NCBI GenBank assembly: GCA_963575745.1
Contig: CAUYUJ010014770.1
Span: 181,598 to 245,597 of the forward strand
Origin: Prorocentrum cordatum
Lineage: Eukaryota; Sar; Dinophyceae; Prorocentrales; Prorocentraceae
Direction: 5' to 3'
DNA length: 64,000 bases
The notes beneath the pieces are model-generated. The model saw only the letters and a list, made by a program, of their open reading frames with translations, searched no databases and had not been told where the DNA came from. Below, piece by piece: positions 1 to 64,000 of the stretch (positions are counted from its first letter, which is position 1; the number at the start of each line of letters is the position of its first letter). The translations under genes were made by a program, and so were the position numbers.

Positions 1-24
1 GGCGTCCAATGGCACAAGCGAAGT

Positions 25-827
25 TCACTTAACACCATCTGGGATGGGTTTAAGCGTGCAAATGTGCGAAGGCTTGTCTCTGATCTCTCTGGGCTTTGCA
101 TAGAAAATAATCTCCGCTGTTACCCAGATGCCACCTCCAAACGTCTCCTCGGCAACGGAATAAACAGTGTGCGCGCAGGGACCGTGAACACATGGGAAAG
201 AATGCACGCCCACGTTTCCCATTTTGATGCTCCCGCCGTAGCGGGGATCCGATGGGAGCAACTGATGGCCCTCCAATGCCGACTGGAGGGCATTCACAGA
301 CGTACCGTGGGACTGTCTGCCCCATCCTGAGGTCGGATCTTGTACCTCCTTACGCTTCTCGCCGTTACGAAGAAGGGCAAAGTGAGCTGCGTGCAGTGCA
401 TGTTCCCCGCCTCGTGGGTCTTGGTCGACAACTTCGCCCAGCCCAGGCGATCAGCAACTGTGGCCTCAGGGCCCTCGCATGATTGATCGGCCTTATTGAC
501 AAAGAATCTTGCCCAATTGGGAACCATCTAAGAAGGATCCAGGAGAGGGGTCTTCGTAGACGTCTGCAGCATCTGATGACCCAACCAAGCTTCTCCTGCG
601 GCATGAACCTGGAGAGTCTTGAAGACTCTGCTGCGGGCCGGATCTTCTCCAGCCGCCACCCGTGCAACACGGTCCTCCTCCCCTGGGTAGCAGTTCGTCG
701 GGCTCATGGGCCTACTAGGCTTGCCGCTCTTCACAGTGAACGGCCGAAGGAAATCGAAGTACTGTGGATCCTTGCTCGAAGGATCACGATAAGGCAATCT
801 CATAGTGCTCTGATACAACTGGTGCAC
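25..827 (-). pseudogene. C-terminal end of the retroelement coding region, unrecognised
   Basis: Three open pieces join here: 528-827, 294-527 and 25-297. The first two share one frame and are separated only by a TAG at 528-530 followed directly by ATG. The third is reached by a frame change near 297. The same frame also continues upstream across a TAG at 843-845 into 843-1211. The final piece has Cys/His-containing sequence (HSFPCVHGPCAHTVYS) and ends in a natural-looking Lys-stop at 25-27. I recognise no family. Continuity with the upstream pieces, and the lack of other coding here, suggest it is the end of the retroelement's last protein. Confidence 0.5.
613..629. repeat. 7-bp triloop hairpin, TGA loop
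   Basis: agagtct and agactct pair perfectly around a TGA loop. It is an AT-richer variant of the dispersed hairpin family, so the family is not just a by-product of GC-rich sequence. Confidence 0.6.
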
Positions 828-842
828 AGGCCAATCGTTCTC

Positions 843-1211
843 CTAATCGGCATTGCTGTTGGGATCACCGCCGACTCTGAGGCGCTTGGGGAATCTCTTT
901 CCGCTGAGCCTGCCTCCCACTCCGGCAAGGCATTTCTTGCGGATGGCCTCCTCCGCCGCTTCGCCGGGCGTCTTGGCGGCCTGTGCACAAGTCACAGGGG
1001 CAAGTAAGGGCTCGCGGGGCGGCTGGGCCGCCCGCTCTTTAGTGACTTCACCCGAAGCGGCTGGGCCGCTGGGTTTGGCAATAGGCACTATCTTCGACAG
1101 CTCTTCTAACGCGGCACACATGCATTGATCGTTTTCCACTCCCTCCGTAGACAATCGGAGGCGTTCCCCTTTCGGGGGCATGCCTGGGCAAAAGGGGAGA
1201 CATCGTGGCAA
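843..1211 (-). pseudogene. Unrecognised retroelement segment (122 codons)
   Basis: An open stretch in the same frame as 528-827, ending in a single TAG at 843-845 after which the frame stays open. It is Ala/Pro/Lys-rich and carries two of the best triloop hairpins (1017-1033 and 1056-1070) inside its coding sequence. No family recognised. It overlaps the end of the 1106-2173 frame, so a frameshift probably joins the two in this decayed copy. Confidence 0.4.
1017..1033. repeat. 7-bp triloop hairpin, TGG loop
   Basis: gggcggc and gccgccc pair perfectly around TGG. A second hairpin of the same family (agcggc/gccgct) follows at 1056-1070. Confidence 0.75.
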
Positions 1212-2173
1212 GAAATATCGATGTTCCCGCCACGCAGAAAACTCCTCGTGCGCGTTTCCTCGTCTGAGAAAATTAATGAATTTGTCCGAGAGTCCGAGAG
1301 CTTGGAATGAATGGCCCCGTCCCCTGATCCGTCTTGGACGGCAGGGAGCCGAAACGGACGAGCGTTGAACGCGGACTTGGGCACGTTGTTCTCAGTGGGG
1401 CTCCACTCTTGCCAGTGCCTGACCAACTCTTTGAAGGTGGCCTCCTCTGCCGTGTGCCCGTCGTCTCGTCTCTTCGTCGAAGGATTACCCCCCGGAACGG
1501 CTGGGCCGCCAGAGGGTTGGCAGAAGAACAGGGCAGCAAGCCTCGCGGCCTTTAACATATGCTCTGCGAACATCTCGGCCGCCTTGCAACTCACCGTTCG
1601 TCCGTCTCTGTCTATCTGGTAATCACTATGTTCTGACAGAAAATGGTAAGAGTCGCCGACGGGGTGCCGCATCTTGCGGTAAAGGCACGCACCGTCAAGA
1701 ATCAGGATGCGCGGGCATACCCCCGCGGCCTTGTAGTCCTCAATCCGGCGGTTCATCTGAGCTCGGACAAGGGTGGCCACGTCGTCCCACATAGGGTCAA
1801 CATCGCAACCTCCATCCGGGGACTGCCAACACCTGTGGCCTCCTCCAATGTGCAAAATCTCGATCGCACCATCAGGCGAACGCTTAACCGCGTCGTCTAT
1901 GATGCGATCAGATGTCTCGAGCATTACTCGGAAGGCTCCAGCGAGAAGCCGCGGGCCCTCGTCCCGCTTCCCTTCGACGCGAACGCCAAGCAAATTATAT
2001 ATCGACTGGTCGGCAATGTCATTAAAGGACCAGAAGACAAACCGCACTGGAGCATGGACCCCTTTCACATAATGCTGACGCCCGTGGCCCGACCATTCGC
2101 GCGACCGGGCGGCTTCCTGAAGGTCGGGGCCTTTTGCAGCCGCCCGTAACTGTAGCGGACGTGCCATGAACAA
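1106..2173 (-). pseudogene. Accessory retroelement ORF, possible SGNH-hydrolase-like domain
   Basis: A 355-codon open frame in the extra 3' part of the copia element. Residues about 43-215 look like a globular domain: a hydrophobic strand followed by SFND (49-52), IGGGH (109-113), ILDGACLY (158-165) and GDSYHF (173-178). SFND resembles the G-x-N-D block of SGNH esterases, and D174-x-x-H177 resembles their catalytic D-x-x-H block. This is family-level pattern matching by eye, and I cannot place the nucleophile serine. The C-terminal third is low complexity. It overlaps the 2022-3641 frame by about 150 bases, so a frameshift likely separates parts of one polyprotein. If the assignment is wrong, this is simply an unknown conserved retroelement domain. 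Confidence 0.45.
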
Positions 2174-3641
2174 ATTCGTTCATGGTGTGTTGGACGTGAA
2201 AGCTTGACGTGACGTTCTTTCTGGCCGCCGTTTTGAACGAGACCGTAGAATCATAACCGAGATGGACAGAGCAATACCAACATTTGTACTTCTTGCTGAA
2301 CTGCATCATGCACAAAGGGTGGAACAAGTCCTTGGGTGGCCGTCCAGTCGCCATCGTGGCCGCAATGTCCTCGCCAACAAATGGGGCCCATGGATGCCCA
2401 CTCTGGCGGGCAACCTGGGTCATGGCCTGGCACTTTTCTTGGAATGACAGATTGCTCGTCCAGGCCTTCAACCGAGGATCAGTCATCTCAACATAAAGCT
2501 GAAGAAACTCGGACACGCGAACCTCCCACTCGCGAGCGGGCGGTTTGACGTCCTCGGCGAACCCGCCCCTGTGCCAATGGTAGTCAAGGACGTTCCAGGC
2601 ACCACGCCCAAGGTAGGGCGGGTCCTTTCCTTCGTCATCGACTTCCAATGGCCCCGGGTCAGGGGGCCCACCTCCGCCGCCGCCCCCAGGGGGGCCACCA
2701 GAGGGCGGAGGATTCCCCGTGGGAGAGCCTCCTGAGCCTGACGGGGCCCCTCCACCACTGGCTGGGCCGGGGGGGGGGCCACCGCCCGCCCCGCCCTCGG
2801 CTTGGCCGGGCGGGGCAGCTGGACTTGAGGCCGACCCAGCGGATGGTCCGCTGGCCGCCTTCCGTCCAGCTCCTCGAGACATGGCCGAGCCGACTGAGTC
2901 GGCCGGCAGCTCCGCTCTCAAGCTTAGCCTTTTCGGCGCCCTGACCGGGCCCTCCCCTTTTTCTATGGGGGGCCCCTCTGGGGGCGCCTCAGGTTCTGGC
3001 TGCTCAAGATCGGCGGGCAAAAGTGGCTTTTCGACAGCAGCGACTGGGTCGTGCTGCTCAGCCTCGGTCTCAGTGATTGGCAGAGAGCGTGGCTTCTCAT
3101 TCGAGCCAACACTCCCTCCAAGACTAGCGCTCGCGAGCCATGCTTGGAAGTCGCAGGGGCGCGAGCGCCGAGGAATCGCCGTGCGCCAGGCCACGGCCTG
3201 CTCGGGGGAAGACTGAAAATAGCTGGCTATGGCTGACTCGGCGAGGGCCTCCTCGACCACACGCACTGGCATGTAGAGGCGGCCCTTAACGACAAGCAGG
3301 GCAAACATAATACCCCATCCGACCCCAGCGGCTTGGCCGCGGGGCGGGGTGTGCATGGAGGGGCCCCAAATGTTCAACCAAACAATAGGGGGGCCCTCTG
3401 TCTTAGTGCCCGCCACTGGGACGCTAACGAAGTCGCCGAATCTCGTCAGACGCCGCTTGGTTGGGCCAACGGTGGGACCTGCGACTTCTCCTCTCTGGAG
3501 AGTGCGGACAGAATGGCCGGCCTGCCCTGGTGTTCTCGTATAACTTGCAGACCATCTTCGTGGTTTCATCAGGGTATGACTGAACATAAATACCCTCAGG
3601 AATCTGCTCAACCGTAAGGGGGGGCGCAATCGAAACGGCAC
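2022..3641 (-). pseudogene. Accessory retroelement ORF of unknown function (539 codons)
   Basis: Two ordered-looking parts flank a long Gly/Pro/Ser linker (about 255-335). The N-terminal part (about 60-175) has hydrophobic strand-like stretches such as GWGIMFALLVVKGRLYMPV. The C-terminal part (about 340-490) is rich in aromatic residues and carries CWYC (454-457) followed by HVQH (482-485), a possible zinc site. No family recognised. Several triloop hairpins lie in the linker (2758-2770, 2796-2810, 2889-2903, 3040-3052). The real frame probably leaves this ORF near codon 490 and passes into 1106-2173. Confidence 0.45.
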
Positions 3642-3811
3642 GTGGCTCCTCTATCGAACGTCGTCAAATGGGTGACCCGCGGGCCCTGCGAGACACAAGA
3701 AAACAGACGTTCAACTTTTGTTTGTGAATTGGCGGCTAAGTCTGTCTTTGACGCGGTAACGACTTGGTCGCCCCTCGAATGCAAGATGTCGCGCCGCCAC
3801 ATTGCGAAGCG

Positions 3812-4093
3812 TCAGCTCCACCCCTTTGTGCGCAGGGGCGAAGCGGCCGTTGCATCGCTAGGTCTGGTCCACGCAGTCTTGGTGGGCCAACAGAGAAAGA
3901 CAGTTTGCTCCTCGTGGGCATTGCGCTTCCCACGAGAGGAGGCGGCTGTCCTCTTGGCAAGCTCATCGTCGTCAGCAACAGCAGGAGCAGCTCTCTTGCG
4001 AGCTGCAATCTCCGCTGCGCGAATTTCAACGCCGCCCTCCATTTCGATGTCCACGTCCATCATAACATCGCTAGGGCTAAAAGGATCAGGCAT
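3812..4093 (-). pseudogene. Short acidic ORF downstream of the methyltransferase-like ORF
   Basis: A 93-codon frame whose ATG overlaps the end of the 4086-6083 ORF by 8 bases. It begins with an acidic stretch (MMDVDIEMEGG) and turns basic. The overlap could reflect an indel that shifted one long reading frame rather than a separate gene. No domain recognised. Confidence 0.3.
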
Positions 4094-6083
4094 TCTCCAT
4101 ACCGGCTGGGCCGACGGGATAGCGCCCCCACTCGGCTGGGCCGATGGGGGCGCCTTTTTTTGATCCGGCTAGGGCTTCGTCGCCATCGGACAAGTCCGAG
4201 GCGGGTTCATACATGAGATCATCCGAGCAAACGTAAGTAACATCTTCCCCCGACGGCTGGGCCGCTGGAATATCCGGCGGTTGACCCATGGGTTCAGCCA
4301 GTGACCAATCGGGCGCGCGGGGGCCGCGGCAGGCGAGGCCCGCGCAGCCGCAGCGCGGCGGCGGCGCGGTCCGAGGGGAGGCCGGCCGGCAGGTGGCCCG
4401 CGCAAGCTCCGGAGACAAAACGGCAGCGGCACACATGGAATTAGAGGAGGAGACAGAATGATGACGAGATGACAACATGCGCTCAGCAGCACGAGCAACA
4501 ACAAGGTGAACTTGCTGGGCAAAAGCATCAGTATAATCTTCTGCTGACTTACAATCCTTGCCTCTGGCCTCAACATGCTTATGCGTGCCGTCGCATCTGC
4601 GCTCGAGCCCCTCAATCACGTCATGAGAAGTGGATGCAATCTTCCAGGGCTTTTTCATGAAATTACCCTTTCTGTCCCTCAGACCATGCGCGCACCCATG
4701 CAAAGCCGTTCTGACAAAACCTAGCTCTTTCATGAACTCTTTCACCTGGGGGCCCCTCCAATAATTACACTGAGTAGGCCACTCAAGACATACTGCACCC
4801 CCCGCTTTGTGCACTGCACGGGCAATCTCACGGAAATTCCAAAACAGATATCTGAAGTCGGTCCTAATCCCTCGAAGCCTGCGCATCGCTTTATGATTTC
4901 CAGTGCGAAAATAGTGGGCTTCATTCACGTATTGCCAGGGGGAACCACCCGTACAGGGCATTGAGTCCCATAGAGCTATGTGTTGTCCTTTGAACTTCTT
5001 ACTATCATTTAGAGCCAATCTTTTTCCCTTATCGGTTATCATGTCCTCTTTCGCCGTGTACTGTACCACCTTACAAGAATTATCAGCGAAATTCCAGGGG
5101 TTACCAATCCTGCTCTCAGGGCCACAACAGGATTCTAATAAGAGTCGATCCCCGTTCCACTGGGTGGCCGGGGCGCAATCGTCCCAGATCCAGAATTCGG
5201 TCCAGCCGGTCCATCTACTTGGATGATAGCCGCCATCGCTGGAATCGCCATTCGGATTCTGCTCAAAGGGGTGATGATATTTTACATCTTCACCACGCCA
5301 GTTATCCGTGCGGTCAATTGTGAAACCATGGCGGACGTTGATCGCATAGGTACGACGCTGATCGGCTAGTCTGTCTGGGTCAACTGGGCAATCTATATTC
5401 ACGGGCGTAAGCGTGACAAGTCTTGGAACGAAGTGCCAACGTCTAAGGCTCTTTCCGTGTAGAGTCCAGCGATCCTTCTTATTCTGTAAGTTAGCAGCAG
5501 AAGCAGGGGGAAGGTGAGGAAGAAGAAGGTTGTAACCAAGCGTGTCTTTTTCTTGCTCGGTGTTAACTGGCTCAGGTGGTGATTGCTCATCACATCTCAT
5601 TCTTGACAGATCCGATGCATCAGACTCACTTTCGCTCTCAGTGAGGTCAAACATCGCTCTCATTTCAATCTCCTCCTTTGACCTGGGTTTATCGGAGCTT
5701 CTCCTGGAACCTTCTCTTTTCGTAACAAGAGTAGTTGTACCCGCTACCACGGCTTGGCCGGGTGCGTTTGCCACCGCGGCTTGGCCGGGGGCAGCCGGGC
5801 GCCTGGCGCCGTTCGGTGCCGCTGGGATGTTCATTGGTTTTGGGGAATGCACAGCGGGCCTACCCTTCTTAAGACGCTTCTTATCATTATTCATCTTTTC
5901 ACTAGGTGCAGCAGCTCCTCTCCGCAAGGCCGAACTCGGACCTAAGCGGGGCTTGAGAATCCCCCCGGGTTTCAGGGGGGGGCCGTCTGAAAACGTCGAG
6001 TCCAAGTAGTCTTGGTGCCGCAGGGCGGCCCAGAACTTGGGAGTCACTATGCTGACAATATATAATACCTGAACCCAGGCCAA
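4086..6083 (-). pseudogene. Pol C-terminal extension with methyltransferase-like domain
   Basis: A 665-codon frame that continues directly from RNase H: upstream of its first ATG the same frame reads AADIGTKRFTDPL, the copia RNase H end, after an in-frame TGA at 6120-6122. Residues 1-290 are basic/Pro-rich linker and Ser/Asp-rich sequence. Residues about 295-525 look like a Rossmann-type methyltransferase: LLLESCCGPESRIG (314-327, motif I-like), an acidic YTAKEDMIT (342-350), SMPCTGGSPWQ (374-384, resembling the Pro-Cys motif IV of cytosine-C5 enzymes) and CLEWP (432-436, ENV-like). A basic KKPWKIAS stretch (477-484) follows. Capture of cytosine methyltransferases by dinoflagellate retrotransposons is published; whether this domain belongs to that family is inference. 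The C-terminal 130 residues are low complexity. Confidence 0.6.
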
Positions 6084-6505
6084 GGGGTCTGTGAATCTCT
6101 TCGTTCCAATGTCGGCAGCTCATTGCGAGTCCGTTCGCACTTAAGTTCCACGATGCCTCGGGAAAACTGTTCAGATACTGCGGCAGCGTCTATGCGATGA
6201 GCGCGCGGAAGGTGCATCAGCTTCATGGGCCCTCCTGCTTTAATGACCTTGCAAACTGCCTGGTTATCTTCCAAGAAAAGGCAACGCATCTGTCGTCCAA
6301 GCAATACTTCCCAAAGCGGAAGAGCTGCAAGCAGCTCTTTTCGAAGGGCAAGGTCGGCAGCCACGATATCAGCCTCAACTATGGGAAACACACGTCTGTT
6401 GCTGAGATCCCATAGATTGACCTGCTCTAGTGTACGGGCCCCAAATCGCTTGATAACTGGCACTCGTGCTCCTGTGCGTTCGGATGTCACTGGCCAGATC
6501 CGCAT
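6047..6505 (-). pseudogene. Copia RNase H, C-terminal half
   Basis: A 152-codon frame whose residues about 40-120 match copia-type RNase H: VEAD with a candidate catalytic Glu at 44, a helix ending ALPLWEVLLG, LFLEDNQAVCKVIKAG with Asp80, and LPRAHRIDAAAVSEQF. The last catalytic region (AADIGTK) lies in the next frame, just past a TGA at 6120-6122, so an indel near 6135 and a stop interrupt the domain. RNase H removes RNA from the RNA-DNA hybrid during reverse transcription. This copy cannot make it in one piece. Confidence 0.8.
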
Positions 6506-7184
6506 CGGAGTATTGCTTCAACAAGACATCCTCCATTCTATCTCCTACCCATGATGACATGCGGTAGTGAGAAGTACACTTGGTATAACAAATGAGGCGG
6601 AACAGATCCATGCCTTGTTGCTCTGTCCATGTGGTAATGCAGCTCGCTGTATGACAAACAGCGCGGAGAAGGTCATATCGAGCCACTCTTGCACCGTATA
6701 GGGTCTTCGTCAAGACTTTCGCCGCAATGGGCTGGAGCACGCCCGACTGGGTCGGCGGCTCCGGGTCGCTGGGGCTGGCCGCTGCGGCGTCGAGGCCATG
6801 CGCGACTACCTCTTGGTCAGGGGGCCCAACGTCAACGCTGATGTTCAAGGCTAACGCTATGGCCTCCTCCGCAGGAGGGCAAACTTCGCCTCGAGGCCCG
6901 CCTTGGCCGTCCTCGAGGTCAGCAAGTTCGGGGCCAAAAGGAGTGCCTGCAGCAGGATACGTAGACGGGTCAGTAGCTGTGAGCAGGGCATATAATGCAA
7001 CACAGGAATCGAATAACTCAGTCATGTCATACTCTATGACCCTGGCCTGTTTGGGTTCTCTGGGTTGGCGTGGCTCAGGCGGCTGGGCCGCTGAGTCACC
7101 CCCCGTTTCCTCTTCGGCACTCTCGTCTGGGACGGATGCGTTCTTCTTAACTTTAGGAGGCGGCGGGTCCAATATCGCGGGCAA
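6375..7184 (-). pseudogene. Copia reverse transcriptase connection and RNase H start
   Basis: A 269-codon frame. After a Pro-rich N-terminus, residues 48-70 (RVIEYDMTELFDSC) and 148-185 (GVLQPIAAKVLTKTLYGARVARYDLLRAVCHTA) match the region between palm and RNase H in dinoflagellate copia elements. SDADLASD (226-233) holds the first RNase H aspartates. Low-complexity linkers with triloop hairpins (6743-6755, 7078-7092) sit between these blocks. The frame then passes to 6047-6505. Confidence 0.75.
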
Positions 7185-7189
7185 CTCAC

Positions 7190-7353
7190 CTTGCCACTCG
7201 ACAAGCTGTGTGCTCGCATCCCAAATATCGTCCGACCGCTGTCGGGGGGTCTATCTTTATACCTTTGGGGCACTTGGGAGATGGGGATTGCAGCAGCTTC
7301 CATCCTTGGGGTAGCTTGTCGGCAGGACCTGCCAACTTGAAATCATCAACTTA
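7190..7353 (-). pseudogene. Copia reverse transcriptase active-site segment, stop at YVDD
   Basis: The frame of the 7351-8226 ORF continues after its stop as VDDFKLAGPADKLPQGW. The codon before VDD, which in copia enzymes is the Tyr of Y-V-D-D, is TAA (7351-7353). The two catalytic Asp codons (7342-7347) are intact. The domain is lost as a recognisable frame by about 7200. Confidence 0.8.
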
Positions 7354-8226
7354 GAAAATCAAGAAGTGTTGTAACTCAGTGTGAAAATAACAGCTGCGAC
7401 ACGGGCTGCATTTGATAAAACCATTGGCCGCAACATGCCCTTCGCAAGGTTGCTCCAAATACCCCCCTGAGTCAGGGTGCCCGTACAAGGATAAAATCAA
7501 TGGGCATACGGGATTGCGCATATGCGACCAGGACTCGGGCCACTCTTCGCGGGGCAGAAACACCCATGTCGGGGTGCCACCCAGCCTTGATTGAGTGTAG
7601 GCCTGACGGGCGTCGGCTTGTTCAATACTATGACCTTCAGAGAGCCCGTAGGTGTCAGCTGCTTTGCTAGCCTGCATTGTAGCAGGGCTGCTGGAAAGCT
7701 CCTGAAACAAAGCCGCATCCTTATTCTGATCTCTCACGCTGGAGCCGTCGAAGACTACCCGGCCCTTATATTTACGATCTTTGTGTCCTAGCGGCAGCTC
7801 GGAATTCTTCTCGACAAGGACCGCGAACAGACAACCAAAGTGAGCAGTCCTTCCTTTGAGTTCTGCAACGACATCAGCATATTCTTTTACGCCTTTCTCG
7901 CCCCATGTGCCTATTTCTCGCAATCGGTCCCATTCTTTCCTCAAAGCGGCCGTGGCATCTTGGTTAGCCTGGGCTTCGGCTTTGGAAACCGATCGCGCCA
8001 CGGCGGCATCGATCCGAGTCTGTCGCCATTCATTGGGGAGTTGGAAGGGCTCTTCAACAACTGAAATGAAATCAGTAAAAGGGTTGTATAGGTAATCCAA
8101 ATCAAATATTTCTTTTTCGCGGTGACCTGCCATTGGAGCCGAGCTATGCTGCAGCGGCATCCGAGGCACGCTTCGCCGCGACGCGGCGGCTGCCGGACTC
8201 GAGGTCTGGCTAACCTCTTGTGTCAC
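7351..8226 (-). pseudogene. Copia reverse transcriptase (RVT_2), fingers and palm
   Basis: A 291-codon frame. Residues 90-115 and 125-175 are the finger region (KYKGRVVFDGSSVRDQN). IEQADARQAYTQ (201-212) carries the first catalytic Asp at 205, in the place of the usual S/A-D-V-K/R-Q-A-Y. LYGHPDSGGYLE (247-258) is the conserved L-Y-G-x-x-x-S block. The frame ends one codon before the VDD motif. Reverse transcriptase copies element RNA into cDNA. The ATG used is only the first in the frame; the polyprotein would enter from upstream. Confidence 0.85.
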
Positions 8227-8304
8227 CTCAGATTCCGCATCAGATAATGGATCCCTGCCGACTTGGCCGGAGGGGTCCCCATCACGTGCGATAGTCCCAC
8301 CGCG

Positions 8305-9810
8305 TCAAGTTTGCTTCCACCAAACATCCTCATCATCCGAAGAATAATCTTCTGAGTCTTCGTCCACGGAGGAGTCGGTGGCCACAGCTGCGGCTTGGCC
8401 GCCCAATGCCGCCTGTCTCCGAAATCGCTCAACTACCCATGGAGCGGCTCTCCTCGCCTTTGGGCGTGTCGCAAGATAAGCAGCATCTTCCTCAGATAGT
8501 GGACGAGCCGCGGCTGGCTTGGCCACCGCGGGCTCGGGTGGAGTCGCTGGGATTTCCACGCCCAAGCCTATATCGCGCAAGAGGGCAAAACAAGGGCCGG
8601 GGTCGTCAATGCCAAAGAATCCTTTCTTTTCGGCCTTGCATTGCTCAACGGCCGCTCGGCGTTGGGCCTGATTCATGTTAAACCAGCGTCCGGGATGAAT
8701 GCCAGGATTGGTGGATTCAGGCAATTTCTTGAGCCATTGGGCACCGTGCTTTGGATCTGGGTCTGCAACCCACACTCGAGTCACGGAAACGTAGTCGGGA
8801 TCGTAATAAAGTAGAACTCGTATGCTGCATGTCTTTCGACGACCTGTCAATGGAAGATTTTGTGTTAGCTCATCTTTCGTTAGACCAGCGGCAATACGTC
8901 GATCCTCATCGTATTCCATCGTATCAGGGTTCTGAGTCGCGCGAGCAAGGAGCTGCCCTTTCCCTGGAACTCTTTCGCGCGGCTTGGCCGCCGAAAAGTT
9001 AGATTGTCGATCCGAGCGGTGCTCACTATGAGCGAGACCTAACTTCTGATCTTGATCTTCATCTGGGCGAGAGTCTCGCTGTGGGCCCCGACCGTCAATG
9101 ACCACGGGCTCGTCGTCCACGCGCAAACCCCCTGGGCCGTCGTCATCGCCGGAATCGGCCTCGGAGTCTGGCGGTGGTGCGTCCTCGCCTCCTCGGGGAG
9201 GCGGCGGCGTAATCGCGGCGGGGTCCTCTGCACAAAACGGATGGGCCGATTGTGCTCCTGCCCCCTGCCCCGAACCGTCTGGGACGGCCACGGCTTCGCC
9301 AGCGGGAGGGGTCGTAACGGAGCGCACTTCAGTCATCGCCTTCCCGTGCGATTTCCTCATGGGAAACTGTGGCGATTGGTCATCAGCAGTGCCATCTAGG
9401 ATGTTGCTATAGACTAGATCGGACTTCTCAATGGTGGGTCGCTTGCCTTCAGGCGTGCACCCTGATTCCATGTTAAGTCCGTCTAGCAGTCTAAGCGGCA
9501 CTACATAGCTCTCTGGACCACCCAGACCCCCCGCTTTGTGTACATACCGTAGGTAGAATCCAGGAATCATCGTACCACCAGTCTTGGCGGTCCGAAATCT
9601 CGACTCTGGCGGGGGCACATAACGCACAAGGGACCCGAAGGGAAGAAGCGGTGCCTCAAACTGATGTCCAAAGCGACGCTCCCAACTAGACTTCCCCTCT
9701 TCAGGGGCCCTGGCGTTGTAGCGGAGACAAAAATATCTGACGGCATGCGTCCAGTATGGCGGTGGAAGACCGGCCTGCATAAGAAGAGCCCGGGTCCCCA
9801 TCTGTACCAC
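8305..9810 (-). pseudogene. Copia integrase C-terminal part and linker (501 codons)
   Basis: The first 140 residues match the end of the integrase core and the segment after it: MGTRALLMQAGLPPPYW, then a Cys-containing helix, SSWERRFGHQF and PFGSLVRYVPPPES. The catalytic Glu (AAAERANG) lies just upstream in the same frame (about 9820-9835). After residue about 150 the protein is acidic and Pro-rich linker, then a second ordered block (about 330-450) of unknown type. Integrase inserts the cDNA into host DNA. Triloop hairpins at 8390, 8979 and 9275 fall in linker. Confidence 0.8.
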
Positions 9811-10144
9811 ACCGTTTGCACGTTCAGCTGCAGCGTTTTGTTTCTTGTTTCCTGGGATGGTAGGATCATGGGCAATCTTGAGCTCGCAACATGCCCTTGC
9901 ACGCTAGCGCGCACCATCTGTATAGCAATATTCTAACTTTTCTCCCGGGGCTTTCAGTTGCTGGGTCGCGAAAAGTCACACACGCGGTCTCATCGTGGAG
10001 CCCCCGCGAGAGTTCATCCATCGCAAACCAATGATCCATCGTCGTCAGGTGTCCGAACGAAGTGGGGTTAGCGTATAGGCGGGGAACCTTCAGCCCTTCG
10101 TTGCGCGCTTTGCGCTGCTGTCGTCTGAGAGCTTTGGCCCATTT
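9811..10144 (-). pseudogene. Copia integrase catalytic core, broken frame
   Basis: No single frame is open, but two frames together read the core: TSFGHLTTMDHW (first Asp, near 10030), LHDETACVTFRDPA, then after a one-base shift near 9940 YCYTDGA (second Asp), a TAG, and ACCELKIAHDPTIPGNKKQNAAAER with the catalytic Glu near 9830. All three D-D-E residues survive, yet a TGA, a frameshift and a TAG separate them. Confidence 0.75.
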
Positions 10145-10378
10145 TCATACTGAACAATACGGGTTCTTGGGAGTATGAGTTAGGAGATGCGCGAGGGAGG
10201 CTGCGACCGTCTTGAGTCGCTCGGAAAGGGAATCCGACACCTCAACCTCTGCATCATCTGGGTCTTGGTCTGACGGTGCGTCGATGTCGACTAGGTCGAC
10301 ACCGTCAGCGTCTCCAACTTCACCCCCCTCGGGCCCGGGGGCCGCGTCGCACGCGTCGGAGTCCAACCCGTGATCCAT
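10145..10378 (-). pseudogene. Integrase N-terminal zinc-binding segment
   Basis: A 77-codon acidic frame ending SLAHLLTHTPKNPYCSV-stop-KWAKALRRQ. In copia integrases this is the His-His-Cys-Cys finger (H-x3-H then C-x2-C). Here the position of the second Cys is TGA (10145-10147), one base away from TGC or TGT. Confidence 0.65.
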
Positions 10379-10390
10379 GTCGCAGGGAAG

Positions 10391-11020
10391 TTATCCTGAG
10401 ACCCCGTGCCAACAAGGGCCCTTATATGCGGCTGCGCAGGCCACGGCTTGGCCGGGCTGATCGTCGGCCCCGCCGACGGCTCGGCAGTGGCAGGGCAAAG
10501 TCAAGAGACATTTGGAGGCAGCGATGCCGGTGGGTGTCCGAATCCAACCGCATTCGCTAGCCTTGCGATGCGAATAGTAGAAATAAGTAATGGTATCCGC
10601 AGGGTCTAACGAGGACGGAAAAACGGGCGCGAACTCAGCCGGCCGTCCGTCAACATAGCTGTGGTTTCCGATCAACTCATGTGTACGCAAGTCTATGGTT
10701 ACGCGAGTCTGAACAGCATGGGGCGGAGGCCCCCCCGCCGATTCCACATCATCCAGAAATGTCTTGGCGCCTGGCGTCACGCAACGCCACCGCTCGGGAG
10801 TTTCACCCTCCCCAGCAGCAACCGCGCACATCCACTGATCCAGCGCCTCTTTGCGAGAAATGGTCAAGCATGGGATCTTGCCCTCAACGATCAGGTCCAC
10901 TCTTTGACCGTTGGGCAACAGAAGGTCGGGCCTTCGGCCTGCTGGCCAGAAGAAGCTAAAGCCGCGATCCATGCACCGCTCTCCTACCGAGATTACGCGC
11001 GGAGTCTCCGGCATGACCAA
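10391..11020 (-). pseudogene. Protease C-terminal region and linker
   Basis: A 209-codon frame. Its first 60 residues (TPRVISVGERCMDRGFSFFWP) match the stretch that follows the active site in dinoflagellate copia proteases. The remainder is linker of unknown role toward the integrase. It is in a different frame from 11066-11572. Confidence 0.6.
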
Positions 11021-11065
11021 TGCGTTAAAACTACCACCCTTACATTTGGGCCATGCGATGCGAAC

Positions 11066-11572
11066 TTAACCGAGGGCTTTTGACTCTCCCCCGGCAGTAT
11101 TCAGAGTGATCGATTGCGGGAGCTTTCGAATCAATCTCATTGCACCTGCACTCTTAACATATCTTTCCGCTATAAAGTTATACCCGCACCCCGTGCCAAT
11201 GATAAAGCTCAGCGCTCCAAGATATACAGCTTTCTTGTCTGTACATCCCGCAGCGGCTTCGCCGTGTGGGCCCTCTTCCCCCTCCTCGGTCCTCAACCAA
11301 AGGTGCCAGACATCATCTTGCAGGTCTGATGCCTTGATTAGGGCCTCCGCAGCAGATGCTCTCCACTGGGTGGGCAACTGCTGACGCACTTCATCTGGGC
11401 ACTTCCACCTGTCTTCGCCACTCGAGGGCAACTCTCGCAGGTCGTGGCGACGCGCCTTCCTACAAGTGATGGCGGGTTCCGCAGTCGAGGGGTGAAATCG
11501 GACGCGGAATTTGCACCGGCCCTTTGTCTGTGATCGAATGCAACTCTTGCTGGGGGGGCCCTTCCAATGCAT
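11066..11572 (-). pseudogene. Retropepsin-like protease with altered active site
   Basis: A 168-codon frame. Residues about 116-140 read VYLGALSFIIGTGCGYNFIA, where retropepsins have a hydrophobic run then D-T/S-G. The catalytic Asp codon is GGC (Gly, 11195-11197), one transition from GAC. The protease would normally release Gag, integrase and RT from the polyprotein; this copy should be inactive. The preceding 90 residues are Gag-protease linker. Confidence 0.7.
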
Positions 11573-11920
11573 CTCGATAGCGCCCCGAGCAAGAGGGTGC
11601 AGGAAATTGGCAAGACAAACTTACGAGACTCTCAACTTGCTCCCTGCGTTCGTGGAGGGACTCCCCACTGGAAGAGTGTTTATCAACTCCTCTGCTCGCA
11701 TTTATAGAGGCCCTTGGAAAATGACGGCCGGCCTGCTTCTGCCCAGGAAGGCCCCGAACTAACGGGGCAGGGCACGCTGACGCGCCCAGGCTGACTGGGT
11801 CAGTGGACACATTCCTGCCCCCCCGCATTCGGCTTGACCGACGCGGGCGTCGCCGCATCCATCTAGCTAGGAAGGCAAGACATATCATCCTTAACAAAAT
11901 TATGTCAATCAGCTCGTCTG

Positions 11921-11943
11921 CACTGGCGGCGTGGCCGCCAGTG
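11921..11943. repeat. 10-bp perfect triloop hairpin, GTG loop
   Basis: cactggcggc and gccgccagtg pair over 10 bp around GTG. It is the longest uninterrupted stem of the dispersed family. Confidence 0.8.
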
Positions 11944-12044
11944 CCGAGCCAGTGCCACGGATGGTCGGGCGTGGTCTGAGCGAACCAACAGTCCTTCCCA
12001 CGCGTGCACTTTCCCGTTTCCTTGAAAGAGCGACAGATCTTACC

Positions 12045-12093
12045 CTTGCTTTTGCCTTTGCCTTTGCCTTTGCCTTTGCCTTTGCCTTTGCCC
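12045..12093. repeat. Hexanucleotide repeat encoding Gly-Lys run
   Basis: CTTTGC/CCTTTG units in tandem; on the minus strand they encode the Gly-Lys run of the nucleocapsid-like segment. Confidence 0.85.
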
Positions 12094-12274
12094 CCATCAT
12101 TCCAGCGTCTCTCCGAACTTGAGCTGGCGGCCCCAGAGCCGCCACCCCCCGCGGATGAAGAGACATTGGCAGCAGCGGCATTGGCTGGTTTTACAGTGCG
12201 CTCATATCCCAGAGTCTTTCCCGCGTTGAGCTTGGCTTGTTCGTACTTGTCACGCTTGAGCTTGTCTGCGTCGG

Positions 12275-12946
12275 TCAAGGCTCTGCGTTGCCTGTAGCAG
12301 CCGTCCTGGGATCCACGGCATTTCTTAGGATCACGTGAGTAAGGGTAACACGGCAACTTGCTCTGTTGTTCGCGCGAACGATCGGATTGGCTCCTAGTCC
12401 GTTGCTGTGCGCCTTTTCCACGGCCACCTGCTGGGGTCTGAGATCTGCTCCGCGCCTTTCGGCCTCCGCCTTTCTAGGGTTCTCAGACCTCCCTCTGGAA
12501 CTCGAATTTTGAGCTGGGGCAGCGTTCGAGTTAGCCCCCGCAGCCGGCTGGGCCCGAGCGGCAGCTTTGGGCTTCTTATCATTAAACGGGCAACCCTGAC
12601 CCGCATGTGGGCAGGTCTCTCCCTCACGTGCAAATTTGCACGTTGTCTCGCCCTTCGTCGCTCCACTCTTCATAACAACTGTGGACTTCCCGAGGCGCGC
12701 TGCCACCGCTGCCGCAGCGGCTTTGCCGTTGAGGCCTCGGCGGTTATCGTTGCCGTTGCCTCCACCGCCGCCCAAGCGCGCCTGTTGAGCACGTTGGTTC
12801 AAAGTACCCTCCTGCAGATTGATGTTCCACTCTTCCTTCTCGCGCAACATCATCCATTCAATCTGGGTTATGAGCCATTCATAGGTTTTCATGCCTGTCC
12901 CTGGCTCGTCAGCAGACAGATCATAAAAATGACAGATCAGGTCCAA
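12275..12946 (-). pseudogene. Gag C-terminal region with Cys-rich finger
   Basis: A 223-codon frame. Residues 1-45 (DLICHFYDLSADEPGTGMKTYEWL) match the last helices of dinoflagellate copia Gag. A Gly/Asn/Ala linker and CKFAREGETCPHAGQGCPF (C-x8-C-x6-C) follow, a CCCH-like finger whose final His is not evident. Gag packages element RNA. The frame overlaps 12356-11460, consistent with an indel. Confidence 0.6.
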
Positions 12947-13230
12947 CTTCTTTGGATTCCTTCATTGCTCAATAAAGTGTGCATGGGTTGAAGCTCGCAT
13001 CTCATCAGACGGAGGTCGCACGCCTTAGAGTTGCTGACGCACGTCTGTCCACTCATTTCAGAAATGGTACAAATCAGCATCGGGCGATTGGGATCAATAA
13101 CAACCTTGAAAATGCCACGCGAAATGCGATGTTGACCCAATTCCGATCTGACTGAACACCAATCGCAAATGGCCCGTATCATTTCGCGCCCTGTTAAGAG
13201 TCTCCTCTCATTCTGGGCGCCGAATTCCAT
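12937..13230 (-). pseudogene. Gag core continuation
   Basis: A 97-codon frame with NERRLLTGREMIRAICDW, which matches the middle of the copia Gag core after the 13194-14213 segment. After about 45 codons the match is lost and the true frame appears to shift before 12946. Confidence 0.45.
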
Positions 13231-14213
13231 GCGAGTGATCTGTTGAAAGAAGTGAGTGTGATGAATGGAAAGATTGCGATCCCTACGTATTTGTTGAATT
13301 TCTCAATCAAGTCAGTGGCGATCATGATGTCGAGGCGTCGGAAGCGACCCGGGTCTCTAAGCTGTTCTTTAGCCACAGTGGTTTCCATGGCTTCCGCGAT
13401 CCAAAGCTGTGCTTCCTGAATCTCAGGAGACGATCCAGCCACAGCACGGACGGCGTGCATCTGCCACTCCCGTATGTTTGTAACATCGGGAATGTCCATC
13501 AGATCGACCTTCTGGTTGTTCCCAACCTGTCTCCACTGATCCAGAGGGGTACTCTCGTCAAGACCTCCCGGGCCATTAGGCCCGCCTGGGCCCTGGGGCC
13601 CGCCGCGGCCGCCTCCGCCACCTGAGGATCCAGAACCCCCCGGACTCCCTGGAGGCGGCTTCTCTGACTGGTCTCGGACGGCATGGGCGAGTGCTGACAA
13701 GATCTCGGTACTTGGTGCGGCACTATGATCATCCCCATCATTGCTCTGCCCTGCCCCGCCAGGCGGCGTGGCCGCTGGCGTATAATCCTTACCTCCACCC
13801 GGCACCTGGGCCGCTGGCGGCCTCTCTGGTCCCGCCTTGGTGAAAGGATGATAGTGAACAAGGGTCATGTCATCAACGATGCCTGTCAACTCGGTACTCA
13901 TGGGCACACCGTTCCCGGAGATGCCGGGCTTGGCCGGACCTCCGGTGGAAGGGCCAGGGATAGTAAAATGGGGTTGTATGACTGGCCTCACGGGCGCCTC
14001 CTGTGCAAGCTGAGGTATATCGAACTGATGGGACCTGGGCAGCTTGTCCAACGCTTTCTCGATAAACTGGAAAGATTCCATACCCATAGTCCTCGTCATC
14101 TCTTTAGCCCTTTCGTTCAAGGCCGCCTCACGGTCAGCAGCTTGCAATTGAGACCGCACATGTTGCTCTTTCTCTTTCGAGGATTCAGTGATGGCAGCCT
14201 TGAGCTCCATCAC
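13194..14213 (-). pseudogene. Gag core, same frame as the upstream coiled-coil ORF
   Basis: The frame continues from 14214-16688 across one TAA (14214-14216). Residues 1-40 extend the upstream coiled coil. A Gly/Pro-rich linker (about 150-215) precedes IPDVTNIREWQMHAVRAV and RFRRLDIMIATDLIEKFNKYVG, the start of the copia Gag helical domain. There is no ATG at the very start (GTG follows the stop, then ATG), so this is most simply one protein split by a point mutation. Confidence 0.65.
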
Positions 14214-16688
14214 TTATTTGTCTGATGCAGCTGCGCGTGCCGACGCTTCATCTTTCTCACGTAGGTTGGCAGCTGACCTTTCTGAGCTCAATCGAAGCTG
14301 TTCCTCAGCTTGCTCCTTCACCCTTTGCATATTGCACTTGTCAGCGTAAATATCATCGAGGAGCTTCTCCTGTTGGGCCCGAAAGTTGGGATCAGCGCTA
14401 TGTCGCTTCCATTGTTCATCCCACTCCGCCTGTTCCACGGGCGGGCTCTTTCGTTGAGTGCAAGCGACGCAGCGCTTCGTGCTCATATCGAAACGGTTTT
14501 TACAGCTTGGCGATCCGCAAGTGGCGCATGATCCGACCTTCGGATTCGAACATACTGAACAATTTTCGTCAGTGACCCCTCTCGCGGGCTGCGGCTGCTG
14601 GGTAGCTTTTACCCGCAACGTTGGCGGCATCCCGCCATCTAGGGGCGCCGAGCTAGGCTGGGCCTGCGACGACGTGGCACCAGACGGCTGGGCCGCCGGT
14701 GATGGTCGTCTGCTCGCCCCTGCCAGCTTGGCCGGCAGGCGCGCTGCGTCACCTAACTGTATCCGCCGAAGCGATGCCCTGGCATGTTCATGCGACTTGA
14801 GCTCTTCTCGATACTGATTATTCTGATCAACTGCCGTCGCAGCTATAGTCTGTGCACTGGCCGCTTCTAGCCTGGCAGCGCAAAGTTGGTCTTGGAGCTC
14901 CTTTCTTTCATGTTCTGCCTTGGCTATCGCGGCCCTCTCCCCTTGCATTCTCGCCGCCGCAACAGCGGCGCAGGCGAACTTGGCATCTATAGATTGACTG
15001 TTTGCCGCCAGGGCAGCCCGTCGTCCAGAAGATAACGCTTCAGCAAACCTGTTCTCGGCTTCTTCCGCACGCTGCTGGGCAGCCGCGGTCTGATGGGGCA
15101 CTTGTTCCATCAGCTCCTGTTCCCGCCGACTGGCAGCTTGGGTCAAGGCGATTCTGTCAGCCTCGAACCTCTCCTGAACATCGGCAATAACTGCATTCGC
15201 CCCCTCTCGATCCAGTCGGGCCTGTTCGGCCCTCTGGGCTTCTAAGACCACGGTTTCTTGCTGTCTCTTAGCCCCCATGATTCTGGCCTGATCCTGCATG
15301 GCTTGGATGAAGAGGCATTGGCAGCTATGTTCCTCCATCTGGAAGCAATCCTCACGCAACCATTGATTGCCGCAATTGGGACACGCGTCAGAACAGTGCC
15401 CACGCACTGGGCGCTTGCAAGGTTCCCCCTGTTTGTGAGCTTTCCCCGGGCACCTGTTCTCCGCCTGGGGCGGGCAATTAGGGCCTGGAATCCAGCGCGC
15501 CTCGCGCATGGAAATGGCACTGTTGCTCCTCGAAGTCGAGCGGGCACCAGATCGTGGGATCTTGGGCCGCCCCCTGCTCGAAGCAGACGATCGAGGGCGA
15601 GCGCGCGTGCTCTCTGGTGGCTCGGCCACCTCTCGAAGCGCCCCATCTCGTTCATCCTGTTCAATCAACTCTGGGAGTGAGGCTGGGGGATCAAACGTAT
15701 CATCGCCCTCAACTACCGCGGGCACTGACGGCTGCCAATCGCCTGGGGCGACGGCAGCCCGGTAGAACCCCTCCTGAACCGGGGAAGCATTCAAATCATA
15801 ATATTCGTTCCTGTGCTTCTCATGTTGAGGAGCTGGCGTTCGACCCGTGGTCTCCCGGTCATGCTGTACATGATGTTGGGAACTCATTTCAACCTCTGCC
15901 GCCTGGGGCGGTACCTCAGCGATTGGGAGAGTGGGGGACGGTAGCGATGTTCCCCATGGCTCATGTACCGCTGGGACCTCGCGGTCTAGGTCGCTGACCG
16001 TGGTGTGTAGATCTGGTTCCGCAAGTGCCTTCCCAAGAGCTTCCTGGTGATCGTAGTCAATGGTCTCCTGTCCTGGGGATGACCTTCCGTCCGGGACGGG
16101 ATGGTCGGCAGCGTTCATCAGCGGCAAAACTCGGCTTGGTGACATTTGATAATCAACGTACTCCATGTCAGCTTCCATCGAGTTGACATCGCCCTTGTCA
16201 TCAAGCTGTTCGTCGCTGTCTTGACCGGGTTGCCCGTTCAAGGCTATCGGGGCGGGGTGAGTCCCGTGCGGACGACCCCAACCGTCTGGGACGGCGGGGG
16301 GCGCACCGCCGGACTCCTTTACGTCTCGCGACCTACTGGCTGGGCCAGCGGCCAGCTCAATAGAACGCATGGCAATCGGGCTGGAATGTAGTGTTTCTGA
16401 GGACTCAGCAATCCAAGATGAAAAGGCTCTTCGCCTGGCATTAACGTCTGGGCCGTTCCGCCTTATCGGGTCTGGGGTCTGTTCACGATCTCTGATCGGA
16501 ATACGAGTGGGAGAATCATTTGCAGATGAATCTACGACTTCTCCCGCTACCCTTCCACGATAAACCCGAATAGGAATAAAAGAAGGAAGAGAGCGGCCCT
16601 CCCTTGGGCCGCTGTCCTGTTGTTCTTGCCCGTCTCGGTGCACATCATGTAATGTCGCGGGCAATTCGGCTGTCTCATCATAGCTCAT
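14214..16688 (-). pseudogene. Gag-type N-terminal protein with two Cys clusters and coiled coils
   Basis: The longest open frame of the window, 824 codons from ATG at 16688. Residues 1-400 are disordered, Ser/Pro/Arg-rich. Cys cluster one (405-458) includes CSDACPNCGNQW and resembles a zinc-binding module. Residues about 465-640 form a long Ala/Gln/Glu coiled coil. Cys cluster two (710-743) reads NCSVCSNPKVGSCATCGSPSC and is finger-like. A second coiled coil (about 775-824) runs into the TAA. Coiled-coil N-termini would help Gag assemble. No triloop hairpin falls in the coiled-coil codons; they lie in linkers. This is the probable start of the element's translation, but I see no clear promoter upstream. 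Confidence 0.7.
15731..15758. repeat. Nested hairpin: 6-bp outer and 5-bp inner stem, TGG loop
   Basis: gctgcc/ggcagc encloses, with an asymmetric internal loop, tcgcc/ggcga around TGG. It is the most elaborate member of the hairpin family. Confidence 0.65.
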
Positions 16689-18049
16689 TTAAATTGCGAC
16701 TTTGTCGCGGGCTTGGGCTGATAACCCGTTATTTGCCTGTCAGATCACAACAAGTGCAACATCATGCCAACTCTGAATGGAAGGATTCCTAAAGCAACTA
16801 CATGTCAACACAAGTGCAATATAATCGGCATTGTCTTGGTTTTGGGATGCTCGTTTGGTCTCGGACTGAGTATGCCCAACGATTCGGGCACCCCTGGTCC
16901 AGTTCGCCCTCAGCGTTTCGGCGTGTGGTTGGCCATCCTCTTCAGGACGTGCCACAACCAACCACACGGGGCAGGCCGACGCTGTCACGAACGACATCCC
17001 TGTTTCCTCTGGAACTCCTTCGTACACACCAAAGTTGCCAGAATATGTCAAGCAAAGTTATTGGAACCTGCTGTTTTGGCCTTCGAAGAAGGGAGGGAAC
17101 AACTGCCCCCTCTTTCGTGACACCGTCGGCACCTGGCGGACTGGCCGCAGGTGCCCCCTTTTTCCTTGAATGTCTGATCCCCCGCCCCCGTGACCAGAGC
17201 ACTGACTGGAGCACAAGACGGCGGAGCCGACTTCACAGCAGGCATGCCGGAATCTCTGTGCAACACGCGCAAGCATGCCGGAATCTCTCTGACTGATGGG
17301 AAAAAGGCTGCGCCGCCGAAGACGAGCTCCTGGAGAGCTTCGGCTGATAACCAGTCTTTCCTCTGAGAATCGGGGTGGGATGCCAAAGGAATTAAGGTCT
17401 CATGTTTACTACGCTCAGTGGTAGAGGGTATGGGATGAGACATCGATGAAACAATGTGTTATCCGCTATGCAACTGTACTCAAATATAGGAAGGGAGGAG
17501 GCCGGCTGGCCGACGCCCGGACGCGGGCGCGCAGCGGCACGCTCCTTTTCTCACTCAAGCAGCAAAGGTAGATGCGGTATACAGTAATACTAATGTCAAG
17601 GTATGACAAGGCAGGCAGCAGGAGAGGCAACTATATGATGAGGCGGTGAGGAGCATATTTACTACCTTTCCAGAGCCGTGCAATGAGCACCACAAGCGGG
17701 CGAGGGGCGGGATGGCGGGAGCAATTGACGGAGTGACAGCTCCGCGACCACTGGGCCAGTCTGGGCATCGTCGAAGTCAACCGACGCGCCATTTTAGGGT
17801 CAGACGTGCCCCCGCCGACTGGGGCTGCCGCCAGCACCTCCAGTGCCGCGAGCGGGGCCACACAGCCAGCAGCAGAAGGCGGTGCCTAGGCTCCCGCAGA
17901 GGCCATCGACGGTAACGGACAAGCCTCCGAACAGGTTCCGCGGCCTCAGGAGGCTAAAGCCAGCGCAAGGGGAGACGCCGTCTCCAGTATGCGCCACCGT
18001 CATGGTAGGGCACTGACGAAACTCACGAATATCCACGAGGACGGCTGTA
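16689..18049. other. No gene recognised; upstream flank of the retroelement
   Basis: No long or family-matching frame. A 16-bp sequence (gcatgccggaatctct) occurs twice near 17242 and 17273, 31 bp apart. If the element has a 5' long terminal repeat it should lie here, but I found no match to the window's other end. Confidence 0.4.
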
Positions 18050-18190
18050 GGTGGTGGTGGTGGTGGTGGTGGTGGTGGTGGTGGTGGTGGTGGTGGTGGT
18101 GGTGGTGGTGGTGGTGGTGGTGGTGGTGGTGGTGGTGGTGGCGGTGGCGGTGGTGGTGGTGGTGGCGGTGGTGGTGGTGGTGGTGGTGGT
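18050..18190. repeat. (GGT)n microsatellite
   Basis: About 47 GGT/GTG units with a few GGC changes. Long open frames across it in several phases (poly-Trp, poly-Val, poly-His, poly-Pro) are by-products. Confidence 0.97.
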
Positions 18191-21100
18191 CGGGCCCCAA
18201 CGACTCTCAGCCCGTCTAAATGACAAAGACCTGGAACAAATGCAAACTGAGAGCAAAGAAGATGTGGACCCCGACGACTCCAACGCCGCCAGCGAGGCGG
18301 ACAAACGCCGTCCACGGCTGCGCGGCGCGCGCGGACGAATCTGCGCGCCATGATTGCGCTGCAGGCGTGCGGCCGGCGGCAGCGGGCGCCGTGCTAGAAT
18401 AGGAGGCGCGGGAGTCCGCCGTCGTCGACAGCCTGACGGGAGAAGCGGGCAGCGTCGCCACATCAGCATGGCCCGCACGCGTGGGGCCCCGCCAGACGCT
18501 GTACACCATCTATCGCTCGGCTCCGCAGCGGGCTCGTGTGTGGGGGGTGGGGGTGGGCAACGTGCGCGGCGAGCTGGGCTCCACAGCAGGCCGCACTCGG
18601 GGTCTGCCCGTCGCGTCTGCGAATTCTCGTTGCCTGGCGAGCCAGCCTGGCGCTCGCCTCGGCAAGGGGATACGCAGGAAGGAATTGGACGGGGAAATGG
18701 GGGGGGAAGGAGGAGGAAGGGGGAGGACGGAGGGAGAGAACGGGGCCGAGAGAGCTACTAGGGGTAGGTCCTGCTTCCCGAGGGACTCCAGCTCGTCCCT
18801 GGTGGTCCGCACCATGCCCAGCTCAGAGCGAGGCCTTCGAAAGACTCGTCAAGAGGTGAGCACAACACCACACACACGAGTCGCGGAAATGCACCACACG
18901 CACAACAAGGCTTTCAACGCTGATACCAAAGTCCGGGAGACTCTCTTCAAGAGTCTCGGCTCTCCTCTCCGTCGATCTCAGTTTAGTTACCTCTGACAAA
19001 GCAACTCTTATCATCGCGGAGCATTGGATTGCAGGTTGCAGCGTGCGGGGAGCCCAACAAGTCCAAAGGAAGACTGGCCCGAAGCTCCTGCAGCTAGCAG
19101 ATGAGCCTCGACGAACCACCACGGAACACAACCTCCCAGGGAGAACCTTGGCAGACCGGCCTGCTTTGAAGAGGGGCGTCTCAAAAGGGGCCCCTCACCC
19201 AGAAGATCGGACAGACGGGCCTCGAGTGTGTTTCGGGGTGATCATGGCCCGTTCCCGACCACACAGGTGTCCCACTCCGGCCGGCAGAAGCGAGAGGCCT
19301 GCTCTCCATGCACTCCCAGCACACGCCCTGGCTGCAGCCGCCCTCTGCGCCGCCCTTCCTGCGCCGGTAGCACACGACGCCGTGTGCCTCGCCTGGCCGG
19401 TCGTCTGAAGCCAGTCTCTCGCCCCATGGAGGGGGCGCGGATGGTGAAGCCAAATGCGCTCGCCTCCAATCCCTTGTCCTATCGTTCGTCTCTTCCGAGG
19501 TATGATGCAGCTCATTGGATGCAGCTCGGAGATCATGCGAGATCCTCCTCCAAAAAGGACCAAACGACACAACACAAATTATAGTGCGGGCCAGCCGTTC
19601 AATTTACGCGCCAACCCGAGACCTGCAAGCGAGAGTACAAATCGCCAATGCACCAATCACCATCCCTCCGCACACGTAACGCTAAGTGACAGTGATGAGG
19701 CTGACGAACGTGTTACGAAATCCACATCGACGCTTATAAACTGGCCATGTAACATGTAGAGATATCCACTATTGTCTAGGTTGCAGCGGACAGTACGCCA
19801 GGGACAATATTGTGCAGCGTGAAGCACCTCATCCTATCACCACGAGCTGTTGCAACGAACCCGAAATTATTGCATGCGCAACGAGATTCAGTCCCATCAA
19901 GCTATGTTGTGCCACTACCTGCTAGACAATAATAGCATATCATCCCGCACACCGCTACTGCTAGTATGTCTGCCATATCGTTTCAACCTGAATGAAAACA
20001 ACAAGCATCATATGCATCCAGAACGGCTCCACCGTCCGCTCATCAGCAGCAGGTGTTCACCAACTACCAATGCCCACAAGCTGCTGATGCCAACCAGCTG
20101 CCGCTGTGAATGTTGGACGCCATATGATGGCGCCAAGCTAATACTGTCTGGAACTGACAACCTTAGCTGTTGGAGAAGACGATGCTCGCCATGAAACGGA
20201 CGGCACCCGATGTGAATGCCACACCAATTGTCGCTCCAACGGGCCCATCCAACTCATCAGTCTCCTCGTCATTCCTCTACTTCTCTTCGTCCTCCTCCCC
20301 ATTTTCCCACCCTTCTTCCCTCGTCGCAGCCCCCCGCGTCCTCCACACGACCAGTCCACCGCCATCTCCTCCGCCTCCTCCCGCACATCACCTCCCTTAC
20401 TCCCTCGGCCCCACCGGCCGCTGGGCGCGTGCCCCCCAAACCTCTTCCTGGTGCGCGTTCCGACCAGGACTCCGAGGGGAATCGAGCCGTTGCGACGAGG
20501 GTCCTCCAGGAGGCCCGACCCTTTCCTCCTCCACCTCCACATCCCCCGAGCAGGAGGAGAGCTTGCGGGCACCTGACGGTGAAGCGCGATGGCAGAGGCT
20601 GCAGGGCACCTGGGGGGAAGGCGCGCGCCAGGGGTGTGAGAAGTGCCGAAGGCGCCGGCCACAACCTGCCGCCCGCGAGCAAGGAGAGGCCCTTGGAGTG
20701 GGCGTTTCTCGTGGGACGGGGAAATGCCAATAAGACCTCGACGACAGAGTCCACCACTCTGGAACGGACTGTCGCCCAAGTAAGGCTCCAATGTGGCACT
20801 CACGTGATCCAAGCCGACCGAGGCGGATCTGAATGCCGCCCCGATCTCGGGGATGCCTCGGCTCTGGCTCCGGGGAACTATCGCGGACCCAGACGGGGCC
20901 AACGTCTGCATGCCCCACTAGCAACAGCAAGAACCCCTGGCATCTCACATCGCGAGACGCAAGAACTCAGGATGGGATCCATGGGGAGGTGAGACTAGAG
21001 CTCAACCAGCACAAGTGTGCACACAGAGTCCAAGCTGGATGCTGCACTGTTCGAGTCATATGTGCCAGAGCGCTGGCTTCTTGCGTGTAGATGGGTCAAG

Positions 21101-21600
21101 AATGGAGTGCAATATGTTTCTTCGACGCCCGATGCTGAACGTCAACGACACATCCCCGCAACGATGAACTTGCTCTTCGAGTGGCGCCGCAAAGTTGGCG
21201 AGAAAAATACATGCTTTGCACCAAAGATCCTCCGTCTAGCCCCCCCCCCCTCCCTCGTGGCCCCCTGCATCCAGTATTCCCTCCTCCTCCCCTTTGGCCC
21301 TCCTCGCTCCCTCATCCCCCTCTAGCCCTCCTGCCTCCGATCCTCTCTCCCTCATTCCCCTCTCCTCCTCCATCTGCCCCCACTGGTCGCCTTCCCTCGG
21401 GTCATCCTTCTTCCTCCTCCTTCTCCTCCTCTTCCTCCTCCTTCTCCTCCTTGTCGCATTTCCGTCTCTTCCTCCCCGTCCTGCTCCTCATCCTCTCCCT
21501 CGTCCGTCTTTCCACACTTGCACCCCCTTCTCCCCTCTTTTTCATCCTCACCCTCCATTCCCCCATCCAAACTCTCTTCCCCCTCATCTCCATGAAGAGC
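18191..21600. other. No gene recognised; pyrimidine-rich second half
   Basis: No frame resembles a known family. From about 20240, and strongly from 21240 to 21600, the plus strand is TCC/CTC-rich, which keeps several frames open by chance. Similar pyrimidine tracts sit near the LINE relic at 33-39 kb, so the tract may belong to the 5' end of the LINE that follows. Confidence 0.5.
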
Positions 21601-21609
21601 CATTTCCAG

Positions 21610-21875
21610 GTCTCTGGTGTTGGCCTTGTGCGGTCGCGCACTTGGCAGTGGCGCAGCGGCCGAAAACCAATGATTCCATACCAGCGCCCATGCCTGAAGA
21701 GGGCCGCGATGGCGGAAGCGGTAGACAATTTCGCACATGGATCTGTAACCACCCCCAATGCCGCTATGCCAACTTCATGTGGCGCTTATCGTGCCGTGAA
21801 TGTGGGAAACGGGGACCTCCCAAGGCTCAGAGTAACTCGCGACGACCAGGGTGGCGGCCAGCACCTGGACAATAG
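21610..21875 (+). pseudogene. LINE N-terminal RanBP2-type zinc finger
   Basis: WICNHPQCRYANFMWRLSC followed by REC fits W-x-C-x4-C-x3-N-x6-C-x2-C, the RanBP2 finger, at about 21737-21815. Dinoflagellate LINE proteins often begin with such a finger, which may bind single-stranded RNA. The open frame extends back to 21294 but is simple pyrimidine-tract sequence there. Confidence 0.6.
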
Positions 21876-21998
21876 GCGACTGGGCTGAAGCTCCCCCCCT
21901 GCCTCAGCGATACAAATAGAGGGAAGAGCCGCGGAGGTCCATGCGCAAGAAAGGACACAGGCAAACGTGACCCTCCCGATAATGAAGCCCTTGTCAAA

Positions 21999-22630
21999 AT
22001 GCTCCGCGCCTTCGTAAAGCACTCGGGGAAATCCATGGAAGAAGTAGCGGCCTGCGCGGCACAACCGCGGTCCGACGATGACTCGCAGCATGTCGACCTC
22101 GTCAAGAAGTCGTTCCTGGACTTACTCGGGAGGGAGACTCGTAAGAAGAAGCATATTGATGCAGCGCAGGCGAGAGTTGAGGAAGCAGGGCTGGCGCTGA
22201 AGGAGGTCAAGCAATATGCAGGCAACCAGCGCTTGCGGTGCACAAAGAAACACTCGACAGGATCCGAGAAACCATCGAAGAGCATCAGACGAAACGGGTC
22301 ATCCACAGCAGTGCGGAGGTGGCGAGCAAAACGATCAACAGCGTGTCTCTGCTCGAGGATTTCCACCGGATGCTCGAACGAGCGTCGCAGCAGTTCCAAG
22401 CCGACGCCACAGGTCTGTAGCAGGCGACCTCCACCGAGCTCATCGAGGAGAAGGAGCGAGCTGCCAAAGCCAAGGCCGAGGAGGCTGCGGATACTGCTCC
22501 AGGGTCTGCTGCTGCTGCAAGCAATAACCCTGGGCCAGGCGGCGGCATGGAAGTCGACGCCAGTTGCATGATCGACGTTGAAGATAAAAACCTTAGTTCA
22601 GAACATGCTGCGAGAGGCCGACGCTGACAT
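21999..22630 (+). pseudogene. LINE coiled-coil region, frameshifted
   Basis: Frame one (from 21999) gives a helical segment rich in Lys/Glu up to about 22225. The frame from 22238 continues as a helix (DRIRETIEEHQTK ... MLERASQQF). It crosses a TAG at 22418-22420 and stays helical (STELIEEKERAAKAKAEEAA) before a Gly-rich tail. One shifted, once-interrupted coiled-coil protein explains both frames. Confidence 0.5.
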
Positions 22631-22954
22631 TGCCGACAAGCAGAAGGCCACGAGACTGCTTGGCGCCTTCCCCACCACGACCAAGCGCGCGCGTAGCAGT
22701 TAGGAGCCGCTTCGTATTTCCATTTGGTCGACCAAGTCACCGACGTGGTCGGCAGCGCAGGCTTTACTGAATGGGCCAAGGAGAGCAATTGTCAGACGGT
22801 GCCTGATACGGCGTGCGTGCAAGAGCGCAGGATCAAGACAGACGCCCTTCTCTCCTTGGCAACTGGATGGTCTGAGAAACGCGGGCATGGGTGGCGCACT
22901 TGCCAGCATCGACGGGTGAGGGACTCTCAATTCCAATGGAGGAGTCGCAGGTCT

Positions 22955-22988
22955 TAGTAGAGAGCGAGAGAGAAAGAGAGAGAGAAGG
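22955..22988. repeat. GA-rich microsatellite
   Basis: Short AG/GAGA run within the LINE relic, between coiled coil and endonuclease. Confidence 0.8.
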
Positions 22989-23290
22989 TCCGTAGGGCAG
23001 ACGGGTCTGCCCGAGCTAGACGCAGGGCCGCGTGCACCGCTAATTTGTGCTCTCAGTTGTCGCTCCAGCGTTTGCGCTGGTGTCCAACAGACCGCTGCAT
23101 GCACAAAGTGCCACGGATGCCACTCCAGGAGCCTCTTGGTCCAACGCCCATCGGTAGTTGCATGCATCTTCCCCGGGGTTTGTTTCTTAGTGCCATGAAA
23201 ATCACGAACCCAATCATGTACATCACATTGCTCTGCGAGGTCTAATGCGGCAGCGGTAGAGCGTTTGATACCGCCGACCCAGCACTCATC

Positions 23291-23854
23291 TTGGCGCCTC
23301 CTTGCTCAAAAAATCATTATGAGCATCCTGCGTTGCGCAGTATGATGGCATCTATGTGTCAACCGCCTTCGTCACAGCTTTGGCTGCCCAGTCACGGGCT
23401 GGCAGCAGCAAGGTTTGAACGGTGGCCTTCTGATGCCACTCCACGTGATCTCCTGTACCTAGTCACCAGCGTCAGGCCCAACTCCGAGAACGTTGGGATC
23501 CTTGGTGGCCTCATGGTGTTCATGGGATCGCCCCCAGGTCCTTGGATCATGCTAGGCGGCTGCAATGTGCTACCCGGCGACGTGCAGAGCTGGACGGAGA
23601 AGACCATTGGAGTCATGCCCACGACGGGCGCCCCCACTTTCGGCGGCCGCGAGAACGACTTCGGCATCTGCGCAGGAGGACGGGCGCCGTTCGACAGAGC
23701 AATGGTGCCGACAGCATGGGCATATACGTGTCCAGGTTGGCCTGAGCGGGCTTGGCATGCAAACCCGTGCGACCCGTCCTCCGTGTCTCTAATAGAGAAA
23801 CACCGGCCATCGCGGCCTGCTCAGGCCGCGGCGAAAGTTTCCGAATGGCCTTGA
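23291..23854 (+). pseudogene. LINE endonuclease (EEP) fragment
   Basis: A 187-codon frame. PWIMLGGCNVLPGDVQSW aligns with the LINE endonuclease block whose core is G-D-F-N: the catalytic Asp-Phe pair is replaced by Gly-Cys here. TGAPTFGGRENDFGICA resembles the following T-C-x-x-G-x-x-L/I-D-Y/F block. This enzyme nicks the target DNA to prime reverse transcription; this copy looks inactive. Confidence 0.6.
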
Positions 23855-25107
23855 GAAGTCGGAGTGGCACTCCCGGAAGATCTCGTTGAGGCGCGTAGGT
23901 CCTGGTTATGTCACGCCGATGCGTGCCTGGCTGAGTTTCACGACCTAACGACCTGGAGCCAGCATGCTTGGAGAGGAAGAGCTGAAGGGATCAAAGCTGC
24001 GAGCGACTCTCTGCAGCAGGCCTGAGATAGGTCGCCCAAACATCACTCCAGTCAGGATTACAAAGGGTGGGTGAGATTATATTCGGCGGCCTTTCGCCTG
24101 GTCGAGGTGGCCGAAGCAGCTGGACATCAACGGTGCCCTGGCATCGCTCCGCTGCGCAGACAGAAGAGAGTGGTCGCTAGCATCGCGCTGGACGGTTGGC
24201 CCGAGGATGGGCCTCTAGGCGGTTGGGCTTCTCTCGCGTGGCACTGAAGAGGCGAGCGCGCGCGCGCGTCAAAATTTCCTGATGCCATCAGGCTGCTTTT
24301 TTCAGAGGTCCGACCGTTCCGAAGCAGCTAGAGATTGGCGACAGTGGGCGCAATCCTTGGTTTAGGACGGCGACAACCATGCCTCCCGTATGATCACGGC
24401 TCTTCAGACCGAGGAAGACCCACCACCTCCTGCCTTGCCCCTTTCTGGACAGGAGACCAGGGCGCCACTCTAGGTCAACCCTGGGAGGGATGCTGAGGAG
24501 CATCCCAACCTGTGGGACATATCTCGCCCCCCTTCTGCCGCCGACCTGCTCGGCCCTGGAGCTGCTGCCGTAGTGTCGGGTGGCACGCGGGACACCTGCC
24601 GCGAGGCTGGCGGTCAGCTCGCGAGAAGGCATGTGGAGGGGGAGGAAGCAGCACCAGTTCTAGGTCTGCATGCTGACAGTCCGCCCATCACTCTGGAACC
24701 ATTGGGGAGGGTGAATTCACGATTACGCATCGACGGCAGGCCTCGCATGGGACAGGTTTCACCCTCGCCAGATGGCCGATCTCCCTGGCTCCTGTAGGCA
24801 AGCCTTTCTGGACATCTTGCATGCGTGGGAGAGTCAGCCAGAGGAAGAAGACCTCTGGGCCCTGCTACTGTAGTCGCTGTTATGAGCAAGCTGGCCCTCA
24901 TGAGGAGACCGACCGGTAATTCGCTTCTCGCGTTGGATCCGCGGTTGATCGAGGCGTCGCCAGGTTGTCGCGCGTCGTTGGGAGCGAACCATCCTGAAGC
25001 AAGCCTTCTGGGGGGACTCTGAGCACGCGCGTGATAGGTCAGGCCTGGTTCACAACGTCGCGCAAGGGCTTGCAGGGCTGAAAGGGTCTTCTGCAGCCAG
25101 CGGACTC
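23855..25107 (+). other. Degenerate LINE interior
   Basis: Lies between endonuclease and reverse transcriptase fragments. No frame of more than about 80 codons shows a motif; I assume eroded LINE sequence. Confidence 0.35.
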
Positions 25108-25973
25108 GTGGACCTTCCGAAATACTACGAGTTCACTTCTCTCGAAGAGCTTCGGATAGAAGCAGCTCTGACAGGGATCTACCTCAGGCTTGTAAAATGC
25201 CGCAATTCAAGGCAACGCCTCCCGAGGAGGGCGGCGTGCAGGGGGGGGACTCTCATCCCCTGTCGCGGCGAACGGCACCGTTGCTGCAGGAGGCACGGTT
25301 CCAGAGCATGGTTGGCGATTACCTTCTGCAGGCGCTCGGCAAACATGTTTTGAGCCAGTTCTCCGAGGCCATGATGACCTTTGTCCAGCGGCTCCAACAA
25401 AAACGTCTCAAAATCAATGGGACCAACATTGATGTTTTAGCGTTCGCCGCCGAGTTAGCTGTCCAGCTAAATAGTAGGTGGTCACTCGTTGCTGACGACC
25501 GCCTCACATGGACCCGATATCTCGGCGCAGATGCTAACGACGGGTCAGCGCGAAGAGTAGGTGAGCAGGACGAGAGGTTAGCTCTTAAGGCCGCTGGCTC
25601 TAAGGGCCGCTGGCGCCGGTCTCAGCACTGCCAGGAGGGGGTCTCCTACTGCGAGGACGGCGCCGGGGGGGGCGCGGTCACGGGGATTTCGGACACCAGG
25701 CTGCACCAGCCGAGGATCACGGCACTCGAAGCTGAGGGCGCACTCCAGCTGGCACATCCATCGGTCTTAGGCTCCGTGTCTCCCCCAGAGATTGGGTTGT
25801 GCATTCTGTTTAGGTTGCTAAACAATGGGCGATGTCGGCCTTCTCGGAACTTCCTGGGAGAGGCCCAGCGAGGCCTGGCTGGGACGATGGCAGGGACCTC
25901 TCACGCACAGTCAGACCGTGGTCTCAGTGCGTGGACCCAGGGCAGGATTAACAGTTGTGCATGGCATGTGTAG
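25108..25973 (+). pseudogene. LINE reverse transcriptase fragments
   Basis: In 25108-25353, MDLPKYYEFTSLEELRIEAA matches RT block A of dinoflagellate LINEs (D-x-x-K-F/Y-Y-E/D). In 25197-25973, MMTFVQRLQQKRLKINGTN and LAFAAELAVQLNSRW match the thumb segment normally just after the F/Y-x-D-D block, which I cannot find intact. The two frames differ, so an indel lies between. Confidence 0.5.
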
Positions 25974-26293
25974 GGATCATGATGCCAAAAACTGTCGCGC
26001 TCGAAGTTCACGGACTGTCGTTCTCGTGTAGCCTGAAGGCAGATTGTTCAGGCATGGCGAGGCCCAGCATGAGCGCTGTTTGCTCGATGGTGGACGCTGC
26101 ACACTCCACCGTATTCTTTACTCATGTCCATGCCTGGCGGCGCACCGCAGGGAAAAATGAGCCCAGCACGTCCGGGAGGCAGCGGCTCAGATGCAGGCCA
26201 ACGGCGGCACGGCCGCTGAGTTTTTCTGTCATGGCCTGACCACTCCCCAACAAAATACTTCAAGATCCGCGATGCCAGGATCGAGGTTCAACA

Positions 26294-26343
26294 TGTGTAT
26301 GTATATATATGTATATATGTGTATATATATATGTATATATATA

Positions 26344-26382
<39 letters not shown>

Positions 26383-26397
26383 GTGTATATGTATATG
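26294..26397. repeat. TATATG/TATA microsatellite
   Basis: Alternating TA and TG units over about 100 bp, AT-rich against a GC-rich background. Confidence 0.95.
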
Positions 26398-26830
26398 GAT
26401 TTGGGTCCCTGCGGGCTGAAGTTCTCGGGGCCCGTCTTTGTGGATGGAAGTGTGTTTCACTCGCGTTTCTCGGGGTTGCCCAGAACTGGCTGGTCCATCA
26501 TCCAAATCGACTGTGCTGGCTGGCATTGTAATGGCTGATACCTTTGGAATTGTGCCTCTCAGCTACGCCCCTAACCAAACATCTCCAGATGAAGAGGACA
26601 AAGCCTTGTCAGGTCCAAAGAGAACGTTCGGAATGGAGCCCCGCAGACCCGCTCACCGTCTGCCCTGACTGCTCGGGATCGGAAATTGGGGGGTAAGAAC
26701 GGAAGTGGCCCCAACACGGAAATCGGTATCGGTTCGTATCGTGCGTGCGACGCGAAGCTGCGCGACTTTCATCCCTAGTAGAGACCATAGATTGCCGAAA
26801 AGGCCGCCCCCCCCCGTGCGCCGGGCGTGG

Positions 26831-27214
26831 CCCCCGGTTGTTCCGGCGGTTGTCCCGGCGGTTGTCCCGATGGTTGTCCCGATGGTTGTCCCGATGGTTG
26901 TCCCGATGATTGTCCCGATGGTTGTCCCGATGGTTGCCCCAATGGCTGCCCCGATGGTTGTCCCGATAGTTGCCCCGATGGTTGTCCCGATGGTTGTCCT
27001 GGTGGTTGTCCACATGGTTGTCCCGATGGTTGTCCCGATGGTTGTCCGGATGCTTGTCTAAATGGTTTTCCTGATGGTTAATAGAAAGATAGATAGATCA
27101 ATCGATGGTTGTCCCGATGGTTGCGGTTGTCCCGATGGTTGCCCCGATGGTTGCCCCGGTGATTGCCCCGGTGGTTGCCCCGATGGTTGCCCCGATGGTT
27201 GTCCCGATGGTTGA
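26831..27214. repeat. 12-bp tandem array (cccgatggttgt)
   Basis: About 20 units from 26831 to 27080 and about 9 more from 27103 to 27214, split by a short AT-rich stretch. The period is a multiple of three, so every frame stays open; no coding is implied. Confidence 0.9.
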
Positions 27215-27562
27215 ACGCATGAAACATAGTTATATAAATACTTGCATAGGTAGATATGTATATAAGTATAATGATCGATCTGCATATATATATATATACC
27301 TATACGACCACCCTGCGGGCGATAAGGAGGGTGTGGGGGGGTGGGGGAGGGGGTGGCCTATGACGACAACTGTGATGAACGTGGTGCAGATGGGCGATGA
27401 TGGTGTGGATGACGTGGCGGATGTTTTGTTGTTCTTTCGCTTGGGCGACTTGCGTCGTTCGGTTTGCCGCTGGCTGCGCGACGCGGCGCTCAGCCCATCT
27501 CCAGCTTCACCGCGCAATGCCGCGCCACCGCTCCGGGATCCCGAACAGCCAGCTGGTAATGC

Positions 27563-27563
<1 letters not shown>
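27215..27563. other. No gene recognised
   Basis: AT-rich then G-rich sequence between the 12-bp array and the T/A tract. The open minus-strand frame here is an extension of the Helitron frame past its break and does not look like Helitron protein. Confidence 0.4.
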
Positions 27564-27614
<51 letters not shown>

Positions 27615-27637
27615 AAAAAAAAAAAAAAAAAAAAAAA
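27564..27637. repeat. T47-AT-A25 homopolymer palindrome
   Basis: A run of 47 T, then AT, then 25 A. It falls exactly where Helitron similarity stops. Confidence 0.9.
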
Positions 27638-27639
27638 TA

Positions 27640-28549
27640 TGGCAGCCTCCCTGGCAGGGCCTGGGGAAAGAGGCCCCCACTGCGCACAGTGCCCCTTGCA
27701 TGAAGCATCGCCAGCGTCGCCGGACGGGTACGCCTTGAGCAACGTCGCATGCAACTGTGCCCATTTGTACACGCTGCACGCGAGTGTGCAAAAGCCAGAC
27801 GGGATCCTGCCGGCGCCCCCACTCATTCCGAGATCAGCCGTCTCTGCTTCGATCTGGTGGACCATCGCCTCGAGCTCATGACGCATCTTCCGCCTCTCGC
27901 CGATGGATCCCGGGATCAGATTCGTCACAGTGGACATCTGCTGCACCAGCTCGCGCCGCTTGGTCTCGCCCATGAGCGAGTCGAGGGTGCACTCCTCGCA
28001 CGCCTTGCGCGCGCGGAAGAAGGTCCGCTGGGCGCCCGGGACCATGGCCCGGAGCACGGTGTCCAGGGGCCAGCACCGAAAGCGGGTGCGGCGCATGAAC
28101 CGGCCGTCGTGCCACAACATCACATACCGACCCCACTCCTCGAAGCGAAGCGTTCGGCACTGGCAGGGCCTGGCGCCGTGATAGTCGCCGGCCCCATATG
28201 GAAACAATGCCCGGAACGCATTCACAATGTGCCCAGGCGTGTCCTCCCGCATGGCCTGCCCGGGCTGGTCCTCCACCTCCCGAGGATCCACTCGCGGGTG
28301 CTTGACCGGCCGACCGTGGGCCGGCGGGTCCTCGTCGGGGCACGCGCTGGCAGAGCCTGGCGCCGCGGTGGGCTCGTCGGCGGGTCCTTGTCGCGGCGCG
28401 TCGTTCGATGGATCCCCCGCCATCGCCACGTCCACCTCAGGCGCCTCGTCCGGGCGCGGGCTGGCAGAGCCTGGCTCATCAACTGGCCGCCCGATGACCT
28501 CCTGCGCCACGTGGGCCAGCGAGTCGAGCACCCCCTGCCGCAGCCCCAC
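27640..28549 (-). pseudogene. Helitron_like_N domain
   Basis: Residues about 104-276 of this frame match the N-terminal Helitron domain: NAFRALFPYGAGDYHGARP, FEEWGRYVMLWHDGRF, RCWPLDTVLRAM, IPGSIGERRKMRHELEAMV and RIPSGFCTLACSVYKWAQLH. The preceding 100 residues are acidic linker with the element's 16-bp DNA motif twice. The match ends about residue 300, at the T/A tract. In intact Helitrons this leads to the HUH nuclease and a Pif1-type helicase that drive rolling-circle transposition. Confidence 0.75.
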
Positions 28550-28603
28550 ATCGTCGCCCGCCTCGGCAGACGCGGTCGTGCCAGCGTGAACGACTTGCGG
28601 GCC

Positions 28604-29150
28604 CTATTCGTACTCCTCCATCATGGCGGCATCCAGCTCGGCGCGGAACACGTGGAGGCCCACCGGGTACTCGTTTGCGTCGAGGGACCGGAGCGCCCGA
28701 AGCGCGTCTGCGGCGCCCCCGTCCCGAGGGGAACCCAGGTCTAGGATGCCCCGCGCGGCCAAGGCCACGGCAAGGATATGGATCCTGCGGAAGCGCGGTG
28801 GCCATGCGAAAGACGCGCTTCCCGAACACATCTGCAACGAGGCGCCAGACCTCCGCCCACGCGCGAGAGCCTGCGGCGCCGGCGGGACCTGGGCCCTCGT
28901 CATCGCAATCCCCGTCCGAGATGACTTTCCGCAGTCGGTTCCCGATCGCATGCCCGAAGTCACCGGCGACAGCTTCAGTCTGGCCGTGCTCCATCCACCT
29001 GACGAAACATGTCGGAGTGACCGGAGGGACATGGGAGGCGTCGCTGTCGGCCTCGCGCGTCGCGCCCACCTTCACGTCGTCGCCGGCCCACGCCTCGGCG
29101 GCGTCGCCCCGCCACTCAACTTCCGCAAAATATGGGCCGTTCGCCTTCAA
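28604..29150 (-). pseudogene. Helitron linker region
   Basis: Two frames carry recognisable Helitron-type sequence after the DUF6570-like domain: FLWLKANGPYFAEVEWRGDA in one, then, after a shift, NEYPVGLHVFRAELDAAMM in the other, ending at 28604. The change of frame near 28880 marks an indel. Confidence 0.5.
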
Positions 29151-29638
29151 CCATAAAAAGGCAGCCTGAGTTTGGAGATGTCGACTTTGAATAAGGCCCA
29201 GCCCGCCGACTTCCCCTTGGCGCCGGCAGGGCCTAGCGCACGGGGGCGAACGTTCACCGCAGGCATGTCCGCAGGCATGACCGGCAGACTCTTGAGGAAC
29301 TTGCTGAACTTTTGGCGAAAGTTGCATATGTGGCCGACGTATGCCAACTGACCCGTGCGAGGGATGGTGTGCACCTGCACGAGCGGATGCACCAATGCCA
29401 GTGCCATTTCCTCGTGGTCCGAAAGTGCGGCCACCGGGTGCGCGAACTCGCCCGCGCTGAAACCGAGCACTCTGGAGAACGCCTCCTCGCTGGCAGGGCC
29501 TGGCGGGGGAACACCATCGAAGCGCTCGCGCGCGATCGCGGGCCCATCGCCCCTCGGGGCGCACCAAACCGGGCCCGCCGCGAAGTCGCGCATGCGCATC
29601 TCGCCGGCGGGGGGCGGGAGAACATGATCTTCGCCCAC
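29147..29638 (-). pseudogene. DUF6570-like domain of Helitron protein
   Basis: A 163-codon frame. LSDHEEMALALVHPLVQVHTI, GQLAYVGHICNFRQKFSKFL and KSLPVMPADMPAVNVRPR follow the pattern of the DUF6570 domain found ahead of Helitron_like_N. The function of that domain is unknown. It lies in a different frame from the Cys-rich block upstream. Confidence 0.6.
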
Positions 29639-30260
29639 GTGAATGTGACATCCACAGCAAATCGTGATGATCCTCTTTCTCTGGGTCGTGCAGTCTGCGG
29701 GCGATACTCTCGCACTCCCCTGAAGGGTAGTTTGCCGCCAGGTAGCACTGCGCTTCCTCCACCGACCCGGCTGCTTCCAGGCGCCACTGGTTCACGTGGC
29801 CTTTCTTGCCGGCCCTCGCGATGGCGCTCGCGCCTGGGTCAAACCACGGAGCCTGCTGCGCCCTGAGCCCCTGCTGCGTGCACGAGAACTCGCACTCGGC
29901 AGGCAAATCATGCCACGCACGCCAGCACACCACGCACGTTGCCCACTGCGCGTCTTCCAGGCACCAGCACATTTGCGAGGTCAGCCTCCGCTGGTGTTCC
30001 TGGTCCAGCCCCGCGTAACACAGCGGTAAGTGACTGGGGCCGTCCTGCTGGCAGAGCCTGGCAGACTCTTCCGCCGTCCGCGTCCAGCTGCCCCCCCTGC
30101 CGAGGACACCTGCACGCTCTGCCCTGGCGCTCTTCGGCTTCGCCGGCCTCCGATTCGCGCGAGGCGCCTCCCTGCGGGATTTCAGCGCTCGATGATTGCG
30201 CTTTGCTCTCTCTGCGAAGTCCTCTTGATATCGTTTCTTGCCCCGCTTGGCAGCTGCCAA
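29620..30260 (-). pseudogene. Helitron N-terminal Cys-rich block
   Basis: First 200 codons of a 593-codon frame starting at ATG 30260. After a basic N-terminus, MCWCLEDAQWATCVVCWRAW (97-116) is a likely zinc-binding block, followed by WFDPGASAI and SIARRLHDPEKEDHH. This precedes DUF6570 in related proteins. The rest of the long frame down to about 29150 is out of phase with the protein. Confidence 0.55.
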
Positions 30261-30344
30261 CTTCTTACTGGATGCGCGCTGAGGGCGCTTGTCGCGGATC
30301 TTGTCGTGGGTGCGACCCTTACGGAGCGCGCGCTGAGTGCGCCG

Positions 30345-31560
30345 CTACCCAACTTTCTTCTGGCGCGCTGTCTGCGCAGACAACCAGGCTGGTTTACGCA
30401 ACCACAACGGTTTGCGAACGGCCCTTGGTCGTTCGCGCGGCTTCGCTGGGTTTGGATCCACTGCGGAAGCGCTTTCAGAGACTGGCGCGTCGCCTGCTTC
30501 TCGGCCTGGGGCACCTGGGGCCACGGCAGGCTGGAAAAAGGACGCTATCCCAACCTGCCCTTTGAGGGCACGACAACAGGCCGAGCGGAGAAGCCTCGTG
30601 GACTGTTGGGCGCCCCTAGCTGCGACCCCCAACGAGGCCGCCAGCGCACGCAACTCTTTCTTGTTCGTGTTCTGCGCGTCGGTCGAGGTGACATGGGCCG
30701 CCCCCGCAGCCGGGTTCTGCGTCGCGGTGGCGGAGACGGGCGATTTAACCTGCGCCTGGCTCGAGCTGGCAGCGCGAGACCCCGACGCGGGCTCGCGCGA
30801 AGCTGCTGGCGCCGCCAGGTCGGAGCTGGCAGCGCCTGGAGATCGCTCGCGCCCGCCCGGGCGCGCTGTCGCTGCGGGGCCTGCGGGAGGGCGCGACAGC
30901 GCGCCGCCCGGAGCGCCTCCGAGCTCTACGCGTTCTCCCGAGTCCCGACCCCTAACGAGGGCGCCAGTGCACGCAACTCATTCCGGTTCATGTTCCGCAC
31001 GTCGCTGGGAGTGACATCGGCTGCCCCCGCGACCGGTTTCCGCGCAGCCGTGGCGGGGGCGGACGGCGCTACCTGTGCCTGGCTCAAACTGGAAGAGCCG
31101 GGCCCGCCCGCGCGCGCACCTGGCGCCCCCGCCGACGCGGGCCCGCGTGAAACGGGCGGCGCGGCAAGGCCGGAGCTGGCAGCGCCTGGCTCGGCCACGC
31201 GCGCCGGGGCCAGCACAGACGCGGGCCCGCGCGAAACTGACGGCGCCGCCGGGTCGGAGGTCGGAGCTGGCAGCGCCTGGCTCGCCCGCGCGCGCCGGGG
31301 AAGGCTGCCGCTGAGCGGCCTCCCGCAGCTTGCAATCCTCGCGCGCGTCTTTGACTGCGCGCCGCTGCGTCGGCGCCGTGGGCTTCCTGGCGGGGGCTCC
31401 AAGACTGGCGGCGTACTTCATGAGCTCCGCCTTCTTCGCGTCATCCACGCGGCCCCCCATCTCGTGGATGACCCGGCCGCAGAAATGCGCGAGGGGGCGC
31501 CCTGGGGGGGCGGCGCGACCGCAGCGGGCGCCTTGAGCCGGAGGAGGAGGACAGCGAGGG
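30345..31560 (-). pseudogene. Helitron N-terminal region with three SAP-like helices
   Basis: Three similar segments sit in broken frames: KAELMKYAASLGAPARKP (about 31390-31450), NRNELRALAPSLGVGTREN (about 30930-30990) and KKELRALAASLGVAARG (about 30600-30660). Each has the L-x4-x-x-LG pattern of SAP DNA-binding helices. Ala/Pro/Arg-rich linkers with the 16-bp motif lie between. The repeated module may have arisen by internal duplication. Confidence 0.45.
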
Positions 31561-31900
31561 GCTGGAGAAAGAGGAGGAGGGGGCGGAGGAGTAGGAGAAG
31601 GAGGAGGAGGAGGAGGAGGAGGACGAGGCGGGATGAAGATGAAGACGGTCATGATGATGATGGCGATGGCGGTGGCGACGATGAGGAGATGCTGACACAT
31701 GCAAATTCACACAAGCAGGGGAACTGGAAGGACGGCGTGGCCAATAAATGACGGCATTTATTTGTCCTCCGACGACTAAGTGGCCCAAGAACGGCACCCC
31801 CCAGCCCAAGATGCCAAATGAAAGTGGCCGCCGTCCTCTGGGGGGGGGGGGGGGGGCGATGAACTAGCAAAAAGGCGACGAGCTGACCGACTTGCGCCGC
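31561..31900. other. Purine tract and G17 run upstream of the Helitron frame
   Basis: GGA-rich sequence (31540-31625) and a run of 17 G (31840-31856). No recognised gene. Confidence 0.6.
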
Positions 31901-31910
31901 ATGGCCTGAG

Positions 31911-31925
31911 CCCTTGAGCCGAAAT
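31911..31925 (-). promoter_or_regulatory. Possible degraded spliced-leader remnant
   Basis: On the minus strand this reads ttatttcggctcaag, matching 12 of the last 15 bases of the dinoflagellate spliced leader. It lies about 200 bases upstream of the first Helitron frame and in the right orientation. The match is short, so chance is possible. Confidence 0.3.
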
Positions 31926-32008
31926 AAAGATTTAAGTAACTCGGTTAGACATTTTTTTCAAAACAAAAAAAAGGAAGGATACGAGGAGGAGCAGCCAGAG
32001 AAGGTGTC

Positions 32009-32459
32009 CCATGATGAGCAACCATGATGGCGTCCCACGATGAGCAACCATGATGAGCAACCGGCGGGACAATGATGAGCAACCATGATGAGCAACCATG
32101 ATGGGCAACAATGATGGGCAAACGGCGGGACAATGATGAGCAACCATGATGAGCAACCGGCGGGACAATGAAGAGCAACCATGATGAGCAACCATGATGA
32201 ACAACCGGCGGGACAATGATGAGCAACCATGATGAGCAACCGGCGGGAAAATGATGAGCAACCATGATTAGCAAACATGATGAGCAACCATGATGAGCAA
32301 CCAGCGGGACAATGATGAGCAACCATGATGAGCAACCGGCGGGACACTGATGAGCAACCATGATGAGCAACCGTGATGAGCAGCCATGATGAGCAACCAG
32401 CGGGCAACCGACGGGACAACGTGGGCTGCCACTTGACCAGGCCGGGGGGGGGGGGGGGG
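32009..32459. repeat. Tandem array (atgatgagcaacc ... ccggcgggacaat) ending in G16
   Basis: Short units gatgagcaaccat alternate with ccggcgggacaat over about 400 bp, giving a loose higher-order pattern of 35-60 bp. A run of 16 G (32444-32459) follows. Open frames across it are by-products. Confidence 0.9.
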
Positions 32460-33296
32460 CATTTGTGGTGGCGGACTCCTAGCGACAGCAGGGTGAATTC
32501 CTCTCGCTGGCCCACGCAGCTTCGCCTCGCCCGCGCGCGCGGCGCGAGCGCGAACTCGAAGCTCTATTTCCCGGCGGGGGGGCTCCGTTACACTGCGATC
32601 TCACCCCCCAACCTCCGATATAAACATATGCATATATCGATCGATTGGTGGTAGATTATTATATCGGTGGGCTGATCTACTGATTACTTGTTCGATTGGT
32701 AGAGTGGCGCGTGTATCCGATACAACTATAATGCTAGATTACTTCATCTGTACATGTATACAATATCGAGTGTAGCGGCATCCGTCGCTGGAAATCCGTC
32801 CGACCGATAAACCGATAAACTGACGCAAACTAATCGGTTGACCGGTTCACCGATCAACCGTAAAACGGTATTCATTCATCGGATTAGTGGTCTATCGGTC
32901 GATTAACCAATCAAATGAACGTTCGTTAGAACATAAGGCTTCCCAGCCTGGCGTAGCCCCTCTCCCCTGCCCTGCCTCTGCCTCTCGCCCTTTGCTCTGT
33001 CTCCGTTGCCTCTTGGCTTAAGGCCGCTCTAAGAACGGCCCGGCATCTCTTTTGGAGGTGGGCGGGCGGGGCCATAGCGCGCTGCGCCGAGTGCGCGGCC
33101 CCCCCCTTGCCCCCGGCTGCTGGGGCGGCCAGGCGCCAGAAGAGGAGCTGCGAGGGGAGGGGGAAGAGGAAGAGGAGGATGGCGGGGAAGTGAGGGGGGC
33201 GAGGAGGAGGAGGAGGAGAAGGAGAAGGAAGAGGAGGAGGAGGAGGTGGCCTGGAGGCGCGGCCTGGAGGCGCAACAAGTTCTCCGCCGATGCGCC
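32460..33296. other. No gene recognised; AT-rich then purine-rich
   Basis: 32600-32930 is AT-rich with many short variants of cggttnaccgat/accgataa. 33130-33250 is GGA-rich. Nothing coding recognised. Confidence 0.5.
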
Positions 33297-33689
33297 TCAG
33301 AGTTCACCGCTGAGCCCAGAAGCGAAAATGGGGTCCAAACGGCGGTAGGCGAAGGGCGACCCTGACAGTTTCAACGAGCCGCGGCATGTCTCGAGCAGCC
33401 AGCTCGGGGCTGCCGCGGGCGGAAAATAGCCGAAAGGCATACAAGTAGCGCGCGATGAACGCGACATTGAAATCATCTCGGCTAGTATCTCGAAGCGGGC
33501 CGAGCTTGACCCTGGGGCCCTGGGGGGCCTCGCGAGAGAAGGAACAACCGCGACCAGAAGGGACAGCCTCGGACACTCTAGGACGTAGTGCGAAACAGAA
33601 TCGCTAATCGAACCGCGCCCGAAAATGTACCCTGAGCGAGCCCGCCCCATCCGATGGGAGGCCGTCCACGCGCCGAGCCGCGATTTCAA
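33297..33689 (-). pseudogene. LINE C-terminal finger region
   Basis: YIFGRGSISDSVSHYVLECPRL matches the C-terminal motif of many LINE proteins (C-x-x-C-x..-D-S-x-x-H-x-x-x-C-P), but its first Cys positions read Tyr and Gly-Arg. The His and last Cys remain. Confidence 0.5.
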
Positions 33690-33716
33690 GGTGGCGGAGC
33701 GCCACGCAAACCGAAG

Positions 33717-35215
33717 CTACCGCGCGGCCGTTCTCATCTCCCCCGAATCCACCAGCCCCACTCCGCCCCTGGGAGAGTACCATGTGGTGATCCTGCGATC
33801 CAGCGTGGCCCCGATAACTCGGCTAAAGAGAGCCTGCTGGAATGTCGCCTGAAACTGCGATTGCCGACGGGATCTGCCGCCCTTGCATGGGCGGGCCCGC
33901 ATGGAACAAAGAAAAGCGCCGACGACCTGGCTCTGAAAGGCTGGCCGACGACGGAAAGCCCCGGGCGGCAGGTTCAAGGGGGAGGGCGATAGAAGGCGAG
34001 GTCCAGAATGGAGGAGCGAGGGAGGAAGTGACACGCAATGGGAGAGCCTCAACTTGCCAGATGACGCGGCGCAGTTGGCGGAGCTCCCTGGGCCACGACT
34101 GGGGCGACGCAAGGGCGGCGCGCATCCTGGAGGCAGCGCCGCATGCCCACGTGGACAAGAAAATTGGGCCTCCGAACTCACCAAGTCCGAACCACTCCTC
34201 CCAAGACAAAATCGAACTTGGGGACTTCCAGAGGGGGGCCAAAAGGTGGCGCTTCTGGATGGCCATGCTTCTGTATATCGGGAAGAGCTGGGCTCTGCAT
34301 GCCAGCGCCGGGAGGCGCCCTGAATGGTAGTGGAACAGGTTCGTGGCAACATCTGCGGTGGAGCGGCTCGCGGAGCGAACGGGTGCGCGCAGCTTGCGCG
34401 AGGGGGCGCCCCGCTGGACCTCGACCGACGCAGACGGGCCAAGCTCCGAGGTAGGTGAGACTCCCCTGGGTCCGGAAACACAATGGAAAAGCACGGCCCC
34501 GACAGAATCAGCGCACGCCCTCTGGGGCCCCAGGCGGTGGCTCGCCACCTCGAGCTCCAGATCCCACACACAAATGGATTTGATGCGATCAGGAATAATG
34601 AGCCACTCAGGGGGCAGCCCCGCAACGCCCCTGCAGCCATGCAGAAGATGGGAAGCAGCGAGCCCCGTCGCAGAACCAGCGCAAGTTGAGGGCGTAAAAA
34701 TCGGCGACTGCCGCCTGGCATCCCCTAGGCAGGCGAACTGCCAGAATCGCGCGGAGGAGCCGATCCTGCCGAGCGCTGTGGCACCCCGACGCAATTCAAA
34801 AGGCAAAAAAAAACATTGGGAACCAATATCGAGGGGGGGGTCTGGAAGGAGGTGCTTCCGAACACTGCCGATCCGAGCGAGCGAGTCTAACGCAGCGCCG
34901 TTCTCAGCGAATGGCCGCCCGCGCACAAATCAATTTTGCATCGAGGGAGCGCTTGATCGCCGAAGCGACTGCCTTGTCTGACGTGTTCTGCAAAGCAAGC
35001 GGACGAGTGCCCTGCGCCGCTCGAACGAGGGCCGCGGCCCCCAGATCGCCCGGCGCGCAACCTTTCGGAAAGAACGCCGAAAGGGACTAATAAAAAGTTG
35101 GGCCCATGGGGGCTCCGCGAGAAATCCACCAGAATACGTCGCTAACTATGGGAAGACCCACGCCGATGGCCCATCACTTGCCCGGCAAGCCGTCGGGGCC
35201 TGGCGCGGAATCCGA
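33717..35215 (-). pseudogene. LINE reverse transcriptase, broken
   Basis: PGPDGLPGK (35176-35202), followed at once by TGA, is the RT block 0/1 motif. GALRGCPLSGSLF (about 34600-34631, in a different frame) is the G-x-x-Q-G-C-P-L-S block, with Gln replaced by Arg. RACADSVGAVL (near 34500-34530) is the Y/C-A-D-D active site with the second Asp changed to Ser. LFHYHSGRLPALACRAQLFPI and the following helices match the LINE thumb. At least three frames are needed to read the domain. Confidence 0.7.
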
Positions 35216-36005
35216 GGCGCGCCGAAACATCTGCTGAATTGTGGGCTGAAAGGGAGAAAGAGGTCAGAGAAATCATCAGAGCGGGCGAAACGCTTTTTGC
35301 ACTGGTCGCCGCCGGCGGGGGCGGGCGAAGTGCCCTAGAAGATCGGGGCCCAATGGCTCGCCAAACCGCGAGCCTTTAAACTAAGCTCCGATAGCACCGC
35401 GCCCCCGGCACAGCAGCCCGCCAAGAGATCGACGAGGGCAGCTGGAGCCCCGCAAGCGGGCGCGAAGCTGGATGGCCCGCAGATTCCTGGAGCGAAACGC
35501 CGCCTGGGGCCTGTCAGAAAGCTGAGTCTCGCAGCTCGCGCGAGCGAGTCTCCTCCTCAAGAAGCGCCGCGGCCAGGGCGTCACAGAAGGCCGCTTGGAA
35601 GCGGACGGGGCACTCGCTGCGCGCCGCGAGGGCGCCGCCGAAGTCGCCGACGCCCCCGCGGCGACGTGCTCCCGGGCCCGTTCGCGCCGGGCCCGCGCGG
35701 CGCGAGCGGCGCCGGCGCCCTGCCGCATGATGGCCCGCGCGATGGCGCGGAAGACCATGGCGAACTTTGGATATCCTCAACCCCCGCGCTCGAAGCTGCA
35801 GGTCGCGAGTGGCGCGCGTAGCGCCTCGTCGACACTTGACTGCTAACCGCAGCCTGAAGGGGGCGGATGACCCAGGGTGATCGACGCCAGCAAGCCGCTC
35901 GCACTCCACAGCCATCTGCAAGAACAACGGGCCCTGCACGATGTGCTTGGGAAGCGGTTTGACGCGATCTTGGTCGCCAGGCGGCCTTGGAGCCCACTGT
36001 GAGAT
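35216..36005 (-). other. LINE linker between endonuclease and RT
   Basis: Open in part as 35514-36434 (minus). It contains a Pro/Arg/Ala-rich frame without a motif after ISDRAPL. Such linkers are long in dinoflagellate LINEs. Confidence 0.4.
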
Positions 36006-36750
36006 GAGCGGCGCGCGGTCGCTGATCTCGTCTCGGCGCAGTTCCTGCGGTTCGTCCGCCGCGGCCGCGCGGGCTGCCAGAACCTCGTGACTAACCGACC
36101 TGGCGCCGAAGTAGACGCCCTGTCGATCTGCGTGGCTTGCTGCGTAGGCTGGCGCCAATGCGTCCGGCGTCCAGCGTCGAACTCGGCCGACATCTTCCAA
36201 AGTTGCCTCCGTCGGGGGTCGCCCGCGCGATCGAGCTGAGAGGGGCCGCGTCGCCCCTAGAACCGCCAGGAGTGCCGCTTGGAGCCAGCTCGCCGCTTGA
36301 GTCGGCAATGTTGAAGACCCCAACCAGGAAAACGACTGACTTGGATGCGTTGGTTTGCGAAGCTCGTACCTGGGCTCGGAACTTCCTGGCGAACATCCGG
36401 AACTCGTCATTGGAGATGTCGCGGTTGTGGACATTCCAGCGGTGGAATGCGGAGTCGAAGGAGCGCGGGCATCTCTCGGTGAGCAGGATGCAGCCAGGTA
36501 CCACTATATCGGGGGACATCGTGAGGTCAGGGCCCGTCGGCGCGACAGCGGCGACCCCGCCCCTCCGGTCGCGCCCGGGAGGGGCCGAACATATACGATG
36601 CGAGTTTCGGAATCGACGGAGAAGCGCGCCAAGAAACTCGGAGCGCCACGATGCGCGCAGGGCAGAGCAGATGCTCCAGGATGGCGACATTCTTGTCTAT
36701 GAGCGCCAATGGACTTGCAATGCGTGAGCGCCCGCGTGTTCCAAGACGCT
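36005..36750 (-). pseudogene. LINE endonuclease (EEP), broken
   Basis: Starts SWNTRALTHCKS (near 36735), the N-T-R-A-L block. NVAILEHLLCPARIVAL follows in another frame. SVVFLVGVFNIAD (near 36315) is the G-D-F-N block with Asp changed to Val. ISDRAPL (near 36010) is the S-D-H-A-P block with the catalytic His changed to Arg. Two catalytic residues are therefore lost. Confidence 0.65.
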
Positions 36751-38019
36751 AGGGCGAAACGCCCGTCGCATGCAAATGCCGCGTTGCCCCGTCTACCTGG
36801 TTCCCCTGGCCACCAGAGCACGCTGCGCCACAGCATCGACAGCACCCCTCGTCGCGCCCAGGGACGCGAGGCAGTCGAGGCTCCATTTTGCGCACCTTCC
36901 CCCGCTGGATGGAGAGAATGCCCTCTCCCCGGTCCGCGCGCATGGGCTTCTGGAAGAAGGCGCCGAAGGCGGTCCTGCACTTCTTGACCGCGGTCTCCGC
37001 GAGGATGTCTTCTTGGCTCTTGTCGAAAGAGATTCTGAGGGCGCCCATCGTTCGCCGGGCATCTGGACCTGGAACGAGCGCCACTGGCCATCTACATGAC
37101 GTTGCTGGGCGTGGGTTTGTGCGGCGCGTTTTTCGCCCACCGCATCGCGGCCGAGAAAACGTAGAGTAAACATATTGCCCAAAGTCTCACCTTCAAGGCG
37201 GCAATCATCGCCCGTCGTGTAGCGGGCAGCGTCAAGCCATGGTGCAAGCGCTTGCTGGACCAAGTTCTTGTCGATGTTCTCGTTGCCCCGAATGATGAAC
37301 ACCGATCGGTCCACCTTGCGAGCCCATTCGCTCGTCCGAACAACCGTGGGGCGTGGCTCGCGCCGTGCAAGGTCGAGCTCCCGCTCTAAGGCCTGCAGGC
37401 GCAGCTCCATGGCTTCGCCTCTCTTGCGCATGGGGCCCATCTCATCGCTGATCTCGCAGATCCTCTGGTCCTTTTCGGCGAAGTACCGCTGAATGGACTT
37501 CTCGAAGTTGGTGAGGAGGCGTTGAACGGCCGAGGTGACCGTGGAAGGCAATCGCTCCGACGTGTAATTTTTAAGGTCCTTCTCTGTGGCCTCCGTCAGT
37601 TCCGCCGCCATGGAGGCGCGGGCATTCTGAAACATGGACTTGGGGTCAGCGGCGGAAGCTGCCTCTTGCAAAGGTTGGAGGGGGATAATGGGGGTCGGGC
37701 GCATGGTCCCGGCAATAGTGTCTCCGTGGGCCATGCATGGGAGATGCATCCTCGATTGCTGCGCTCGGCGGGGGAACCAATTGAAGTTCCCCGCCTGCAC
37801 CCATGCGCGAGACTTGAAGGCAAACGGCAAGGAGGCGGGGTGCTCGGGAAAGGCGACGAAGGCAACGTGCGCTGAGGGCGCAAATTGGAAAAAGGCAGCG
37901 GTGAGGTGAGTGTCAAAATCTGCCCAGCCAGTCTGACATGCGGAACACTGCGCCTCAGTTTTGGGAGTCTTGAGGTCCAAGGCAACATGTGAATTCACAT
38001 GTTGGGTGGACAACAACAT
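36749..38019 (-). pseudogene. LINE ORF1-like protein: coiled coil and RRM-like domain
   Basis: The 408-codon frame 36793-38019 has a disordered N-terminus, a helical/coiled-coil stretch (about 130-222) and a globular part from EWARKVDRSVFIIRGNENID (231-250) to MFTLRFLGRDAVGEKRA (283-299). This is the arrangement of LINE ORF1-type RNA-binding proteins. Near 37080 the protein continues in the frame of 36749-37084 (ALRISFDKSQEDILAETAVK), so a frameshift lies there. Confidence 0.6.
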
Positions 38020-38220
38020 GTGAATTCAACAGTTGACAAAAAGAAACAATGTGAATTCACATTTTGGACAAAAAAGAAAATTGTAAATTCACATGTTGTA
38101 ATTTTGTGTACGGACCGTTATAAAAGGGGCAAGAATGTGAATTCCTATGTTGGAGAAAAAAAACGAAAAAGTGAATTCACATTGTGAGGACAAAGAAAAT
38201 ACAAATTCACAAATTGGGGG
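37985..38220. repeat. Irregular repeats of a GAATTC-centred palindrome
   Basis: Seven copies or partial copies of tgtgaattcaca followed by t(g/t)ttg occur in 235 bp, spaced about 20-55 bp with A-rich spacers. A TATA-like tataaaag lies at about 38118. It sits immediately upstream of the LINE's first frame. Confidence 0.75.
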
Positions 38221-38545
38221 AATCGCGGAACCCATTCCAAATCTGTTTTGGGGGTCGACAAGTCATCAATCGATTACATGCGCGATCATCAACCGCACAA
38301 TCAAGACACACTTGCACTCCATTTCGCCGCCCCACGCGCGATATGCGAGAACGCCCGCACGCGTGAACGATAATGGATGGACGGCGCGTTTGCCCGCGCG
38401 GGCAAAGCGCGGGCACGAACGATTGGCCCTCTATGACGGCCAGCATTGGATGCCAATCGTATCCGATCACATACACGAGCGATACATTGAGCATACACGG
38501 GCCATTCAGCCACCATTGAAGACCCCCTGTTGCAGACCCCTTCTT
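38221..38545. other. No gene recognised
   Basis: No motif-bearing frame on either strand. Confidence 0.4.
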
Positions 38546-38995
38546 TCACCCTCCAGCAAGGGTCACGGGGCGCACCACGTTTGCCAGCTTGAAGCAGACA
38601 CCACCTGGAGGAGGAACGCCTGACGCAGCATGGACAGCCCCAGGTGGACGACGCTCCTCGGGGTGGAGGGTGTCGAACCGGTCCATGGCAGCGACAATGG
38701 CGGCGGCGGCGGCACGCTCGCCGGTCTCGACGTCCTCCATGCTGTCTTCGGCGGCATCCGAGGCGCGAGCGGCCTCAGCAGCGTCGGTCCAGCGGCGCGC
38801 TCACCACGACATCCAGGGGCGACACCGCGTTCTTGACGATCGGCGGCGGGCTGGCGCACGCGGCGGAGTCCAAGAGTCAGAACAAACGTCCCCAGACGAA
38901 GGAGAAGCCGATCGCTCTCGAGGTTTCGATTGCTTGCCATCTTTGTCGTTGCGTTTGCCCTTCGTAAGTGTTTGGCCCCCGGCGCCAACATCCAT
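38546..38995 (-). pseudogene. Candidate processed pseudogene behind the spliced-leader relic
   Basis: ATG at 38995 opens a frame that meets a TGA at 38801-38803 and then stays open, in the same frame, to 38546. The N-terminal part is Lys/Arg/Ser-rich. The second part has an acidic Ala-rich helix (ERAAAAAIVAAMDRFDTL) and a Pro/Gly-rich tail. No family recognised. It lies about 90 bases downstream of the spliced-leader relic, in the same orientation, so it is the natural candidate for the reinserted message. The TGA is one transition from CGA. Confidence 0.4.
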
Positions 38996-39087
38996 CGAGC
39001 TGAGAGCAATGGAAACGGTAGTTGTAAGTTGAAAGGTTCTGCTGCGGTCTGGGCAGACTCACAGCAAGATGGTTAGTTGCCGTGCCG

Positions 39088-39123
39088 CTTGTGCCAAAAC
39101 GGCTTGAGCCAAAATGCCTACGG
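39088..39123 (-). promoter_or_regulatory. Tandem relic spliced leaders
   Basis: Read on the minus strand, 39123-39103 matches the 21-base core of the dinoflagellate spliced leader with one change (ccgtaGg instead of ccgtaGc, then cattttggctcaag). Directly adjoining it, 39102-39088 reads ccgttttggcacaag, matching the last 15 bases of the leader at 13 positions. A leader cut at its internal AG and re-capped by a new leader gives exactly this arrangement. It marks DNA made from trans-spliced mRNA, not a leader RNA gene. Confidence 0.8.
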
Positions 39124-41239
39124 AGGAAGAGGAAGAGGAGGAGGACGACGACGAGGAGGGGGAGGAGGAAGAGGAGGAATCCCAAGATGATGGGGCACGG
39201 CCGAAATACCCGCATACATGCTCATGCACCCAATCTCTGGACACACAACAGAAACCTTGGCCGATCCGCCGAGCCGAACCGATTCTGCTTTCTCCGACCG
39301 CCCCTTTGCCGAGCTCCACCTCCTCGTCATCACCCTTCTCCTCGTCCTCGTCCTCCTGCTCCCCACTCCTCCTCGTCCTCTCCCTCGTCCCACCCACCCC
39401 TCCTATCATCCCTCCTCCCCCGACTCCTCCACCTCATCCCCCCCCCTCCCCTCATTGAATCCCCTTTTCCCTCGGGAGCGCCCGCGCGTCCAGCCACGGG
39501 GCCATCTCGGAAGCGGAAGGAATCGGGTCCGCAGCGGGTGCCGGCGGGGGCGTTGCCTGCGCTGCCAACGTGGCGCGGCCAGGAGCGGGGAGGAGCGGGG
39601 AGGGAGGGAGGGAGGAGCGGTGGAGGAGGAGAAAGGGGTTTTCTAGAGATCCCCCGTTCTGGGATACTCAGTGCGGGCCCCGGGACCCACAAACACACTC
39701 AACGGTATGAACTACAGGCGGAACCTGGGGTCGAGACCTCTGGAGCCAGAACGCCAGAAGACTGCGAGGACGCTAGAGGTCTGGCCCAGTGTTCGTGCCA
39801 GGAAGGAGGGGCAAGGAGGGAGGAGTAGAAGAAGAAAAGGCGGGCACTCTGTTTGAGGGGCAAGAAGCACGACGAGAAGCCTGAAAACGGAACACCCAAA
39901 CTTGGCAATCAACCGGCGGTATACACGGCAAGTCTAATCCGCATGCCCAGCCGTGAATGACCACGAATCCAACGAAACAGAAGCGAGGCTGATCGGATGC
40001 GCGCAGAGCGCATGATATGATAACACGTCGAAGCGGATAGCGGCTTTCTCCAGGCAGCCTGGACACAGTGAAAATGCAATTCCAGGGAGGAGGAGGGCGG
40101 AGGGAGGGAGGCGAGGAGAGGAGAGGAGGAGAGGAGAGGGGCAATCGGACAGGCAAAGGCGGGCAGTGGGCGAGGCGGAGCGCACCCGTAAGAGAGCTCT
40201 ACTGTCGAAGCCCCAATGAATGGGCAGCCCGAGCCGCCTCCGTTACAGGCGGGGAGGAGGCCAAGGGAATGCCTCGGGACCAGGGATGTCGGGGGAAAGG
40301 GGCTGCTGGATGGGATGATGGGGGAAGTAATCTAAGGGGAGGGGGAAATATTGTTTCAGACGTTTGGCACGCAACAAACCCAACTTCAAAAACGTAATGT
40401 ACCATCACCTGGAGCTCGGGCTGTTAAAGGCAAACTCATCGCATCAACTTCCCGCGTGTGCGGCGGGAATGCGTTGGGAGGGTTTGCGCTGCAACTGACT
40501 TGCAGTGGAATGGTGTTTCCATGTTTACAACACAAAAACGCATGTTTTCGGCGTGAAGTTTACTGATGGCTGTGCTTCTCTCGGCACTGAACCATGGGCT
40601 GACCGCCGCCGCAAAGGCCTGCATCGAAAACGACAAACCCTTTCAGCACGGCGTGTCTCCTGAGAACCTCGCTGGCGTTCCCAAGAATCGGGTGTCTACC
40701 ATGCACTGTGGCTGCGGCTGCTATACTCTGTACGCAATCGCTGGCCTTCCATGAACTCGCTGCTGGGCCTGTCCGGAATTATGAGCACCCTGACCTCCGG
40801 CGTGCTCGAACGCTGTGATGCGTGCTTATCGCTCCATCGCTGCATTCCTCCGCAGATCGAGCCGCGGCTCGGCCATCAATGGCGGGACGGACTGCGAAGT
40901 CTCAGAATAAGCTCGTGAGATCTGATGCAACTCTGACGCTACACCAGGCACCCTGATGTGCTATGCCTGCTGTTCATACATGTGCCCCCCCTGCGCAAGA
41001 GGCTGCAGGAAAAAACTTGGAGGCCATACAAGATGGCCCCAGGCCTGCGAAGGTGGCCCCCGTGAGAGACCAATCAATGAGACAAATGAGGAAAAGGATT
41101 ACGGGGACGGAAAACGAGGGGAGAAAGAGCGGAAGAAGGAGGATGGAGGGAGGGAGATGATAAGGAGTCACCAGCGGAAACAAAAGAAGAAGAGAAAGAG
41201 GAAGACAACGAGGAATCCCACAAACCCTCTGGGCTAGGG
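39124..41239. other. Purine/pyrimidine tracts, no recognised gene
   Basis: 39130-39180 is GGA-rich, 39320-39460 pyrimidine-rich, 39590-39640 and 40080-40140 GGA-rich. A 62-codon frame (40566-40754, plus) with CGCGC near its end resembles nothing I know. I see no reliable gene. Confidence 0.45.
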
Positions 41240-42010
41240 TGGTCAAACGATGTCCCTCTTCTCTCGTTCAAAACCCTCTTCCCTTCGGGGAGGGGCACCC
41301 TCCGCCTCCCCCCCTGAAGTTTTTGTTGGCGGGGGGCCCGAGGTGGCAGAGGGTCCTGTTTCGCCCTAGATTGCTCCAAGAGGGCCTCCGATGCCCCAAA
41401 ATGGTTTCAAGGCTACCCAGTATGTCCACAGTTTGTCCAGGACAGCTCCAGGTATACCTCCAAGAGGCCCGACGAGGGCCACAAGATCGTTCCAAGTGCT
41501 CTCGGAGCCCCCATCAGGACACCCTCCCCAAGAGGCCAACATTCTCAGACCTGTAGGAAAATCAATGAGGTGTGCCGTCTCACCATTTTGCTTCCGACGC
41601 GCTTTTGACGCCTCAAAATGGCCCAAGAGTGGCCAAAAGAAAAAGGAGCCCAGGCGGCCCCAGAGACGGCCCCAACAGCGTGCAAGATCGGCCCAAGAGA
41701 ACCCAAAGAACACTCCAAAAGGCGATTTCGAAGGTCCCCGGGGGGAACCAAAATCGGGGACCCCCCTACCTTTGATCGATGGCCTCAAGATGGCCTCAAG
41801 AGGCCGCCCAGGGCTCCAAAGGGACCCTCAAGAGGGCCCCAAGACGGCCCAAAGCGGGCCCCAAGATATTCCCAAGAGCGTCCCAAGAGCAACCCAAGAG
41901 CGCCCCACGAGGCCCCAAGAGGCGGTGTGCCTCCTCCTCCTCCTCCTCCACCTCCTCCTCCTCGTCCTCCTCCTCCTCCTCCTCGTCCTCCTCCTCCTCC
42001 TCCTCCCCCC
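41240..42010. repeat. CAAGA/GGCCC-rich repeat region with (TCC)n tail
   Basis: Loosely periodic runs of ccaagagg/ggccc, keeping several frames open as Lys/Pro/Arg-rich sequence. It ends in a TCC microsatellite (41931-42008). It appears to be an inverted relative of the TCTTGG-rich family further on. Confidence 0.55.
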
Positions 42011-42359
42011 GCCCCCCCCCGCGAGCCCCAGGGATGGCCCGAAGAAGCCCTCCAAGGCCACTCCATTGCTCCCGCTCTGTTTCACTATACGTGTCCCTTC
42101 GTCCCTTCTCCCGTCAGCTCGCATGGGCAAGGTTTCTGAAAAGACTGGTGGGGATACGCGAAGCGTGTAGACTTGAACCAGGAGGATAAGCAGGAACATT
42201 AAAAACAAAACTCGCGAGCCCCGCGCATTGCCACCCCGTGGACAACCTGCGGGTTTTCACACGAATCGTTTGAATTCGAAGCTCCGAGAACCAGAATGCA
42301 TGCCGCGAAGTGCCCATTCATTATTGGATGTACGCGCCTGAACATTTGCAATCCACACA

Positions 42360-42425
42360 CACATATATATATATATACACATAACATATAAATATGCAAC
42401 TACATATATATATATATATACATAC
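42360..42425. repeat. TA/CA microsatellite
   Basis: Two runs of (AT)n and (AC)n. Confidence 0.9.
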
Positions 42426-42639
42426 AAGATTGCAGTGGCGCTTCGCGCCATGCACCTTGGTCCTTGAAGTTTGGTATGCAGGCGGAAATGGCAGGAAGGT
42501 CAAGCCGACAATTTAGCGATAACTCCTTGCTGCCTTTTCTGGCATCGCCGTTGTAATAGTGTTGTTCGTTATCCTTCCTCATGTTTGTCTTTCCTCATTC
42601 TCGCCATACCCTGGGCATTCTCCCCATCCTCCTCAGTTT

Positions 42640-43330
42640 TTTTTGCGGAGGCTCCTCCATGGAGAGCCTCTCGGGGCCTCACCAAAGTCCTCGGGCTTTC
42701 TGAAAGCCTTCTGGAAGCCTCCTGGGCGTGTTCTGGGGGCCTCTGGGGCTTCCTAAGGCCAACCTGCCTCTAACCGCGGTCTCCCTGAACGCCCCAGTCA
42801 CGATTTGGAATGCTTCGGAGGGTGTCTTGGGGCCATCTTGGGCCGCCATGGGGCTCTCTCAGGGCCATCTTGGACCCGTGTTGTGCCGTTTTGGGGGTCT
42901 CTTGGGTTGCCTGGAAGCCCTTTCGGATGGTTGCGGGGCGATTTGGGAGCCTCCCAGGCGGCTTTGGACGCCCAGGAGACCGCCGTCTTGGAGCGTCGGG
43001 AAGCCGAAAAGAGGAGAACCCCAAATGCACAAAACACCTGCATCAAATCAATGATGTTTCCCTCTTGGGGCCTTCTTGGGGGTGCTCTTGGAGGCCTCTT
43101 GGTACGTTTTCGAGCGATCTTTCGGGGTATGACGGCTTCTTGGAGCGCTCTTGTGCTGTCTTGGGGGTCTCTGGGACGTCTCCGGTGACCCCCCCTGATC
43201 GCCCTGGGTGTGCTGCGAAGGCTTGGCAAAACGCCCTGCGAGTCCGCGGAGGGCTGCTTCGAGGCCCGTCCGGAGGGTCCCAAAGCCCCAGATCCCGGGG
43301 ACCCGGTTTTAGGGGGGGGGGACGGGTTTT
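42640..43330. repeat. TCTTGG-rich repeat family, first block
   Basis: Plus strand rich in tcttggg, cctcttgg and gggcctc with a loose 30-40 bp rhythm. It contains a diverged core near 42985 (cttggagcgtcgggaagcc) and an atcaatgatgt segment like those at 43.9 and 46.4 kb. Confidence 0.6.
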
Positions 43331-43382
43331 CCCCCCGCCCGGGCTTATAAAAATATAGGAAGGGGAATTTGTGTACATATAC

Positions 43383-43422
43383 ACTAGAACCACGCGTGCG
43401 CTACGCGCGCTTTGGTTCTAGT
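43383..43422. repeat. Hairpin with actagaacca arms
   Basis: actagaacca and tggttctagt form a perfect 10-bp outer stem around a CG-rich centre. A related hairpin lies at 58589-58628. Confidence 0.75.
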
Positions 43423-43528
43423 CGCAGGTGAGGCACGGGTGCCGCTGTAAGCCCCGGTGTGGTCACGACGACGATTTCCAGCGTTCTCGGGCCCATGCCA
43501 TCGACGCAAAGAAACGCGTAGTCAGAAG

Positions 43529-44411
43529 GCTCTCGCTCTGCCGGGGCCGCCCTTGAGGCGAGGGAGGGGGAAATCAACTTGTGAAATGATAGGGCGTAGC
43601 GATGCCCCGCTCGCTCTGGCGGGGCCTGTCTGGCCCTCTGGCGTGGCCGTCCCAGGGGAGGAGGGAGGAACACGAAAGCTGAGGGGTGAGGGGAGGAAGA
43701 GGAAAGAGGAGGGAATGGAGGAAAGGGAGGGGGCGGGAGGGAAGGAGGGACGGAGGGGGGAGGCCCGGGCCATCTGGGCCGTCTTGGACTGGGGCCTCCC
43801 GCTCCCGCTCTGTGGCCAACTTGGGCCTGTCCTTGGGTTCTCTTGGACCGTCTGGGGCTCCTCCTGGACGATTTTAGGGTTAACTGGCCGTCTTCGGCTC
43901 GTTTAGGCGCCTCTTCGGCGGTCTGGGGGCGGTCCCGTCTTCGAGCATTGGAAGCTCAAGAACGCGAGGAAGCGACACACATCGAACAAACCAGTGCATA
44001 TCAATGATTTGGACCTCTTTGGGCTCTCTCGCGACGTCTCTCGGAGCTCTCTGGAGCCCTCTTGGCCTCTTCGGCCTCCCGCTGCCGCTCTGTGGCCCAG
44101 CTTGGGCCTGTCCTGGGGCTCTCTTGGGCAGTCTTAGCCTGCTCTTGGGCAGTCTTCAGGCTCTCCTGGGCCATTTTGGAGCTCTTTTGGGGGCCTCTTC
44201 GGCGGTCTCGAGGCGATCTTTGGGGCGTCTTCGGCCGCGTTCGAGCATTGGAGCTCTCGCTCTGCCGGGGCTGCCCTTGAGGGGAGGGAGGGGGAAAGCA
44301 ACTTGTGAAATGATAGGGCGTAGCGATGCCCCGCTCGCTCTGGCGGGGCCTGTCTGGCGCTCTGGCGTGGCCGTCCCAGGGGAGAAGGGAGGCACACGAA
44401 AGCTGAGAGGC
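43529..44411. repeat. Two direct copies of a 160-bp sequence
   Basis: 43529-43686 and 44252-44411 are nearly identical (from ctctcgctctgccgggg to cacgaaagctgag). Between and after them is TCTTGG-family sequence, so a larger unit of about 720 bp may be duplicated. Confidence 0.85.
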
Positions 44412-44689
44412 TTGAGGGGAGGAAGAGGAGAGTGGATGGAATGGAGGCAACGGGATGGGGCGGGAGGGAAGGAGGGAGGGGGGAGGCCCGGGCCATCTGG
44501 GCCGCCTTGGGGCGCCTTGGGGTCTCCCGCTCCCGCTCTGTGGCCCAGTTTGGGCCTGTCCTGGTTTTTTTACCTAACAGCGAAGACTGATAGGTTTCTA
44601 ATAGGGTCAAAAGAGAGCATCATGACGCCCCAGGGGGGTCTGGGCGGGATCCGGGGGAGGATGCCGGGGACTCCTTTTTTAGCCAATAG

Positions 44690-45035
44690 TAACGCACTTC
44701 GTGGTCTTCAAGTTCCCAGAACTCCATTCCTGGGCATGATTTTGAATGCCCGGAGCAAACTGTAGGCCACTTCGTGTTCTTCGAGTTCACATAACTCCAT
44801 TCCTGGGCATGATTTTGAATGCCCGGAGCAAGCTCTAGGCCACTTCGTGGTCTTCGAGTTCCCAGAACTCCATTCCTGGGCATGGTTTTGAATGCCAGGA
44901 GCCAACTGTAGGCCACTTCGTGGTCTTCGAGTTCCCAGAACTCCATTCCTGGGCATGATTTTGAACGCCTGGGGCCAACTGTAGGCCACTTCGTGTTCTT
45001 CGAGTTCCCAGAACTCAACTCCCGGGCCACATTTT
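44690..45035. repeat. 73-bp tandem array
   Basis: Almost five units with taggccac landmarks at 44763, 44836, 44909 and 44982, an exact 73-bp period. Units contain ctccattcctgggcatgatt. Confidence 0.95.
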
Positions 45036-46175
45036 GAATGCTGAGGCAGGCTGAGGCTGAGGCTGAGGCAGGCTGAGGCTGAGGCAGGCTGAGGCTGAGG
45101 CCGAGGCTGAAGGCAGACTGAGGCTGAGGCTGAAGCAGGCTGAGGCTGAGGCTGAGGCAGGCTGAGGCTGAGGCTGAGGCAGGCTGATGCTGAGGCAGGC
45201 TGAGGCTGAGGCTGAGGCTGATGCAGGCTGAGGCTGAGGCAGGCTGAGGCTGAGGCCGAGGCTGAAGGCAGACTGAGGCTGAGGCTGAAGCAGGCTGAGG
45301 CTGAGGCTGAGGCTGAGGCTGAGGCTGAGGCTGAGCAGGCTGATGCTGAGGCAGGCTGAGGCTGAGGCTGAGGCTGATGCAGGCTGAGGCTGAGGCAGGC
45401 TGAGGCTGAGGCCGAGGCTGAAGGCAGACTGAGGCTGAGGCTGAAGCAGGCTGAGGCTGAGGCTGAGGCAGGCTGAGGCTGAGGCTGAGGCAGGCTGATG
45501 CTGAGGCAGGCTGAGGCTGAGGCTGAGGCTGATGCAGGCTGAGGCTGAGGCAGGCTGAGGCTGAGGCCGAGGCTGAAGGCAGACTGAGGCTGAGGCTGAA
45601 GCAGGCTGAGGCTGAGGCTGAGGCAGGCTGAGGCTGAGGCTGAGGCAGGCTGAGGCTGAGGCTGAGGCTGATGCAGGCTGAGGCTGAGGCAGGCTGAGGC
45701 TGAGGCCGAGGCTGAAGGCAGACTGAGGCTGAGGCTGAAGCAGGCTGAGGCTGAGGCTGAGGCAGGCTGAGGCTGAGGCTGAGGCTGAGGGCTGAGGCTG
45801 ATGAGGCTGAGGCTGAGGCTGAGGCTGAGGCAGGCTGAGAGGCAGGCTGAGGCTGAGGCTGAGGCTGATGCAGGCTGAGGCTGAGGCAGGCTGAGGCTGA
45901 GGCCGAGGCTGAAGGCAGACTGAGGCTGAGGCTGAAGAAGGCTGAGGCTGAGGCTGAGGCAGGCTGAGGCTGAGGCTGAGGCAGGCTGAGGCTGAGGCAG
46001 GCTGAGGCTGAGGCTGAGGCTGAGGCAGGCTGAGGCTGAGGCAGGCTGAGGCTGAGGCCGAGGCTGAAGGCAGACTGAGGCTGAGGCTGAAGCAGGCTGA
46101 GGCTGAGGCTGAGGCAGGCTGAGGCTGAGGCAGGCTGAGGCTGAGGCTGAGGCAGGCTGAGGCTGAGGCTGTGAC
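45036..46175. repeat. GGCTGA satellite with ~155-bp higher-order unit
   Basis: Hexamer ggctga with regular variants. The marker gaggccgaggctgaaggcag recurs with its ccgagg at 45101, 45256, 45412, 45567, 45706, 45903 and 46058, spaced 155, 156, 155, 139, 197 and 155 bp. The 396-codon minus-strand frame (Ser-Leu / Gln-Pro repeats) is open because the period is a multiple of three or rebalances. Confidence 0.9.
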
Positions 46176-47500
46176 TGCGACTGCCGTTGCCACTGCGACT
46201 GTCATCGCGAATGCGACTACGACTGCGAGAACAACAGAATTCTACAACTGGATTCTCATCTGAATCTTAAGGGGAATGCTTCCAAATATGCTCCTACACA
46301 TCGCTGTTAGGTTGCTTTGCCGGGATAATCTTGGGCCGTCCGGGGCTTCTCCTGGGCAAAGTTCGGGCTCCCTGGGGCCGCCTTGGGGGTCCCTTGTGTG
46401 CTTCTTCGGCGGTCTTGGGGCGGTCTTCGGTGCGTATCCGGCCGTCTTCGAGCGTTGGAAGCTCGAGAACGCAAGAGAGCGAAGCACATCGAACAAACCA
46501 GTGCATATCAATGATTTGGGCCTCTCTGGGCTCTCTATCGGGACGTTTCTCGGAGCTCTCTTGAGCCCTCTTGGAGGCCTCTGTGACTGTGTGTTTGCCC
46601 TATTGGGCACCTCTTGGGCCACGTCGGGATCATCTGCGCCGTCCTGGAGCTCCTTGCGGCCTCCCGCTCCTGCTCTGGTGCCCATATTGTGCCTCCTGAG
46701 ATATCTTGAGCAGTCTCGGGCTGTTCTTGGGCAGTCTTCAGACTCTCCTGGGCCGTCTTGCGCCTCTTTTCGGAGCCTCTTCGGCGGTCTTGGGGCGATC
46801 TTCGGGGCGTCTTCGGCCGTCTTGGAGCGTTGGAAGCTCGAGAACGCGAGAAAGCGGACATCATTGAAGAAAACTACCGAAACTCAAGGATATGGGCCTC
46901 TTCGGGCTCTCTCGGGGCGCCTCTCGGAACGCTTTGGGGGGCCTCTTGGAACGCTCTGAGGCTGTGTATTGGCCGCGCTGGGCCCATATATGGCCACGTT
47001 GGGGCCATCAGGGCCGTCTTGGAGCGCCTCGGAACCTCCCGCTCCCGCTCTGTGGCCCAGCTTGGGCCTGTCCTGGGGCTCTCTTGGGGCTCCTTTTGGG
47101 GCCTATTCGGCGGTTTTGGGGCGTTCGGGGCGTATTCGGCCGTCTTCGAGCGTTGGAAGCTCGAGAACGCGAGAAAGCGGAAAACAGTAGAAACAACTGC
47201 CCGACATCAAGGATCTGGGCCTCTTCGGGCTCTCTCGGGACGCGTCTCGGAACTCTCCTGGGGCCCTCTTGGAACGCTCTCGGGCTGTGTATTGGCCGTC
47301 TTGGGCCCGTCTATGGCCACGCTGGGGCCATCAAGGCCGCCTTGTAGCGCATTGGAACATCCCGCTTCATTTGCTGGGATCCCGGGGGCAGTCTTGGAGC
47401 TCTGTCTGGGTGCCTTTTTTCGGCGGTTTTGGGGCGGTCTTGGGGGCGTCGTCGGCTGTCGCGGAGCGTCGAGAGGTCGAAAACGCGAAACACGGAAACA

Positions 47501-47899
47501 CATATAAGAATTACTCACTGCGTGGAGATCCCTATGTGTGCATCTTCTTATATATGTGTGTGTATATATATATATATATAATTGTCAGTGGGATCGGGGA
47601 ATGCGCGTCTAGCCATGCAACGCAACGCGCGAATAACAAGGTGCAGAAGTGTAGGATTGTGCCAAGGCGAGCGTCTGTCAGTGATACATGTTGTTTAGGT
47701 GCGCGTCCATGCGAGCGACGAACGCACGCGCGGGCAGCGAAGCTGTATAAACACCTCATGTAAAAGTTCACTGAAATACATGCGCCTGCGTCTCTTTTCT
47801 ATATACCGCAAAGACTCCTCCTTTGGCTCCCCGCCCGAAGCACCAGGCGGAGAGCGCGAATGGCAAGCGCTTCAGACGACACTTCAAAATCTGCCCTTC
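47501..47899. other. No gene recognised; short TA microsatellite
   Basis: (TA)n at 47555-47580. Remainder without motif. Confidence 0.5.
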
Positions 47900-48265
47900 C
47901 GCGTGAGCCGCCCACACTCGGCATCGGGTCTAGATGGCAGCGGCAAAGGGAGTCGTTCGCACTTGACGCGCTAAGGGCAAGTTCTACTACTGCCACCCTC
48001 GCGGTTTGCGCCTCGGTTTTCGCCGTCCGCACTTGGCATCGGGCGCAGCTTGCAAATTACATATGTTCGCGCATTGGCCGCCCGCCCTTGGAATCGGACC
48101 AGGCTTGGCTCAGCGCGAAGGCATGGAAATAACTGAGCGCGGAGACCGAGGGAAAACAAACAAAGAGCCGCCTGCACTGGGCGTCGGGCTCTGCAGCGCA
48201 AAGCAAGCGGCAGAAGGATCTGGGCAACAAAAAAGCCGCCGCACTAGGCATCGGGCCAGACAGAC
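47900..48265. repeat. Irregular repeats of gccgcccgcacttggcatcggg
   Basis: Five diverged copies start near 47907, 48021, 48077, 48167 and 48235, with unequal spacing (57-114 bp). Confidence 0.65.
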
Positions 48266-48274
48266 TACTGTCCG

Positions 48275-49735
48275 TCACTCTTCCTCTGGCAGCATTATGC
48301 CGTACTCCCCAGCATGTAGGGCGGCTCTCGCCGCCGTCGAGTCCTCAGACGCCGCGAAGCGCTGAAGCGCGCGTTTCACTGACTCTGGCGGACCTCTTTC
48401 GAAAAACCAGCGAGGCGGCGGCCGCGCCAGCAACGCGTCCGCCATCCGAGCGGCGCGGGAGAACATCGCGCAGAGGTTCAACCACCAAGTGCCATCGCTG
48501 ACGCCTCGTCGCCCCTGAGGCGCCTGGCGCGCGCAGTCAATGGTCACTGCGGCGCGCGTCGTCTGCCCTTGCGAGGCAGTCGTCGCCAGGTAGTGCGCGT
48601 GCGAGAGCATGAAACCAAACCGCTTCGCGCTGCGCGCCACGGACGAGCCCCCCCAGGTGAAGGTCGTCTCCATCAAGGGCATGCAGAAGAGGCCGCGAGC
48701 AATCTTCTCATCTTTGCCGACGTAGTCCATGAAATCTTTCCACGTGGGCGCCTCCGTGAAATCGTCGACATGCAACCAGATGCCAATGGGCGAGCGGCGA
48801 GGCCTGAAGAGCTCACCCGGGCCAGCGCTGTTGCATTTTTTTGTTTTTGGTCGCCCTCGTGGAACACGAAGTCGACCATCGTAGCCCGTTGCTCCTGGAC
48901 CAAGCCACGTTTGCAATTGAAGTTTCCAGTGGAACCAACCCGCATCCCCACGTGGGCGGGCAGCACGCCGTGCATGCGGCCCGCGTTGCAAATTCTTGCG
49001 ACGTTCAGCATATTGGAATACAACTCCTTGTCTTTGATAGTCTGGCATTCGTCGGCAGCCTGCAGGAAAACCAATGGCACCTCGAGCGCGCGGGCGTCGC
49101 GCCGCGCGCGCTTGGTGATCCAGCGGGCCAGAGGCTCCCAGTACATGGCACAGCCGTAACCCTCGAGGAACTCCGTCTGCGCGTGTCGCGGGTCCAGCTC
49201 CGGGCTCGCGTCGGGACGGCTGTCTTTCGCAAAACTCGCCTCGAAGGCCCGCCCGCCTGACAGGATCGGGAATCGGTTTGCCCTGCCGCATGCAGCTCAC
49301 GAACTCAATGAGGGGATCGCCCTTGACGAAGCGCTTCGTTCCTTGGAGCTCGATGACACAGGTGATCCTCCTGAAAACCTTGAGAGCGTTCTGAATCTCA
49401 AGCGAGGGCGGCTCCGAGAGCACGTAGTTGCCGTCCTCGTCTTTCTCGTTGGGATCTGTCACGAGGGTGAGCTGCGCAGTCGGTGTCAACTGCAGAAAGT
49501 CGCCAAGGTGGATGACGATCGGGCACCTACCAAAGCTGCACCCTGGTTTCTTATAGTTTCCCTCCGAGACATCGTGGGACTTGGTGCGCCCACACATGGC
49601 GCGGAAATCAAGCATGTTGTAATTTGCGGCGGACACCATGCTCACCTCTTCGATGACGGGCCAAGAAAGCAACATCCCACGGTGACACAAAATCTGCGCC
49701 AGCAACACCCGGTCACTCCTCCTTGATCGCCGTGC
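48275..49735 (-). pseudogene. Pif1-type helicase fragment (Helitron-associated type)
   Basis: PVIEEVSMVSAANYNMLDF (motif II, Walker B-like) near 49655 and IHLGDFLQLTPTAQL (motif III) near 49500 are in the frame of 48275-49816. The middle (MYWEPLARWITKRARR, LVFLQAADECQTIKDKE, VLPAHVGMRVG) lies in the frame of 48673-49146. The end (GLFCMPLMETTFTW, ATTASQGQTTRAAVTID, WWLNLCAMFSRAARMADALL, RPPPRWFFERGPP) is back in the first frame. Two frameshifts are therefore present, and motif I (ATP-binding loop) is absent because similarity begins about 49735. Pif1-type enzymes unwind DNA 5' to 3' using ATP. The short GQT and MFSRA blocks correspond to motifs V-VI. Confidence 0.8.
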
Positions 49736-49786
49736 GCGGCAAGGGGAGCCACTTGGGACACAAGGCAAAAACAGAAAACAAGCAAA

Positions 49787-50031
49787 CCGCTTGAGACATC
49801 CCCACAGAATCGCCACGAACGGAGCCTTGAAAACACCCTTGGCGGTTCCCCCCTAAGGGTGCTGAAACCAGCGCCCCGCCTGAGACATCCGCACAATCTA
49901 CTCTGGTAGCCAAGGATGTTGAGACAAAGAACGATCAAACCGCTTGAGACATCCCTACAAAACGGCCGCGAACGGGACCGTGAAATCACCCCTGGCGGCT
50001 CCCACTAGGGGTGCTGAAACCAGCGCCCCGC
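49787..50031. repeat. Two 92-bp direct repeats, 153 bp apart
   Basis: ccgcttgagacatccc ... ctgaaaccagcgccccgc occurs at 49787-49879 and 49940-50031. They abut the truncated start of the Pif1 fragment. Confidence 0.85.
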
Positions 50032-50035
50032 AATT

Positions 50036-50135
50036 CTGAGTATGAGTTCGTCTGGGTATGAGTGAGTCTCAGCATGAGCAAGTCTGAGTAGGAGTAGATC
50101 TGAGTACGAGTAGGTCTGAGTATGAGTCAGCTTGT
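50036..50135. repeat. Degenerate tandem repeat (tctgagtatgagtag)
   Basis: Six to seven units of about 13-17 bp. Confidence 0.75.
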
Positions 50136-50289
50136 TTCTATTCGCATGGACCTGTCCGCCGTGAGTGTCTAGGCGCAAGAGCTTTCGAATATAAACAGGC
50201 TTCAGTTGTGACGGTCTGGCCATGAATCTAGCTGAGAATGAATTGGAATGTGAATAAGCCTCAGTAGTACGAACGCGCTTCTGCGCATG

Positions 50290-50408
50290 AGCCTGGGTCC
50301 TCCTGGGGCCTCCTGGGGCCTCCTGAAACCTACTGGGGTTTCCTGGGGCCTCCCAGAGCCTCTTGGGGTCTCCTGGGGCCTCCTGGGACCTCCTGGGACC
50401 TCCTAGGG
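50290..50408. repeat. cctcctgggg decamer array
   Basis: About ten units of cctcctgggg / cctcctggga. Confidence 0.85.
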
Positions 50409-51400
50409 AGGATTCGTGCCCCAGGGGAGGCCCAATCTATAGCAAGCGACGTGCATACAACATTGCGGATTGGAGCCGGAGAAGGGGGCAATCTACAGGG
50501 AAGCTGGAAAGAGTAGAAGTTGGAAATTCCTTAAAAGTATCCTCGTTGACTGGGTAAAATCGCATCTGGCCGAGGCCATTGGTAGGAAAAAATATTCGGG
50601 GCAGCGAGGCAACCGTTGGAAAGAATGGCCAGGCCGCGGGAAAAAATAGAAGGAAGGCTGCACTTGAAAATAACTACGTCGCGCAACGCAGACGCCCATC
50701 AACGAACAGCACGTCTGGACACGTCGAATTGCTCAGGCCAGCGCCGGAAACACTACGAGTGGCCAGCGCGGAAAAACGCGCCACGCGTTGCATCATCTGG
50801 ACACCAGAAAGGAATAATTTCACGCGCTGCGGCCTCAGGGCAGCTCACGACGATCTTTCCAGCGCTTCGCCTCTGTTACTTTTCCCAGCAAGGGCCTCCG
50901 CACTCTTTCAAGCGAGCCCCGCAAAATCCAACGGAGGGCCAACGCATTAAAAACCATTGGGGCGCCCGCCGGAAAAACAAAGAGCGCGCACCGCTGATTC
51001 CGTCGATGGCCGAAGGCCATCGTCGGAAAAACTGCCCGCGTGCATTGCGCGATGACGTGCGACCAACTAGGACGCACGGCGAGGCATTGCGTTGGAAATA
51101 ATAGACGTTGGAAAAACTGTTTGGTTGGCATGGGTATTTCGCAAGAGGGGCGGGGCCAGCGTTGAAAATAGGCAAAAGCTGAAAAGAGTAGAAGGGCCAG
51201 CCCCAGACACTCTTTCCAGCTTCCCTGTATAGAAACACGCGTAAAACACCAAGGACTCGTGGACCAGGAGAGGCCTGGTAGGAACAGAAGTACACAGGAG
51301 AAGGACAATATATAGAGACATACGTATAACATTAAGGATTCGTTCTCCAGGTGAGGCCCAATCTATAAGAGCATACGTGAACGACGACACGACAGGGAAG
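50409..51400. other. Non-coding region with 21-bp inverted repeat
   Basis: 50494-50514 and 51209-51229 are perfect inverted copies (tacagggaagctggaaagag side). gaggcccaatctata occurs directly at about 50425 and 51352. Between are loosely repeated gttggaaa/gccagcg segments. No coding motif. Confidence 0.55.
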
Positions 51401-52394
51401 ACGGACAGCCACTCCCGCCCCAAGGCGGCGAACGCAGGGGAAGAATCCCTGCGCCGCCCTGGGGGAGGCCCCGGACCTGGCTGCCCCCCCATAGGAAGGG
51501 GACCCCGCTTATGGGGGCCGTCCCAGGGGAGCGGGGGCTTTTCGCCCCTCGGGCCCGGCGCTCCCCGCCTGCGCCAGGAGGACCCTGGGGTCCCGACCCC
51601 TCCCCTACGGGAAGGGCCCCCTCGTGGCAGGAGGAGGAGGAAGAGGAGGAGAAGGAGGAGGAGGAGGAGGAGGAGGAGGAAAAGGAGGAAGAAGAAGAGG
51701 AGGAGGAGGAGGAGGAGAGAGAAGGGTGGCCCGGAGGGCGGCCTGACCGACCCACTTTCGGCCTACCGAGGAGGATGACAGCGGCAGCATCAACAGCAAC
51801 AGCAGCAGCAGCAGTGGCGGCGGCCGCGGCGGCAACGGCAGGGAGATCGCGCGCGGCACGCGGCACGCCTCCTTTGGGGGAGCCTCCCTCGGAGGCGGTT
51901 CCCTCGGAGGCGGCTGGCCCGTGAGGAAGCCCGGCGCCGGCCAAGCGGCAGGGGGGGGCTCGCTGGGCGACGACTGCTGCCGCTGCAGGGCCGCGGCGAT
52001 CCGGGCCATCTCCAAGCCAATACCCACGTGCTCCTGCGGCATGCTGGGCTCCAGTACCCATGAGGCGGCCGCCTCCTCCTACTCCTCCTCTCTTTCTGGC
52101 ACAAGGACTGGTACCGCCTCGCGGCCAGCAGTCTAATCACAACCACCGTGAGCCCTTACCCTCAACTGCTCTGCAGGCGCAGCTCTGCAGTTGGCCACAC
52201 CCAACAAAGAAGACATGCCAAACATAAACATGCACAAACATTGAATGTTTGCCAGCGTGGACCACAAACAGTGAACTATTGAACTGTGGACGTGTCAACT
52301 ATGTGGTGTAACATCTGTGGTGTTCTCTGCGTGCTGTGACTTATTCAACGTAAGCTATGTGATCTAGGCCACCTGGTGCAAGCTATGTGGTGCA
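51401..52394. other. No gene recognised; (GGA)n microsatellite
   Basis: 51630-51722 is a GGA-rich tract and 51783-51830 is AGC-rich. From 52230 to 52394 a degenerate (g)tgtggtgca repeat appears, seen again at 56.58-56.73 and 63.77-64.0 kb. Confidence 0.55.
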
Positions 52395-53635
52395 ATCTAC
52401 TTTGACTGCCTGGAAGCTGTCCTCTCCACTGCTCGTGCAAACATCCCACCCACGCACGCGCAACTTGGTTTGCAAAACCTCTTAAGACCGACTACGACGA
52501 CACCGACGACAACGACTACGACTACGACGACACCAACGACGTCTCCGACGACTTCGACGACGACAACGACGCCGACGCCGACGACGACGAAGGCGACGAC
52601 GACGTCGCCAACGAAGACGACGACGAGGGAGGAGGAAGGACGACGACGGCGACTTTGACGACAACGACGACAACGACGAGGGAGGAGGGAGGACGGCGAC
52701 GACGCGAATGACGAAGAAGGAGGAAGGACGGCGACGCCGACGACGACAACGACGAGGGAGGAGGGAAGACGACGACGACAACGACGACGACGACGGCCAC
52801 GAAATAGGAGGGACGACGACGAGATGCCGACGACGGACGACGACGACGACGACGAGGGAGGAGGAGAAAGGACGACCACGACGACAACGACGACGGAAAC
52901 AACCACGACGCCAAGGAGGACGACGACGACGAACACGAGGAAAAACAGAGGACGACGTAGGCGACGACGACGACGACGACGCGGGAGGAGGGAGAACGGC
53001 GACGACGACGACGACGACGACGCAAGAGCGCGCGCGCACGCTTTTGTTGAAAATACGTGTTGCGAGACCTTGGGTTTTTGTAGGTTTTTTGGACGCACGA
53101 TTTTGAAATCCTTCCGAAACCGATGGGTTTTGAAGGTTTTCGGCATACGCCCGCGACAACGCGCGCGTCTGCACTTCGTCCCATTTTTTGCAGAGGATTC
53201 TCGCGACGGCACACGCGCAAGGGCGTTCGACAGATTTCGACATGCGCGCGCGAAGCCCGTTTGGTAGCATTTTGTGAAAATCTTGAAAAACCTATGGTTT
53301 TCTTAAGATTTCGCACGTGCTTGTGCGGAAGTTTTTTTAGCAAATCAGTGTTGCGAAACCCTGTGTTGTTGTATGTTTTGTTTTGAAACTCGATTGCGAA
53401 ATCCTTCCGGCACCGAAGGCTTTTGAAGGATTTCGGCATGCGCGCGCGACGACGCGCGCGTGCGCACTTCGTCAATTTTGTTGTAAGGGATTCGCGAAAA
53501 AGTGCTATGCTAGGACCCAAAAATATTTTTTCAAGGGAACCTCAAGGGGGGAACCCCGCCCCCCTGGGATAGTGCAAATTCATACTTAGGATGGACATGT
53601 GGTCATAATCATATACGATTTACATACCCGAGAAA
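52395..53635. repeat. Copy A of the CGA/hairpin repeat family
   Basis: Head (gcaaacatcccaccca ... gcaacttggtttgcaaaacc), CGA-rich tract (52487-53030), two related roughly 290-bp hairpin modules (53040-53510), then a tail with caagggaacctc, a G-run/C-run and ggatggacatgtggtca. Long Arg/Asp/Thr or Ser/Val frames through the CGA tract are by-products. Confidence 0.85.
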
Positions 53636-53639
53636 GACA

Positions 53640-54985
53640 AGCTATGCGGTGTATTCTATATGGTGCAGTCCACTCTGCTGAACTTGAAGTCGTCCTCACC
53701 ACTGCTCACGCAAACATCCCACCCACCCACCCGAACCCGCAACTTGGTTTGCAAAACCTCTGAAGACCGACTGCGACGACGACGACGACAACGACTAGGA
53801 CGACACCGACGACGTCTCCGACGACTTCGACGACGACAACGACGCCGACGCCGACGACGACGAAGACGAGGACGACGACGCCAACGAAGACGACGACGAG
53901 GGAGGAGGGAGGACGACGACGGCGACAACGACGACAACGACGACAACGACGAGGGAGGAGGGAGGACGGCGACGACGCGAACGACGACGAAGGAGGAAGG
54001 ACGGCGACGCCGACGACGACAACGACGAGGGAGGAGGGAAGTCGACGACGACGACGACGACGACGACGGCGACGAAATAGGAGAGACGACGACGAGACGC
54101 CGATGACGGACGACGACGACGACGAGGGAGGAGGAGAAAAGACGACCACGGCGACAACGACGACGGAAACGCCCACGACGCCAAAGAGGACGACGACGAC
54201 GAACACGAGAAAAGACAGAGGACGACGTAGGCGACGACGACGACGACGCGGGAGGAGGGAGGACGGCGATGACGACGACGACGACGACGACGACGCAAGA
54301 GCGCGCGCGCGCACGCTTTTGTTGAAAATACGTGTTGCGAGACCTTGGGATTGTGTAGGTTTTTTGGACGCACGATTTTGGAATCCTTCCGAAACAGATG
54401 GGTTTTGAAGGTCTTCGGCATACGCCCGCGACGACGCGCGCGTCTGCACTTCGTCCCGTTTTTTTGCAGAGGATTCTCGCGACGGCACGCGCGCAAGGGC
54501 GTTCGACAGATTTCGACATGCGCGCGCGCGAAGCCCGTTTGGTAGCAGTTTGTGAAAGTCTTGAAAAACCTATGGTTTTCTTAAGATTTCGCAAGAGCTC
54601 GCGCGGAAGCTTTTTTAGCAAAGCAGTGTTGCGAAACCCTGTGTTTTTGTATGTGTTTTGGAAACTCGATTGCGAAATCCTTCCGGCACCGAAGGCTTTT
54701 GAAGGATTTCGGCATGCGCGCGCGACGACGCGCGCGTGTGCACTTCGTCCCATTTTTTGCAAGGGATTCGTGAACAAGTGTTATGCTAGAGCAAAAAATG
54801 TCACCGCATAGTGTTTTTTTACAAGGGAACCTCACGGGGGGGGGGAAACCGGCCTGGCTGGGATGGTATGATCTCATATTTAGGATGGACGAGTGTGCAG
54901 AAAATATATGAAATCATACTATTCCAAAGGGAACCGATAAGTCCGGGGGGGGGGTAGAGTTTATTCTCTTTTTAGAAAGGAGAAC
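53640..54985. repeat. Copy B of the CGA/hairpin repeat family
   Basis: Same order as copy A: head near 53697, CGA tract 53763-54297, modules 54300-54780, tail 54820-54985. The tail extends to a tttattctctttttagaaag segment also found at the ends of copies C and D. Confidence 0.85.
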
Positions 54986-55004
54986 TGACTACCCTGCACC
55001 GCGC

Positions 55005-56575
55005 TTGACCACTCCACTGCTCGCGCAAACATCCCACCCACCCACCCGCAACTTGGTTCGCAAAATCTCTTAAGACCGTGACGGCGGGTACCTAATGGCA
55101 CTTGCCAACGACAGCGACGCCGACGACGACAGCGACAACGACGACGACGACGCCGCCGACAACAACTACGACTACGACGACACCGACGGCGTCTCCAACG
55201 ACTTCGACGACGCCGACAACGACGACGACGACGACGACGACGATACCGACGACGACGCCGACGCCGACACCGACGACGACGACGACGACGGCGGCGACGA
55301 CGACGACGCCGACAACGACGACGCCGACGACGACGACGACGACGTCAACGACGCCGACGACGACGACGACGACGACGACGGCGGCGACGACGACGCCGAC
55401 AACGACGACGAAGACGACGACGACGACGCCGACGCCGACGACGACGACGAAGACGACGACGACGTCGCCAACGAAGACGACGACGAGGGAGGGAGGACGA
55501 CGACGGCGACAACGGCGACAACGACGACAACGACGAGGGAGGAGGGAGGACGGCGACGACGCGAACGACGAAGAAGGAGGAAGGACGGCGACGCCGACGA
55601 CGGCAACGACGAGGGAGGAGGGAAGACGACGACGACGAACGACGACGACGACGACGACGACGAAATAGGAGGGACGACGACGAGACGCCGACGACGGACG
55701 ACGACGACGACGAGGGAGGAGGAGGAAGGACGACCACGGCGACAACGACGACGGAAACAACCACGACGCCAAAGAGGACGACGACGACGAACACGAGGAA
55801 AGACAGAGGACGACGTAGGCGACGACGACGACGACGACGACGACGCGGGAGGAGGGAGGACGGCGACGGCGACGACGACGACGACGCAAGAGCGCGCGCG
55901 CACGCTTTTGTTGAAAATCCGTGTTGCGAAACCTTGGGTTTTGTAGGTTGTTTGGACGCGCGATTTCGAAATCTTTCCGAAACCGATGGGTTTTGAAGGA
56001 TTTCGGCGTACGCGCGCGACCACGCGCGCGTCTGCACTTCGTCCCATTTTTTGGAGAGGATTCTCGCGACGGCACGCGCGCAAGGGCGTTCGACAGATTT
56101 CGACATGCGCGCGCGAAGCCCGTTTGGTAGCATTTTGTGAAAATCTGGGGGAAAAAAAAACCTATGGTTTTCTTAAGATTTCGCACGTGCTCGCGCGGAA
56201 GCTTTTTTAGCAAATCAGTGTTGCGAAACCATGTGTTTTTGTATGTGTTTTGGAAACTCGATTGCGAAATCCTTCCGGCACCGAAGGCTTTGAAGGATTT
56301 CGGCATGCGCGCGCGATGACGCGCGCGTGTGCACTTCGTCTCATTTGTTGCAAAGGATTCGTGACAAAGTGTTATGTTAGAACAAAAAATGTCACCGCAT
56401 AGTGTTTTTCTCAAGGGAACCTCAGGGGGGGAACCCGGCCCCCCTGGGATAGTGCAAATTCATATTTAGGATGGACATGCGGTCAGAATCGTATACGATT
56501 TACATACCCGAAAGGGGGACCGATAACGCCAGGGGGGGGTTAGAGTCTATTCTCTTTTTAGAAAGGAGAATCGAT
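55005..56575. repeat. Copy C of the CGA/hairpin repeat family
   Basis: Head at 55007, CGA tract 55100-55890 (the longest), modules 55895-56360, tail 56400-56575. An ATG at 55095 begins an Asp-rich frame whose first codons resemble the Asp-rich frame of inverted copy D; see findings. Confidence 0.85.
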
Positions 56576-57665
56576 GTGATGTGCGATCAATGGCGTAAGC
56601 TATGTGGCGTAGGGGATGTGGTGCAAGCTATGCGGTGTATTCTATATGGTGCAGTCCACGTGGTCCAACACTTGTGGTGTGAGATATGTGGTGCACGCTG
56701 CGAGGTGCAAGCAAAGTTGCGTGGCGTAAGGTGCGCGGCGCCCACGAGGCGCCCTCGGCCGCCCACCAGGCAAAACATCGCCACCCATCCAATCCCTTGT
56801 GAAGCGGAGCATAGAACCCATACGTACAAACACTGCTTGGGTCAGAAGCTTCCCGCCGTTGCGGGATGGGATAGACCAGAAGCCTCACGTCCTCGTCCAC
56901 GGATGCTCCCTTCCCTGCTCCTCCTCCTCCCTCCTCTTCCTCCTCCCTCCTCCTCGTCTGCCTTCTTCCTGCTCCCCCTCCCTCCTCCTCGTCCTCGGCC
57001 CATGCGGTGCCCGCGCCCCTGCCCCGTCCACTCCGCGCGCTGGCACGCGCCCCTGTGCCATGCGCATGCAGCGCCCAGGGCCCATGGCCCAAACGGCCAG
57101 CGGTTACCCCGCACCAGAAGGCGGAGGAGAACGAAGGAAGAGGGGCAGCAGAGGGGGGGGGGCACAAGCGCGCAGCGGCGACCGCAAGCGCCCTCAAGGC
57201 TGGCCAGCAAACGCACACAAACGTCCGCAAATGCACACACGCGGTGCCGGGCGCTCGAAGGACGCCACGGGCGCTCACAGGCGCCCACTCACTTGCGCTC
57301 GCGGCAAGGAGAAAGGGGGGCCGTGGATAGAGACAATCAGAAAGAAGCCCTCGATGCCGTTCCGATTGCAGAGGTCCAGAGGTCAGGGGAGCGGTGCTGG
57401 GACGGAGTATCGTTTCAATGACTTGCTCCCACGACGTAGACGTGCGCACTGCCCCTCCCCCTTCCACCCCTCTTCAACCACCCCTCACTCGACCCCTGGA
57501 CCTAAAGCGCCTTGAAGACCAGCAGAACGCCTGTTTCCCCGAAGCCTCCTGCGCTGGGCTTTCGTCTTGGATAGAGCACTGCTGCCGCTTCCCTCTCTTC
57601 CCCGCTTCCATCCTCCCTCTCTGATCCTGTTTCCTACTTGCCCAATGCCCTGCTTCTTACATTAC
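56576..57665. other. No recognised gene; GTGG-repeat, pyrimidine tract
   Basis: 56580-56735 is the degenerate tgtggtgcaag repeat. 56905-56995 is TCC-rich. The 316-codon plus-strand frame 56471-57421 crosses both and has no motif. Confidence 0.45.
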
Positions 57666-57669
57666 ATCC

Positions 57670-58180
57670 CTGGTTGGCTGCGAACTGCTCATAGACCTGG
57701 CCCTCCCTGATGGCTGCGAACTGCGCAATTGTCGGCACTTTCTTGGATTCCAGGGAGTCACAGAGGGGCATCGTTATACCCAGATCAGAATGAGGACTCG
57801 CCCAACCTCATGGCTGCGAACTGTGGAACTGACGCCACTGTCGTGGGTTTCTAGGAAGCCCAATGGAGCGACGTCATACCCAGGTCAGAATGAAACATCG
57901 CACTGCCTGGGGGCTGCGATCTGCAAAACCGTGGGCTCCAAGGGGGCACAACGGGATGACACAACGTCACACGCAAATCAGAATGAGACCTCGCCATCTC
58001 TTGGGGCTGCGGCCTGCGCACCTGTCGCCACGTTCGTGGATTCCTGGGAGGCCCGACGAAATGACATAGATCTGGGGGCTGGTGTTGCGTTCGTGGGCTT
58101 CTGGGGCCCCAACGAAATGAAGCCATTTCCAAAACGGGATGAAACCTCGTCCTTCCTGGGAACCGAAAACTTCGCAACTG
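57670..58180. repeat. ~98-bp tandem array
   Basis: ggctgcgaactg landmarks at 57712, 57811, 57912 and 58005, with a partial copy at 57676 and a degenerate end. Units also share cagaatgaaacctcg and ttcgtgggttt. Confidence 0.75.
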
Positions 58181-58588
58181 ACGCCTCCATCGGTCATCGT
58201 TGTCCTTCCGCTTTGTCCTCGCCATGATAAGCTCTGCGGCGCTGCCTCACTCAAACCTGTCCTGCGAGTCGTGAAACATCACATGCCCAACTCACGATAA
58301 CTCGCGCCTCGTGCCATGGCATCGCCCGTAACAAGGCGTTGCAAATGGGTTGGGGCACGTCGGAAACAGTGCCTTCTAAACTTGAGCGCGTGAAGACACA
58401 GCACGAGACCCGGGACACGCAAGCAGATAACCCATGGCAGCGGCTCTGCGTGCGAAAGATGGGACTGACAAGCCGCGAACCCAAGATTTGAGACGATCCC
58501 AGCAAAGCACTTTATTAGCGATATGGTGGATCACGGGATGACGATCCGACCCAATGAATCACCGCACGATAAGCCGTTCAGTCGTACA
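58181..58588. other. No gene recognised
   Basis: No motif-bearing frame and no clear repeat. Confidence 0.4.
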
Positions 58589-58628
58589 CTAGAACCACGC
58601 GCGCGATTCGCGACTGTCTGGGTTCTAG
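58589..58628. repeat. Hairpin with ctagaacc arms
   Basis: ctagaacc/ggttctag outer stem with a cgcg/cgcg inner stem. It is the relative of the hairpin at 43383-43422; both are preceded by tacac/tacact. Confidence 0.7.
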
Positions 58629-58714
58629 CGGGCTACGGCTGTAGTCTAAAAGGTTCGGCGACGGAGGACATACAGTGCTACGCCCCTCGGGGAATTCCAC
58701 CGACTGCCGAATAT

Positions 58715-60200
58715 ATTCTCCTTTCTGAAAGACTAATAGATTCTACCCCCCCCCCGGACTTATCGGTTACCCCGCGCGTGCTGTAAATTACATATGATTC
58801 TGACCACATGTCCGTCCTAAAAATGAATTCATACTATCCCAGCCAAGCCGGTATCCCCCCCTGCGGTTCCCCGGTAAAAAACACTATGCGGTGATTTTTT
58901 TCGTTCTAACATAACACTTCTTCACGAATCCCTTGCAAAAAATGGGACGAAGTGCACACGCGCGCGTCGTCGCGCGCGCATGCCGAAATCCTTCAAAAAC
59001 CTTCGGTGCCGGAAGGATTTCGCAATCGAGCTTCCGAAAAACATACAAAAACACATGGTTTCGCAACACTGATTTGCTAAAAAACTTCCGCGTGAGGTCT
59101 TGCGAAATCTTAAGAAAACCATAGGTTTTTCCAAGATTTTCACAAAATGCTACCAAACGGGCTTCGCGCGCGCGCATGTCGAAATCTGTCGAACGCCCTT
59201 GCGCGTGTGCCGTCGCGAGAACCCTCTGCAAAAAATGGGACGAAGTGCAGACGCGCGCGTCGTCGCGGGCGTATGCCGAAATCCTTCAAAAACCATCGGT
59301 TTCAGAAGGATTTCAAAATCGTGCGTCCAAAAAACCTACAAGAACCCAAGGTTTCGCAACACGGATTTTCAACAAAAGCGTGCGCGCGCGCTCTTGCGTC
59401 GTCGTCGTCGTCGTCGTCCTCCCTCCTCCCTCGTCGTCGTCGTCGTCGTCGCGTCGTCGTCTTCTGTCTTTCCTCGTCGTCGTTGTCGTCGTCTTGGCGT
59501 CGTCGTCGTTTCAGTCGTCGTTGTCGCCGTGGTCGTCCTTCCTCCCTCGTTGTCTTCGTCGGCGTCTCGTCGTTGTCCCTCCTATTTCGTCGCCGTCGTC
59601 GTCGTCGTCGTCGTCGTGGTCTTCACTCCTCCCTCGTCGTTATCCTCCTCCCTCGTCGTCGTCGTCCGTCGTCGGCGTCTCGTCGTCGTCCTTTCATTTC
59701 GTCGCCGTCGTCGTCGTCTTCGTCGTCGTTGTCATCGTCGTCGTCTTCCCTCCTCCCTCGTCGTTGTCGTCGTCGGCGTCGCCGTCCTTCCTCCTTCTTC
59801 GTCGTTGGCGTCGTCGCCGTCTTCCCTCCTCCATCGTCGTTGTCGTCGTTGTCGCCGTCGTCGTTTTTTCTCCTCCCTCGTCGTCGTCTCCGTTGGCGAC
59901 GTCGTCGTCGTCTTCGTCGTCGTCGTCGGCGTCGTTGTCGTCGTCGTCGGTGTCGTCGTCGTCGTTGTCGCCGTCGAAAACATTGGAGACGTCGTCGGTG
60001 TCGTCGCAGTCGCTGTCGGCGGCGCCGTCGTCGTCGATGTCGCTGTCGTCGTCGGCATCGGTGTCGTGGCCAAGTGCCATGTGGTACCTACCGTCACGGT
60101 CTTGTCTGAAAAGGTCTTGCGACCAAGTTGCGGGTGGGAAGGTGGGACGTTTGCACGAGCAGTGGAGAGGACAGCTTCAAGACGGTCAAGATGAATTGCA
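58715..60200. repeat. Copy D (inverted) of the CGA/hairpin repeat family
   Basis: Reverse complement order: tail 58717-58890, hairpin modules 58920-59390, CGT tract 59395-60085, head 60110-60200. The tail's polyC and tail-end sequences match copies B and C in inverted form. Confidence 0.85.
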
Positions 60201-60602
60201 CGACGTATATTACATTACATAGGCTGCGCAGTCGATATCATTTGTTATTCAAGCTTTTGTTTGTTTAAATATATCAAAACAAATCTACACTCCCACCCAC
60301 CCCACCCCACCCCGAAATTAACGGTGCCCCTCTGGGAATTGCAATTCACATGTGGGTACACCCCGCAACCCATCCAAAACATTAGTTTAAATTCGCCAAG
60401 TTAAGCCAGCATCCCCACCCACATCTCCAGGAACAACTATCCGACGGTAGGGCCCCGCACGAACATGTGTTTGGCTTGCCCTCAGCCTGTTCCTACTCGC
60501 CCTGGCGGAAGCCCTCCTCTCGCCCTCTGATATTGCCTCTCCTTTTCCTCTTGTTATTGCTCCTCCTCCTCCTCCTACTTTTCCTCCTCCTCCTCCTCCT
60601 CC

Positions 60603-60637
<35 letters not shown>

Positions 60638-60860
60638 GTCATCATCATCATCATCATCGTCATCATCATCATCATCATCATCGCCCTCCCCCGTCGCCGC
60701 CTCGGCCAGCACGCGCGCGTTCGCCGACCGCTAGATCGCGAAGCCTTCGGGGCACTCCCGCGGGCCACGCCTCTGGGACGACCCCGCGGGCCGCCGGGGC
60801 GCGGGGGGCGGGCCGTCGGGGCAACCCCGCGGGCCAGGCCGCTGGGGCAACCCCGCGGGC
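60201..60860. repeat. (CCT)n, (ATC)n and GGGCAACCCCGCGGGCC repeats
   Basis: 60552-60603 CCT-rich, 60603-60683 (ATC)n. At 60765-60865 there are three copies of a g-g-g-caa/cga-ccccgcgggcc unit. Confidence 0.85.
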
Positions 60861-61165
60861 CTCGAGGCAGGCGCGGCCGCGCTCATGCGAGGGGCAACGC
60901 GATTCCGCAGGGACGCCGGCGGCTCGCGCTCCAGGAATTCTCGCGCGGGCGGTCACAGGCTCAGCATGTTCCGCGCGCGCGTGGCGCGGGAGAACATGAC
61001 GCAGAGGTGCAGCCACCACTGCTCGTCCGACAAACCCCTGCGACCAGCGTCCTCGCCCCTGGCGCCATCGATGGCGACGCCGTCGCAGCGTCGGGGGACT
61101 GGGTTCAGCCGAGCGGGTGGCCCTCTTAAGAACGCGCAAGTGACCCCGCTCGGATTGGGCCGCAA
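60861..61165 (-). pseudogene. Second Pif1-type helicase fragment (C-terminal)
   Basis: VAIDGARGEDAGRRGLSDEQ and WWLHLCVMFSRATRARNML match the C-terminal blocks of the 48-50 kb fragment. After a TGA at 60953-60955 the same frame continues PPAREFLEREPPASL, the R-P-P-P-x-x-L/F-x-x-G/E-P-P end of this family. The TGA stands where the family has Arg (CGA to TGA). Only about 90 codons remain. Confidence 0.75.
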
Positions 61166-61184
61166 GGGCTCGCATCGCCGTTCG

Positions 61185-61950
61185 TTCCCGAGGAGCCCGA
61201 ATTTTGCGACAGCCCGAAGATTCGCTCGGATTCTAACATGGACGTTTGGGCCTCATAGCAAGGGGGCTCCCGCTCGAGACTTCCTCGCGTCTCGCTCGCA
61301 GCCGAGGCTCCCGCCTGAGACTTCCTCAAGATTCAACCCTGGCTGGGGCGCCCAAAATTGGCGACGGGTCTAGGCGTGGCAAGACCCGCCCCAGTTGCCG
61401 ACAGGAAATGCGGACTCCAAAAGGAAGGGTTCCTGCCTGAGACTGCCTCGCAATTCGCTCACACGCGAGGCGCCCGCTTGAGACCTCTTCGAAAATCCAA
61501 GGGTGATGGCCCAAAAAATGACAACAGTTACAATATTGGGATGGCCCTCTCCCAGTGCCAACGTGAATTGCGGGTTTCATGGGGGGGGGGGTCCGCCTGA
61601 GATTCCCCCCCGAATCGCTCACAAACGAAGCCCCCGCTCGAGGCTTCTTCAAAATTCAAGCGCGAGGGGCCGAAAGTGAAGACGCCTACGCGGCTCGGAT
61701 GACCCGCCCCGAATGCCAGCATGAATCGCGGGCTCCACAGGGAGGGGCCCCCGCGTGAGACTTCCTCGCAGTTCGCTAACAAACGAAGCCCCTGCTTCGG
61801 GCATATTCAGACTTCACGCGCGAAGGGCCCAAACGTGATGACGGTTGCAAGGTTGAAATGACCCGCTCCGATTACCTGCGTACACTGCGGGCTTCATGGG
61901 GATGGCGCTCCCGCCTGGGACTTCCTCGCAATGCACTCGCAAACGAAGTT
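61185..61950. repeat. ~160-bp tandem array
   Basis: Five units with gcctgagacttcctcgca landmarks near 61272, 61435, 61595, 61753 and 61913 (spacing 158-163 bp). Units share cattcgctcaca, gaagccccc and a polyG variant. The array lies directly upstream of the Pif1 fragment. Confidence 0.85.
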
Positions 61951-62329
61951 CTTTTTGGTCGATTATCATTATTGGGTAGTGATCGCAATGGCGATGGCGG
62001 CGCGCGCTGCCGATGTCCGACGATCATGGTGGGATCATGTCGTGATGGAGATTGAGCGATGACGGGATGCGCATGATTGAGAGAGCGAGTGGATGACGAT
62101 GGGGACTGATGATGCTGATGGGGCGGCGGCGGTGATGATTAGGCTGCGCGCCATGATTGATGGCGGTGACGATGATGATGATGAAGAGGACAGGAGCGGG
62201 CGCGAAGAGGACAGGGCGGGCGCGAGGACCGCGCGGGGCGCCCCGAGAAAAAAACAGCCCTACTTCGGATATGGGGAACTGTGCGCGGGCATTCGCTTAT
62301 CAAAATCGTCAGTTTTCAAATATCCCTCG
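61951..62329. other. No gene recognised; GATGATG-rich
   Basis: Short gatgatgat-rich stretches at 62085-62190. No motif-bearing frame. Confidence 0.4.
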
Positions 62330-62830
62330 GGTTGACGTGGAGCGATGTGCACGCGCGCGCGCTGTCGCGCGCGCGTGCCCAAATCCTACAAGCAAACCTT
62401 AGGTTTCGCATGTTTTTTATCTAAAAAACGAGCGCCCCGAACACATCAACGAACAAGCACGGCCTCGCATCGCGCATGTTCAACAACATCGCCTGCACTC
62501 GGGCCCTTGCAAGTCCTGAGGACAACCGTGCTATTTTTCTGCGTGCGTGACATGCAACCAGATGGACCTCCTGCGCGCGCGTCGAAATCGCTCGACTGCC
62601 CTTCCGCGCGCGCTGTCGCAATAACCCCTTGCAAACGACGTGACGGAAGGCACGCGCGCGTGTCGTCGCGCGCATGTGGCAACCCTTCAGAAACCACAGG
62701 TGTCGTGCTGATTTCAAAATCGAGCGCCCAGGAATAACTCTCTCTCTCTCTCTCTCTCTCTCTCCCTTTCTATAGATAACAAGGTTTCGCAACGTCAGTT
62801 TTCAATTATCCCAGTGCGACCCTACCTAGG
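62330..62830. repeat. Diverged inverted hairpin module of the 52-60 kb family
   Basis: Two module-like parts (about 62340-62430 and 62570-62730) share gtcgaaatcgctcgactgccctt, caacccttcagaaacc and aaggtttcgcaac with copy D. A 13-bp perfect CG hairpin (62349-62378, loop CTGT) stands at the place of the family's CG palindrome. A (CT)n microsatellite (62737-62764) interrupts it. Confidence 0.65.
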
Positions 62831-62861
62831 AGTTGGAACCTCTAGGAAAGCAGCATGCTAT

Positions 62862-63012
62862 GCTCTGCTCTGCTCTGCTCTGCTCTGCTATGCTATGCTG
62901 CGCAATGCTATGCTGGGCTAGGCTAGGCTATACTATGCTATGCTATGCTATGCTTTGCTATGCTGCGCTATGCTATGCTGCGCTATGCTGCGCTATGCTA
63001 TGCTATGCTATG
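62862..63012. repeat. (TGCTA/TGCTC)n pentamer array
   Basis: About 28 pentamers with C/A and G changes. All frames open. Confidence 0.95.
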
Positions 63013-63029
63013 ATGTGTTGTTGCTTTGC

Positions 63030-63190
63030 CTTCGAGTTTGCCTTCACTTGTGCCTTTGCTTTTGCTTTTGCTTGGCACCCAGGGGCAACTGGGGGAACCG
63101 CGCGTTTGCTTTTACCTTTGCTGTTGCTTTTGGTTGGTTCCCAAGGGACTGGGGGAACCGCCCGGGGCGGTTTACACTGCCCGGCCCCTT
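63030..63190. repeat. TTTGC repeats and duplicated ctgggggaaccgc
   Basis: cctttgcttttgct runs on both sides of a duplicated ggcaact/gggact-gggggaaccgc segment; a short imperfect tandem. Confidence 0.6.
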
Positions 63191-63239
63191 TAAGCTAAGA
63201 GAGTAAGAACCCTTCTAGGCAGAGCCTAGGTAGGGAAAA

Positions 63240-63700
63240 ATGCATGCGATTGCGCTCCTGCGAATTCTACAGACAAGCCATCGACATTCAACCTTTTTTT
63301 TCAAACAAATTCTACAAAACGGGCCTAACGCGCCTCATGTCGAAATCATTGGAGCGCCATTGCGCGCGCGCTGGCGGGGGGGGAGGTCGATCCGCGTCAA
63401 ATAACACCATGCGGGCCACTCTCGCGCGTCGGCCGCACGCGCAGGCCGAACACCTTTCGGACGCCGTCGTCGTCGGCGGCGCGAGTAGCATCGGCGCCGT
63501 CAGTGGCCGTGCCGTCGTCGTTGTCGCCATCGCCACCAGCGCCGCCACTGCCATTCTCGCGTCTGCTGTTGTCGGCGTTGCCGTGACACCGCGCCCGCCC
63601 AAGTCGCCGACTCGCACTGGAGCGCCCGCCGGGAAGTGCCCAACGGTCAATGCAACTGCGGCCGCGTCGGTCGCGCCAAACTAGCTGGCCGTTTTGCGCT
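63240..63700. repeat. Further diverged relic of the CGA/hairpin family
   Basis: ttctacaaaacgggcctaac, gtcgaaatcattggagcgcc and a CG-rich palindrome followed by cgccgtcgtcgtcgg match copy D in order, heavily diverged. Confidence 0.55.
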
Positions 63701-63769
63701 CGAGCACGCGCGCTAGCGGGGCCGCGGCGAGGCGCCAACCAGCGCCAACCAGCCATCGCAATCGCCGCC

Positions 63770-64000
63770 GCATGGATTATGTTGCACCGTATGTGATGCA
63801 CCAGATAGACTGCGACGCATGTAGTTTGCACCATCGGTGGCAATACACATGGCGCACCACAAACATTACACCACATAGATTGAACAACACAAAATACAAA
63901 ACCGATACTTCGCAACGCATCCTGCGCACACAGGATGCACAGTATATGCTGCAGACTACATATTGCACCACATGGCGTGCACCGCGTAGACTGCGCCCCA
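63770..64000. repeat. Degenerate caccaca(t) repeat
   Basis: Units of 11-15 bp such as gcaccacatggcg and gtagactgcg continue to the window edge; reverse-complement relative of the tgtggtgca stretches at 52.3 and 56.6 kb. Confidence 0.6.

Follow-up and report, generated by a model that had tools for sequence, protein, structure and literature searches.

Why should a single retroelement carry dozens of small hairpins built to one plan? The question is raised by a copia-like element of Prorocentrum cordatum that fills at least 16 kb of the 64,000-nt contig stretch analysed here (the window), with the minus strand as its sense strand. Homology to genomic copies covers window positions about 2450 to 12985, plus 12794-16729, and the element, whose 3' end falls outside the window, appears to run on beyond window base 1, a hairpin being located at 35-47. 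Its recognisable parts are as follows.

1..16729, minus: internal part of the hairpin-bearing copia-like element (homology to genomic copies; reverse-transcriptase (RT) copies)
17339..17664, minus: outermost 5' homology to copy L042, without hairpin-model match; possibly an LTR or 5' UTR
14217..16688, minus: first long ORF, 824 aa, in gag position; no Pfam match
11463..12961, minus: segment with CCCH-type zinc-finger motifs, split over two frames in the window copy
8308..9903, minus: ORF directly ahead of the RT ORF, start integrase-like by eye
7354..8304, minus: RT ORF, copia type, 119 homologues

Some of the RT homologues carry a precomputed PF07727 assignment, which identifies the ORF as a copia-type RT; the ORF itself gave no Pfam match at E≤0.1. 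Compared with the genome it gave, among 3765 candidates, 125 scored matches, some of which resemble duplicates. The start of the preceding ORF presumably belongs to an integrase, judged by eye, and neither a Pfam scan nor a protein homology search of this ORF returned matches. The 824-aa ORF is probably gag, a function assigned from gene order only. The zinc-finger segment matched PF00642 at E=4.9e-4 with 20.4 bits, slightly below the 20.5 cut-off. Among 27 sequences searched over this segment, several of which miss it, a CCCH-like pattern was found in 15, the window copy having no match, and a CCHC pattern in none. Rfam gave no match at the gathering threshold across the 64 kb.

The original prediction had counted at least 17 hairpins with TGG or TTG loops and stems of at least 5 bp, far more than expected by chance. 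The excess is in fact stronger than claimed: between 35 and 16348 on the plus strand there are 19, against a mean of 0.75 and a maximum of 4 in 100 dinucleotide shuffles. With any loop, the same interval holds 50 perfect triloop hairpins of at least 5 bp (TGG 15, TTG 4). The loop and its C-G closing pair had been described as fixed, and this holds for 18 of the 20 hairpins with TGG/TTG loops in bases 1-16690; it is slightly overstated, since the hairpin at 3026 is closed by G-C and that at 2846 by A-T. Since TGG/TTG is the plus-strand view, we chose sites as CCA or CAA loops on the sense strand, with a C-G closing pair and a 5-bp stem. These 41 sites are given below from 5' to 3' of the element, loops in brackets; all entries are from the site list except the further matches, "copies" stands for genomic-copy alignments, and "model" for a match to the model derived from the sites.

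16336..16348, minus: CTGGC[CCA]GCCAG; model
16282..16294, minus: CCGTC[CCA]GACGG; model; 5/5 lower pairs including G-U
15899..15911, minus: CCGCC[CCA]GGCGG; model
15739..15751, minus: TCGCC[CCA]GGCGA; model; 5/5 lower pairs including G-U
15667..15679, minus: CACTC[CCA]GAGTT, weak; not refound by model
15461..15473, minus: CCGCC[CCA]GGCGG; model
15071..15083, minus: GCTGC[CCA]GCAGC; model; 5/5 lower pairs including G-U
14723..14735, minus: CCGGC[CAA]GCTGG; model
14684..14696, minus: GCGGC[CCA]GCCGT; model
14654..14666, minus: CAGGC[CCA]GCCTA; model
13925..13937, minus: CCGGC[CAA]GCCCG, weak; model, 14.1 bits
13756..13781, minus: further model match outside the 41 sites, 18.4 bits
13589..13601, minus: GGGCC[CCA]GGGCC, doubtful; dropped from model
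12544..12556, minus: CGGGC[CCA]GCCGG; copies, model
11822..11847, minus: further weak model match outside the 41 sites, 16.3 bits
11791..11803, minus: CTGAC[CCA]GTCAG; copies, model; closing C-G changed to T-A in L025, L026, L028
11362..11374, minus: CCCAC[CCA]GTGGA; copies, model
10443..10455, minus: CCGGC[CAA]GCCGT; copies, model
9275..9287, minus: CCGTC[CCA]GACGG; copies, model
8979..8991, minus: GCGGC[CAA]GCCGC; copies, model; compensatory changes in two lower-stem pairs
8514..8526, minus: GTGGC[CAA]GCCAG; copies, model
8390..8402, minus: GCGGC[CAA]GCCGC; copies, model
8251..8276, minus: further model match outside the 41 sites, 18.5 bits
7123..7135, minus: CCGTC[CCA]GACGA; copies, model
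7079..7091, minus: GCGGC[CCA]GCCGC; model
6743..6755, minus: CCGAC[CCA]GTCGG; model
6575..6587, minus: TATAC[CAA]GTGTA, weak; copies; not refound by model
5776..5788, minus: CCGGC[CAA]GCCGC, 27-nt repeat unit; copies, model
5749..5761, minus: CCGGC[CAA]GCCGT, 27-nt repeat unit; copies, model
5156..5168, minus: GCCAC[CCA]GTGGA; copies, model; 5/5 lower pairs including G-U
4511..4523, minus: TTTGC[CCA]GCAAG, weak; copies; not refound by model
4253..4265, minus: GCGGC[CCA]GCCGT; copies, model
4132..4144, minus: TCGGC[CCA]GCCGA, top-scoring; long lower stem, -27.9 kcal/mol, z -5.73; model
4102..4114, minus: TCGGC[CCA]GCCGG; copies, model
3759..3771, minus: GCGAC[CAA]GTCGT; copies, model
3328..3340, minus: GCGGC[CAA]GCCGC; copies, model; 5/5 lower pairs including G-U
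3040..3052, minus: ACGAC[CCA]GTCGC; copies, model; 5/5 lower pairs including G-U
2883..2908, minus: further model match outside the 41 sites, 18.6 bits
2797..2809, minus: CCGGC[CAA]GCCGA; model
2758..2770, minus: CCGGC[CCA]GCCAG; model
1497..1509, minus: GCGGC[CCA]GCCGT; model
1329..1341, minus: CCGTC[CAA]GACGG; model
1057..1069, minus: GCGGC[CCA]GCCGC; model
1019..1031, minus: GCGGC[CCA]GCCGC; model
35..47, minus: CCATC[CCA]GATGG, AT-rich lower stem; model

The 68 CCCAG sites are bimodal by number of pairs (one pair at 38 sites, two at 2, three at 3, four at 11, five at 12, six at 1 and seven at 1); the bimodality is less sharp at the 51 CCAAG sites, of which 29, 9, 3, 6 and 4 have one to five pairs. 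From 16.7 to 64 kb, the stem-length distribution at these motifs mostly tails off smoothly, with a 73-bp tandem repeat as the sole cluster. Above 13.5 bits, the model matched solely the element's sense strand in 100.7 kb scanned. Spacing (40 model sites plus 8263) has a mean of 408 nt and a CV of 0.92, which is near random and gives no spacing rule. The whole stretch of the element seen here carries about 40 hairpins of one design, all on the sense strand.

That design extends beyond the upper stem. A bulge on the 3' side, mostly of 1 nt, is followed by about 5 further pairs, and this lower stem played no part in site selection. Watson-Crick pairing in it reaches 51.7% when one 3'-side base is skipped, 45.3% with two and 29.7% with none, and along the diagonal from -6/+9 to -10/+13 it is 46-58% against 25% expected; skips of 1, 2 and 0 occur in 152, 71 and 54 hairpins of the near copies. 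When 40 sites are aligned, 79.0% of cells are paired compared to 56.4% after shuffling, the upper stem being high by site choice, and 130 of the 200 lower-stem cells are paired. Covariation is 0.564, compared with 0.183 after shuffling and 0.13-0.26 after sliding. RNAalifold on these 40 sites returned the upper stem alone, and at 22 of the 41 sites no more than 3 of the 5 lower pairs can form. G-U is in modest excess over A-C in the lower stem (22 against 9 for the window, 165 against 134 for the near copies). The original prediction meant covariation between sites. Comparing copies at a single site also reveals clear covariation in the lower stem (41 double-change cells at 22 homologous sites, 1-19 when slid); the upper stem is mostly invariant and its covariation weak (11 double-change cells spread over 5 pairs, where slid controls give 3-9 cells over 3-8 pairs).

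Further information was obtained from the genomic copies. In 20 of them, CCA/CAA hairpins with stems of at least 5 bp number 1-14 per 10 kb on the sense strand and 0-2 on the antisense strand, and the model gave 324 matches at E≤1 (300 among the matches listed). Most hairpins are kept at homologous sites, so the comparison of related copies proposed at the outset came out in favour of conservation. Upper-stem third codon positions diverge by 0.052 compared to 0.170 at base-matched positions, and none of 5000 resamplings was as low; lower-stem third positions are not slower (0.175 vs 0.190). Five other copia elements of the same genome, with one 6-kb stretch scanned in each, showed no such sense hairpins.

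The copies also differ in the loop letter. Near copies favour CCA (218) and CAA (145) among all triloops, the next reaching 44; in far copies TCA ranks top (28), while TTA and TAA each number 12. The far copies form a sister clade in which hairpin loops mostly begin with T, a preference that is absent outside hairpins. At third codon positions, the far majority is T at 7 of 9 hairpin sites and at 3 of 21 non-hairpin sites with the same motif (Fisher p=0.0017, an optimistic value since related copies are not independent). The T fraction at loop base 1, hairpin versus non-hairpin, is 0.06 versus 0.29 in near, 0.02 versus 0.36 in mid and 0.79 versus 0.37 in far copies, and 0.62 versus 0.27 in far copies fetched later. 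In the far clade C persists in part of the loops, with C/T counts in hairpins of 10/37 and 6/10.

These computational observations bear on several explanations of how the pattern arose. An origin as a by-product of codon bias and of protein sequence (codons for P, Q and K in motifs such as AAQP and PGQA) would account for the loop frames: among 36 hairpins in ORFs, 21 loops are in frame 0, 15 in frame 2 and none in frame 1, and they almost always encode P, Q or K. However, the codon-preserving shuffle named in advance by the original prediction retains the protein and loses the hairpins. With 13 ORFs, some overlapping, and CCA/CAA loops counted with any closing pair, 36 hairpins with stems of at least 4 bp face a mean of 3.2 (maximum 11 in 300 shuffles), and 17 with at least 5 bp a mean of 0.76 (maximum 5). 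Together with the slow upper-stem third positions, this makes a protein-sequence origin highly improbable. We give equally little credence to a very small mobile hairpin unit, repeatedly inserted, as suggested originally. Small gene-inserting palindromic repeats exist elsewhere, and hairpin number does vary at one place, 5749-5788, with two in the window and three, spaced 27 nt apart, in L036, L037 and L039. Yet that difference arises via an in-frame 27-nt repeat, not a 13-nt unit, and it is the sole exception: stems vary by site, the site alignments inspected differ chiefly by substitutions and a few small deletions with no hairpin-sized inserts, and 13-nt inserts would shift the frame, whereas 36 sites are in open frames. 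A selection-free mutational or copying process (RT template switching, quasi-palindrome correction) that generates inverted repeats centred on CMA in a single strand, template switching being also among the original ideas, would naturally give the strand bias and the variable, often perfect stems. It would not predict slow upper-stem synonymous sites, a lower stem that covaries below a 3' bulge, or a parallel clade change of loop letter limited to hairpins, and we regard it as very unlikely. Sense bias, the bulged lower stem, slow synonymous sites, conservation among copies and the clade loop letter argue for selection on the sense RNA rather than for scars or mobile palindromes, in line with the leading original idea of selection on RNA structure, perhaps for packaging or processing.

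What, then, would be selected? The loops could let the genomic RNA dimerise through kissing contacts, as Ty1 RNA does (PMC5454406). From their letters, CCA, CAA, TCA and TAA are unable to pair mutually over three bases, and this reading is quite improbable. A more serious competitor, still clearly short of an even chance, is that an element or host protein reads the hairpins for a different purpose, be it export of the long RNA from the nucleus, its stability, control of translation, or RNA processing. All the structural evidence fits it equally well, and the sites lie in the coding region with the protein sequence respected. A host reader is hard to square with the use of different loop letters by two element clades of one genome; the 6-kb stretches scanned in five other copia elements also lack such sense hairpins.

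By computation, one hairpin design recurs about 40 times over the length of the sense RNA: a triloop ending in A (CCA/CAA; in the sister clade mostly TCA/TAA) is closed by C-G on an upper stem of 5 bp, below which a 3'-side bulge, mostly 1 nt long, leads to a lower stem of some 5 bp. It is tempting to propose that a single RNA-binding protein reads all sites, as this is the simplest route for many separate loops to change to the same letter. The reader would most likely be one of the element's own products, and the segment with CCCH-type zinc-finger motifs is the first candidate. Multivalent binding would then single out the full-length RNA to be assembled into the particle of the element, a role that operator-like stem-loops play in RNA phages. 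We hold the chances about evenly balanced that the hairpins are such protein-binding sites marking the RNA for packaging, and packaging seems the likeliest use of the putative hairpin-protein contact.

Several known systems resemble this array. The iron-responsive element and the Roquin CDE triloop also combine a short stem and a small loop with protein readers, and the former has a bulge at fixed distance; they differ in loop, bulge side and setting, being mRNA regulatory sites and not arrays of dozens. Dispersed packaging signals of viruses are often hard to spot in sequence, whereas the motif here is explicit, covarying and lettered differently by clade. The coat-protein operator and operator-like stem-loops of ssRNA phages (Qbeta, MS2) have in common with the array a last-A triloop on a closed stem and many copies per RNA. 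According to PMC12724129, the Qbeta operator, printed as AUGCAUGUCUAAGACAGCAU, has a C-G-closed triloop on an 8-bp stem, the last loop A being needed for the coat-protein pocket. In our reading, AUGCAUGUCUAAGACAGCAU as printed leaves one stem A unpaired on the 5' side. A review puts the operator and operator-like loops of its Qbeta model at 33, operator-like loops being found throughout such genomes (PMC10610835). The far clade shares the C-UAA-G tip with the Qbeta operator. The hairpins of the element bulge on the 3' side, mostly by one base, rather than leaving a 5'-side base unpaired, and their carrier is an LTR-type retroelement.

The dispersed packaging-signal hypothesis for RNA viruses holds that many stem-loops share a feature recognised by coat protein; the accessible text speaks of families of viruses and of Gag-like proteins that were repurposed, with no mention of retrotransposon genomes (PMC6281560). 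In Ty1 and Ty3, Gag recognises retrotransposon genomic RNA, a likeness that may extend to the present element. Ty1 packaging determinants lie near the 5' end, where Gag binds a pseudoknot for which no packaging role was demonstrated (PMC4974528); by contrast, the sites here are spread over the whole part of the element seen, which counts against the packaging reading. The literature searched (titles and abstract starts, with few subscription papers) yielded no comparable hairpin array in a retrotransposon.

In summary, it is a coin-toss judgement, in our opinion, whether this is an operator-type hairpin code, read by the element's own protein, rewritten in one clade by a coordinated loop-base change, and convergent with that of Qbeta. 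Since the motif is plain from sequence, occurs in two letterings and is present in many genomic copies, the rules of recognition and their co-evolution are directly testable. The array also offers a handle on RNA handling by the very large retroelements of dinoflagellates. If the code reading is true, protein-RNA co-evolution would be recorded at dozens of sites in one genome.

The copia-like retroelement whose internal part occupies 1-16729, and which appears to run on beyond base 1, is rich in small hairpins with a three-base loop. In a window with a GC content near 59%, we found 19 perfect TGG/TTG hairpins with stems of at least 5 bp between 35 and 16348, against a mean of 0.75 and a maximum of 4 in 100 dinucleotide shuffles, so the abundance claimed by the original prediction was borne out. 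The codon-preserving shuffle that it had proposed agrees: over 13 ORFs, with synonymous codons shuffled and the protein sequences kept, 36 hairpins (stem of at least 4, any closing pair) were observed against a mean of 3.2. The long ORFs and the reverse transcriptase (RT) lie on the minus strand, where the loops read CCA or CAA, and the closing pair is C-G in 18 of the 20 CCA/CAA hairpins. Of the 68 CCCAG sites, 38 have a stem of a single pair, 5 a stem of two or three pairs, 23 one of four or five pairs and 2 a longer one; in the rest of the window the motif declines smoothly with stem length, save for one 73-bp tandem repeat. Loops of 2, 4, 5 and 6 nt gave no class comparable to the triloops, the hairpins follow no regular spacing, and Rfam and tRNA scans returned no matches. 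Loop starts inside ORFs (1329-16348) fall in codon frame 0 in 21 cases, in frame 2 in 15 and in frame 1 in none of 36.

The hairpins extend below the upper stem. Among 43 sites picked by loop and upper stem, Watson-Crick pairing at four lower-stem positions reaches 51.7% when one base is skipped on the 3' side, 45.3% when two are skipped and 29.7% when none is. A set of 41 sites came from a slightly different filter and shares 40 of them with the 43. There the pairing diagonal spans five positions at 46-58%, against 25% expected, and positions one further along it likewise pair above expectation; thus the bulge is mostly, not always, one base. At 19 of the 41 sites the lower stem has at least four of five pairs, G-U included. 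A 40-site alignment pairs in 79.0% of its cells against 56.4% when shuffled, with a covariation score of 0.564 against 0.183 shuffled and 0.13-0.26 slid. Its high upper-stem pairing arises because the sites were chosen by that stem; the lower stem, which had no part in the choice, pairs in 130 of 200 cells, including G-U. RNAalifold alone returned the upper stem and not the lower one, and RNA folding of eight sites picked as good examples gave z-scores from -2.38 to -5.73.

The RNA model R1 was built from 40 of the window sites, site 13582-13607 being left out because it aligned out of register. Scanned over both strands of the window and seven control loci (100,652 bases), it gave 43 matches up to E=5. 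Forty-one, every one of them on the minus strand, lie in the window element within 28-16354: 37 of the 40 building sites, as expected by construction, and four new ones. The two outside are weak (13.5 bits in the copia element L030, 12.8 bits at window position 60113). None of the controls, which are one 6-kb stretch from each of five other copia elements (L029-L033) and two contigs from bacterial metagenome-assembled genomes (L034 and L035), held an R1 match above the 13.5-bit level. The stretches of these five elements, which are assumed to be distinct lineages from their differing Pfam match ranges rather than from a tree, carry no sense and four antisense hairpins with C-closed CCA, CAA, TCA or TAA loops and stems of at least 4; L031 has seven CAG-loop hairpins, four of them from a repeat. 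As the control for other DNA we used the 47 kb of the window outside the element together with 30 kb from other elements. The RTs encoded by L034 and L035, contigs binned as Kiritimatiellae and Chitinophagia, are 42-48% identical to that of the element, and these relatives are probably eukaryotic contamination. No relatives of the element were found in the viral contigs, phages and plasmids searched.

Other features of the window are as follows.
1109-6119, minus strand: three long ORFs downstream of the RT (677, 542 and 357 aa between stop codons)
39103-39123, minus strand: match to the dinoflagellate spliced leader with one mismatch, seen in none of 100 shuffles
44695-46171: 73-bp tandem array adjoining a 1.1-kb GCTGAG array
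52489-60054: CGA/CGT trinucleotide arrays, several in number and about 0.5-0.8 kb long, which run in both orientations and give long repetitive ORFs

The three ORFs have no Pfam match, and copia-type elements do not usually carry such cargo; in one of the ORFs the string PCTGGSPW faintly resembles a DNA methyltransferase motif. The motif at 39103-39123, which we take to be a spliced-leader relic, suggests a retroposed trans-spliced mRNA nearby. The 73-bp unit holds AGTTC[CCA]GAACT, the sole CCA-hairpin cluster outside the element, without a lower stem.

The RT ORF was searched against the 4.128-Gb genome (21,875 contigs), where 125 matches were scored among 3765 candidates, some of them apparently duplicates. 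Across 20 copies, the sense strand has 1-14 CCA/CAA hairpins with stems of at least 5 per 10 kb and the antisense strand 0-2; an antisense series was rejected, at 0-2 per copy. The far copies L025, L026 and L028, a sister clade, have 3, 1 and 3 such sense hairpins. Hairpins of this kind are also present in another six copies and in a gag half.

Between near copies and the window, 0.052 of upper-stem third codon positions (39 positions) differ, against 0.170 at base-matched third positions elsewhere; a value as small as that of the upper stem did not arise in any of 5000 resamplings. In the lower stem, divergence at third positions is not clearly reduced (0.175, against an unmatched 0.190), so that pairing rather than sequence is apparently what is maintained there. 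The original prediction also described both arms as changing together from one site to another. Between aligned copies, counted at the 22 of 41 sites within the region covered by the copies, the lower stem has double changes in 41 cells, spread over 13 pairs, and the six slid controls have them in 1-19 cells over 1-9 pairs. For the upper stem the signal is weak, at 11 cells in 5 pairs, the four slid controls giving 3-9 cells in 3-8 pairs.

In the alignments seen, those around 7085 and 6749 being covered in part, most differences between homologous sites are substitutions and small deletions. Two hairpins lie 27 nt apart at 5749-5788 of the window, and three with the same spacing stand in L036 (4541-4600), L037 (4811-4870) and L039 (4518-4577). 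A repeat of 27 nt, which keeps the frame, accounts for the difference in number and may be a way in which hairpins are gained. Some hairpins of L025 and L026 have no alignable counterpart in near copies and some in the gag half L042 are absent from the window; hence both gain and loss occur. About 600 bases at the element's 5' end (16730-17338), between two matching blocks, are unmatched in L042 and possibly represent an insertion.

The main point of the loop-letter comparison is that the T bias reverses its sign between clades. Near-copy triloops with stems of at least 4 are led by CCA (218) and CAA (145), the next loop having 44; in L025, L026 and L028, TCA leads (28), followed by TTA (12), TAA (12) and CCA (11). 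The far-majority comparison comprised the 13 hairpin sites that satisfied the majority criteria. At third codon positions of the motif, most far copies have T at 7 of 9 sites inside hairpins against 3 of 21 outside them (Fisher p=0.0017), and over all third-position C columns in 151 of 571. At the four frame-0 hairpin sites, in which this substitution is nonsynonymous, C is kept at two, with G at one and T at one. An alignment-free count, leaving out stems of exactly 3 pairs, gave T fractions in hairpins versus the stemless five-base motif of 0.06 versus 0.29 in near copies, 0.02 versus 0.36 in mid copies (L022-L024, which are near in the triloop and far-majority counts, with L036, L037 and L039) and 0.79 versus 0.37 in far copies. 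In another three far copies, added once the pattern was known, the fractions were 0.62 versus 0.27 (16 hairpins, p=0.009). As the copies are related, the loop-letter p-values are optimistic.

Loops that share a letter and change together in one lineage are what a single reader would produce. We propose that one putative element-specific reader protein recognises all the hairpins; an element-specific reader is favoured because the loop letter varies between clades of a single genome and because the sites are missing from the sampled stretches of other copia elements. The gag region contains CCCH-type zinc-finger motifs, PF00642 falling just under the cut-off. The CCCH-type pattern is found in 15 of 27 sequences and CCHC in none of the 27; a classical CCHC knuckle is present in two of the seven control loci (L029 and L031), the others of which may not cover gag. 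These motifs make the CCCH-type gag segment a candidate hairpin reader and a lead to follow.

In phage Qbeta, the operator has a triloop, the last A of which occupies a pocket of the coat protein (PMC12724129), and 33 operator and operator-like loops are modelled as contacting the shell (PMC10610835). The element's hairpins resemble the operator in being triloops, many per RNA, and it is by this analogy that their role may be judged. Packaging would then have roughly an even chance of being what they serve, while other protein-mediated steps in its place would have about a third. Among the papers listed by searches for retrotransposon or dinoflagellate hairpin arrays, titles and the openings of abstracts mention no such system, most subscription papers lying outside that coverage. 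The parts are of known kinds, namely hairpins in RNA to which a particle protein binds and a copia-type element. What appears to be new is the combination of a hairpin array with a copia-type element, together with its readable recoding.
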